From: a virus
IMG/VR virus record: IMGVR_UViG_3300021090_000064
Coordinates: 1-38,667 of that record
Length of the DNA stretch: 38,667 nucleotides
Strand: one strand, 5' to 3'
Made by a program: the position numbers and the translations under genes. Of this stretch, positions 1-38,667 are shown one piece after another (the stretch's first letter is position 1; each line of letters opens with the position of its first letter). The notes below the pieces were generated by a model. The model was given only the letters and a program-made list of their open reading frames with translations. It did no database searches and had not been told where the DNA came from.

Positions 1-34
1 CTCTCTCGGGATCTGCCATATAGACATCCTTCTA

Positions 35-43
35 TGTTACAAT
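35..43 (+). promoter_or_regulatory. Extended -10 promoter-like site
   Basis: TGTTACAAT resembles an extended -10 box (TGnTAnAAT) and matches TGCTACAAT at 16962 and the TGCTACACT boxes at 16401 and 16096. No convincing -35 is seen. It points into a GC-rich hairpin region (about 56-115) opposite the end of the giant gene. It may be chance. Confidence 0.3.
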
Positions 44-57
44 CGTGGCACGCGCGG

Positions 58-106
58 TGGGGAGTCCCCCGGCTGCCCGGGACAAGGCTCGCCGACGGAC
101 TCCCCG
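58..106. other. Long GC-rich hairpin in the junction spacer
   Basis: GGGGAGTCC is matched by GGACTCCCC about 30 bases later, with a smaller CCCGG-rich element inside. It lies between the giant gene's stop (151) and the next minus-strand gene (start 38557 across the junction). There is no T-tract on either strand, so it is not a classical terminator. It could be an mRNA processing or folding element. Confidence 0.45.
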
Positions 107-150
107 GTGTTCTTCATCCGCTGATCCGTTGCCCATCCGTTGACACCCGC

Positions 151-3100
151 TCATCTCGCCCCCATCAATTGATCGTACGCCACCCCATACCTCGGCACCG
201 CCGAGGCCGCCGGGCGCTCGGCCTGCTGCCCGACGTACATCGCCAGCTGCCGCCCGCTCAGCCCCTTCGCCACCCCCGCATTATAGGCCGCCGCGATGCG
301 CGGCATCATCAGGCTGAACTGCAGCGCCGGGTCATAGCGCTGCTCGACCGTGTACCCCGCCCCCACGCCCCGGTCGTGCAGTTGGAAGAGACCGACACTG
401 TGGCCCGCGTCGCCCACCGCCTGCGCGTTGCCGTTGCTCTCCGCCTTGATCAGCGCCAGGATGAACTCCGCCGGCACGCCCGCCTCGCCCCCGTACTGCG
501 CCGCCATCTCCGCCCACGCCATCACCCCCTCGGTGCCTCCCTGCGCCGTCGTCGCGTACGGGTTCGGCGCCGCGTTGCCAGTTGGGGCTGCCGCCGTTGG
601 GGCAGGACTCCGTGTTGGGGCAGGACTCCGTGTTGGGGCAGGACTCCGTGTTGGGGCAGGACTCCGTGCCTGCCCGGTTGCCGGCGGCCTCCCCGGATAC
701 GTCCACGGCTGCCCGCCCCCGTAGCTCAGCGCCTCCCCGCCCAGGCTGCCCCCGTAGGCCATGATCTCCACGAGCCACTGGTCGAAGTTGCCACGTCCAT
801 CTGTGCGCCCTGGCCTCTGCCCCTGCTGCTCGAACTCCTGTTGCAGCACCAGCCGCGCCGCCGAGGGCAGCGGCTCGTCCGCGAACAGGTAAGCCGTCAC
901 CAGCAGTTGCATCTCCGGGCTGCCCAGTATCTTCGGCGGCTCGGTCGCCGACTCCCCTCTCCCCTCGGGAGATGGGCTGGGGGTGAGGGAGGGCGGCGTC
1001 TGCTCCGTGATCCACGGCGCGCTCACCGGGTGCGCCGCCAGCCACCCCCGCCGCCAGTCCCAATACTCCGCCAGCTCGGGGTGCTGCTGGACGAAAGCGC
1101 TGCGCGCGCTCGGCACGTCCTCGTCCAGGTAGCGCGCCTCGGCCGGGTGGCCGCGCTTCCAGGCGTCGCGCCAGCTCCAGTAGCGCTCCAGCTCCGGGAA
1201 CTGCGCCCGGAACTGCTTGCGCAGTTGCTCCTCCGGGTGCTCGGCCTTGTATGACTTGTTCCAATCCCAGTAGCTCGATAGCTCGGGGTGCGCGCCCAGG
1301 TAAGCCCGGCGCTCCTTGCCGGCCGGCAGCGCGAAGTAACCGTCCTGCGTGGCGAAGATCCCGGGGAAGAGCTGGTCGCGCGCCGCCGTCTGCGCCACCT
1401 CGGGCAGGTTGAAATAGGCGTCCTGCAGGTCGCCGATGGTGGGGAAGAGCTGATCGCGCGACGTGTAGAAGGCGTCCAGCTCGGGCGGCAGCGGCGTGTC
1501 CGTCGCGCGCGCGTGCTCGGGGATGGCGTAGTACGCCTCCTGCAGCGCGCGCACCCAGTCCATCTCGAAGCGCTCGCGCTCGGCGTAGAACTGTTCCGCC
1601 TCCTGCGCCACCTCGGGCGGCGCAAACTCCAGCCGCTGCGGGTCGCCCTCGAGCTGGCGCGGCACGTACTGCCCCAGCGTGCGCGCCCACGTCGCCAGCG
1701 TCTCGACCGGGATGGACGTGTAGCTGCGCGTTTCCTTGTCCAGGAAGGCGTCGCTGAAGTCGGCGCCGAAGGCGGCCACGATCTGCCGCCGGTAGATCTC
1801 CGGCAGCGCGGTGTAGCCCGTCCACACCTGGTCAATCAGGAAGTTCCGGACTCTTTCCTCGGGCTTGTCGTACAGCGCGAGCCTGGCCTCGTACTCCGGG
1901 TGCTGCTCGAAGAAGCGGCTGAGCGCGTCCACGTCGCCGTCGTCCTGGGCCGCGTGCGCCGCCGTCAGCAGCTCGCCCAGCAGCCGCTGGCGCTCCTCCC
2001 CTTCCGGGTACACGCCCGCCGTCGTCCCGAAGATCATGCCCGTGATCGTCCCGAACCCGCCCACCTGCGCCGCCCGGCGCTGCGCCGTCTCGAACACCGG
2101 CCCGGCGCGCTCGATCATGGCCGCGCTCGCCTGCTTGGGGGTGATCAGCCCCTCCGCCGCCATGTTCGAAAGCTCGCGGTCTACCCGGTAGTCCTCCCAC
2201 TGGTCGAAGATCGGCAGATTCAATTTCCGCCGCAGCCCGGCCTCCACGTTCACGCCGCCCGCCGGCCCGATCCCCAGCGCCGCCGTCAGCGCTTTCAATT
2301 GCCGCGTCCCCGGCAACGGCTGGATGCGCTCGGGCGTCCCGCGCAGCGCCTGGTACGCCCACTGCAGCGGCAGGTGCGGCGAGACAACGAGGCTCGCGAG
2401 ATCCACCCCGTCGAACTTCAGGTTCGCGTCGTCGGCCATCGCCAGCTGCACCGCGCGCTTCAGGGTCGGCGACTTGAGCGTGTTCAGCAAATACGCCAGC
2501 GGCCCGTTCGCGTTCGCTTCGGCCAGCGCCTCGTCGTGCTCCGCCTGGCTGATCTGCCCCTCCTGGAGCATCTCCTCGAGCTTGCGCAGCGCCCGGCTCT
2601 CCGTCTTCGTGGTGGCCATCTGCAGCTGCTCCCAGGGCTGGAAGAACTGGTTGAGCGGCAGCCCGAACTGCATCGGGTCCACCCACATCCCGCCCCCCAT
2701 CCACTCCGGCAGGAACGGCAGCGGGATCTTCACCCGCCCCTCCAGCCGCGACGGGAAGCCCGGCTGCGAGACCGACGTGCTCAGGAACTTCTGCATCCGG
2801 TAGTAATTGGCGAAGAGCGCCGGCCGCTCGATCGCGCGCGCCGCCCACTGGAGCATCGAGTGCGTGACCCAGAACTCGTAGGGCATCGCCAGCCCCAGCG
2901 CGTTGTCGAAGCCGTAGCGCCGCGAGTAGTTCAACAGCGCCGCGTCGCGCTTGAACTCCCCCCACTTCATGGCGAAGCGCTTGGCCTCCGACATCTGCCC
3001 GCCCATGTCGTTCAGCCAGTCGCGCACCCCGGCCTGCACCTCGGGCGGCAGTTGGGCGTGGGCCTCCGTGCCCACCCCGCGGACAACGCCCCGCCGCACC

Positions 3101-6100
3101 GACTCTTCCGTGCGCTTTTGCAATTCGTCCAGCGCCGGCAGCATCCGGTCGTACCAGGCCTCCTCGCGCGCCTGCGCGTGCGGCCGCGGCCCGCCCCCCG
3201 TCAGGTCGTCCAGCGTCCCCGGCGGCAGGTAGGGGCGGGCCTGCGTGCCCGCCCCCGGCACGCGGTGCACCACGCCCGATTCAATTTCCCGCACCAGCCA
3301 GGCCCCGTCGTCGGCCCGCCCCAGCAGCACCCCGCGCTTCCCGTTCGGCAGCGGGAACTCGTCGCCCCCGCCCGCCTGCGCGCGGATCGTAGAGTCGAAA
3401 CCCGGCAGCGCGTCGTCCTGGAAGAGTGTCGTCGCTTCACGCTCCACGCTCACCCCTCCACGCTTCGCCTGCTCCCAGCCGCTGGCCCCACGCTCCACGC
3501 CCTCCGCGTAGTTCCGCACCCACCCGGCCACCTCGTCCGCGCTGCGCGCGCTCCCCAGGTCGGCCAACAGACTCTTCTGGAAGGGAGTCAACGGCGGCGA
3601 CTGGGTCAGATACTCGCTCACCGTATACATGCCCTCGCTCTTCAGCGCCGCCAGCTCCTCCACCGCCACGCCGATATCGTCCGCCAACCCTGACCCCTCC
3701 AGCGCGGCCTGAGCCTGTCGAAGGCCCGCCCGCGCCGCGCGCACGCTCGGGTCCACGTCTGTAGAGACGACCGGCCCGGTCGTCTCCGCCGTCGCCAGCG
3801 CCTGCTGCGTCTCGCTCGCCGCCTCCTGCCGCAACCGGTTCATCTCACCCAGCAGCGCGCCCTCCGGATCCGCCCGCTGCTCCTTGAACAACTGCCGCCA
3901 GAGCTTGTTGGCCTTGCGCTGCTTCTTCTTGGCGTCCGCCAGCAGTTTCGTGGCCGCCTCGCGCGCCGTGTTCAACCTGGCCTGCTCCTCGGGCGGCAGC
4001 GGCGCCGCCTCGGCGGCCGGGGCGGTGGGCGCTTCGACCCTCCCCTCCGGCACCTCCGCGTGGGTGATCAGGTCGCGCGTGAGCGGGTACTCCTCCCCAC
4101 CCGGCAGCCGCACGCGCACCGCCTCCGGGAAGTCGGCCAGCACCTCGGCCCCCTCCACGCCCACCTTGTCCGCCCACACCCGCCCGCCTGCCAGCGCCTG
4201 GTTGTGGTTGAGCGTGATCTCCATCCCCGGAGTGCGCGCCGCCTCGACCGGCAGCCTGACGGCCCTCAGCTCAGCCGTCGGGGCGCCTTCCCCTCCCAGC
4301 AGCCGGTCAAACACCCCCGCCATCGGCTCGTCCACCGGGTGGATGAAGTTCGCCACCGAGGCGTAGATCTCCCGCAGCCAGTCGCGCAGCCGCTCGAACA
4401 CCCGCACCAGCGCCGGCGTCGGGGCCTGCGCCGTCCCGAGATACCGCTCGAAGTCGCGCGCAAACGACTCTTCCGCCTCCACCCTCCACTCTCCCCCCTC
4501 CACGCCGTAGTGGCTCTCCGCGACTCGCAACTCCGCCTCGGGCAGGTCGCGCCGGAAGATGTGACCCACCTCGTGCACCAGCGTCGAAACGTCCGGCCCC
4601 TCCAGCGCGCGGAGGATCGCCCGCCCGTCCGCCAGGAACTCCACCGCGCCCTTGTGCCGGCCCGCCAATGTAGGGGCTGCCCCTTGTGGCAGCCCGGTCT
4701 GATACAGGTTCAATGCCTCGGGGTGCAGGCGCTGGGCCTCGGACACGGCGCTGCGGTAGGCAGTCGCCAGCGTGCGCTCGCGCGGGGTGAGGCCCTCGGG
4801 CAGCGTCTCGGCGCGCAGCCCGGTCAGCCGCGCCTCCATCGCCGACTCGCGCACGCCCTGCTCGCGCCACAGCAGGTACAGGTCGGCCTCGGCTTTGGTC
4901 AGGCGCTTGATCTCGGCCGCCTGGAACAAGGCCCCTTCTTCCGGCGCGCCCTTCCGCACGCCCCGCAGGTGCGTCTCGTACCACTCCTGCCAGGGCCGCC
5001 CGGTGTCCCGCGCCCACGTGCGCGCGCGCGCGTCCGTCAGCGCCAGCGTCGTGTCAATCTGCGAGGCCGTCACCTCGGGGAACGAGTCCACCAGCTGCGC
5101 CCGGAAGCCCGCCCGACTCAGCGTCACGCCTGGCTCCCCAATGAGATCGGGCTGCAGCGCCGCTGCCTTCTCCGCCTCGTCGAGCGCCGCCGTCACGTGC
5201 TCGACGACGCGCTGCACATCAGGCGGGGTAGGCGTGATGTTGTCCACCAAGGTGCGCGTCTCCAGATGTTGCACCCCTTTCATCTGACCCCGCACGTCGT
5301 CATGAACCCGATACGCCAGTTGGATCGTCTCTGATTCGCTCACCCCCAAACGGCGAGCTAGGCTCTCTCTCGAACTTTTTAACGCTGGAACGTCCACGAC
5401 CTCGTCTCGAATGAACTTTCTGTCCTGGGCGGCCAGGTCGTAGAGATCGCGCTGCATGGCCGACTCGAAGGTCATGGAAGCGTCATTTGTGCCAGCCCTG
5501 AAGTTTCTCGTCAGGCCGCGTTCCGGTGTCGGGGCAGCCGCCGCCGGAGCAGCCGCTACTGCCACCGGCGGGGCCGCCTGGGCTGCACCTTCAGGCGCAA
5601 TCGGTGCAGCCTCCGCAACAGGAATGGGTTGCGCCACCCTTTGAACATCCGGTGCGGGCGCTTGTCCGATGGAGCGCCGCGCGTTGATCAGCGCCTGCGT
5701 CGCCTCCCAGCGCCGCCGCAGTCGCTCGTCGTGGAAGTCCGTCCAGGCCTTCGCCTGCTGGTAGTCCGGCAGCGTGCGCACCTCCTGCCGGAACGCGCGC
5801 ACGCGCGCCATGTCGTCGCGGTTGAACTTCCGCACCGCCTCGCGCCAGGCCTGCACCCCATTCGCCACCTGATCCCCCGAGCGTGCCCGGTAGGCGGCCA
5901 CCAGGTACTCGTCCATCGCCGTCTGCCGTTTGTTCAAATCTTCGGCCAGTTCGAAGTAGGCCCGGTCGAGCGCCGCCGTCGTCTCGTTCCAGGCGGCCGT
6001 GCGCTCTCCCGGCGCCGCCCCGCTCCAGTCGCGGTCGAAGAACTCGCGCAGCCTGCGCGTGCGTGCCTCGTTCCAACTCCGGATCGCCGCCTGCTTCGCC

Positions 6101-9100
6101 TTCACGGTCGGGATAAACTCGTCGGCCAGCCCCAGGTTCGCCGACGACATCCCGTCGGCCAGGCCCTGGTAGGCGGCCACCTCGCGCGCCTGGTAGTTCG
6201 TCCAGACCTCGTCCGCCTCGGCGAACATCGCGCGCATGACGGCGCCCTTCGGCTTGCCCTCCCGGAAGACCTCCGCCCAGCGCCGGTCCAGATTCTGCGT
6301 GTGGCGCAGGAAGGTGTTGTACAGGTCGGTCTCGATCTCGTCGGTGATGTTCAGCACCCCCAGCGCGCCTTCCGTCCCCGGCACCGACGCCGCGCGCTCG
6401 GTGATGTTGGCGGTCTCCTGGCGGATCTGCTCGGCGATGGACTTGGCCGCCTGCTTGCGCACGCCCTCGAACACGCGCCGCACGTCGCGCGGCTGCGCCT
6501 TCGGCCCGAGCTTGGCCAGCTCGGCGTTGAGCGTATCGCCGACTCCGTCCAGCGCCATCAGCCGCGCCATGTCCGCGCGCCCGATCCCCACCGTGCGCGC
6601 CACCTCGCCGTAGAACTGCTGCACCAGCGGCGCCGGCGCCTGGGTCAGCACCTGCGCCGCGATCTCCGCCGGGGTGTAGCCCGCTTCCGCCGCCGCGTAC
6701 AGGTAATCGGGCAGACGCGGGTCCACACCCGCGAGCGCCGACTCGATCGTCGGCGGCAGGCGCGGAATGGACACGTCCTTGCGCCAGGCCTGCGACCACA
6801 TCTGCCTCCACCCCTCGTAATAGGCGCGCGCCCCCTGCCACTTCTCCAGTTCCTGCGCGTAGTGAGTCGGCGGCAGCTTCTCGCCCAGGTCTTTCGTGAA
6901 GTTTCGGATCTCGGCCAGGATGCCCGTCGTCTGCTCGGCCTTCTGGATCGGGGCCAGCCCCGCCGCCACCGCCCGCTCGCCCACCGCGCCCACCGTGAAC
7001 TCTTCGCCGATGTCCGCCATGCCGATGCCGGCCACCGCCCGCGCCGGGCGCACGCCCAGCCGCTCCCACTCCGCCTCGATGCCCGCGATCCCGCGCAGCC
7101 CCCACACCCCGTCCACAATCGCGGTCAGCTCGCCGTTCCACAAGTTGCGGATGGGGTAGGAGACGTTCAGCCCGAGCAGCGCCACCGACTCCACGCCCTT
7201 CACCGCCTGCGCCAGCCGCCCGAAGAAGTCCTGGCCCTTGACCCCGAAGGTCTTGGCCGCCCACGCCCCCGCGCCCTCGATCAGCCCCTCCATCACGGAG
7301 GCCTTCAGCATCTCCGGCGTGTAGGGAATCAGGTCTTCGGTAAACGACTTGTGCATCCCGCTGAGCACCTCGGCGTTTAGCGAGCCGTCGTCGAGCTTCG
7401 CCGCCAGCGCTGCCCCCTCTGGGCCTGCTGAGCTTGTCGAAGCAGCGCGCAGTTCCTTCAGCAGCGCGTCCGCTTCCCCGTTGCCGATGCGCGCCAGCAC
7501 CGCCTTGCGTCCTGAGCCTGTCGAAGGATCGCCCGTCGCGGCCGCCAGGTCGTCGAGGAGCTGGCGCTCGGGCGCCGTCGCGCGCCAGGCTGCCACCTTG
7601 TCCCGCATCGCGCCCTCGTTGATCGAGCGCTGCACCACCCGCCCCTCGATGCTGGCCCCCATCCGCCCGGCCTCGGGGAAGTCCGCCGGCACGTTGTCCG
7701 GGTCGGCGTGCTTGAACCCGCTCACCATGCGCTCGACGTTGTCCGCCAGCGTCTCGTCGTTGGGGAGCCGCGAGAGCAGCGTCCCCAGCGTGTCGTTCGC
7801 GCGGAACACGTGCTCGCGCGCCAGGCTCTCGGGCGTCAGGTGCCACAGCCCCGCGATCCCTTTCGGCGGCTTGTACTCCCCCGTCGCCGCCAGCCCCAGC
7901 AGCTCCTGCCCGATCACCAGCCGCTGCAAGCGGGACAGGTCCTGCCCGGCCTGGAACCCCTCCCGCACTGGCTTCATCAGCAGCAGGTTCTTGTAGGCCC
8001 GCGTCGCCCCGATCAGCCCGGGATGTTGGCGCGTCAGCTCCACCGCCCGCACCAGTTCCGCATCGCCGAGCATGCGGCCCACCACACCGATCCCGCTCGA
8101 CTCGATTGCGCTGGTGAAGTTCAGCGGGTCGGCGATCAGGCCGCTGACCAATTCCGTCACTTGGCCCCCCACGCCATAGCGCGCCTGCATCTCAGTGAAC
8201 ACGGCGTACTCGTCCTTACCCGATGCAATGGCCCGCCGCGCCTCGACCAGCGCGAGTAATCCACCGTTGGCTTCGGGCAGGTCGTAGTCCACCCACACCC
8301 GCTCGTTTCCCTGGAGAGCCGAGAGCGCTGCCCCGCCCACGTGCCCCAGCGCTGCGCCAATCGTCATGCCGGGGACGCCACCCACTAACCCGATCCCCGC
8401 GCCCGCCACCGCCGCCGCCCGGGACTCCTCGGTCCCCGACTCGTAGGTAACCCGCGCCGCCTTCCACGCCGCGCCCAGGTTGCGCGCCACCTCCTCCGGC
8501 GTGCCGTACTTCTCTGGCGCGAGCGCTGCCCCTCCGATCTGCTCCGCTGTGCCGACAACCTGTTCGAGTCCCCCGCGCAAAAAGTCCATCCAGTGCAGCG
8601 CCTGGCCCACCACGTTCTCCTCGTCGAAGCGCCGCTGCGCCTCGGCAAACCCGTAGGCCGCCGACAGTTTGGCGAGCTCCTGCTCCTGGTAGTAGTTGAG
8701 TGCTGCCCCCCCGACTCCGCCTGCGGCTGCACCTACCGCGGCCCCCACCGGCCCCCCGACACTGAAGCCGAGCACACCACCCAGGAACGCCATCGGTGCG
8801 CTCTTTGCCACCGTGCCCAGCGGCGAACCCATGAAGCTGGCGAACTTCCCGCGCAGCGTCTCCGGCCCGCCCGGCGGCAGCCCGAACTCCTGCCCCTGCT
8901 GCTCGGGGGGCAACTGTTGGGCCAACTGTTGGGGCAGACCTGCGTGTCTGCCCATCTCCCCCGTGCCCGGCGGCTGGTAGGTCGAGACCAGCGCGTCGTA
9001 CTCCGAGCGGCTGATCCCGCGCGTCACCGGCCAGCTGTCCGAGCGCACGAACAGCTTGCCGTCCTTCACGTGGTAGTCCAGCCCCACGTCCGCGCCCGTG

Positions 9101-9342
9101 CCCTGGTACTCGCCCGCGCCGGGTGCCGCAAGGGCAGGCGTCCCTGCCTGCCCGGGTGTCCCTGCCTGCCCGGGTGTCCCTGCCGGCCCCCCCGTGGGAG
9201 TCGGGGGGGCAAATCTCTGGATGGGGCGCTGTGGCTCCGGGAGTGGGGCGGTCGGGGCGTGCGGGGTGACGACGCGCGGCTGTCCCCGCCGTCGCCGCAT
9301 CTGCGCTTCGCGTGCGCGTGGATCAAAGCGTCGGATGGTCAC
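151..9342 (-). CDS. Giant polyvalent/ejection protein with metallopeptidase and lytic transglycosylase
   Basis: 3063 residues, about a quarter of the genome. The N-terminus is Pro/Gly-rich and has two glycine-zipper hydrophobic stretches (about 183-216 and 310-345), as in membrane-penetrating virion proteins. A zincin-type HEVGH lies at 1590-1594, followed by an EAEESFARDFERYL helix, like the metallopeptidase domain of phage polyvalent proteins. A tryptophan-rich region with three repeats of the type HPELxxYWDW lies at about 2680-2790. The last ~110 residues are a soluble-lytic-transglycosylase domain with catalytic Glu2968 in LIKAESNGNA and the GLFQLH motif. It follows the portal genes, so a role inside the capsid, ejected to open the host wall and act in the cell, is inferred. 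The start is GTG with AGAAGG very close; M15 is an alternative. Several palindromic elements and two minisatellites are inserted in frame. Confidence 0.85.
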   Translation of the reverse strand: MTIRRFDPRAREAQMRRRRGQPRVVTPHAPTAPLPEPQRPIQRFAPPTPTGGPAGTPGQAGTPGQAGTPALAAPGAGEYQGTGADVGLDYHVKDGKLFVRSDSWPVTRGISRSEYDALVSTYQPPGTGEMGRHAGLPQQLAQQLPPEQQGQEFGLPPGGPETLRGKFASFMGSPLGTVAKSAPMAFLGGVLGFSVGGPVGAAVGAAAGGVGGAALNYYQEQELAKLSAAYGFAEAQRRFDEENVVGQALHWMDFLRGGLEQVVGTAEQIGGAALAPEKYGTPEEVARNLGAAWKAARVTYESGTEESRAAAVAGAGIGLVGGVPGMTIGAALGHVGGAALSALQGNERVWVDYDLPEANGGLLALVEARRAIASGKDEYAVFTEMQARYGVGGQVTELVSGLIADPLNFTSAIESSGIGVVGRMLGDAELVRAVELTRQHPGLIGATRAYKNLLLMKPVREGFQAGQDLSRLQRLVIGQELLGLAATGEYKPPKGIAGLWHLTPESLAREHVFRANDTLGTLLSRLPNDETLADNVERMVSGFKHADPDNVPADFPEAGRMGASIEGRVVQRSINEGAMRDKVAAWRATAPERQLLDDLAAATGDPSTGSGRKAVLARIGNGEADALLKELRAASTSSAGPEGAALAAKLDDGSLNAEVLSGMHKSFTEDLIPYTPEMLKASVMEGLIEGAGAWAAKTFGVKGQDFFGRLAQAVKGVESVALLGLNVSYPIRNLWNGELTAIVDGVWGLRGIAGIEAEWERLGVRPARAVAGIGMADIGEEFTVGAVGERAVAAGLAPIQKAEQTTGILAEIRNFTKDLGEKLPPTHYAQELEKWQGARAYYEGWRQMWSQAWRKDVSIPRLPPTIESALAGVDPRLPDYLYAAAEAGYTPAEIAAQVLTQAPAPLVQQFYGEVARTVGIGRADMARLMALDGVGDTLNAELAKLGPKAQPRDVRRVFEGVRKQAAKSIAEQIRQETANITERAASVPGTEGALGVLNITDEIETDLYNTFLRHTQNLDRRWAEVFREGKPKGAVMRAMFAEADEVWTNYQAREVAAYQGLADGMSSANLGLADEFIPTVKAKQAAIRSWNEARTRRLREFFDRDWSGAAPGERTAAWNETTAALDRAYFELAEDLNKRQTAMDEYLVAAYRARSGDQVANGVQAWREAVRKFNRDDMARVRAFRQEVRTLPDYQQAKAWTDFHDERLRRRWEATQALINARRSIGQAPAPDVQRVAQPIPVAEAAPIAPEGAAQAAPPVAVAAAPAAAAPTPERGLTRNFRAGTNDASMTFESAMQRDLYDLAAQDRKFIRDEVVDVPALKSSRESLARRLGVSESETIQLAYRVHDDVRGQMKGVQHLETRTLVDNITPTPPDVQRVVEHVTAALDEAEKAAALQPDLIGEPGVTLSRAGFRAQLVDSFPEVTASQIDTTLALTDARARTWARDTGRPWQEWYETHLRGVRKGAPEEGALFQAAEIKRLTKAEADLYLLWREQGVRESAMEARLTGLRAETLPEGLTPRERTLATAYRSAVSEAQRLHPEALNLYQTGLPQGAAPTLAGRHKGAVEFLADGRAILRALEGPDVSTLVHEVGHIFRRDLPEAELRVAESHYGVEGGEWRVEAEESFARDFERYLGTAQAPTPALVRVFERLRDWLREIYASVANFIHPVDEPMAGVFDRLLGGEGAPTAELRAVRLPVEAARTPGMEITLNHNQALAGGRVWADKVGVEGAEVLADFPEAVRVRLPGGEEYPLTRDLITHAEVPEGRVEAPTAPAAEAAPLPPEEQARLNTAREAATKLLADAKKKQRKANKLWRQLFKEQRADPEGALLGEMNRLRQEAASETQQALATAETTGPVVSTDVDPSVRAARAGLRQAQAALEGSGLADDIGVAVEELAALKSEGMYTVSEYLTQSPPLTPFQKSLLADLGSARSADEVAGWVRNYAEGVERGASGWEQAKRGGVSVEREATTLFQDDALPGFDSTIRAQAGGGDEFPLPNGKRGVLLGRADDGAWLVREIESGVVHRVPGAGTQARPYLPPGTLDDLTGGGPRPHAQAREEAWYDRMLPALDELQKRTEESVRRGVVRGVGTEAHAQLPPEVQAGVRDWLNDMGGQMSEAKRFAMKWGEFKRDAALLNYSRRYGFDNALGLAMPYEFWVTHSMLQWAARAIERPALFANYYRMQKFLSTSVSQPGFPSRLEGRVKIPLPFLPEWMGGGMWVDPMQFGLPLNQFFQPWEQLQMATTKTESRALRKLEEMLQEGQISQAEHDEALAEANANGPLAYLLNTLKSPTLKRAVQLAMADDANLKFDGVDLASLVVSPHLPLQWAYQALRGTPERIQPLPGTRQLKALTAALGIGPAGGVNVEAGLRRKLNLPIFDQWEDYRVDRELSNMAAEGLITPKQASAAMIERAGPVFETAQRRAAQVGGFGTITGMIFGTTAGVYPEGEERQRLLGELLTAAHAAQDDGDVDALSRFFEQHPEYEARLALYDKPEERVRNFLIDQVWTGYTALPEIYRRQIVAAFGADFSDAFLDKETRSYTSIPVETLATWARTLGQYVPRQLEGDPQRLEFAPPEVAQEAEQFYAERERFEMDWVRALQEAYYAIPEHARATDTPLPPELDAFYTSRDQLFPTIGDLQDAYFNLPEVAQTAARDQLFPGIFATQDGYFALPAGKERRAYLGAHPELSSYWDWNKSYKAEHPEEQLRKQFRAQFPELERYWSWRDAWKRGHPAEARYLDEDVPSARSAFVQQHPELAEYWDWRRGWLAAHPVSAPWITEQTPPSLTPSPSPEGRGESATEPPKILGSPEMQLLVTAYLFADEPLPSAARLVLQQEFEQQGQRPGRTDGRGNFDQWLVEIMAYGGSLGGEALSYGGGQPWTYPGRPPATGQARSPAPTRSPAPTRSPAPTRSPAPTAAAPTGNAAPNPYATTAQGGTEGVMAWAEMAAQYGGEAGVPAEFILALIKAESNGNAQAVGDAGHSVGLFQLHDRGVGAGYTVEQRYDPALQFSLMMPRIAAAYNAGVAKGLSGRQLAMYVGQQAERPAASAVPRYGVAYDQLMGAR
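596..679. repeat. 18-bp in-frame minisatellite (4 units) in giant gene
   Basis: GGGGCAGGACTCCGTGTT repeated four times, giving PAPTRS-type peptide repeats before the transglycosylase domain. The unit looks like the left half of a GGGGC/GCCC element whose right half (GTGCCTGCCC) follows at the end of the array. Confidence 0.85.
3229..3255. repeat. GGGGC/GCCC palindromic element (arm GGGC)
   Basis: In frame in the giant gene. Confidence 0.75.
3761..3786. repeat. GTAGAGACG/CGTCTC palindromic element (arm GACCGG)
   Basis: In frame in the giant gene; gives ETTGPVVSTD. Confidence 0.85.
4669..4694. repeat. GGGGC/GCCC palindromic element (arm TGCC)
   Basis: In frame in the giant gene near the metallopeptidase domain. 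Confidence 0.75.
7511..7527. repeat. CCTGAGCCTGTCGAAGG element in giant gene
   Basis: In frame; gives DPSTGSG. Other copies in this gene are at 3708 (LRQAQ) and about 7426 (STSSAG). Confidence 0.8.
8928..8953. repeat. GGGGC/GCCC palindromic element (arm AGAC)
   Basis: In frame in the N-terminal linker of the giant protein. Confidence 0.8.
9133..9184. repeat. 18-bp in-frame minisatellite in giant gene N-terminus
   Basis: TGTCCCTGCCTGCCCGGG in about 2.5 units, giving GTPGQA repeats; derived from a GCAGGCGTCCCTGCCTGC-type palindrome. Confidence 0.8.
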
Positions 9343-9369
9343 TGCCTTCTGCCTACCGCCTTCAGCCTT

Positions 9370-10044
9370 CTAGAACCTCCAACTGATCAGCCCGTAATAC
9401 CACGGCGGGACTTCGCGCGGCGGGTACTCACCCCCTCCGCCGCCCCCGCCATAGCCGCCATACCCGCCCCCGCCCGTGTCCTCGTAGCCCGCGCCGTAGT
9501 CGGTGGGGTAGTAGGCCCCCGCCTCCGGCGCGGCGTAGGCCGCTTCCTCCTCGGGGGGCAGCACCTCCACGTACGGCCGGGCGGTCACCGCCTGGACGCC
9601 CTTGTTCATCACGCCCTGGCGCACGGGGGGGCGAGCCTGCCCGTAAGGCGGGATGTGGCCCGTGTAGGGAGAGTAGCGCGGGACGTACGCGGGCAAGCCC
9701 GCCGCTGCCTGGGTGAACGCCCCCGGCAGGTTCTGCCGCAGCGCCGGGTACATCGGGAGCGTGCTCATGGTGAGCGGCTGCGTCGCCATCCCGAAGGCGC
9801 CCGGCGCGCCCTGGCGCTGCGCGGCGTACAGCGGTAGCCCGCCCTGGTAGGTGCTGCCGAACTGCGTCACCGGCCGGGCAGCCGGAGTCGGGGGGGCCGC
9901 CGCCGCCGGGGGCCCGCCTCGGCGTGAGGCCACGTAGGCCGGGAGCTTGGGCTTCGCCGCTTCAGCCGCGGCCGCCGCGCGCGGCACGCTCTGCGCCGGG
10001 CGTCCCTTCGGCTTGGGCTTGTAGGGTTTGACTCCTGCGGGCAT
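9370..10044 (-). CDS. Pro/Gly/Tyr-rich virion-associated protein, unknown function
   Basis: 224 residues. It has a basic, lysine/proline-rich start, an Ala/Pro linker, repeated short motifs of the type LPxYxxxR/LPMYPALRQ, an acidic patch and a glycine-tyrosine run (about 195-212). It ends with the aromatic tail PPWYYGLISWRF. There is no enzyme motif. It sits between a small helical gene and the giant gene, all closely spaced on the minus strand, so I infer a structural or ejected protein. Low complexity limits homology calls. Confidence 0.7.
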   Translation of the reverse strand: MPAGVKPYKPKPKGRPAQSVPRAAAAAEAAKPKLPAYVASRRGGPPAAAAPPTPAARPVTQFGSTYQGGLPLYAAQRQGAPGAFGMATQPLTMSTLPMYPALRQNLPGAFTQAAAGLPAYVPRYSPYTGHIPPYGQARPPVRQGVMNKGVQAVTARPYVEVLPPEEEAAYAAPEAGAYYPTDYGAGYEDTGGGGYGGYGGGGGGGEYPPREVPPWYYGLISWRF

Positions 10045-10045
10045 G

Positions 10046-10372
10046 TTAGCCTCCTTCGGTCGGGGTAGACTCGGTCGGGGTAGACTCGGTCGGGGTAGAC
10101 TCGGTCGGGGCAGACCGTTGGGGCAGACCTGTGTGTCTGCCCTCCCTCTGCCCGCCCATCTGTTGCTGCATCCGGCGCGCGTGCTCAGCCAGCGGCGCGT
10201 GGGTGTCCGCGGACATCTGTCCGCGCTCTTCAGGCGGCATCGCCAGGAACGCCTGCACCTGCGCCGCCAGCCTCAGCGGCCCGTTGAACGCCGCCTGGAA
10301 CTCCGCCTCCCACTCGGCCGCCTTGAGCTGCGCCTCGAGCATCGCCCCCAGCACGTCGGTGATCTTGATCAT
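10046..10372 (-). CDS. Small helical phage protein with a TEST-type repeat tail
   Basis: 108 residues from the ATG at 10372, which overlaps the upstream stop as ATGA. Residues 1-75 are predicted helical (MIKITDVLGAMLEAQLKAAE...). The C-terminus is four PTEST-like repeats encoded by a 15-bp tandem array at 10056-10115, preceded by an inserted palindromic element. Function unknown. Its place between portal and giant protein suggests a head-associated role. Confidence 0.7.
   Translation of the reverse strand: MIKITDVLGAMLEAQLKAAEWEAEFQAAFNGPLRLAAQVQAFLAMPPEERGQMSADTHAPLAEHARRMQQQMGGQREGRHTGLPQRSAPTESTPTESTPTESTPTEGG
10056..10115. repeat. 15-bp in-frame minisatellite (4 units)
   Basis: Four tandem copies of TCGGTCGGGGTAGAC (the last with one change) directly abut a full palindromic element at 10117. 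The unit resembles the left half of that element, and its length is a multiple of three, so the reading frame is kept. Confidence 0.85.
10117..10142. repeat. GGGGC/GCCC palindromic element (arm AGAC)
   Basis: GGGGCAGACC..GTGTCTGCCC; in frame within the gene ending at 10046. Confidence 0.8.
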
Positions 10373-10620
10373 GCTTGCCCGGCGTGGTCGGGCACGTACT
10401 CCGGCCAGTGCCACGTGCCGGGCTTTTCACCCGCCTCGTCGTGTTGACAACCTTGATTGAAAAATAACCCCGTTGGATTGAGCACGCACAGACTGACACG
10501 CGTCTCGTCGTGCACGTGCGTGATGATCGCGGCCCGGTGCTCACCCGCCGGGTATTCGCCCCCCGGTGTGCCATAGGCGACGTAGTGTACGACTCTTCCA
10601 ACGCTCGGTGTTGTGGTCAT
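10369..10620 (-). CDS. Conserved small phage protein (HYVAYGTPGG type)
   Basis: 83 residues. The motifs VGRVVHYVAYGTPGGEY, HRAAIITHV and VSLCVLNPTGLFFNQ resemble a small beta-rich protein family I recall from many tailed phages, of unknown function. An AGGA Shine-Dalgarno precedes the ATG at 10620. It lies 18 nt after the portal stop, and its own stop overlaps the next start (ATGA). Probably part of the portal transcript. Confidence 0.75.
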   Translation of the reverse strand: MTTTPSVGRVVHYVAYGTPGGEYPAGEHRAAIITHVHDETRVSLCVLNPTGLFFNQGCQHDEAGEKPGTWHWPEYVPDHAGQA

Positions 10621-10638
10621 CGTGTCCTCGCTTTCTGA

Positions 10639-12486
10639 TTATCGCGCCTGCCACCTCGCCGGCAGCGGCGCCTGCAGCGGCTGGCCTTCCGTCACCTCCC
10701 CGCCAGGAGGATAGGGAGATACCGCCTGACCTCCGCCGCCAGCGTTGCGGCCGGCCGCCCCGGCCGGCGCAATCGCTGACTCTCCCTGCGGTGGACCACT
10801 CGGCCCGGGTTGAGTCGGGGGGGCAGGGGGCTGACTCGGGGGGGCGGCTTGCGCCATCGCCGCCTGGGCTTGCATCTGCATCGCCTGCGCCGCCTGCTGC
10901 ACCTTCAACTGATCCTGCGCGCTGAGCTGGTTGAACATCCGCTGGATCTCGAAGCGCACCCGCTTCTCCATCCAGATTTCCTTGTCCATCGCCTCGCTCT
11001 GGCCCATGCTCAAAATGTTCTCGCGCACCCAGCGCATGCTCGCCAGGTCCGTGTCCACCAGGCGCTCGCCCGTGGTGGCCAGCTGCAGCTTGTCGGTGGG
11101 CAGGTCCGGCTCCAGGTTCACCCTCAGCGCCAGCCGCTCGGGGATATCGGCCGGCGTCAGCTCGAGGTAGCTCCCCTTGCCGTAGTCGTAGAACCCTGAG
11201 CCTGCCGAAGGGCCGCCCTCGGGCGGGTCCTGCTTGTACCAGGCCAGCGCGGCGATGAGCAGGTTCGCGATCGCCTCGCCCGCCAACTGCTTGGTCGCCG
11301 TCAGCGGCAGCCGCCCGGACTGCACCAGCAGGCTGATCGCGCTGAACGCCATCACCTGCTGCGGCGGCGCGCCCAGCGCCATCTTCGGGATCGTGCTCTC
11401 TTCGTTCAGCCGCTGCGCCAGCTCGAGGCCCTGGTACTGCGACGGGTCCACCACCTTCTCCAGGAGCCCCGACGGCTTCTCGCCCTTGTGCACCTTCAGG
11501 ATCCCGCCCGGGATCGAGCGGTCCACCGTCGTGGGCGCGTCGGTGTCGTCCGTCTCCTGCACCAGCAAGGGGTTGCTGCCCAATGCGTGGATCAGGGAGT
11601 AGAGCACGGTCAGGCCGAGGTTCTCCCTTTTCCACAAGCCCGACTTGTGCATGGCGTAGAGCAGGGGGAAGCGCTGCAGCTCGGGCCGCGTGAACAGCAT
11701 CGTCCCGTCCACGATCTGGTCCACCACGGGCAGGAAGTCCAGCTCGTGCTCGGCGCACAGGATCGGGTCGTCGCCGTCGTCCAGCCACACCGCCCGGTAG
11801 CGCCAGTCGTACCAGTCGCTCAGCGTCACCGCGTCGTGCGCCTTGAGGGTGCCGGCGCGCTTGCCCACCGCCGCCTCGGCGCGCGCCCCCCACGTGGCCA
11901 GCACCTCGCCCCAGGTCGTGGCCGTGCGGCGCAGCATCCCCCTCAGCCCGTACAGGTCGAAGTCGCCGTAGCAGGTGGCCGGGTTGTAGACCTGGAAGAG
12001 ATACGGCGTGCGGCTGGCGACGTGCTGCATGCGCTTGATGAGCGCCGGGTCCTTCGTCCCCTCGGCGTCCTTCAGCAGGTCGGCCGTCCTCGTCACGCTC
12101 GCGCAGATCTCGGCGTACATGAGCGCGCTGAACACGATCTCGTAGTGCACCGGCCGCTGGGCGATGCGCCCGCTCCCCGCCCACATCGCCTTGCAGGCCT
12201 GCTCGATCTTGCCGCTCGCTTGCTTCGCCTGCGCCTGGGCCTCGTCGAAGGGCACGTTGATCTGCGGTTCGGTCGAGACCATCAGCCGCACCGCCCCGAT
12301 CAGGGCGTTGTACGCGCTCGGCGACATGGTCTCTTTGATCCAGTCGCCGCCCGGCGCCTCGCTCCACTCCATGTGCACCATGCGCCGCAGCTCCTCGTAG
12401 AGCGTGTCGCGCGCGCTGTACGTGCCCTTCAGCGCCGTGCACGTCTGGCGGATGTCGTCGAAGTCGCCCTTATCGTAGTCAGGCAT
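10639..12486 (-). CDS. Portal protein
   Basis: 615 residues from the ATG at 12486 (AAGGA nine bases upstream, one base after the upstream stop). A longer frame upstream overlaps another real gene and lacks a good start. Length, position after the large terminase, the central ..NPATCYGDFDLYGLRGMLRR.. region and a Gln/Ala/Pro-rich C-terminal tail fit the portal (head-to-tail connector ring) of short-tailed phages. A palindromic element is inserted in frame as GGPSAGSG (about residue 425-430). The tail (Ala/Gln then Pro/Gly) is low complexity. Confidence 0.8.
   Translation of the reverse strand: MPDYDKGDFDDIRQTCTALKGTYSARDTLYEELRRMVHMEWSEAPGGDWIKETMSPSAYNALIGAVRLMVSTEPQINVPFDEAQAQAKQASGKIEQACKAMWAGSGRIAQRPVHYEIVFSALMYAEICASVTRTADLLKDAEGTKDPALIKRMQHVASRTPYLFQVYNPATCYGDFDLYGLRGMLRRTATTWGEVLATWGARAEAAVGKRAGTLKAHDAVTLSDWYDWRYRAVWLDDGDDPILCAEHELDFLPVVDQIVDGTMLFTRPELQRFPLLYAMHKSGLWKRENLGLTVLYSLIHALGSNPLLVQETDDTDAPTTVDRSIPGGILKVHKGEKPSGLLEKVVDPSQYQGLELAQRLNEESTIPKMALGAPPQQVMAFSAISLLVQSGRLPLTATKQLAGEAIANLLIAALAWYKQDPPEGGPSAGSGFYDYGKGSYLELTPADIPERLALRVNLEPDLPTDKLQLATTGERLVDTDLASMRWVRENILSMGQSEAMDKEIWMEKRVRFEIQRMFNQLSAQDQLKVQQAAQAMQMQAQAAMAQAAPPSQPPAPPTQPGPSGPPQGESAIAPAGAAGRNAGGGGQAVSPYPPGGEVTEGQPLQAPLPARWQAR
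11194..11212. repeat. CCTGAGCCTGnCGAAGG element
   Basis: In-frame copy inside the portal gene; read on the minus strand it gives GPSAGSG. Confidence 0.8.
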
Positions 12487-12487
12487 C

Positions 12488-12706
12488 TTACAAATCCTTC
12501 TCGCCTTCGTGCGAGGCGCTCGGCGGCCTGTGTTGTTTGGCAGCGTTCCACCCCTGAACAAAGGCGGCCCACATTGAGCCATCCCGGTGCTTGATTTCCC
12601 CCGCCCAAGTCCATGAGTTCAGGTATTCCGGGCTGGACTTGTAAGCCTGCCAGGCTTTCATCAATGGGTCGTCTTCTGGCACGGGCGACATGTTGTTGTC
12701 AGGCAT
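12488..12706 (-). CDS. Conserved small phage protein (DPLMKAWQAYK type)
   Basis: 72 residues. The pattern DPLMKAWQAYKSSPEYLNS...GSMWAAFVQGWNAA resembles a compact helical phage protein family seen near portal and terminase genes; function unknown. GAGGAG precedes the ATG at 12706. The start overlaps the upstream gene's stop by eight bases, and the stop is one base before the portal start, so it is translationally coupled on both sides. Confidence 0.8.
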   Translation of the reverse strand: MPDNNMSPVPEDDPLMKAWQAYKSSPEYLNSWTWAGEIKHRDGSMWAAFVQGWNAAKQHRPPSASHEGEKDL

Positions 12707-12893
12707 GGCGTCGTCTCCTCATTTGGCCGGTGGCCCGGTTATCGCGCCAGCCGCGCACGGTCAGCACGCCGCGCTTCACGTCGAAGCGGAAGCGGTGCAC
12801 CAGCCCGCAATCACAACAGGCCATCTTCAAGTCCTGCCGTCTCCAGCGCAGGCGCAGGCGCTGGCCCGACTCGATGTTCGGATAGCGGCTCAC
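12699..12893 (-). CDS. Small CCDCGLVH protein (possible metal binding)
   Basis: 64 residues starting at GTG 12893, which overlaps the terminase stop as GTGA. The core MACCDCGLVHRFRF and WRDNRATGQMRRRR match a small basic phage protein family. CCxC plus His suggests a single metal site, but this is inference. Its coding region lies between two well supported genes and overlaps both by a few bases. Confidence 0.75.
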   Translation of the reverse strand: MSRYPNIESGQRLRLRWRRQDLKMACCDCGLVHRFRFDVKRGVLTVRGWRDNRATGQMRRRRHA

Positions 12894-14290
12894 AGGTCCC
12901 GGCTCCCCAGGCCGGTGCTCTTCTGCGCGCGCTTCAGGATCGAGTCCACCACCTGCACCACCACCGGGCGCGGGGTGGGGGGCCGCACATTCGTCAGCCC
13001 GTAGCGCAGCATGTCGTAGTCGTGGTCGTCGCCGGCCGTGTCCACGTCCTCCACGTGCACCGGGTCGCGCACCAGCGCCGGCAGCGTGCGCACCAGGTCC
13101 GTGCAGGTGGTGAAGATTTGCAGCCCGGGCAGTCCGTCGGGCAGGTCGGCCAGCAACGTCTTCACCTTGCGCACGCCCGTCAGCCGGTCGTTGTCCGCCT
13201 CCACCAACGCCACGCCCTCCGCCCGGTACTCGTCCGCCGTGCTGAAGGTCTTGTCCTCGTGACTCTTCTTCGTCCACATGCTCGGGTCGGCATACGTGAT
13301 GCGCACCTTCTCACTCGGCGGGGAGTGGACCACAATCAAGCGCGCCTGCTGCCGGTCGGTCAGCCCCGTCTCGTGCACCTGGCGGTAGACGTACACCCGC
13401 CCGCGGTCGGGGTCGCGCGCAAACCACCCGCACACGAACGGCGCCACGCTCCCCCAGTCCACCGCCCGCCAGCGCGGCCACGCGAGCGGCAGCTCGATCG
13501 GGTCAATGAAGTGCCGCCCGCGGCGCAGGTCGAACACCTGCCCGACAAACACGTTCCAGTCGCCCCACCGCCAGGCGCGCGCCAGGTCCGGCGGGAGCGA
13601 GTCGAGCATCTCCCAGTAAGCCTGGTCGAGGTGCGGATTGTCGTCCGGCAGCGCGCGGACGAACACGAACTGATCGGCCAGCGTCTGCATCTCCGGCGGC
13701 AGCGCCTGCTCTTTGTCCACCCCCCAGTAGTCGCGCACCCACAGGTGCCCGATCCCGTCCGGGTTGCTGCCCGCCACGAACTTACAGTCCGCGTCCGGCA
13801 GCCCCGGCCAGCGCAGCGAGCCGCGCAGCACGTTGAAGACCTCGACCGGGTTCATCGTCAACTCGTCCACGCCGATGTCCGCAAACTCCGCGCTCTTGTA
13901 CTTCGAGAGCTTGTCCAGGTTGCGCAGCGCCAGCACCCCGCCGCCGTACTCCGGGCGCAGGTGGAAGCCCAGCCCGTGCGCCTGGCTCTCCTTCAGCTCG
14001 CCCAGCCAGGCCGGGAACTCACGCTCGATCTTGCCGATCTGCCGGTCCTTGAGCACCGGGTAGTCCTCGCAGAACAGCGCGCTGACCACGCCCAGCACCC
14101 CCGAAGCCGCGCGCTGCAGGATGCGCTTCAACAGATACCAGCGCAGCCAGTGCGACTTCATGCAGCCGCGGCTCCCGCCGTAGAGCGTGAACTTGTGCGC
14201 CGCCGCCGCGCGCGCGGCCGCCACCTGCTTCGGCTCGAACCGGCACAGGTCGGCGAAGTTGACGCGCTCGACGTCAGGCGTCGCCATCAT
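12890..14290 (-). CDS. terL: Terminase large subunit
   Basis: 466 residues. This is the packaging ATPase and headful/concatemer nuclease. Walker A is LYGGSRGCMKS (about 36-46); Walker B is FADIGVDE (about 135-142). The RNase-H-like nuclease carries acidic residues in AVDWGS (about 270), ITYADPS and the DDHDYDMLRYGL end. Length is normal for the family. It begins inside the end of the small terminase gene (17-base overlap), so coupling is likely. Confidence 0.93.
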   Translation of the reverse strand: MMATPDVERVNFADLCRFEPKQVAAARAAAAHKFTLYGGSRGCMKSHWLRWYLLKRILQRAASGVLGVVSALFCEDYPVLKDRQIGKIEREFPAWLGELKESQAHGLGFHLRPEYGGGVLALRNLDKLSKYKSAEFADIGVDELTMNPVEVFNVLRGSLRWPGLPDADCKFVAGSNPDGIGHLWVRDYWGVDKEQALPPEMQTLADQFVFVRALPDDNPHLDQAYWEMLDSLPPDLARAWRWGDWNVFVGQVFDLRRGRHFIDPIELPLAWPRWRAVDWGSVAPFVCGWFARDPDRGRVYVYRQVHETGLTDRQQARLIVVHSPPSEKVRITYADPSMWTKKSHEDKTFSTADEYRAEGVALVEADNDRLTGVRKVKTLLADLPDGLPGLQIFTTCTDLVRTLPALVRDPVHVEDVDTAGDDHDYDMLRYGLTNVRPPTPRPVVVQVVDSILKRAQKSTGLGSRDL

Positions 14291-14621
14291 TCGGCACCAC
14301 CAGGAGCTTCACACTCCCCGACTGCTCGACTCTCTGCATCGGCTTGCCCAGCACCTGATCCAGCACGCGCTGCGCACACGCCGCCCGGAACTCCGACTGC
14401 GCCATCGTCTCAGCCTTCCCGCGTGGCGCGTGGCGCATGTACTTGCACAACAGCGCGAAGGCGTATCCCGCCTCGGTGGTCCGCCGGTCGGCCAGCTTTC
14501 GCTTGAGCAGCGTCGCCGCCTTCGGCTTGCGGCCCGCGCCCGCACGCTTCCCGCCCCGCGCGCGTGGGTTCCCGTGTTTCAAGGCCGCGCCCTGAGCCTG
14601 TCGAAGGGCCTTTGATTTCAT
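14274..14621 (-). CDS. terS: Terminase small subunit (probable)
   Basis: 115 residues from ATG 14621; a TTG start at 14642 is possible. After an N-terminal palindromic insert (ALRQAQGAAL) comes GGKRAGAGRKPKA, a common start of small terminase subunits, then a helical domain ending before the overlap with terL. It would bind the packaging site and recruit the large subunit. The call rests on position and N-terminal style. No strong ribosome binding site is visible. Confidence 0.65.
   Translation of the reverse strand: MKSKALRQAQGAALKHGNPRARGGKRAGAGRKPKAATLLKRKLADRRTTEAGYAFALLCKYMRHAPRGKAETMAQSEFRAACAQRVLDQVLGKPMQRVEQSGSVKLLVVPNDGDA
14590..14608. repeat. CCTGAGCCTGTCGAAGG element in terS
   Basis: A perfect copy placed at the extreme N-terminal coding part of the small terminase; translated as LRQAQG. 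Confidence 0.8.
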
Positions 14622-14634
14622 CTGTGAAAAACGG

Positions 14635-14652
14635 CATATCAAATTTGATATG
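14635..14652. promoter_or_regulatory. 18-bp perfect palindrome upstream of terS
   Basis: CATATCAAATTTGATATG is a perfect palindrome in an otherwise GC-rich genome, 14 bases upstream of the terS ATG. It could be an operator or nucleoid-protein site, or part of a tandem structure with the hairpin at 14652-14689. Confidence 0.5.
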
Positions 14653-14689
14653 GGCCAGCCCTGGTGTCGTCACAACGCAGGGCTGGCCC
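14652..14689. terminator. 12-bp-stem hairpin between small gene and terS
   Basis: GGGCCAGCCCTG and CAGGGCTGGCCC are perfectly complementary with a 14-base loop. There is no T-run after it on the minus strand, only an AT-rich palindrome. It may be a weak terminator, pause or processing site inside the late transcript. Confidence 0.45.
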
Positions 14690-14709
14690 TTCAAATGGGT
14701 TCATCGAGT

Positions 14710-14913
14710 CTAGCGCTTGCGCTTCTTCGTAAACGACTTCAGCATCTCGGCGAAGCGCGCGCGCCGCCCCATCGTCCCCGGCTTCTTCGCCGCCGCGCGC
14801 AGCCGCCCGGCCGGGATCTTCCCGCCCTTCTTCACGCCCAGGCTGCGCCGCAGCGCGCCGGGGTGCTTGATCGCCTTCTTGATGTTGAGGCGTTTACGTT
14901 TAGGCTTGGCCAT
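14710..14913 (-). CDS. Highly basic small phage protein (KHPGALRRSLGVKKG type)
   Basis: 67 residues, about 40% Lys/Arg. The motif IKKAIKHPGALRRSLGVKKGGKIPAGRLRAAAKKPGTMGRRARFAEML resembles a short basic phage protein I have seen near lysis and packaging genes; function unknown. It overlaps the upstream gene by 14 bases. The charge suggests nucleic acid binding, which is inference. Confidence 0.8.
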   Translation of the reverse strand: MAKPKRKRLNIKKAIKHPGALRRSLGVKKGGKIPAGRLRAAAKKPGTMGRRARFAEMLKSFTKKRKR

Positions 14914-15187
14914 GGGGGGTTTCCTTTTGCTTGAGCAGCTCTTGCACGGGGGTGATGTCCTGGCTGATGGTCACCCGGATCCGGCGGGTGTGGGCTTTCT
15001 CCATCACGATCCCGATCTCGCCATAGCCGCCCGCGGCCAGCACGCCGTCCAGCGCCGTCACCAGCGCCTGCAGCTGTACCAGGGTCATGTGGCGCAGCAG
15101 CCGGTGGAGGATGACGTCGGTCTCCGCCTCCACCCCACGCTTCACGCTCCATCGCGCAGCATCCCTTTGGGACGCTTCACGCTCCAC
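14900..15187 (-). CDS. Small protein of unknown function in lysis-packaging operon
   Basis: 95 residues from GTG 15187, which overlaps the previous gene; GTG 15142 or Met34 are alternatives. The part from MTLVQLQALVTALDGVLAAGGYGEIGIVMEK is a plausible folded domain. The first ~20 residues are encoded by a repeat-like stretch (ACGCTTCACGCTCCA twice, around an imperfect hairpin), so they may be an insertion. It sits between the coiled-coil protein and the basic protein. Confidence 0.65.
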   Translation of the reverse strand: MEREASQRDAARWSVKRGVEAETDVILHRLLRHMTLVQLQALVTALDGVLAAGGYGEIGIVMEKAHTRRIRVTISQDITPVQELLKQKETPHGQA

Positions 15188-15512
15188 GCTTGTCTCTCCC
15201 GACCGCGTCGCCGCCGATGGTGATGTCGCCCAGCGCCTGGAGGATGATGCCGCCCTGATGATAGTCGTCGAAGGTCTTGTACACCGACTTCTTCAGGTCG
15301 TCCACGCGCCGCTGCAAATCCGGGGTCTGGCTCTCCCTCAGGATGTCGAGCGCTTCGAGCAACTGCAAGCCCAGCGCGGCGCTCAGCGACTCGAGCTGCC
15401 GGATGCTCGCCTCCAGCTCCTTCCGGCGCTTGTGCACGATGTAGTGCAGCACCCCCAGCAGCAGCACCACCACGAGGCCGAGCAGCGTGTCGAACAGGGG
15501 CAGGGTGATCAC
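15177..15512 (-). CDS. TM plus coiled-coil protein, possible lysis accessory
   Basis: 111 residues from GTG 15512, which overlaps the holin stop as GTGA. One N-terminal TM segment (LPLFDTLLGLVVVLLLGVLHYIV), then a charged coiled coil (about 28-85). This layout is that of an inner-membrane spanin-like or holin-partner protein. The C-terminus GDITIGGDAVGRDKRGA contains a GGDxVGRDK motif that I associate with linkers of multidomain proteins in Chloroflexota and cyanobacteria. No Rz1-like lipoprotein partner is seen nearby, so the lysis role is tentative. Confidence 0.65.
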   Translation of the reverse strand: MITLPLFDTLLGLVVVLLLGVLHYIVHKRRKELEASIRQLESLSAALGLQLLEALDILRESQTPDLQRRVDDLKKSVYKTFDDYHQGGIILQALGDITIGGDAVGRDKRGA

Positions 15513-15682
15513 TGCCGGGCGCGCAGGCCGTCTTCGAGCGCCGTGCCGAGGATGTAGCTCACGACCACGGCCACCGCCGCGGTGAGCGTGGGCAGGTCCA
15601 CGCCGGCGCGGTCGCCGAGGAAGACGACGACCAGGCCGACGACCAGCGCCCAGAACTTGCGCGACTTGAGAATGTTGGACAT
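15509..15682 (-). CDS. Holin (small two-TM membrane protein)
   Basis: 57 residues. MSNILKSRKFWALVVGLVVV, then a second hydrophobic segment (LTAAVAVVVSYILG) and the tail ALEDGLRARQ. The start LLKSRKFW-type, two TM helices and a short charged end are typical of a class of small phage holins that time host lysis. AGGAG lies eight bases before the ATG. It is the first gene after the late promoter/terminator leader, and no separate endolysin is visible in the window. Confidence 0.75.
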   Translation of the reverse strand: MSNILKSRKFWALVVGLVVVFLGDRAGVDLPTLTAAVAVVVSYILGTALEDGLRARQ

Positions 15683-15703
15683 GGGTTAGACTCCTTTCGG
15701 GAT

Positions 15704-15752
15704 AAAGAAAAGGGGCGCGCCAGCTGAGCTTGTCGAAGCTCTGGCACGCCCC
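15704..15752 (-). terminator. Strong leader terminator between late promoter 1 and holin
   Basis: On the minus strand a 12-bp stem (GGGGCGTGCCAG/CTGGCGCGCCCC, one G-U) encloses an AGCTT/AAGCT inner hairpin and is followed by TTTTCTTT. It lies between the promoter at 15781-15809 and the holin start at 15682. The loop is made of a CTGAGCTTGTCGAAG element. Transcripts would end here unless antiterminated. Confidence 0.8.
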
Positions 15753-15767
15753 GGTCTCGTCGACTCT
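15749..15767 (-). promoter_or_regulatory. Conserved late-leader motif, copy 1
   Basis: AGAGTCGACGAGACCGGGG directly precedes and enters the terminator stem. The same 19 bases (18 identical) occur at 35832-35850 in the same position relative to the other late terminator. It may be an antitermination site (nut/qut/put-like), by inference. Confidence 0.55.
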
Positions 15768-15780
15768 GTGGGCTGGTTAG

Positions 15781-15809
15781 AGTGTACGCCGCTTGGCGCG
15801 GCGAGTCAA
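15781..15809 (-). promoter_or_regulatory. Late promoter 1 (sigma70-like)
   Basis: TTGACT - 17 bases - TACACT on the minus strand. The spacer is itself an inverted repeat, CGCCGC-GCCAA-GCGGCG, a likely operator. It drives the short leader, terminator and lysis/packaging operon. Confidence 0.75.
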
Positions 15810-15876
15810 TCCGGGGGAACGAAAAGCCCCGGCGCGGTGGCCGGGGCGGGTGGGGCGGTATGCGGTTGTGGGGGCT

Positions 15877-16065
15877 TCACGAAATGCGCTTGTCTCCGAC
15901 GAACCAGGCCCATTCGCTGAAGCGATGATCGAAGCGCCATTCGGCCTCTGCCACCTCGACGCCGCGCGCCGTCGGGGCTGAGTGCGTCTTGATGTAGGCC
16001 TCGGCCTCGGCCTCGGTCATTGGCTCGCTCGCCCAGCCGTTGAAGTAATCTACGACCTTGTACAT
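15877..16065 (-). CDS. Small protein of unknown function with its own promoter (A)
   Basis: 62 residues from ATG 16065: MYKVVDYFNGWASEPMTEAEAEAYIKTH... ending WRFDHRFSEWAWFVGDKRIS. Acidic helix and aromatic C-terminus; no known family recognised. GGAGG precedes the ATG, and an extended -10 box lies 31 bases upstream. Its leader CACGGAGGACACCATG is identical to that of the gene at 16137-16367, which suggests shared control or duplication of the control region. Might be a moron or host-takeover gene (inference). Confidence 0.7.
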   Translation of the reverse strand: MYKVVDYFNGWASEPMTEAEAEAYIKTHSAPTARGVEVAEAEWRFDHRFSEWAWFVGDKRIS

Positions 16066-16095
16066 GGTGTCCTCCGTGTGTGATGTTGGTGCCTG

Positions 16096-16104
16096 AGTGT
16101 AGCA
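16096..16104 (-). promoter_or_regulatory. Extended -10 promoter of small gene A
   Basis: TGCTACACT on the minus strand, 31 bases before the ATG at 16065. No good -35, as expected for a TGn-type promoter. Identical to the box at 16401-16409. Confidence 0.55.
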
Positions 16105-16136
16105 CGATCCAGCCCGCAAAATGGCAACAGGGGGCG

Positions 16137-16367
16137 CTATGTGGTTGTGGGCGCGTCCATCTCCTCGCGCACCTCGTCCGGCGTGAGCGTCTCGCCGTAG
16201 CGCGCCTTCAGGTCGCGGGCGATCTGTCCCCACTCCGGGGTATCGTGGTGCTCTGCCTCGCACACGCCGTAGCGGGCGGCGTACACGGCCCGCGCGGCCA
16301 GGGAGAACCCGACGCTGGCGTTCGGATTCTCGTTCAGCAATCGTTCAAAGTGCGGTCGGTCTCTCAT
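16137..16367 (-). CDS. Small protein of unknown function with its own promoter (B)
   Basis: 76 residues from ATG 16367: MRDRPHFERLLNENPNASVGFSLAARAVYAARYG..., ending in an acidic helix and DAPTTT. No family recognised. The ribosome binding site and start (CACGGAGGACACCATG) and the promoter box match those of gene A downstream, though the proteins do not resemble each other. Compact size and private promoter fit an accessory phage gene. Confidence 0.7.
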   Translation of the reverse strand: MRDRPHFERLLNENPNASVGFSLAARAVYAARYGVCEAEHHDTPEWGQIARDLKARYGETLTPDEVREEMDAPTTT

Positions 16368-16400
16368 GGTGTCCTCCGTGTTGAGTGATGGTGCGCTGTC

Positions 16401-16409
16401 AGTGTAGCA
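16401..16409 (-). promoter_or_regulatory. Extended -10 promoter of small gene B
   Basis: TGCTACACT on the minus strand, 34 bases before ATG 16367; same box and spacing class as at 16096. Confidence 0.55.
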
Positions 16410-16435
16410 CGCCAGTTGGCAAAATAACGTGACTC

Positions 16436-16825
16436 TTAGAACGGCTCCTCCTCCGCCTCGGGCTGCGGCTGCTGCATCACGGGCGGCGGCTCGCTCACCC
16501 CGTTCGTCGCCTTGCGGAAGCGCACCACCACGTGCTCCCCGCCGAAGGCCGTCACCGTCTCCGCGTACAGGCTGATCTTCTGCCCCGCCCACGCGCCCGC
16601 CTCGTCCTCGCCGAGCGCCGCCGCGATCTGCTCCGCCATCGTGCGGTTCAGGATCACGCCCTTGTGCGCGCGCTCGAAGTAGATCACCCACTTCTGCACG
16701 CGCTTCTTGGCGCGCGCGTCGTACATCGGCTCACCGACCACGTCGCGGATCGACAGCGTCCAGGTCTTGCCGTTCAGGTCTGCGCCGCTGATGTAGCGGC
16801 TGGGGAACATCTCGTTCACGTTCAT
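16436..16825 (-). CDS. Conserved phage protein (MNVNEMFPSRYI type)
   Basis: 129 residues. The N-terminus MNVNEMFPSRYISGADLNGKTWTLSIRDV, the middle KWVIYFERAHKGVILNRTMAEQIAAALGED and GQKISLYAETV..FGG are typical of a beta-rich phage protein often found near recombination genes; its function is not established. AAGGAG precedes ATG 16825. The C-terminus is an acidic Pro/Gln/Glu tail (EAEEEPF) that resembles tails of single-strand DNA-binding proteins, so a DNA-metabolism role is possible. Confidence 0.75.
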   Translation of the reverse strand: MNVNEMFPSRYISGADLNGKTWTLSIRDVVGEPMYDARAKKRVQKWVIYFERAHKGVILNRTMAEQIAAALGEDEAGAWAGQKISLYAETVTAFGGEHVVVRFRKATNGVSEPPPVMQQPQPEAEEEPF

Positions 16826-16883
16826 CGTCTCGTCTCCTTTTCACCGGGTGGAGGCCACTGTGAGGATGGCCCCCACCCGATGT

Positions 16884-16907
16884 GTAGGGGCGATGCATGC
16901 ATCGCCC
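16884..16907. repeat. GGGGC/GCCC palindromic element (arm GATGCA)
   Basis: Intergenic copy with a self-complementary centre GATGCATGCATC. Confidence 0.8.
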
Positions 16908-16918
16908 GAACAAGCAAA

Positions 16919-16958
16919 ACAGGCGACCCTGAGCCCGTCGAAGGGGCAGGTCGCCTGT
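16919..16958 (-). terminator. Terminator downstream of the lipoprotein gene
   Basis: Ten-base arms (ACAGGCGACC/GGTCGCCTGT) enclose a CCTGAGCCCGTCGAAGG element. On the minus strand the stem is followed by TTTTGCTTG. It would end transcripts from the lipoprotein gene. Confidence 0.6.
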
Positions 16959-16961
16959 CTA

Positions 16962-16970
16962 TGCTACAAT
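16962..16970 (+). promoter_or_regulatory. Extended -10 promoter of a putative small RNA
   Basis: TGCTACAAT on the plus strand, with no ORF downstream before a terminator about 100 bases later. Confidence 0.45.
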
Positions 16971-16976
16971 CTCGGC

Positions 16977-17076
16977 AACCCTGCCACCGCTCACAACGGT
17001 GACTTGGGTGAGGCCCTGGGCGGTGCTTCAACACTGCTCAAGGCCGGGGCGGGCGCCAAATCGGTGCCCGCTTTTT
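16977..17076 (+). ncRNA. Candidate structured small RNA
   Basis: About 100 nt between an extended -10 box (16962) and a terminator hairpin with TTTTT (17049-17076). Internal complementarity CACCGC/GCGGTG (about 16986 and 17018) and AGGCC/GGCC pairs suggest a folded RNA. No convincing ORF lies here. Not matched to any family I know. It could be a phage regulatory RNA or a decoy; transcription is unproven. Confidence 0.4.
17049..17076 (+). terminator. Rho-independent terminator
   Basis: GCGGGCGCC - AAATC - GGTGCCCGC followed by TTTTT on the plus strand. Confidence 0.7.
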
Positions 17077-17128
17077 CGTAACTACGCAATTAGTATACAC
17101 CCGCTCGACTGGTTGTCAAGTCCTATTT

Positions 17129-17584
17129 TCACCTCTCCGACTTACGCCAGCCGTTGGCCTGCGCCTCATCTTCGGTGCAGAACCACCTCTCCCCGCGGGA
17201 GGCATCAATCACGGTCTTTTCGTAAAACGCGCCATCGGGAACATGGTAGATTCTCTCGCCCGTCGAGTACGAGATGTTGCCCTTGATATCGCACCCCACC
17301 ACATGAAAGGTGCAGCCGCTCGGGCATTGGGTTGTGGCTGGCGCGGTGGCAAGGGGGGCCTCCGTAGAGATAGACCCGGCGGCGCTGTTCGTGTCATTGC
17401 AGCGCCGATATTCCTTAGGGACGTGGTTCAACAAGTCCTGAGTGCAAGGGTCTTTCGCTTGTTCCGCCTGCTCCTGCCCCTCTTGGTAGTCAATCGCATC
17501 CGAGTTATCTTCCCCCGTTATCCAGCCTCCACATCCCGAGACGAGCAGGGCAGAGAGCAGGATCAACAAAGTCGTCGCTCGCAT
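17129..17584 (-). CDS. Lipoprotein with C-terminal IKGNIS...IYHVPDG domain
   Basis: 151 residues. A signal peptide with lipobox LLVSGC (cleavage before Cys18) predicts export and lipid anchoring. A low-complexity linker precedes the C-terminal domain, CDIKGNISYSTGERIYHVPDGAFYEKTVID..GERWFCTEDEAQANGWRKS. Domains of this kind occur at the ends of secreted nucleases and small lipoproteins (I know them as 'sunset'-type domains). GGAGG precedes ATG 17584. It sits divergent to the excisionase-like gene near attP, so it could be expressed from the prophage as a lysogenic-conversion gene, for example in superinfection exclusion (inference). Confidence 0.8.
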   Translation of the reverse strand: MRATTLLILLSALLVSGCGGWITGEDNSDAIDYQEGQEQAEQAKDPCTQDLLNHVPKEYRRCNDTNSAAGSISTEAPLATAPATTQCPSGCTFHVVGCDIKGNISYSTGERIYHVPDGAFYEKTVIDASRGERWFCTEDEAQANGWRKSER

Positions 17585-17609
17585 GGCCGCCTCCGTTTGA
17601 AATTCCTAA

Positions 17610-17637
17610 TTGACAACACCCCAAACGGGTGTATTAT
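17610..17637 (+). promoter_or_regulatory. Promoter of the excisionase-like gene
   Basis: TTGACA - 16 bases - TATTAT on the plus strand. The spacer contains the inverted repeat ACACCC-CAAAC-GGGTGT (17616-17632), a likely operator. TTCGT-ACTC-ACGAA follows at 17638-17651. The ATG is only ~18 bases after the -10, so the mRNA would be nearly leaderless. Confidence 0.75.
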
Positions 17638-17654
17638 TTTCGTACTCACGAAAT

Positions 17655-17858
17655 ATGGATTACCTCACTGTAGACCAAGCAGCTCGACTTCTCGACCTCA
17701 CCGTCCGGCGTGTTCAGCAATTGATCCACGACGACGATACCCCGTTCCCTGGGGCTAGGCAGTTGGACCCTGAGAAGACTACCTCCCCTTACATGCTCCC
17801 CCGCCGGGAAGTCCAAGCCTACGCAAAAAGGCGCGCCCAGTCCTCTGACGAAGACTGA
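17655..17858 (+). CDS. Excisionase-like / HTH_17 DNA-binding protein
   Basis: 67 residues from ATG 17655; an upstream TTG start would extend through the promoter and is unlikely. DYLTVDQAARLLDLTVRRVQQLIHDDD is a MerR-type winged helix-turn-helix as in excisionases, ending with MLPRREVQAYAKRR, the usual final helix. It lies between the lipoprotein and attP, with the integrase beyond. It may act as a recombination directionality factor or as the lysogeny switch regulator, because no other repressor is evident. Confidence 0.75.
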   Translation: MDYLTVDQAARLLDLTVRRVQQLIHDDDTPFPGARQLDPEKTTSPYMLPRREVQAYAKRRAQSSDED

Positions 17859-17963
17859 GCGCGCAGTCGCACTATCCGGCCCTTCCGGGCCGGTCGCGCC
17901 TGAAACCGTAGCAGGGAAAAGGCGTGACCAGCACATTAACAATTCACCGAATAGCACGACCAG

Positions 17964-18013
17964 TGACTCCGCTGGGTCTCGAACCCAGAACCTAACGTTC
18001 TGGGCTTCTTGAA
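17964..18013 (-). other. attP core: 3' half of a tRNA-Leu(CAA)-like gene
   Basis: Read on the minus strand, the segment gives an anticodon loop TTCAAGA (anticodon CAA), the 3' anticodon strand AGCCC, a long class II variable arm (GAAC-GTTAG-GTT), a T-arm CTGGG-TTCGAGA-CCCAG, the acceptor strand CGGAGTC and discriminator A. The 5' half of a tRNA is absent. This is what an attP that recombines into a tRNA-Leu gene carries. The site lies between the excisionase-like and integrase genes, which supports the call. Confidence 0.65.
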
Positions 18014-18040
18014 TCGGTAACAGTAGGTTACCGATTCAAG
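18008..18040. repeat. 14-bp-arm inverted repeat overlapping the attP crossover
   Basis: CTTGAATCGGTAAC - AGTAG - GTTACCGATTCAAG, perfect arms. Its left end overlaps the tRNA-like anticodon loop, where strand exchange would be expected. Possible integrase core-binding or bidirectional terminator structure. Confidence 0.65.
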
Positions 18041-18381
18041 GCTAACCCTTTTCCAACCCCACCCCTGAGCCTGCCGAAGGGCCACAGCAGGCCCGCCACG
18101 CCCCGCGCGGCGACCATGTATGTTTCCCCGTGACGCCCCGCCACGCCCCGCCTGCCCCCCCTGGCGGCCCGTAGGGTGCCAATCCCGACCCCCGGTCTAG
18201 CAAACTGCATCCTGAGCCGCGCCCCGCGAGTCGAAGGACGGCTGTCCCCCGACGCGACAAACCGAGCTCCCCCTGAGCAATGCCGAAGGGCGGCTGGGGT
18301 CCTCCCATCCTCCGGAGATCCCCTTGGCGCTCGGGACAGCCTGTTGGGGCAGACCTGCGTGTCTGCCCTACGATGTTCGCC
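18041..18381. other. Non-coding attachment flank
   Basis: No gene seen. It holds copies of the CCTGAGCCTGnCGAAGG element at 18063, 18210 (interrupted) and 18271, a GGGGC/GCCC element at 18343, and three copies of a (CC/TG)ACGCCCCG motif at about 18094, 18131 and 18141. The last could be integrase arm-type sites or simply GC-rich repeats. Confidence 0.5.
18343..18368. repeat. GGGGC/GCCC palindromic element (arm AGAC)
   Basis: Intergenic copy just after the 3' end of the integrase gene. Confidence 0.8.
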
Positions 18382-19299
18382 CTATTCGCCCAGCAGTTTC
18401 GTCACCGGGAAGTACGGGTCGAAGTCCCCCGGGCCTAACGACTCGGTGTAGGGCCGCATCTCGGCCTGGCTCTTCCAGCCGCCCATGATGCGCACCAGCT
18501 CCGAGGGCGCGCCCAGCAGGTGCGAGAACTTCGCGAACGAGCGCCGCAGGTCGTGGGGGCTGAACCCCTGGGCCAGCCCAGCGCGCTTCCCGATCTTCCG
18601 GAAGATCGCGCGCAGCCCCCAGGGCGTGAGCGGCGTCCCCGGCTTCAGTCCCCCCAGCCCCACGAAGACCGCCGTCACCTCGGGCCGCGCGTGCGCCGGG
18701 CGCAGCGCCAGCCACTGCCCCAGGAAGTGCGCCGTCGCCGGGCTGAAGCCGCGCTCGATCTCGTCGCCGCCCTTGTCGATCACCACGTAGCGGCGCTTGG
18801 CCAGGTCCACCTTGCGCAGCTCCAGCCGGCACAGCGCGCTCGCGCGGATGGACGAGTCGAGGATCAGCAGCAGGATCGCCAGGTCGCGTGTCCCCCGGTG
18901 CGTGCTCGTGTCGCACGCCGACAGCACCGCCAGCGCCCCGTCCCAGTCCAGCACCCGCTGCTTGCGCTTGTGCACCTTCGGCCAGGGCAGGGCGTGCGCC
19001 GGCGTGATCGGCCCTGACCCTGAGCCTGTCGAAGGGCCGAGCGCGTGCCGGAAGAACGAGCGGAAAGCCGCCACCGCCCGCCGCAGCGCGCTCTCCCCCA
19101 CGCCGCCCTCCTTGCGCTGCGCCAGGTAGGCCAGCAGGCGCTCGCTCGTGAAGTCCCCCGGCTGAGCCTGCCGAAGCCCCAACAGCCCCGGGCTGGCCCG
19201 CGCCAGCGCGCCCACGTCCCAGACGTAGGCCTCCACCGTCGTCGGACTCTTCCCCGACACCACCAGCCAGTCCCGCCACGCTGCCATCGCCGACTGCAT
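18382..19299 (-). CDS. int: Tyrosine recombinase / phage integrase
   Basis: 305 residues from ATG 19299, which has GGAGG five bases upstream; longer frames start inside repeat elements. A SAM-like N-terminal domain (AAWRDWLVVSGKSPTTVEAYVWDV) is followed by the catalytic domain: Arg in DSSIRASALCRL, Lys in VVIDKGGDE, HDLRRSF (H-x-x-R), a Trp in MGGWKSQAEM and the nucleophile Tyr in MRPYTES. It catalyses integration at attP, whose probable site lies beyond its 3' end. Two palindromic elements are inserted in frame (LGLRQAQPG and LGPSTGSGSGP) between or at the edge of domains. Confidence 0.92.
   Translation of the reverse strand: MQSAMAAWRDWLVVSGKSPTTVEAYVWDVGALARASPGLLGLRQAQPGDFTSERLLAYLAQRKEGGVGESALRRAVAAFRSFFRHALGPSTGSGSGPITPAHALPWPKVHKRKQRVLDWDGALAVLSACDTSTHRGTRDLAILLLILDSSIRASALCRLELRKVDLAKRRYVVIDKGGDEIERGFSPATAHFLGQWLALRPAHARPEVTAVFVGLGGLKPGTPLTPWGLRAIFRKIGKRAGLAQGFSPHDLRRSFAKFSHLLGAPSELVRIMGGWKSQAEMRPYTESLGPGDFDPYFPVTKLLGE
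19020..19037. repeat. CCTGAGCCTGTCGAAGG element in int
   Basis: In-frame copy giving GPSTGSG at the junction between the N-terminal and catalytic domains. Confidence 0.8.
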
Positions 19300-19322
19300 C
19301 ACCACCTCCCCCGGTGCCGCTT

Positions 19323-19348
19323 GTAGGGGCAGACCTCTGTGTCTGCCC
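19323..19348. repeat. GGGGC/GCCC palindromic element (arm AGAC)
   Basis: Upstream of the integrase start. Confidence 0.8.
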
Positions 19349-19411
19349 TGGTTGCCCAAACAAAAGCGGCCCGGACCACGTGAGTCCGCGCCGCACGATG
19401 GCGCTGTCTCT

Positions 19412-19437
19412 GTTGGGGCAGACCTGCGTGTCTGCCC
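19412..19437. repeat. GGGGC/GCCC palindromic element (arm AGAC)
   Basis: Second copy in the int / early-operon divergent spacer. Confidence 0.8.
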
Positions 19438-19442
19438 GCCGC

Positions 19443-19464
19443 GACTCACAGGTACCTGTGAGTC
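19443..19464. promoter_or_regulatory. 22-bp perfect palindrome, likely operator
   Basis: Half-site GACTCACAGGT, exactly repeated in inverse orientation with no spacer. It lies in the 239-base divergent region between int (minus) and the early operon (plus), where a phage repressor would bind. A GC-rich 9-bp stem (GGGCGGGGG/CCCCCGCCC) follows at 19471-19499. Confidence 0.6.
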
Positions 19465-19538
19465 TTAACGGGCGGGGGCCCTTGCCCGACCCCCGCCCAT
19501 CTCTCCTATTCACCAGTTTATAACACGGAGTCAACCCG

Positions 19539-19964
19539 ATGCCCGACTTTCGCAAACTCACCCACCTGCTCGATCACCTGCTCGACCTGGCCTACCGCAA
19601 CCGCCCCGTCCATCAGCGGGAAACCCTCCCGGGCGGCCTGACCCTCGAGCTCTACATCACCGCGCACACCACGCAGCCGGCCGTCGTCCACCTGAAGCTC
19701 AGCCGGACCGGCGTCGCCCCCGCGCCCAAAGAAGCCGAGACCATCTTCAAGCATTGGCCCTGGGAGCTGGAGGGCGGCGCGCCCGCCTGGAACGCCTACA
19801 AGCACGTGAACGAGTATTGCATGACCACGCAGTTTCCCCTGCCCGACGTGCGCAACCACTGGATCGGCCAGCCTAAGCCGGCTGAGCCTCCTGAGCCGGC
19901 TGAGCCAGTCGAAGCCGAGTCGAAGGACGAAGCCGAAGGACCGGAGGCCCCCCATGAAAGTTAA
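19539..19964 (+). CDS. Early protein of unknown function, first gene of plus operon
   Basis: 141 residues. ATG 19539 is preceded by GGAG. The body (LDLAYRNRPVHQRETLPGGLTLELYITAHTTQPAVVHLKLSRTGVAPAPKEAETIFKHWPW) looks like a small alpha/beta fold. The C-terminus PKPAEPPEPAEPVEAESKDEAEGPEAPHES is an acidic tail built partly from degenerate CTGAGCC..GTCGAAG repeats. No family recognised. It overlaps the next gene by 11 bases. Confidence 0.75.
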   Translation: MPDFRKLTHLLDHLLDLAYRNRPVHQRETLPGGLTLELYITAHTTQPAVVHLKLSRTGVAPAPKEAETIFKHWPWELEGGAPAWNAYKHVNEYCMTTQFPLPDVRNHWIGQPKPAEPPEPAEPVEAESKDEAEGPEAPHES

Positions 19965-20223
19965 AGGTCTGCGCTACTCGTTCGCCGAAGACCAGGACGA
20001 GCACGGCCCGTACTTCAAGATCCTCGACGGCGAGACCCTGATCGCCTACGCCATTCGCAAAGCCGTCGCCCTCCAGATCACGCGCGCCCTCAACCGCGAA
20101 GACCTGCGCGGCTTCTCCAAGCGCGCCAAGCCCGCCGTCGGGGCGACCCACCGGGTCGCCCGACCCAAGAATGGCCGCCGCCGCTTCCGCTCCAAGCTCA
20201 AGCTCTACGGCCACCACACGTAG
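19954..20223 (+). CDS. Early protein of unknown function
   Basis: 89 residues. GGAGG precedes ATG 19954. MKVKGLRYSFAEDQDEHGPYFKILDGETLIAYAIRKAVALQITRALN is the likely folded part. KPAVGATHRVARPK comes from an inserted palindromic element (20137-20161), followed by a basic tail. No family recognised. The start overlaps the first gene. Confidence 0.7.
   Translation: MKVKGLRYSFAEDQDEHGPYFKILDGETLIAYAIRKAVALQITRALNREDLRGFSKRAKPAVGATHRVARPKNGRRRFRSKLKLYGHHT
20137..20161. repeat. GGGGC/GCCC palindromic element (arm GACCC)
   Basis: In frame in the gene ending at 20223; gives VGATHRVARP. Confidence 0.85.
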
Positions 20224-20266
20224 CGGCGGGCCTTGTGCCCGCCCGCTGCCCCAAGGAGAATCCCCC

Positions 20267-20575
20267 ATGCACATCGAAGCCCAGCCGACCACCGTCTTCG
20301 TCATCCGCCTCACCCTCGGCGAGGCGCTGGCCGTGCTCACCGACCCGGCCCCGTTCCAGAGAGAGCTGCGCGCGCAGCTCCCGCCGCGCGGCGAGACCGT
20401 CGCCCCGGCCCGTTCCAACCACCGCGCCGTCCGCGTAGGGGCGACCCACCGGGTCGCCCGCCCAAAAGCCAGCCAGGGCAAGCAGGTCGCCTGCCCGGAG
20501 TGCGGCAAGCTGTTGTTGCCGGGCAGCCTGTGGGCGCACAAGAAAAAGCAGCACGCTGCCCCCGCTGCGGCCTGA
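20267..20575 (+). CDS. Small protein with C-terminal CPxC...HxxxxH zinc finger
   Basis: 102 residues from ATG 20267 (AGGAG eight bases upstream). The N-terminal part MHIEAQPTTVFVIRLTLGEALAVLTDPAPFQRELRAQL is followed by an inserted element (RVGATHRVARPK). A C2H2-type finger follows: CPECGKLLLPGSLWAHKKKQH. It probably binds DNA or RNA. The next reading frame overlaps its end. Confidence 0.75.
   Translation: MHIEAQPTTVFVIRLTLGEALAVLTDPAPFQRELRAQLPPRGETVAPARSNHRAVRVGATHRVARPKASQGKQVACPECGKLLLPGSLWAHKKKQHAAPAAA
20435..20459. repeat. GGGGC/GCCC palindromic element (arm GACCC)
   Basis: In frame, same arms as the copy at 20137 in the neighbouring gene. Confidence 0.85.
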
Positions 20576-20703
20576 TCGCGCCCATGGCCACGGACACCCT
20601 GAGCCAGTCGAAGGGCCACTGCGTCCACTGCGAGTGGGACCTCACCACGCCCCTGGCCGAGCGCCTGCGCCAGAGCGCCGAGGGCGAGGCCCCGCGCCTG
20701 TAA
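20530..20703 (+). CDS. Zinc-ribbon protein overlapping the previous gene
   Basis: 57 residues if it starts at GTG 20530, 39 if at ATG 20584. CPRCG...CVHCEWDL gives a CxxC/CxxC zinc ribbon with a CCTGAGCCAGTCGAAGG element between the two knuckles (LSQSKG). The first CxxC lies inside the overlap with the previous gene in another frame, so either the GTG start or a frameshift fusion is needed to keep the ribbon whole. Confidence 0.45.
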   Translation: MGAQEKAARCPRCGLIAPMATDTLSQSKGHCVHCEWDLTTPLAERLRQSAEGEAPRL

Positions 20704-20856
20704 CCTGGCTGAGACACACCGGGAGCCGGCCCCTCGGGGGCAGCAATCCCCGCCGCGGTTCGACTCCGCGGGCAGCCACTGTAGCGGCGGGCTGAGCCAT
20801 GAGCTTGTCGAATGGTCGAAGCCCGGTGCCCGCCCCACCCTGAAAGGAGAATGACC

Positions 20857-20961
20857 ATGCTTCGCTTCTTCGCCAAATGGATCTGCCGCCGCTGCTGGCT
20901 GGCGGTCCTGGGCGTCGGCTCGCGCGGCCACTGCGGCCACTGCGCCTGCTGCCCGCAATGA
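20857..20961 (+). CDS. 34-residue Cys-rich mini-protein
   Basis: MLRFFAKWICRRCWLAVLGV...GHCGHCACC. Six cysteines in two clusters (CRRC and CGHCACC region) suggest a mini zinc ribbon. AAGGAG lies eight bases before ATG 20857, and the stop overlaps the replication gene start (ATGA), so it may also serve for translational coupling. Confidence 0.6.
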   Translation: MLRFFAKWICRRCWLAVLGVGSRGHCGHCACCPQ

Positions 20962-21773
20962 CGGCCTACACCCACGTCCCCAACAGCTACCAGAAGCCCA
21001 ACGTCTTCGCGGACCAGATCATGCGCCTGCTCTCCCCCACCCAGAACATGGTGCTCGACGCCGCCTGCCGCAAGATCATGGGCTGGGAGACCCGGCGCAT
21101 CACGCGCCGCGACCGCATCAGCCTATCCCAGTTCCAGGAACTGACCGGGCTGAGCATCAACGCGATCCGGGCCGCCCTCGCCCACCTGTCCACCGGCAAC
21201 CTCCTGACCCCGATCGGAGAACCCGTGGGGCGCATCGCCCAGGAGTACGAGCTCAACCTGGGCCAGCGCGGCGACTATCGCTGGGAGTTTCTGCGCGACC
21301 ACGCCCCCGCCCGATGGAACCCGGAGCAGGCGCGCGCCGCCAAGCAGACCCAAGATGTGGCGGTACCAAGCCTATTACCCACTAACACGCATGGAGAGGA
21401 GTACCCTATCTTAAAAGGCCCCCTTAGCCTATCACCTGCTAACGAGCTAGCCTATTACCCACTAACAACACAAAACTCATTAAACTCAAAAAGAGAATTA
21501 ACTATTGATTCTCTTTGGTTGCAGGCCCAAGCCCTGGCCCGCAACCTGCTGCCCCGCGCCACCTTCGACGCCCACCTGGCCGCCGCCCGGCTGGAGGCCG
21601 GCGAGGCCCCCGGCGCCTTCCGGCTGGTGCTCGCCTACTGCGAAGGCCCCAACGCCCGCGCCTGGCTGAAGAGCCACCTCGAACCCACCCTGCTCTACGC
21701 CTTATCCAAGTTCACGGATCCCGTCGTCGCCCTCGACTACGGCTTTCCCCAAGGAGACTCCCATGACCCCTGA
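20958..21773 (+). CDS. Replication initiator (RepO-like winged helix + DnaA-N-like domain)
   Basis: 271 residues from ATG 20958. Residues ~5-75 (NSYQKPNVFADQIMRLLSPTQNMVLDAACRKIMGWE...LSQFQELTGLSINAIRAALAHL) match the winged-helix N-terminal domain of phage O-type replication proteins, which bind origin iterons. The C-terminal ~80 residues (LWLQAQALARNLLPRATFDAHLAAARL...NARAWLKSHLEPTLLYAL) resemble the N-terminal domain of DnaA, which contacts the replicative helicase. The linker is Ser/Thr/Asn-rich and AT-rich in DNA, and holds the origin. No helicase or loader gene is visible, so it probably recruits the host DnaB. Confidence 0.8.
   Translation: MTAYTHVPNSYQKPNVFADQIMRLLSPTQNMVLDAACRKIMGWETRRITRRDRISLSQFQELTGLSINAIRAALAHLSTGNLLTPIGEPVGRIAQEYELNLGQRGDYRWEFLRDHAPARWNPEQARAAKQTQDVAVPSLLPTNTHGEEYPILKGPLSLSPANELAYYPLTTQNSLNSKRELTIDSLWLQAQALARNLLPRATFDAHLAAARLEAGEAPGAFRLVLAYCEGPNARAWLKSHLEPTLLYALSKFTDPVVALDYGFPQGDSHDP
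21369..21514 (+). other. ori: Origin of replication inside the initiator gene
   Basis: Two identical 19-bp iterons AGCCTATTACCCACTAACA (21369-21387, 21449-21467) and a third diverged copy (21426-21444, 15 of 19 identical) are followed by an AT-rich stretch (about 21465-21514) with the inverted repeat AGAGAAT/ATTCTCT at 21492-21514. Iterons plus an adjacent AT-rich zone inside an O-type gene is the lambda ori layout. The base composition contrasts sharply with the GC-rich flanks. Confidence 0.75.
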
Positions 21774-21984
21774 ACCCCTCATCCCGCGCCTGGTCGTCAT
21801 CACCCTGGCCTGCGGCCACACCGTCACCCTCGGCATCCCGCCCGAGGTGGACCCGTCCCCCGGCTACGTGCTCCACTGCTACAAGTGCGAGCTGGACATG
21901 CCGGTCTTGAGCGTCACCCTGCACGCCGAGGCGGACGCCTCCACGCGGGCCGCGCACACCCCCATCCTGTACGGCGGCGAATGA
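21763..21984 (+). CDS. Small zinc-binding protein (CxH..CYKC)
   Basis: 73 residues. AAGGAG precedes ATG 21763, inside the end of the initiator gene (11-base overlap). LACGHTVTLGI and YVLHCYKCELDMPV suggest a CxH/CxxC zinc site in a small beta fold. One of the run of tiny metal-binding proteins in this operon; function unknown. Confidence 0.7.
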   Translation: MTPEPLIPRLVVITLACGHTVTLGIPPEVDPSPGYVLHCYKCELDMPVLSVTLHAEADASTRAAHTPILYGGE

Positions 21985-21999
21985 GAAGCCCGGCCTCGC

Positions 22000-22461
22000 A
22001 TGGCAGACTCTCTCAGCGCCCTCGTCACCCTCGGCGCGGGCTTCGCCTTCGGCTGGATCTACCGCTCCCTGCTCTGGCCGCGCGAGCTCCCGCCGCTTGT
22101 GTTGCGCGCCGACACCCCGCGCTACGACTTCACCCCGCCCGTGCGTGTCCCGCCCACCGGCCACTACGAACAATGGCGCCTCTACACCCACCGCTACCTG
22201 TGCCTGGCCGAGGTGCTCGAGCGCGAGCGCGGCACCCGGCCGGGGTGGCTCCCCAGTTACCAGTTCCTGCGCGAAAAGACCGGCGGCTCGTCGCGCACCT
22301 TCGAGGTCTACGACGCGCTGCTCGCCCAGCGCGGCCTGATCGTGGTCGTCAATCGGGGCGGGCGGCGCTGGCGTGTAGGCAAGGCCGACCGGCGCGCCGC
22401 CCTGGCCACCCTGGCCTACCCCTTCCCTTCCCGACCGCCCCGCTTCGATTTCACACGCTGA
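22000..22461 (+). CDS. Membrane-anchored protein with winged-helix-like domain
   Basis: 153 residues. An N-terminal TM segment (SALVTLGAGFAFGWIYRSLLW) is followed by a cytoplasmic part. Residues ~80-125 (WLPSYQFLREKTGGSSRTFEVYDALLAQRGLIVVVNRGGRRWRVG) have the helix-helix-wing pattern of a winged helix. The DNA-binding reading is inference; a membrane-attached replication or regulation factor is possible. The ribosome binding site is weak. Confidence 0.6.
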   Translation: MADSLSALVTLGAGFAFGWIYRSLLWPRELPPLVLRADTPRYDFTPPVRVPPTGHYEQWRLYTHRYLCLAEVLERERGTRPGWLPSYQFLREKTGGSSRTFEVYDALLAQRGLIVVVNRGGRRWRVGKADRRAALATLAYPFPSRPPRFDFTR

Positions 22462-22497
22462 CAGCGTGACAGCGTGACACACGTTACAGCGTTACAG
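22456..22497. repeat. Short tandem repeats before gene at 22506
   Basis: ACAGCGTG twice, then ACACACGTT, ACAGCGTT and ACAGG in a row. Spacing of 8-9 bases. It may be an operator array or a slippage product; it runs into the ribosome binding site of the next gene. Confidence 0.5.
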
Positions 22498-22505
22498 GAG
22501 GATTT

Positions 22506-22862
22506 ATGACAAGACCCCCCGCTCACCCCCACCCTTCGCCCGCCGTAGGGGCGAAGCATGCTTCGCCCGCGCCCGCGCCGCCGCGCTGGCTCGGGGAGGC
22601 CCTCACCACCTGCGCCCAGTTCCTGTTTGAGCACGGCGCCGTCGAAGTGCTCGCCCTGCACGGCGCCGCCGTGCTCTACACCAACATCCCGCTCGACCTC
22701 GACCGCGGCCGCTGGCTGCTCGTGCGTTTCCCCGCCCCGCCGCACGAAGTCGCCCCGCAGCTCCTGGCCCTGGTCGCGCCCCTGCCGCCCGTAGAGACGT
22801 TCCGGCGGAACGTCTCCGGGAACATCTCTACGGTGGACCCGGAAGGAGATCCCGATGGTTGA
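22506..22862 (+). CDS. Early protein of unknown function
   Basis: 118 residues. GGAGG precedes ATG 22506. The N-terminus holds an inserted element (VGAKHASP). The core (PRWLGEALTTCAQFLFEHGAVEVLALHGAAVLYTNIPLDLDRGRWLLVRFPAPPHEVAPQLLALVAPL) seems a compact alpha/beta fold. The C-terminal ~25 residues are encoded by a GTAGAGACG/CGTCTC palindrome. No family recognised. It overlaps the next gene by 8 bases. Confidence 0.7.
   Translation: MTRPPAHPHPSPAVGAKHASPAPAPPRWLGEALTTCAQFLFEHGAVEVLALHGAAVLYTNIPLDLDRGRWLLVRFPAPPHEVAPQLLALVAPLPPVETFRRNVSGNISTVDPEGDPDG
22545..22568. repeat. GGGGC/GCCC palindromic element (arm GAAGCA)
   Basis: In frame near the start of the gene at 22506; gives VGAKHASP. Confidence 0.85.
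22791..22816. repeat. GTAGAGACG/CGTCTC palindromic element (arm GTTCC)
   Basis: In frame near the 3' end of the gene at 22506-22862. Confidence 0.8.
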
Positions 22863-23163
22863 AAAGCCCCAGGCCCTCAACGCCTACACCTGCGACCTGT
22901 GCGGCTTCTCGATTGTCACCGTCAACCAGGTCGCCGGCGTCACGCCCGCCTTCATCCCCTGCCAGGTCACCCAGGATTGCCCGGGCTGGATGCACTCCGC
23001 CTGGTATCGCGTGGCCCAGGACCTCACCCCCGCCTGGGAGTGGTACCGCCCCGCCGCCGCCGAGATCGCCACGCTCAGCCCGGCCCGCCAGGAGCACGTC
23101 CGCCTGGGCGGGCTGCTCTTGCGCCCGCTGCCCGAAGGAGAACGCCATGCCCATGACCGCTGA
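22855..23163 (+). CDS. Conserved zinc-ribbon phage protein (C..CG...EWYRP)
   Basis: 102 residues. AAGGAG precedes ATG 22855. CDLCGFSIVTVNQVAGVTPAFIPC....CPGWMHSAWYRV...WEWYRPAAAEI...HVRLGGLLLRPL resembles a protein family common in phages of Proteobacteria: two cysteine pairs bind one zinc, followed by the EWYRP motif. Function unknown. Confidence 0.8.
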   Translation: MVEKPQALNAYTCDLCGFSIVTVNQVAGVTPAFIPCQVTQDCPGWMHSAWYRVAQDLTPAWEWYRPAAAEIATLSPARQEHVRLGGLLLRPLPEGERHAHDR

Positions 23164-23368
23164 AGAGCTCCAGGCCCTCACCGAGGAGCGCCTGCGCCGC
23201 TGGACGGCCAGGCTCGTCGCCGAGCACGCCACGCCCATGGTGCTGGTCGGCATCGGCCACGACCACGCCAGCGGAAAGATTGTGATCTGCGCCCTCGAGG
23301 ACGGCCCCTTCTCGGAGGCCCGCTACCTGCGCGGCCTGCTGCGCTACGCCAGTGAACACTTGCCCTGA
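23147..23368 (+). CDS. Small protein of unknown function
   Basis: 73 residues from ATG 23147 (AAGGAG upstream), overlapping the previous gene by 17 bases. MTAEELQALTEERLRRWTARLVAEHATPMVLVGIGHDHASGKIVICALEDG...LRGLLRYASEHLP: a helix followed by a small alpha/beta domain. No family recognised. Confidence 0.7.
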   Translation: MPMTAEELQALTEERLRRWTARLVAEHATPMVLVGIGHDHASGKIVICALEDGPFSEARYLRGLLRYASEHLP

Positions 23369-23389
23369 CTCGTGTCCGCGGACACGTCC

Positions 23390-23414
23390 ACATCAGGCCG
23401 AAGGCCTGCTGTGG
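23390..23414. repeat. ACATCAGGCCGAAGGCCTGCTGTGG-type element
   Basis: AGGCC-GAA-GGCCT hairpin within a conserved sequence of about 25 bases; a second copy is at 25058-25083 inside the ParB gene. Confidence 0.7.
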
Positions 23415-23441
23415 GCACGAGTCCACTCACGGAGGAACCCC

Positions 23442-25169
23442 ATGCCTGACATCCCGCTCAAACAGCTCGCCAATAATCCTTGGCAGATGTGGCCGCTCGA
23501 CCCCGAGCACGTCGCCGACCTGGCCGCCGAGTACGCCGCCGGCGCGCCCCTGCCGCCCATCGTCGTCCGCAGGAGTCCCGCCCCCGGGCGGGTAGGGGCG
23601 ACGCATGCGTCGCCCACCTACCAGATCGCCGTCGGCCACCACCGCGTCGCCGCCCTCCTGAGCCTGTCGAAGGACGACATCCCCGCCGAGGTGCGCGACC
23701 TGAGCGACCTGGAGATGGCGCGCCTGGCCATCGCCGAGAACTTCAAGCGTCGCGTCCCCTCCGCCATCGACAAGGCCCACGCCCTCCAGCGCCTGACCGC
23801 CCCCCCCTTCAGCCTCTCCCAGGCCGCCGCCGCTAAGAACCTCGGCTACGCCAACCAGGCGACCGTCTCCCACCTGCTGCGCCTCCTGACCCTGCCCGCC
23901 CCCATCCAGGCCCACGTCCACTCCGGCGCGCTGCCCGAGCGCCTGGCGCGCGGCCTGATCAGCGTCGCGCGCTCGCTCCCCCAGGTCGCGCAGAAGGTCG
24001 CCGACACCGTGGCCAAGGCCGAAGACAAGGAGACCGTCTTCGACGACGCGCTCTCGAACGCCGTGCGCCAGCACGGCCGCCCGATGTGGGACGCGCCCTG
24101 GCGGCAGGGTGGGGGGAAGGGGGATTGGACCGGCCCGATCACCTACGTCGCCGACGTGGCTGGCAAGCTCGGCCTGACCGTGCTCCCTCCCTGCAAGGGC
24201 TGCGAGTTCAACCTGCAGGACCGCAACTGCGCCCGCCCGGCCTGCTTCGACGCCAAGTCCACCGCCTGGAAGTGGGCCGAGGTGGGGAAGGCGGCCAAGG
24301 CCCTCGGCGTGGCCGTCGCCGCGCCCGGCGAGGCCGGGGCGGGCCACCCCGGCGGGCCCGCCCTCAAGCTCCTCTTCGACGGCGACCCTGACGACAAACC
24401 CCGGGCCGTCGCCGCGCTGAAACTGGGGCACGCCCCCGAGGCTGTCGCTCGCGCCCTGCACGCCAGCCTGCGCCTGGTCCCCACCGCCCGCGCCGTGCGC
24501 GACTACGAGAGCGAGACGCGCGCGCGCGCCGACCTGCTCGGCTCCAAGTTCGCCGCCCTGGCCACCACCGACTGGCCCGCCCTCAAGAAGGCCCTGCCGG
24601 TCGGGGCGACGCACGCGTCGCCCGCTGCGCCCGCGCTGACCCCGGCCCAGCGCCAGGCCGCCAACAACAAGCAGTGGAAAGCCGTGCAGGCCCAGCACCA
24701 GGCCGTGAATGCTGAGTTGAAGCGCCTGGTCACGGTCGCCGCCACAGTCCTGGCCCCGCTCCTGCCCGACCACGAGCCGCTGCTCAATCTGCTCTGCCCG
24801 CTGTGGGAGATCCGCGCCGCGTGGAAGGCGGCCAAGAGTCTGAAGGCCAAGAAAATCGTGGTGATGGACGCGCTCATTGACGAGAACGGCGCCGACCTGC
24901 TCGACGGCGATCAGCGCTGGGACACGCCCGACGGCCTGCGCGCCGGCCTGGCCGCGCTGCTCGGCCTCTTCAAGAAGCGCGTCCCCGCCGCGCTGAGCGC
25001 GGTAGGGGCGAAGCATGCTTCGCCCAAACCCGCCCGCAAGAAGCCCGGCCCCAAGCCCACATCAGGCCGAAGGCCTGCTGTGGACAAGCCGAAGGTGAAG
25101 CCGTCTCGCCCCGCTTCGACGGGGAAGGCGAAGCCCGCGCCCAAGCGCGGACGAAAGGCCAAGCGATGA
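23442..25169 (+). CDS. ParB/Spo0J-like DNA-binding protein
   Basis: 575 residues from ATG 23442 (GGAGG upstream). A ParB N-terminal domain (residues ~5-100: LKQLANNPWQMWPLDPEHVADLAAEY...VGHHRVAALL) is followed by a KorB-like HTH (SLSQAAAAKNLGYANQATVSHLLRLL) and a Cys cluster (CKGCEF..CARPACFDAK). It has a long C-terminus with a histone-like lysine/proline tail. No ParA is nearby, so a regulator or nucleoid-type role is as likely as partition. Five repeat elements are inserted in frame: VGATHASP twice, VGAKHASP, LSLSK, and TSGRRPAV. Confidence 0.85.
   Translation: MPDIPLKQLANNPWQMWPLDPEHVADLAAEYAAGAPLPPIVVRRSPAPGRVGATHASPTYQIAVGHHRVAALLSLSKDDIPAEVRDLSDLEMARLAIAENFKRRVPSAIDKAHALQRLTAPPFSLSQAAAAKNLGYANQATVSHLLRLLTLPAPIQAHVHSGALPERLARGLISVARSLPQVAQKVADTVAKAEDKETVFDDALSNAVRQHGRPMWDAPWRQGGGKGDWTGPITYVADVAGKLGLTVLPPCKGCEFNLQDRNCARPACFDAKSTAWKWAEVGKAAKALGVAVAAPGEAGAGHPGGPALKLLFDGDPDDKPRAVAALKLGHAPEAVARALHASLRLVPTARAVRDYESETRARADLLGSKFAALATTDWPALKKALPVGATHASPAAPALTPAQRQAANNKQWKAVQAQHQAVNAELKRLVTVAATVLAPLLPDHEPLLNLLCPLWEIRAAWKAAKSLKAKKIVVMDALIDENGADLLDGDQRWDTPDGLRAGLAALLGLFKKRVPAALSAVGAKHASPKPARKKPGPKPTSGRRPAVDKPKVKPSRPASTGKAKPAPKRGRKAKR
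23592..23615. repeat. GGGGC/GCCC palindromic element (arm GACGCA)
   Basis: In frame in the ParB-like gene, in a surface loop before the GHHR motif. Confidence 0.85.
24600..24623. repeat. GGGGC/GCCC palindromic element (arm GACGC)
   Basis: In frame in the ParB-like gene, interdomain. Confidence 0.85.
25002..25025. repeat. GGGGC/GCCC palindromic element (arm GAAGCA)
   Basis: In frame in the ParB-like gene, just before the basic tail. Confidence 0.85.
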
Positions 25170-25426
25170 GTCATTTGTGCGGACAGTGCCGGGCGGTGAT
25201 ATGCGCGGACTGCCTGGCCATCTCGGAAGAATACGAGGAGCTGTTGCTCAACAAAAACCGGGCGCTGGCCAGTGCGCAGGCTGAAGTTGACAGGCTGCAA
25301 GCCGAAGTCCTACAAGCCAAGCGCCGCGCCGATAGGTTCGAGGGCGTGGCAAAGTTGGGCTATCCCGAAGTCATCCAAAAATGGATGGACAGCCTTGAAG
25401 CGCAACCCGACCCGCCAGCGCGGTAA
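25166..25426 (+). CDS. Cys-knuckle plus coiled-coil small protein
   Basis: 86 residues. The start overlaps the ParB stop as ATGA. CGQCRAVICADC forms two CxxC knuckles at the N-terminus. The rest is a heptad-rich coiled coil (YEELLLNKNRALASAQAEVDRLQAEVLQAKRRADRFEG). Function unknown; dimeric nucleic-acid binder possible. Confidence 0.7.
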   Translation: MSHLCGQCRAVICADCLAISEEYEELLLNKNRALASAQAEVDRLQAEVLQAKRRADRFEGVAKLGYPEVIQKWMDSLEAQPDPPAR

Positions 25427-25811
25427 GAACGGCAAGTGCCTGACCTGCCCCTGCCAGAAGGCCGGTGACGTCGCGCCCGAATGTCTGCGCGGCGTCATCG
25501 GCTGGCTGGACGCCGAGGGCGTGCGCCGCTTCAATCCCATCCTGTGCCACTTCGACGCCGAGGCCGTGCTGGCCGCGCCCCCCTGCCACGGCCCGACCCC
25601 CCAGGAGCACGGCAACTACAGCCAGGGCAAGCGCTGCGTGGAGTGCGGCGAGCCGGCCAGCAACGGCTCGACCGGCCGCTGCAACCCCTGTGCGTCGCGG
25701 GTCAACGGGCGCAAGTCGAAGTCGAACGGGAAGACCCGCTCGCCGTGGCACTACCCGGCCGCGCGGGGCAGGGGGAAGGCCCAAAACGCCCGCGCGAGTC
25801 GGGTAAGATAA
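25395..25811 (+). CDS. Multi-cysteine zinc-finger protein (start uncertain)
   Basis: 138 residues if read from TTG 25395; no ATG with a ribosome binding site fits, and the frame overlaps the previous gene. CLTCPCQKAG..., CHF and CHG, then CVECGEPASNGSTGRCNPCASR indicate at least one zinc ribbon, followed by a basic Ser/Lys/Arg tail. Unknown function; probably nucleic acid binding. Confidence 0.6.
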   Translation: MKRNPTRQRGKNGKCLTCPCQKAGDVAPECLRGVIGWLDAEGVRRFNPILCHFDAEAVLAAPPCHGPTPQEHGNYSQGKRCVECGEPASNGSTGRCNPCASRVNGRKSKSNGKTRSPWHYPAARGRGKAQNARASRVR

Positions 25812-25840
25812 GATTGATTAAGTCTAACGATGGGAGTCCG

Positions 25841-26053
25841 ATGAGCGAAGCCGATCACCTGCGCGCCGCACTCGAGCACCTCGACCGCCTCCATGAGGCA
25901 CTGGAGGAAATCGCCGCCACGGTGGACGACGATGACGTGATGTTGTCGCATGGGCTGGCGCTCGTGGAGCGCTACCTGCACAAGCGCCTCGCCCTGCTCG
26001 AGCAGCGCCAACTCGAACGCTACACCGTGGCGGCGGCCGTCAGGGGCACCTGA
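25841..26053 (+). CDS. Small helical protein, last gene of the plus operon
   Basis: 70 residues. GGGAG precedes ATG 25841. Acidic helices (LRAALEHLDRLHEALEEIAATVDDDD) then LALVERYLHKRLALLEQRQLER. No family recognised. It converges with and overlaps the minus-strand gene end at 26040 by 14 bases, and no terminator is visible between the two operons. Confidence 0.65.
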   Translation: MSEADHLRAALEHLDRLHEALEEIAATVDDDDVMLSHGLALVERYLHKRLALLEQRQLERYTVAAAVRGT

Positions 26054-26273
26054 CCACGTACCACGTGCCCGAGGGCGCCGGCTGCGGCCAGCCCAGCGTC
26101 GTCGCCTGCACACACACGCTCGCCGCACCCCAGTGGCCACACCACGCCCAGGCCGAGGGCAACCCCCCGTAGGGGCGGCCCCACGTGGCCGCCCCCCGCG
26201 CCACCACCTGGCCGATCCCGAGCGCCAGGGCCAGCACGGCGACGATGACGAGCACCCTCCAGGCCGCTCTCAT
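26040..26273 (-). CDS. Small single-TM membrane protein
   Basis: 77 residues. Its start overlaps the upstream stop as ATGA. One TM helix (WRVLVIVAVLALALGIGQVV) is followed by a short exposed domain. Part of it (GAATWGRPYGG) is encoded by a palindromic element at 26169-26194. The only cysteines are in the exposed part. It is the last gene of the late transcript; a lysis accessory role is possible but not shown. Confidence 0.6.
   Translation of the reverse strand: MRAAWRVLVIVAVLALALGIGQVVARGAATWGRPYGGLPSAWAWCGHWGAASVCVQATTLGWPQPAPSGTWYVVRCP
26169..26194. repeat. GGGGC/GCCC palindromic element (arm GGCCCC)
   Basis: In frame in the small membrane protein gene. Confidence 0.8.
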
Positions 26274-26644
26274 AGCGGGTCCACGTCCGTGTGACTCACC
26301 CACAGGTTTGTCCACACCTGCAGGTCGAAGATCCCCTTCAGGGGGTCGGCCACCCTGGACAGGTCGCGCGCGACGACGTCCATCTCCCGGCCGTCGCTGA
26401 GCGTGCGGATCGTTTGCGTGCTGGTGTTGAAGAGCGGGCAGGGCACGTGCGCCCGCACCCTGAAGGGCAGTGGCTTCGCTTCCCACCACTTCAGCGGCTC
26501 CGGGATCGGCGCCGCCGCCGAGAACTCCAGGTGCAGCATGTCGCTGACGCGCAACTCGTGCAGCCCCCACGCCTTCGCCTGATCCACAAACATCTGGTAC
26601 AGGCCGGAGTCGTCCGCCGGGATGATCACCGCCCAGCTCTTCAT
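26270..26644 (-). CDS. Tail-region protein of unknown function
   Basis: 124 residues from ATG 26644, overlapping the previous stop (ATGA). MKSWAVIIPADDSGLYQMFVDQAKAWGLHELRVSDMLHLEFSAAAPIPEPLKWW... then FDLQVWTNLWVSHTDVDPL. Aromatic-rich alpha/beta protein. No family recognised. Position at the distal end of the tail-fibre genes suggests a fibre accessory or chaperone. Confidence 0.65.
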   Translation of the reverse strand: MKSWAVIIPADDSGLYQMFVDQAKAWGLHELRVSDMLHLEFSAAAPIPEPLKWWEAKPLPFRVRAHVPCPLFNTSTQTIRTLSDGREMDVVARDLSRVADPLKGIFDLQVWTNLWVSHTDVDPL

Positions 26645-27069
26645 CCCGCCTCGTAGACCACGTCCAGCCCGAAGCGGTCCGCCGAGGCCGCCCACGTCGG
26701 CGGGTACAGCCGCGTCGTCGCGATCACGATCTGCCCGTTCACGAGGCCCACGCCCGTGCTGAAGTCCGTCGCCAGCGCGCCCGCGCTCGCCAGCGCCGTG
26801 AACGGCAGGTTGTTGACGTAGGTCGTGCCCACCGTGGAGGCCGTCGAGGTCGCGCCCTGCAGCTCCACGTGCACGGCCACCAAGTGCTCCAGGCGCGTGT
26901 AGCGCCCGGTCGTGGTCAGCGCGCCCACCACCGTCAGGCCCGTCCAGGCCGGCGTCCACACCCCCCGCTCGAGGCGCGCGCCCCGCGCCAGGGAGTCGAG
27001 CAGCCGCCCCAGCTCCCGCCGCGCCCACCGGTCCGCCAGGCGCTCGATCAGTTCCGAAGGTAATGGCAT
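26641..27069 (-). CDS. Probable tail-fibre tip / beta-sandwich structural protein
   Basis: 142 residues. A helical N-terminus (PLPSELIERLADRWARRELGRLLDSLARG) is followed by a beta-rich domain (WTPAWTGLTVVGALTTTGRYTRLEHLVAVHVELQGATSTASTVGTTYVNNLPFTA...). That pattern is common in receptor-binding tip domains of phage fibres. No strong Shine-Dalgarno before ATG 27069. Confidence 0.6.
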   Translation of the reverse strand: MPLPSELIERLADRWARRELGRLLDSLARGARLERGVWTPAWTGLTVVGALTTTGRYTRLEHLVAVHVELQGATSTASTVGTTYVNNLPFTALASAGALATDFSTGVGLVNGQIVIATTRLYPPTWAASADRFGLDVVYEAG

Positions 27070-27077
27070 AAACCACC

Positions 27078-27103
27078 GTAGGGGCGGACCTGCGTGTCCG
27101 CCC
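27078..27103. repeat. GGGGC/GCCC palindromic element (arm GGAC)
   Basis: Intergenic, followed by a partial second right arm (27104-27119). Confidence 0.8.
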
Positions 27104-27118
27104 GATCTGCGTGTCCGC

Positions 27119-27655
27119 CTATCCCCCCCTCCCCACCCGCTCCAGCAGGATCCGGTAGGCCATCTCGTCGTCCAGCAGGTCGCCCGAGTTGAGCTTCACG
27201 AACGTATACGGCCGATAGGGGAACGCCTTCTCCACCATCGCGCGCTGCTGCCGGTCGTGCTCCTGCTGCTGCAGCGTGCGGTTGTGCCAGTAGTCGCCGT
27301 CCACCGCCACGACCGTCAGCCGCCCGAAGGCCGTCAGCACGAAGTCCAGCACCTGCCCGCCCGGCTGCCGCCCGCCGAAGATCGGGAACTGGAAGTCAAT
27401 CTCGCTGTCGTCCCACTTCAGGCGCCGCAGCGCGCGGTAGGTGCGGTCCTCCAGGTCGGAGGCCGCCTGCCCCTGCACCGTGAACGGCCCCGCGCGCGCC
27501 ACCTCCCGCCGCTCGCGCAGAATGCTCGGCCCGTGCGGCAGCGGCCGCCGCTTCTCGGCCACGACGCGCGGCTTGGCGTAGGGTCCGGACCCGTAGCCGG
27601 GGGCTTTCTTCTTGGGGGCTTTCCCATATCCCCCCTTCGTGATAATTCGTGTCAT
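27119..27655 (-). CDS. Vsr/DUF559-like PD-(D/E)XK endonuclease
   Basis: 178 residues. A basic, glycine-rich N-terminus (about 1-60) is followed by SDLEDRTYRALRRL (catalytic Glu), QFPIFGGRQPGGQVLDFVL and VVAVDGDYWHN (catalytic Asp region and conserved YWH), the pattern of very-short-patch-repair-like nucleases. It cleaves DNA in that family. Its place inside the tail operon, downstream of the fibre gene, is unusual; it may travel with the virion or act on host or rival DNA. Its start codon lies within a repeat (ATTCGT units). Confidence 0.75.
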   Translation of the reverse strand: MTRIITKGGYGKAPKKKAPGYGSGPYAKPRVVAEKRRPLPHGPSILRERREVARAGPFTVQGQAASDLEDRTYRALRRLKWDDSEIDFQFPIFGGRQPGGQVLDFVLTAFGRLTVVAVDGDYWHNRTLQQQEHDRQQRAMVEKAFPYRPYTFVKLNSGDLLDDEMAYRILLERVGRGG

Positions 27656-27668
27656 TCGTCGCCAGGTT
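27638..27668. repeat. ATTCGT-rich repeat, copy 1
   Basis: CGTGATAATTCGTGTCATT... followed by CGTCGCCAGGTTTTCTA; related to the copy at 33600-33635. It overlaps the start codon of the nuclease gene. Confidence 0.6.
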
Positions 27669-27670
27669 TT

Positions 27671-30600
27671 CTAGGTTTGCTTGAACGTCAGCGACCCTAA
27701 CAAGAGCGCCTCCTCCCCCGTCCACTTCTGCGGCACCAGGCTCACCGGGTCAATATGGCCGCGGACATTGTCGAACGCCTCGTGCCGGCAGCGCATCGTC
27801 AAGGGCGTGGCGTCCTCCTGCCAGGCCTGCAGCTGAACAATGATCGCCTGCGCGCTCTTCGTGGATTCCCCCCCCGACAGCAGCATCACCCGGTCGGCGA
27901 TGCGCAGGTCGATCACGTAGTCGTACAGCACCTCGTTCATCTGGTTGATGCGCGCTTCCCACTCGTTCAGCACCACCGGCACGGACAGGTCGCCCGCCAG
28001 CAGCCGCAGCCGGAAGCGCAGGCGGTGGCCGGTCACGTTGCCGTCGCCCACCGCCAGCAGTTGATAGGGGCTGATCGTGGCGTCAAGGGGGAACCGCACC
28101 CAGGCGCTCGTGTACTCGGCCGCGTCGAGCTGGTAGTCCACCGCCAGGGCCGCGCCCGTGGCCACCGACAGGTTGCGGCTGAACAAGCGCAGCTCGTCGA
28201 AGTAGTGGTCCAGCTCGGGCGTGTCCAGGTCCACCCAGGCCGTCGTCACGTAGCCCTCCCAGGTGTAGAGCATCTGGTCGTCGTTCAGCGGGTTCTGCGC
28301 GCTGTTGGGCATCACCAGGGAGTTGAGTGTGTCGGTCAGCGAAAACCACAGCCGGTTGGGCACCTTGGGGATGGACTGGTAAAACAGATTCTGGATGCGG
28401 TAGTTCTTGCGCGGGTAGCGCAGCAGCTCGTGCCAGTCGCCGCCCGGGCTGGTCGTGACCAGGATCGCCGAGTGGCGGAACCGGCTGTTGGTCCCGAAGC
28501 TGCCCCCGTCCCAGGCCACGAAGCCGTACTGCAGCACCGGCAGGAAGTCGGCCACGTTGCCGCGCCGGTCGGGCGGCATGCCCTCCTGCCGGTTCGGACC
28601 GATGTCGTCGCAAGTGCGTCCGAAGAGCCGCTCGAAGCCGTCCAAAAAGGGGAAGTACAGGTTTGTGTTCCACCCCCGCAGCCCCACCCCGTTGTTCAAA
28701 TCCCGCGCCGTGTTGATCGGCACCGGCACCAGCGTGGCGATCCCGTTCTTCACCACGTAGAGCGCGTCCTCCTTCGCGATGTAGACCGAGTCGTCGTAGA
28801 TCGTCAGTCCGGTGATGAGTGCGCCGGCGTCCCCCACGGGCTTGGAACTGTCCAGGCTCAGGTTCGTGGGCCAGGTCACGGCCGCAGCCTTGTTGAAGCG
28901 CGCGCCGCTGGCGTGGTAGAGATAGACCGTCTCGCCCTCCTGGAAGACCTCGATGAACAGACACTTGTTCGTGCCGTCGTCGGCCTCCTCCACCGTCCAG
29001 GCGCCGGCGTTGTTGTATTCCCGGAAGCGCGTCATGTTCACCGCGCCCCCGCAGGCCACGTACACGATGTCGTTGAGCACGGCCACGTCGGTCGCCCCGG
29101 CGTTGAGGGTCGGCACCGAACGCACCTCCCAGCGGTCGCTGCCCAGGATCACGTACTCCGTCCCGCTCGCCCCGGTCGTGGGCGTCACCGACCAGTTCGC
29201 CTCCAGCACCAGCTCCGTGGCGGTGTTGGAGTTGATCGTGAGCGCCTCGCCCTGGTTGGCGCCGTTCAGCACCTGCGCCACGCACCCGCGCCACTCGTTC
29301 GTCGTCCAGGCCTTGGTCGTGTCCACGATCTTCCCGGCCGCCTGCGTCCCCGTGCACACCCCCCGGTCGCCGTTCATGTAGACCGCGCCCGTGTTCGTGG
29401 ACGTGCGCGAGGCGGCGTAGAGCTGGCGCTTGTACTCGAAGAGCAGGTAGCGCACGTCGCTGGCGTTGGTGTGCCCCTGGTCGAGGCGGTAGACCAGGCT
29501 GGGGGGCGGGTCGGCCGCCGCGCTCCAACTCGAGCCGTCCGTGGAAATGTTGGCCGCCGCCGTGCCCGCGCTCTTCTCGACCCACAGCACCTCCCAGTGG
29601 TCGCTGGCCGTGCCCGTCCCGTCTTTGTCGCCCACCGAGACCCAGTAGCTCGTGCCGTTCACCAGCGTCTGCGTCCCGCCCCCGAACTGAAACTCCTGCA
29701 GCACCGCCAGCCAGTCGGTGAGCGTGCCCGTCCCGGCCTCGCCCGAGGCGATCACGCTCCCCGGCGCGCCGCCCGAGTCCGCGCGCAGCGAGACGATGGC
29801 GTTTCCGGCCGGCGCGCCCACGCGCCGCACCACCACCCGCACCTGCAGCACGTTCGTCGCGACAGCGTTGGCCGTGAGCTTGGTCGCGATGAAGCGGTTC
29901 GCGCCCGTGAGCGCCTTCCAGCGCACCTGGTGCATCAGGTTGCCGTTCGCGTCCAGGTCGCCCGGCCACTCCCCGTACCCCCGCAGCGGCCCGAAGTTCA
30001 CCGACTTGCCCAGCCGCAGCAGCGGGCCACTCGTCACCTGGCCGGGCACCATGCTCCACACCCCGCTCGCGTCGTAGAAGCGGCTCCGGTCCGCGCTGAA
30101 GCGCGCGTTCCCGCGCCCGCCCGTCCAGTCGTTCTGCTCCACCACCTTGCGCTCCACCCCCGGGCCCCTCGGCAGCCGCCGGATCGCGCCCACCGCCGGG
30201 CCGCCCGCCCCGCCCGCCATGATCCCCAGCGTCGCCGTCCCGTCGCTCAGCGTCAGGTCGTAGCCCGGCTGGTCGCCCGTGGCCGACGGCGCCTCCGGGG
30301 CCAGGTAGGTGATCACCAGCTGCGGCCGCTGGGCGACCGTCGCGTGCTCGCGCGACTTCCACTGTTTCAGGTTGCTCCCGGACTCGGTGTCCGTCTTGAG
30401 CAGCAGCCCGCGGTTCGTGAACACGCCGCTGCGCCATTCCTGCACCGCCGCCGGGGTGAGCGCCCAGGTGAACTCCTGGCCGTCCGTGACCGCCGCCGGC
30501 AGGGCGAGCGCGCCGATGTCGGTCTGCTCACAGTCGTTGGCCCCGAACCCGCCCGCCGTCTGCCAGTTCTGCGCGGTGGCCCAGATGTTCCAGGTCGCCT

Positions 30601-30862
30601 CGGCCTCCACCCAGGCGCGCTTCAGCCGGAAGGCGCGCACGGTGTCGGCGTTGTTGGAGGCGTCGCCGCTCACCCACAGGTGCAGCACCGCCGAAATGAT
30701 CGTCGCGTTCGCGGGCAGCGCCGAGACGTCGAACTGCACCAGCGCCCGCCTCGCCGCGATGTTGTAGCCCACGTTGAGAAACGTCTGAGCGCCGAAGTTC
30801 GTGGTCGGGTTGTTGCCTTCGAGGTGCGTGTCGAGCGTCGTGGTCAGCGTCAGTTGAGACAT
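27671..30862 (-). CDS. Tail fibre / adhesin with N-terminal DNRLRE domain
   Basis: 1063 residues. Residues ~1-190 match the DNRLRE-type carbohydrate-binding fold: DTHLEGNNPTTNFGAQTFLNVG, RRALVQFDVSALPANATIISAVLHLWV, and later TWNIWATAQNW. The middle is beta-rich, with YWVSVGDKDG-type and propeller-like segments (YDDSVYIAKEDALYVVKNG). The C-terminus is again beta-rich. Large size and place in the tail operon suggest the receptor-binding fibre that contacts cell-surface glycans. ATG 30862 has no Shine-Dalgarno; its leader CCCCGACGACGACC is shared with the gene at 31744. Confidence 0.75.
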   Translation of the reverse strand: MSQLTLTTTLDTHLEGNNPTTNFGAQTFLNVGYNIAARRALVQFDVSALPANATIISAVLHLWVSGDASNNADTVRAFRLKRAWVEAEATWNIWATAQNWQTAGGFGANDCEQTDIGALALPAAVTDGQEFTWALTPAAVQEWRSGVFTNRGLLLKTDTESGSNLKQWKSREHATVAQRPQLVITYLAPEAPSATGDQPGYDLTLSDGTATLGIMAGGAGGPAVGAIRRLPRGPGVERKVVEQNDWTGGRGNARFSADRSRFYDASGVWSMVPGQVTSGPLLRLGKSVNFGPLRGYGEWPGDLDANGNLMHQVRWKALTGANRFIATKLTANAVATNVLQVRVVVRRVGAPAGNAIVSLRADSGGAPGSVIASGEAGTGTLTDWLAVLQEFQFGGGTQTLVNGTSYWVSVGDKDGTGTASDHWEVLWVEKSAGTAAANISTDGSSWSAAADPPPSLVYRLDQGHTNASDVRYLLFEYKRQLYAASRTSTNTGAVYMNGDRGVCTGTQAAGKIVDTTKAWTTNEWRGCVAQVLNGANQGEALTINSNTATELVLEANWSVTPTTGASGTEYVILGSDRWEVRSVPTLNAGATDVAVLNDIVYVACGGAVNMTRFREYNNAGAWTVEEADDGTNKCLFIEVFQEGETVYLYHASGARFNKAAAVTWPTNLSLDSSKPVGDAGALITGLTIYDDSVYIAKEDALYVVKNGIATLVPVPINTARDLNNGVGLRGWNTNLYFPFLDGFERLFGRTCDDIGPNRQEGMPPDRRGNVADFLPVLQYGFVAWDGGSFGTNSRFRHSAILVTTSPGGDWHELLRYPRKNYRIQNLFYQSIPKVPNRLWFSLTDTLNSLVMPNSAQNPLNDDQMLYTWEGYVTTAWVDLDTPELDHYFDELRLFSRNLSVATGAALAVDYQLDAAEYTSAWVRFPLDATISPYQLLAVGDGNVTGHRLRFRLRLLAGDLSVPVVLNEWEARINQMNEVLYDYVIDLRIADRVMLLSGGESTKSAQAIIVQLQAWQEDATPLTMRCRHEAFDNVRGHIDPVSLVPQKWTGEEALLLGSLTFKQT

Positions 30863-30894
30863 GGTCGTCGTCGGGGCGTTGTCGGGGCAGGCCG

Positions 30895-30920
30895 GTAGGG
30901 GCGAACCTGTGTGTTCGCCC
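30895..30920. repeat. GGGGC/GCCC palindromic element (arm GAAC)
   Basis: Between the fibre and connector-like genes, adjacent to the latter's stop. Confidence 0.8.
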
Positions 30921-30925
30921 TATGG

Positions 30926-31744
30926 CTACGGCAGCACCGGGAACCTCTGCGCCCCCATCACCGGGTGCCGCCCGTGCGCCTGCGCCGCGCGCGGCGTCAG
31001 GTTGTTCAGCAGCGCCGTCAGGTCGCGCTCGTCCGACCCCGGCCCCTCCAGCCGCCAGCGCACCAGCTTGGCCGCCGTCTCGAGCGCCAGCCAGTCCGGC
31101 GAGACGTAGTCCGAGAGTGCGTCGGCGTCGGCGGCCACCAGCGCGTGCGGGGCCGCGTACACCAACTTGACCTTGAAGGGCGCCCGCGGCTGCTCCGGGA
31201 AGAGCAGCACCCCCACCGCGCCGGCCGCCGTCCATTCCGTGCGCGCGCGCAACGCCGGCTCCCACTCCCACGGCGCCGCCGTCCGCCGCGCCAGCCACAC
31301 CTGGCGCAGGTCGCGCTTGGCCGCCACGGGCAGGTTGTACTCGAGCTGGCTCGCGGCCGTGGTGAGCGTGACGTCCACCTGCGGCACGTCGCCCACTTCC
31401 TGCAAGGCCTCGTTGATCTTCCCCACCACCCCCTCGCGCGGGTAGCGCTTGGTCATCACCCCGTAGCGCGCCCCCAGCGCGGGCGTCTCGGCCAGCGCCG
31501 CGACCGTGATCGTCCCCGTGTCGCCGTCGTAGTTGCTGATCAGGCGCGAGGCGCGGTTGGCCGGCGTCCCGCTCTGGTACAGGAGCGTCCCGCCCTCGAA
31601 GAAACCGTCCTGGCTGAACCCGCGCACCACCAGCTGCAGGTCCACGAGCGTCGTCGCCCCGCTCGAAGCCGCCGAGGCCACGCCCTCCTGCAAGGCCTCC
31701 AGCGCCCGCGCCGTCTGCAGTAGAACGTCAAAGAGTGTCGTCAT
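30926..31744 (-). CDS. Possible head-tail connector / adaptor protein
   Basis: 272 residues. An N-terminal helical part is followed by VDLQLVVRGFSQDGFFEGGTLLYQSG, a region around KRYPREGVVGKINEALQEVGDVPQVDVTLTTAASQLEYNLPVAAKRDLRQVWLARR, and a C-terminal helical part. This pattern recurs in uncharacterised head-tail proteins of short-tailed phages. No catalytic motif. The start is ATG 31744 with the SD-less leader CCCCGACGACG. Confidence 0.55.
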   Translation of the reverse strand: MTTLFDVLLQTARALEALQEGVASAASSGATTLVDLQLVVRGFSQDGFFEGGTLLYQSGTPANRASRLISNYDGDTGTITVAALAETPALGARYGVMTKRYPREGVVGKINEALQEVGDVPQVDVTLTTAASQLEYNLPVAAKRDLRQVWLARRTAAPWEWEPALRARTEWTAAGAVGVLLFPEQPRAPFKVKLVYAAPHALVAADADALSDYVSPDWLALETAAKLVRWRLEGPGSDERDLTALLNNLTPRAAQAHGRHPVMGAQRFPVLP

Positions 31745-31813
31745 CGTCGTCGGGGCTGGCGTCTCCTCGCCCGCAGCGTGCGCTGCGCGCGATGCGGGTG
31801 CCTGCCCCCCTCC

Positions 31814-32353
31814 TCACGTCCATCTCGAAAACCTCCGCCAGTGAAAATAGATCCATCTGATCCTCCGCCGCACGGGCGAGGCCGCGCCTCCGCCCGAGAT
31901 CTCCACCGTCGGCGCCACGACTCTGCCAATCGCTGACACCGGTCCGGGCGTGACCGCCACGCTGCCCAGCACCACCGTCGGCGCCACCGTCCGCCCGATC
32001 GCCGACGCCACCGCGTTCGCCACCAGGACGGACCCCAGCACCACCCCCGGCGCCGTCACCCGCCCCACGGCCGTGGCCGGCGCGGGCTGGATCGGCGGGG
32101 TGCTGATCTCCACCGTCGGCGCGACCACTCTCCCGATGGCCTGCGCCGCGTTGGGCGAGAGCGCCAGCGACCCCAGCACCACACTCGGCGCGACCACCCG
32201 CCCCACCGCCGAGCGCGCCGCCGGCGCCAGCGCCTGCACCACGCACATCGTCGCCCCGGCCGGCACCACTGGCGCGAACGCGGCGGTCAGCGACGTCTCC
32301 CGCCCGTGCGCCCCCTTCGGGTTGAACTTGATGTACGCGCGCGTGTCGCTCAT
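31814..32353 (-). CDS. Repeat-rich structural protein (IGRVVAPTV repeats)
   Basis: 179 residues from ATG 32353 (ATGA overlap with the upstream gene). MSDTRAYIKFNPKGAHG... is followed by five repeats of about 22-27 residues (AxGRVVAPTVVLGSLAxxP), then a basic-aromatic tail RRRIRWIYFHWRRFSRWT. A beta-solenoid or decoration-like protein is likely, located between the LamG-like and connector genes. The repeats vary between VLGS and VEIS types. Confidence 0.7.
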   Translation of the reverse strand: MSDTRAYIKFNPKGAHGRETSLTAAFAPVVPAGATMCVVQALAPAARSAVGRVVAPSVVLGSLALSPNAAQAIGRVVAPTVEISTPPIQPAPATAVGRVTAPGVVLGSVLVANAVASAIGRTVAPTVVLGSVAVTPGPVSAIGRVVAPTVEISGGGAASPVRRRIRWIYFHWRRFSRWT

Positions 32354-33123
32354 GCGAAGAGCTGCGCCGCGGCGTACTGCAAGTCCTGCTCCGGGATCGC
32401 TTTCGTCCACAGCGCCCCGCCCATCAGCCAGCCGCTGTGCACGTTCGAGGGCGTGGTGATGCTGGCCCCCAGGCAGCAGAGCGTGGCCGCCAGCGCCCCG
32501 CTCCACGTGCCCAGGCCGGTCGTGGTCGTCCCGATCTGCCCACCGGGTTTGTCGAGTTGCCACTTGTACGCCTTCAGTTGGTCGGCGGCCTTGCTCACCG
32601 TCATTACGAACAGGAACCAGTCCAGGTCGGTGTTGCCCGTGCTCGACGCCTGCTTGACCGTCCCGCCCGCGCGATAGTCGGCGATCAGTTGGCCGTTTGT
32701 GGCGCCCTTCGAGAGCGAGATGAAGTTGTTGCCGTCCACGCCGAAGCGCAGGCCGTAGTGCTGGTTGCCGTCCGTCCAGGGCGTGCTGCTCAACATCTTC
32801 ACCAGGATCGCCGCCGTCAGCTCCTGGTTGTTGAGGTCCGTCGCCAGTTGCGCGCTGTACACGTTGGCGAAGCCGTTCGTTCCGTCGAAGAGCGCGCAGC
32901 CGCCGTTGTTGAGACCGGGCTGGTTGAGCGTCACCCCCGTCCCGCTGTACACGCCGTGGTTCTGCCGCCGCGAGGCGTCCTTGACCTGCGTCAGCGCGTT
33001 GTCGCCCAGCCCCCACAGCCCGATCTGCTGCTCGGGGTAGAGCATCGAGAGCACGTCGCGCACCTGCGGCCGGGTCAGCCCGCGCCCCCCGCCGCCCGCG
33101 CGCCCGCGTGTTCGAGTTGTCAT
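32350..33123 (-). CDS. Concanavalin A/LamG-like structural protein
   Basis: 257 residues. A Gly/Arg N-terminus is followed by a LamG-type jelly roll: GLWGLGDNALTQVKDASRRQNHGVYSG, CALFDGTNGFANVYS, TAAILVKM, NQHYGLRFGVDGNNFISLS, and LMGGALWTKAIPEQDLQYAAAQLF. Such domains bind glycans and are used in phage tails and capsid decoration. AAGGAG lies before ATG 33123, inside the 29-residue upstream ORF. Confidence 0.75.
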   Translation of the reverse strand: MTTRTRGRAGGGGRGLTRPQVRDVLSMLYPEQQIGLWGLGDNALTQVKDASRRQNHGVYSGTGVTLNQPGLNNGGCALFDGTNGFANVYSAQLATDLNNQELTAAILVKMLSSTPWTDGNQHYGLRFGVDGNNFISLSKGATNGQLIADYRAGGTVKQASSTGNTDLDWFLFVMTVSKAADQLKAYKWQLDKPGGQIGTTTTGLGTWSGALAATLCCLGASITTPSNVHSGWLMGGALWTKAIPEQDLQYAAAQLFA

Positions 33124-33209
33124 AGTTTTCTCCTTCGGAGAATCAACCAGCCCGCCAGCGTGAAGGCCGCGATCAGGAGCCAGGTCCCCGCGATGACCAG
33201 CCAGTTCAC
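33120..33209 (-). CDS. 29-residue single-TM mini-protein
   Basis: Starts at GTG 33209, overlapping the upstream stop as GTGA, and ends overlapping the next start as ATGA. VNWLVIAGTWLLIAAFTLAGWLILRRRKL: one TM helix with a positive end, which predicts a cytoplasmic C-terminus. It also encodes the Shine-Dalgarno of the next gene. It may be a real micropeptide or mainly a coupling element. Confidence 0.55.
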   Translation of the reverse strand: MNWLVIAGTWLLIAAFTLAGWLILRRRKL

Positions 33210-33547
33210 CCCGCTGCTTTCTTCGCCCTGGGTTTGGCCTTCGGCTTTTCCGCCTTGGCCTTTGCTTCCGCCTTCATCCTCGCTCCGCGGCCTTCATCCT
33301 TCCCCTTCCACGGCATCTCCGGCACGCTCACCGCCCCCTGAGCGTCAGCCGAAGGGCCGCTCCCCAGCGGCTCGACCGTGTAGCCGGGGAAGTCCTTCTT
33401 GAACGTCTCGATCACCTGCGCGGGCGTGCGCCCGAGCTTCGGGTCCACCGAGTGCTCGTCCACCACCGCCTGGCCGTTGTGGAACACCACCCCCAAGGTC
33501 TTGCCTTCGTAGCCCGGCTGCTGGGCCACCACTAAGTGACGTGCCAT
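33206..33547 (-). CDS. Small capsid-region protein of unknown function
   Basis: 113 residues. ARHLVVAQQPGYEGKTLGVVFHNGQAVVDEHSVDPKLGRTPAQVIETFKKDFPGYTVEPL is a small folded domain. It is followed by an insert (GSGPSADAQGAV) made by a CCTGAGCGTCAGCCGAAGG element, then a Lys/Ala/Pro-rich basic tail. AGGAG precedes ATG 33547. Head completion is a guess based on position. Confidence 0.65.
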   Translation of the reverse strand: MARHLVVAQQPGYEGKTLGVVFHNGQAVVDEHSVDPKLGRTPAQVIETFKKDFPGYTVEPLGSGPSADAQGAVSVPEMPWKGKDEGRGARMKAEAKAKAEKPKAKPRAKKAAG

Positions 33548-33599
33548 GATTGCTCTCCTAATTGCTCTCCTATAGCGCCACGAACTTCACGAACTCCCC

Positions 33600-33635
33600 A
33601 TTCGTGCTAATTCGTGAAATTCGTGGCTAAGGTTT
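33600..33635. repeat. ATTCGT-rich repeat, copy 2
   Basis: TTCGTGCTAATTCGTGAAAT... with GGTTTTCCTA; intergenic, related to 27638-27668. Confidence 0.6.
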
Positions 33636-33637
33636 TC

Positions 33638-34003
33638 CTACGCCGCGATCTCGCGCTGCGCGCCGGAGACGATCCCGGCCGTCACCGTCGCGGACAGCCC
33701 CGTGGCCGCCCCCGCCACGCGGTTCAGGCGCAGGTAGGCTTTCTTGCTCTGCACCCGGCGGTAGTAGCGCCCCACCGCCGTGATCTGCGGGAAGGTCGTG
33801 TTGTCGGTGTAGCCGCTCCCCTCGGTGTCGGACTCCTGAACCTTGAAGTCCAGAGTCCGCCCGGTGGTCGAGCCGGCCAGCGCCGTCACCACGATCTCGA
33901 TCGGCACCCCGTCCGCCGCCGTCTTCTTGATGTTCAGGCTGGAGCTATCGCCGCTCGTGGTCAGGGTGGCCGCACTGTGGAACAACAGGTTAGCGTCTAA
34001 CAT
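33638..34003 (-). CDS. Capsid decoration-like protein (Bbp16-type)
   Basis: 121 residues. GGAGG precedes ATG 34003. LLFHSAATLTTSGDSSSLNIKKTAADGVPIEIVVTAL...LDFKVQESDTEGSGYTDNTTFPQITAVGRYYRRVQSKKAYLRLNRVAG is a beta-sandwich pattern typical of the small protein encoded right after the major capsid gene in BPP-1-like phages. It probably decorates or stabilises the capsid. Confidence 0.7.
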   Translation of the reverse strand: MLDANLLFHSAATLTTSGDSSSLNIKKTAADGVPIEIVVTALAGSTTGRTLDFKVQESDTEGSGYTDNTTFPQITAVGRYYRRVQSKKAYLRLNRVAGAATGLSATVTAGIVSGAQREIAA

Positions 34004-34013
34004 GGTGGCCTCC

Positions 34014-34976
34014 TTACACGAACTTCACGCCGGCGACGCGGACGATCGAGAAGTTCTGACTGAAGTTCTTCAGCCCGATCGCCCAGTCCATCCGGCGCAG
34101 ATACCCGGGCGTGGCCTCTTTCTCCCCGCCGTTCAGCGGGTCGTAAGGCTCCGGCGAAGTGCCGCCCAGTTGGATCCCATTCAGCCCGGTCTCGTCGCCC
34201 ATCTTCACCCCGTAGATGGACGTGCCCACCGAGTCCGTGCCCTCGGTCGTCGGGATGATCTCGGTGGCGAGATCCGCCTTCAGGCCCACGTCGGCGATCT
34301 TGCCGCCCGCGAAGACCTCCCAGGTGCGCTCGTAGTTGTCCTGGGTCGTATCCAGCAGCGCGAGCCGGCGCAGCGTCTGCCCGAAGCCGATCTTGGCCGC
34401 CTCGTTCACGACCCACATATCCACTTCCCCCCCGATGTAGGTCTTGGCCTTGTGCAGCGCGTCGATGAACTTGTTTTCATTGGCCGCGCTGGCGAGCACG
34501 TCGAGCGTCACCCCGCCCGACTCCAGGTTGATCGTAGAGCGCGCGGGCATGTTGCTGATGCGTTTCTTCAGGCCCTCGAACCCGTCCGGGTCCACCCCGT
34601 GGTCGCCGTTGATGAAGTCGTTGTTGAACCCGCGCGTGACCGACTCCGTCAGCATCTGGGTCTGGAGGGTGAGCTGGTCGATGAACAGCGCCTCGACCTT
34701 GGTGAAGATGCGGTCAATCCCCACGTCGCCGCCGTAGATCGAGAGCGTCTCTTCCACCTGCTCGGTTTGGCCGGTCGCCTCGGTGTAACCGGCGTTGAGC
34801 TTGCGCTTCCCCGTCGCGGGGAGGGACTGCCACCGTAAGCCGACGACGCGCAAGCCGGACACGTCGGCGAACGGCACGAGCTGAAGCAGCTTCGACTGGC
34901 GCAGCAGGTCCTGCATGACCATCGTCGCGTACGCCGTCTTGGCCGTCTTCAGCAGTTCGTTCAGTGTGACTGCCAT
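34014..34976 (-). CDS. Major capsid protein
   Basis: 320 residues. AVTLNELLKTAKTAYATMVMQDLLRQSKLLQLVPFADVSGLRVVGLRWQSL... with GGDVGIDRIFTKVEALFIDQLTLQTQMLTESVTRGFNNDFINGD and the C-terminal YLRRMDWAIGLKNFSQNFSIVRVAGVKFV fit HK97-fold capsid proteins that have no N-terminal prohead-protease delta domain. Scaffold upstream and decoration-like gene downstream support it. AGGAG precedes ATG 34976. Confidence 0.88.
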   Translation of the reverse strand: MAVTLNELLKTAKTAYATMVMQDLLRQSKLLQLVPFADVSGLRVVGLRWQSLPATGKRKLNAGYTEATGQTEQVEETLSIYGGDVGIDRIFTKVEALFIDQLTLQTQMLTESVTRGFNNDFINGDHGVDPDGFEGLKKRISNMPARSTINLESGGVTLDVLASAANENKFIDALHKAKTYIGGEVDMWVVNEAAKIGFGQTLRRLALLDTTQDNYERTWEVFAGGKIADVGLKADLATEIIPTTEGTDSVGTSIYGVKMGDETGLNGIQLGGTSPEPYDPLNGGEKEATPGYLRRMDWAIGLKNFSQNFSIVRVAGVKFV

Positions 34977-34985
34977 GAGATTCTC

Positions 34986-35729
34986 CTAACCGCGCTTCAT
35001 GGCCTGGCGCACCTCGGTGCGCAACAGCTCCGAGCGCGGCTTCTTGGATAGGTCGGTTTTGGCCGGGCCTCCGCCCGGCGTCAGCCCCGGCATGCGCGCC
35101 GGGTTGGGTCCTTTGGCCAGGCGGTTGATCTTCTTCTGCCCGGCCAGTCGGATGGATTGGAAATAAGCCTGGGGAGAGTCGGTCTTGATCTCGTCCGCTT
35201 CGGGGTCGTCGGCGCTCAGCCCGTACTCCTCGGCGATGGCGTACCCCCGCGCCGTCACCGGGTCAAGGTCTGTGGGAGCAAGGTCTGTGGGAGCAGGCGT
35301 CCCTGCCTGCTCGCCTTCTGCCTCCTGCCCCCCTGAGCCTGTCGAAGGGCCGCCCGTCAGCAGCCCCTGCTTCGCCAGCGCCTTCAGGAACTCGGCCTGT
35401 TTGTCGGGCGGGATCACCACCCCGCTCGCGCGGGCCGCTTCCAGCGCGCGCTCGGCGTTCTGCTGGGTCTGCAGTTGGCGGGTGAGGCCCGCCGTCCGCT
35501 TGTCGAGGATGCTCTGCCACTTGCGATTCTGCTCATCCAAAATCGCCAGCAGCTCGGCACGCGTCACGACCGCGGGCGTTGTCTGCGCGGCTGGGGCAGC
35601 TCCGTCCGTAGAGACGACCGGGCCGGTCGTCTCCTGGCTCGAAGCGGCCTCGGCGCTCGTGTCCGCTGAGGCCCCCGCCTCGCCGACCAGCGCCGCCGCG
35701 TCAAACGCTTTCAGACTCTTGTCGCTCAT
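34986..35729 (-). CDS. Scaffolding protein (probable)
   Basis: 247 residues from ATG 35729 (GGAG upstream); a longer frame runs through the terminator leader and is unlikely. Acidic Ala/Glu N-terminus, a coiled-coil centre (AELLAILDEQNRKWQSILDKRTAGLTRQLQTQQNAERALEAAR) and a basic C-terminal end, directly upstream of the capsid gene: the usual design of scaffold proteins that guide capsid assembly. Three repeat elements are inserted in frame (ETTGPVVSTD, GGPSTGSGG, and the APTDLAPTDL minisatellite). Confidence 0.75.
   Translation of the reverse strand: MSDKSLKAFDAAALVGEAGASADTSAEAASSQETTGPVVSTDGAAPAAQTTPAVVTRAELLAILDEQNRKWQSILDKRTAGLTRQLQTQQNAERALEAARASGVVIPPDKQAEFLKALAKQGLLTGGPSTGSGGQEAEGEQAGTPAPTDLAPTDLDPVTARGYAIAEEYGLSADDPEADEIKTDSPQAYFQSIRLAGQKKINRLAKGPNPARMPGLTPGGGPAKTDLSKKPRSELLRTEVRQAMKRG
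35264..35293. repeat. 15-bp in-frame minisatellite (2 units) in scaffold
   Basis: CAAGGTCTGTGGGAG twice, directly before a GCAGGCGTCCCTGCCTGC palindrome. Confidence 0.75.
35332..35350. repeat. CCTGAGCCTGTCGAAGG element in scaffold
   Basis: In-frame copy giving GPSTGSG. Confidence 0.8.
35608..35632. repeat. GTAGAGACG/CGTCTC palindromic element (arm GACCGG)
   Basis: In frame in scaffold; gives ETTGPVVSTD, the same peptide as the copy at 3761 in the giant protein. Confidence 0.85.
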
Positions 35730-35790
35730 CTCCGTCTCCAATGCTCCCGGCTCTCGTAAGGTCGGCCGTCCCTGGCTGACCTGAAAGCCG

Positions 35791-35838
35791 GAAAAATAAA
35801 ACCGGGGCCGCTCATCTGTGAAGATGTGCGACCCCGGT
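35791..35838 (-). terminator. Strong leader terminator between late promoter 2 and scaffold
   Basis: On the minus strand an 11-bp stem (ACCGGGGTCGC/GCGGCCCCGGT, one G-U) with an inner CATCT-TCAC-AGATG hairpin, followed by TTTTATTTTT. It would stop transcription before the structural genes unless antiterminated. Confidence 0.85.
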
Positions 35839-35850
35839 CTCATCGACTCT
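35832..35850 (-). promoter_or_regulatory. Conserved late-leader motif, copy 2
   Basis: AGAGTCGATGAGACCGGGG, 18 of 19 bases identical to 15749-15767 and in the same position at the foot of a terminator stem. Confidence 0.55.
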
Positions 35851-35863
35851 AACGGGTCGTTCG

Positions 35864-35889
35864 GTCGGGGCAGGCCTCCGTGCCTGCCC
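35864..35889. repeat. GGGGC/GCCC palindromic element (arm AGGC)
   Basis: Inserted in the late leader between promoter 2 and the conserved motif. Confidence 0.8.
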
Positions 35890-35936
35890 CACACCCCGGC
35901 GAGGGTGAGGGGGGCACCCTCACCAGGGCTGTCACT

Positions 35937-35965
35937 ATCATAGGCCCCTGCGCGCCGGGAGTCAA
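35937..35965 (-). promoter_or_regulatory. Late promoter 2 (sigma70-like)
   Basis: TTGACT - 17 bases - TATGAT on the minus strand, upstream of scaffold and capsid genes. Same -35 hexamer and spacer length as late promoter 1. Confidence 0.75.
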
Positions 35966-35967
35966 CC

Positions 35968-35992
35968 GTAGGGGCGTTCTATTGAACGCCCT
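35968..35992. repeat. GGGGC/GCCC palindromic element (arm GTTC)
   Basis: Abuts late promoter 2 and supplies bases of the stop codon of the gene ending at 35991. Confidence 0.8.
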
Positions 35993-36665
35993 AATCGTCC
36001 CTCCACGTCGCCCAGCGGAACCAGTGCTGCTCGTCCAGGTTGAACGGCAGCCGCGTGTAGGGCGTCCCCAGCTTCCACAGCAGGAAGGGCAGCGAGAGCT
36101 GGTCGGCGTACGTCCAGCGCCGGCACTCGTGCCACCAGTCGCGGTCCAGCTCCACCACCCGCGGGTCGTGGTGCCGCCGCACGAGGCAGGTGCACTCCAG
36201 CAGCGGCGTCTGGTCGCGGTAGCCCTGCTCGGCGTAGCTCGCCACCTGCTCGCGGATCGGCAGCCCGGCGTACTTGCGCAGCGGCAGGTGCGCGGCCAGC
36301 TCGTCCGCCAGCGTCGTGCGCCAGCGGTGCGGGAAGAAGGCCACCGGCGCGTCGTCGCTCACGTACTTAGCCAGGTCTGCCACCAGGTGCGGCGAGTGCA
36401 CCCGCAGCGAGGCGTCCACCCACACGCTCACGTCGTAGTCCGCCAAACACGCGTGCGGGTTGAGCTTGAAATACTTGGCCTGCATGCGCGGGTTCGGCTC
36501 CGGCCTCGGCGTCACGATCACCCGCCAGCCCTCGACGCGATCTCCGTGGCGGACCCGGTCGGTGAAGGCGATGCAGTCCGCGTGCCCGCCCTCCCACGCC
36601 TGCGGCATCACCGGCCGCAGCACGTCGTAGTCAGAGTAGAGCGCCGTGTACAGACAGACTCTCAT
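35991..36665 (-). CDS. DUF616/TOD1-like glycosyltransferase
   Basis: 224 residues from ATG 36665 (ATGA overlap). MRVCLYTALYSDYDVLRPVMPQ, HADCIAFTDRV, GWRVIV, RMQAKYFKLNPHACLADYDVSVWVDASLRVHS match the TOD1/MUCI70-like glycosyltransferase domain (GT-A type, with the DYDVSVWVDAS strand). It would transfer a sugar, either to virion proteins or to host surface. It is the last gene of the surface-modification cassette. Confidence 0.75.
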   Translation of the reverse strand: MRVCLYTALYSDYDVLRPVMPQAWEGGHADCIAFTDRVRHGDRVEGWRVIVTPRPEPNPRMQAKYFKLNPHACLADYDVSVWVDASLRVHSPHLVADLAKYVSDDAPVAFFPHRWRTTLADELAAHLPLRKYAGLPIREQVASYAEQGYRDQTPLLECTCLVRRHHDPRVVELDRDWWHECRRWTYADQLSLPFLLWKLGTPYTRLPFNLDEQHWFRWATWRDD

Positions 36666-37324
36666 CTCCGCCCCCCGATCCACCACACCACGATCGGGTT
36701 CAGCCCGTCGTCCTGCTCCGGCCCGTAGCCGGGGATGGCCATCTGCGGGGCGCGCGGACCGGTATAGCCCGGCAGCGCCGGGTCGGAAAGCTGCCGGTTG
36801 TGCGCGTACTCCCAGGCGATCAAAGCCGCATCCCCCCACCCGCCCAGCTCCAGCGTCTGCCAGTCTTCCGGCGGGAAGAGCACCGGCCAGGCCTCCGGCC
36901 CGAAGCGCCAGCAGTCGCGCGGCGCGCGGTGCACCGGGTGCAGGAAGGGCGTGGTGATCACCGCCAGCCCGCCCCGCCGCGTCACGCGCGTGACCTGCGC
37001 CGCCGCCAGCCAGGGCCGCTGGATGTGCTCGAAGACCTGGTCGGCCGCCACCAGGTCGAAGGCCGCCTCCGGGTAGGGCAGGCGCTCGGCGTCCACCGCC
37101 GGGTAGTGCGCTTCCGTCACCTGCACCTCCGGCCCCCAGACCCTCGCCACGATGGCCTGCAGGGGCGAGGCGGCCACGGGCGAGATCTCCAGCATCTCGC
37201 GGACGGGTCCCCCGGACGGCTGACCTTTGCCGGTCATCCGGGGGACGGGCACGAGCAGCACCCGAGCCAGAACAGCGTGGATCGCCTCGTACATCCAGAC
37301 TCTCACCGGGTCACGGGTCCACAT
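36662..37324 (-). CDS. SAM-dependent methyltransferase (class I)
   Basis: 220 residues from ATG 37324; a later Met is possible. REMLEISPVAAS is a motif-I-like strand, YPAVDAERLPYPEAAFDLVAADQVFEHIQRP includes motifs II and III, and GGLAVITTPFLHPVHRAPRDCWRF is motif IV, typical of Methyltransf_11 sugar or peptide methyltransferases. It overlaps the broken gene upstream and the glycosyltransferase downstream (ATGA). Confidence 0.8.
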   Translation of the reverse strand: MWTRDPVRVWMYEAIHAVLARVLLVPVPRMTGKGQPSGGPVREMLEISPVAASPLQAIVARVWGPEVQVTEAHYPAVDAERLPYPEAAFDLVAADQVFEHIQRPWLAAAQVTRVTRRGGLAVITTPFLHPVHRAPRDCWRFGPEAWPVLFPPEDWQTLELGGWGDAALIAWEYAHNRQLSDPALPGYTGPRAPQMAIPGYGPEQDDGLNPIVVWWIGGRR

Positions 37325-37772
37325 AGCAGCCTCGCATTCGGAATCAGCCACTCCACCTTCTGGCACTCCGCGTTCTCCGCGATCGCGCGCCGCACCGCCG
37401 CCTCGGCCGGGTGCGTCACGTAGCCGTGCAGGGAAAAGAGCGCCTCCCAGTATGCGGGCGGCTGCTCGTGGTGGTGGTGCTGCCCGCCCTGCCCCGGGTG
37501 CGCCGCCGACCAGAAGACCACCTCCGCGCAGGCGGCCACGTTCGCCACCAGCTGCTCGGCGAACTCCGCCTGCAGGTGCTCGCCGACCTCGACGCACAGC
37601 GCCAGGTCGAACCGCCCCAGCTTCGGCAGCGGCCGGCGCGGTCGTCGCTGCCGTCGTCCACGTAGATCAGGCGGTAGCTCACGCCGGGCTGCTTGCACCG
37701 GATGCTGTCCAGGCAGCGCCGCGTCAGGTCGAAGTTTCCCCAGCCGGGGATGATGATGTCTACGAGGCTCAT
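37303..37772 (-). pseudogene. Broken GT2 glycosyltransferase / methyltransferase chimera
   Basis: The start (ATG 37772, ATGA overlap with the upstream gene) encodes the N-terminal end of a GT2 family enzyme: MSLVDIIIPGWGNFDLTRRCLDSI...YRLIYVDDGSDD. After about residue 46 this frame becomes meaningless. Another frame, from about 37640 to 37303, encodes the C-terminal half of a methyltransferase (FDLALCVEVGEHL, VVFWSAAHPGQGG, PPAYWEALFSLHGY). GT2 lacks its catalytic half and the methyltransferase lacks its SAM motif I. A deletion joining two genes best explains it; an assembly error at a GC-rich spot is possible. Confidence 0.7.
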
Positions 37773-38557
37773 GCTTCCCATCCCATGGGCGGGATGGCCG
37801 GCGCGTCCGTCTCCGGCTCCCTCGCCCCCTCTGCGCCCATCTGCGAAATCTGCGGATCCCCAGGCAACCTCAGCGCGCTCGGCGCCTCCGCCGGCGGGTG
37901 GTCGGCCCAGTAGGCCAGGTGCATCTGCTTGTCCACGAAGCCCAGCGTCACGTGTGGGCTTTCAAAAGATGTATCCACGTAGTGGGGGATGCCCGCCTGG
38001 CGGCAAATCTCCCCGAAGTGCATGTCCTCGCTCGGCATGTGCAGTTCGCCCCCCGGCCCCACCCGGTAGTCGTATTTGAAATACCACGGCCCCAGCCCGC
38101 GCCGGTCCAGCTCGTCGAACACCCAGCGCTGGATCGCGATCGCGCCCGTCCCCACCTGCGCCATCTCGAACAGCCCACGCGGGAAGTTTGCCAGGTGGTG
38201 GATGTCCCCGGACACGCCCGCCCGGAAGGCGCAGGCCTCGTACGGCTCGCCCCTCCGGAACATCAGCGGCGCCACCACCCCCACGTCGTGCGCCACCAAC
38301 CGCTCGATCACGTGGTCGTCGTGCTCGTGGTCAATGTCCAGCATCACCAGCGTGTCCTTCGGCGCGGTCGTCAGCTGCTTGAACACCCTCGCCAGCCCCA
38401 GCCGCCGGACGTCCGTCCGCCCGTACTCGCACTCGATGCGCTGGTAGCCGCGCTTCCCCGCCTGGTAAGCGATGCGCTCGCGCACCATCCCCGCCAGGTC
38501 GTACTCGCAGCGTTCGCTCAGGAACGCGAACCAGACTCTCTTCTCGGGATCTGCCAT
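37769..38557 (-). CDS. GT-A type glycosyltransferase
   Basis: 262 residues from ATG 38557 (AAGGA upstream). KDTLVMLDIDHEHDDHVIERLVAHDVGVVAPLMFRRGEPYEACAF has the DxD (DID) nucleotide-sugar/metal motif and the following helix. GAIAIQRWVFDEL, PSEDMHFGEICRQAG and a His/Cys-rich end complete a phage-type glycosyltransferase. It opens the modification cassette after the giant gene, across the molecule's junction. Confidence 0.8.
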   Translation of the reverse strand: MADPEKRVWFAFLSERCEYDLAGMVRERIAYQAGKRGYQRIECEYGRTDVRRLGLARVFKQLTTAPKDTLVMLDIDHEHDDHVIERLVAHDVGVVAPLMFRRGEPYEACAFRAGVSGDIHHLANFPRGLFEMAQVGTGAIAIQRWVFDELDRRGLGPWYFKYDYRVGPGGELHMPSEDMHFGEICRQAGIPHYVDTSFESPHVTLGFVDKQMHLAYWADHPPAEAPSALRLPGDPQISQMGAEGAREPETDAPAIPPMGWEA

Positions 38558-38667
38558 ATAGACATCCTTCTATGTTACAATCGTGGCACGCGCGGTGGGG
38601 AGTCCCCCGGCTGCCCGGGACAAGGCTCGCCGACGGACTCCCCGGTGTTCTTCATCCGCTGATCCGT
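38538..38667. repeat. Terminal direct repeat, right copy
   Basis: Right copy of the terminal repeat. It contains the first codons and the ribosome binding site (AAGGA) of the minus-strand gene that starts at 38557. Removing one copy gives a circular unit of about 38.54 kb in which the minus-strand late genes run without interruption across the junction. Confidence 0.9.

Follow-up and report, generated by a model that had tools for sequence, protein, structure and literature searches.

The lysis and packaging genes of the virus studied here appear to be headed by a promoter-terminator switch that would be opened by an antiterminator loaded at the promoter or in the leader, working like lambda pR'-tR' or Pseudomonas alpB-tB. 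We hold this reading with somewhat better than even confidence. It is based on a viral contig of 38,667 nt (positions 1 to 38,667 of IMG/VR record IMGVR_UViG_3300021090_000064), hereafter called the window. According to the proposed mechanism, a host-sigma-type promoter would fire, but a strong intrinsic terminator would end its transcript after ~70 nt. Early in the lytic cycle the phage would make a factor that loads on RNA polymerase at the late promoter or leader, and polymerase carrying this factor would pass the terminator and transcribe the holin gene, the terminase gene and those downstream. The elements of the leader are:

15826..15847, minus strand: intrinsic terminator of the upstream genes, GCCCCGGCCACCGCGCCGGGGC-TTTTCG, present in all relatives
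15781..15809, minus strand: predicted late promoter TTGACT-17-TACACT (-35 TTGACT at 15809-15804, -10 TACACT at 15786-15781)
15753..15767, minus strand: conserved transcribed leader core AGAGTCGACGAGACC, from the leader alignment
15764-15754, minus strand: 3-bp mini-hairpin in the leader core, with one compensatory change in L004
15712..15752, minus strand: terminator hairpin GGGGCGTGCCAG...CTGGCGCGCCCC, 12-bp stem with one G-U
15724..15738, minus strand: copy of the dispersed repeat CTTCGACARGCTCAG in the terminator loop, not in the relatives' loops
15704..15711, minus strand: U-tract TTTTCTTT, directly 3' of the hairpin

The initial annotation had placed the promoter, the 12-bp stem, the U-tract and the holin start at 15682 correctly. 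Between the -10 hexamer and the start of the stem lie 28 nt. Missing from it was the separate terminator at 15847-15826, which closes the upstream genes just before the late promoter. Downstream of the U-tract follow a ribosome-binding site (RBS) and the holin ATG (15682-15680). The terminator hairpin has a fold of -36.2 kcal/mol (z = -3.8) and its intrinsic-terminator score of the d'Aubenton-Carafa type is clearly positive (+30). When a pair was defined as a promoter of at least 9/12, then a stem of at least 8 bp plus a T-run within 110 nt, one pair was found in the window and none in 60 Markov-simulated copies; the promoter-terminator pair in the window is real, beyond chance.

For comparison, relatives of the terminase large subunit (TerL) were taken from IMG/VR, namely L003, L004 (here the same as L009), L005 and L006, with TerL 87-94% identical, and the near-identical L007. 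All four distinct relatives with a readable leader keep the same order of upstream terminator, TTGAC/TACA-T promoter, AGAGnCGnnGAGnCC leader, terminator, RBS and holin. Five distinct leaders, window included, were aligned, with the loop of L006 trimmed. Invariant in this alignment are 5/6 positions of the -35 and likewise of the -10 hexamer, 5/17 of the spacer, 11/16 of the transcribed core, 7/9 and 8/9 of the stem arms and none of the 4 comparable loop columns; TTGAC and TACA-T are unchanged across the five sequences. Base pairing is kept in 100% of 60 pair cells, compared with 37-67% in slid controls. One double compensatory change was found in the terminator stem (GC to AU) and one in the mini-hairpin (UA to GC; GUC-GACGA-GAC versus GGC-GUUGA-GCC), which as single evolutionary events would alone prove little. 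Terminator scores range from +12 to +40 across the window and the four relatives. The loop contents differ, with the copy of the dispersed repeat in the window and a palindromic insert of ~70 nt in L006. Since stem and tail are kept while the loop varies freely, we read this as selection on a working terminator, and selection seems to act on the hexamers and the stem rather than on the loop. The initially transcribed region reads TTAGAGT in L003, L005 and L006, CAGAGT in the window and CAGAGG in L004, with no clear -10-like pause element. A degenerate leader pattern searched in viral contigs returned the same clade only, plus chance matches. The dispersed repeat itself occurs in 14 copies, all on the minus strand, with 0 expected; they lie inside genes and terminator loops (e.g. 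15724-15738, 16929-16943 and 19020-19034).

A second contig lineage, as well as prophages from one Chloroflexota family, also have predicted pairs ahead of lysis/packaging genes, similar in layout and unrelated in sequence. In L032/L034 an extended -10 promoter is followed by a 34-nt leader, a terminator and a holin gene, then by TerS, TerL and portal genes. This holin is 62-64% identical, and TerL is not detected by the window TerL in tblastn. The prophages G115/L100 and G294/L101, both from one Chloroflexota family, have TTGACA-16-TATAMT with a hairpin and T-run within 6-8 nt. In G294 the pair is followed by holin and endolysin, in G115 by one gene without identity, endolysin and a weak holin match, and in both by TerL and portal. 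Promoter and hairpin of G123 are the same as in these two; G118 was left out of the comparison (contig edge). Termination is less certain at these prophage hairpins, whose loops are larger and whose terminator scores are lower (-29 to +8). In L013 (TerL 27%), a perfect promoter and a leader of 15 nt lead to a terminator, which is followed by a major head protein gene. No such pair was found in G102/L099 (TerL 34%), and L031 has a promoter before the holin and no terminator. In the same Chloroflexota family, a tandem direct repeat GTGGGATATGTGGGATA stands just upstream of phage-type promoters in L102, L103, L104, L107 and L109 and is a possible activator or antiterminator site. Just past the terminator of L102 and L107 lies TCTGTGCAAACCCC, a partial complement of the terminator 5' arm GGGGTCTGCACAGA, so that read-through RNA could refold.

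As 13 of 16 holin relatives are in Chloroflexota, the virus probably infects bacteria of this phylum. A TerL relative is encoded in 4 of 400 Chloroflexota genomes, and a TerL search of genome contigs found no host. The initial annotation had proposed a pR'-tR'-like layout heading the lysis/packaging operon. Conservation and the independent examples bear out this layout; we infer an active promoter, a terminator that works in the host, an antiterminator and its loading site. Since the layout is kept in relatives and present in more distant phages, late-gene expression in the virus probably depends on a factor, just as that of lambda depends on Q.

The leader itself narrows the choice of mechanism. 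With only 28 nt ahead of the stem, there is not enough room for a classical RNA antiterminator, which makes a pR'-tR'-like switch the best reading. These 28 nt hold no start codon and no complement of the stem 5' arm, so leader-peptide attenuation and a riboswitch-type antiterminator do not fit; a search of Rfam gave no match. Modified polymerase, a leaky terminator and upstream read-through remain as options. The leader of lambda pR' is longer than the ~70-nt leader of the window.

Judged by its layout, the late switch would be functionally most like pR'-tR'; we do not claim membership in the Q system. With pR'-tR' and Q of lambda, 21 and 82 it has in common that a single promoter heads the lysis/packaging genes and that a brief untranslated leader leads up to an intrinsic terminator ahead of the first gene, the holin (PMC6606751). 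It differs from them in having no Q homologue, no clear pause element, a poorly conserved spacer (the Q site in those phages) and an apparently chloroflexotal host. With AlpA-alpB-tB of Pseudomonas aeruginosa it shares a promoter, then an intrinsic terminator, before lysis genes, whereas the reported AlpA-element motif GGGACGN5GGTA was not seen by eye in the promoter spacer of the window or its relatives (PMC7969949). AlpA, which controls the lysis operon, has no sequence homology to lambda Q (PMC7969949). Q21 and AlpA thus illustrate that Q-like antiterminators need not resemble lambda Q in sequence, and the binding site of both is the promoter spacer (PMC6606751, PMC7969949). For this reason, a missing Q homologue says little either way.

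That no Q homologue is recognisable, as the initial annotation stated, holds for PF06530, PF03589 and the PHROG scans of most early ORFs. Neither Pfam family matched the window or any of five related records, whereas the E. coli controls were detected, and PHROG and Pfam scans of most early ORFs yielded no antiterminator. Among the conserved early genes of the window are those at 21763-21984, 20877-21773, 23352-25169 and 16436-16825 and an HTH gene near 17.65 kb. In G115, G294 and G123, PF06530 gave matches that all fell short of the cut-off and lay elsewhere than at the prophage promoter; we take them as probably sigma-factor-like. The promoter spacer contains inverted repeats, which we weighed as a possible protein site and rejected: their register varies among relatives, and the spacer sequence changes from C-rich to G-rich. 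Inspection by eye for a boxA like that of lambda nut showed no conservation. Searches of the literature on antitermination in Chloroflexota/Anaerolineae phages returned nothing.

The lack of an antiterminator gene in these searches agrees with a leaky attenuator, i.e. a terminator that is partly efficient in the host and sets low or delayed transcription of the lysis genes without a dedicated antiterminator. The U-tracts of L003, L005 and L006 are also short (TTTTAG), as such leakiness would allow. However, the hairpins are very strong, and a weaker promoter would serve equally, with no need for a terminator. We therefore consider a leaky attenuator rather unlikely, though it is the alternative that survives best.

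Upstream read-through has to be discussed together with a second conserved structure on the same strand:

16919-17119, minus strand: conserved structured RNA element with promoter TTGACA-16-TATACT, three helices and a terminator; precedes the SSB-like gene
16962-16970, plus strand: conserved extended -10 TGCTACAAT of a putative antisense RNA
17049-17076, plus strand: strong terminator of the putative antisense RNA, on the opposite strand of the RNA element
16436..16825, minus strand: conserved early gene with SSB-like acidic tip EEEPF, between the upstream RNA element and the late leader

Relatives of the RNA element, among them L003, L005, L009, G003 and G006, are 70-88% identical. The plus-strand extended -10 and terminator bound an apparent antisense RNA of ~100 nt, whose 5' region covers GGCAGGGTTGCC and can pair with the terminator 5' arm in 3/4 relatives. 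From these motifs the element looks like an antisense-RNA attenuator, resembling those of pT181-type plasmids, and it may regulate the operon leading into the late switch. Directly before the promoter of the structured RNA in G003, near 38.4 kb, lies a tRNA-like sequence. Further downstream in the window, an extended -10 motif GTGCTACACT is repeated before two small genes (16401-16410 and 16096-16105, minus strand), with the same type in G003. The protein encoded at 16825-16436 was also considered as antiterminator; its structure, predicted with low confidence (pLDDT 57), had no significant PDB match, and since its C-terminal tip EEEPF looks SSB-like, we do not put it forward as Q.

Polymerases might start at the promoter of this element (17119-17092), be modified there in a put-like or N-like manner and pass all terminators; the 15.78-kb promoter would then give rise to a short RNA of its own, comparable to the 6S RNA of lambda. 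In the window, G003, L003 and G006 the conserved structured leader RNA with its promoter and terminator does head the adjoining same-strand operon. By analogy with the RNA antitermination of HK022 put (PMC9378689), the leader RNA at 17.1-16.9 kb might in principle include an RNA element that acts on polymerase; it differs in having no Rfam match, and the late leader is too short for a put-like element. Moreover, the 15.78-kb promoter is strictly conserved right before the late genes, and L032, L100 and L101 too have a dedicated promoter-terminator pair. An upstream start is accordingly an unlikely explanation, to be ranked below the leaky attenuator.

The reach of the switch follows from the genes of the late operon and a second promoter:

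15509..15682, minus strand: holin gene, first of the late operon (phrog_4712 and phrog_9987, both lysis)
15177..15512, minus strand: late-operon gene, no function given
14900..15187, minus strand: late-operon gene, no function given
12890..14290, minus strand: TerL (phrog_2, 1.3e-23)
35937..35965, minus strand: second predicted late promoter TTGACT-17-TATGAT, ahead of the capsid block; also conserved in G002 and G003
34014..34976, minus strand: major head protein (phrog_212, 6.4e-40)

Below the leader the order is holin, two further genes and TerL, and in the synteny-checked records the operon runs from holin to TerL and on to the capsid genes. The window ends overlap by 129 bases with 3 mismatches, and both match the same place in G002 and G003. 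Consequently, the late genes continue unbroken through the contig ends to the major head protein and on to ~26.6 kb. Promoter prediction for positions 1-15700 gave none on either strand. The claim that RNA polymerase would stop before every gene was nevertheless too strong, since the capsid block has a predicted promoter in front of it (35965-35937) and polymerase may read through from the same-strand operon upstream (17.1-15.9 kb). Given this second promoter, the 15.78-kb switch most plausibly controls the lysis and packaging genes, and the capsid genes may receive extra input. A strong 5' hairpin without a U-tract follows the second late promoter.

Such a 5' hairpin, together with the position of the late hairpin just upstream of the RBS in all relatives, would fit a structure that is no terminator in vivo and instead shields the 5' end of the mRNA or exposes the ribosome site. 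Protection would not need a tail, yet every relative, and also L032, L100 and L101, has a U-rich tail after the stem, and we regard this function as very unlikely. A chance match to a promoter, with the hairpin serving the upstream genes as a second tandem terminator (the first lies ~75 nt upstream of it), is highly improbable, as both hexamers are almost invariant among relatives while the spacer varies and no other promoter is predicted for 15.7 kb.

Counting against the preferred reading, a late-gene switch with a promoter- or leader-loaded antiterminator, are the poorly conserved spacer, the lack of a clear pause element, the capsid block's own promoter and the fact that the pair is not universal (G102/L099, L031). 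The lower conservation of the spacer relative to the transcribed core hints at a loading site other than the spacer, and the conserved core AGAGnCGnnGAGnCC is the better candidate. A bolder version, which we offer tentatively as a possibility, is that Chloroflexota phages have their own class of late antitermination. An early protein with no sequence relationship to the Q families would load not at the spacer but in the leader, at the conserved transcribed motif AGAGnCGnnGAGnCC, which may act as an RNA mini-hairpin, and separate lineages would have evolved different leaders for the same switch.

To our knowledge, the promoter-loaded factors known to cause processive antitermination come from a handful of proteobacterial systems, and phages of Chloroflexota have hardly been studied. 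A conserved, recurrent promoter-terminator switch before lysis/packaging genes would extend the logic of antitermination to phages apparently of Chloroflexota. The leader of ~100 bp and a short list of conserved early genes provide defined DNA for finding a new antiterminator.
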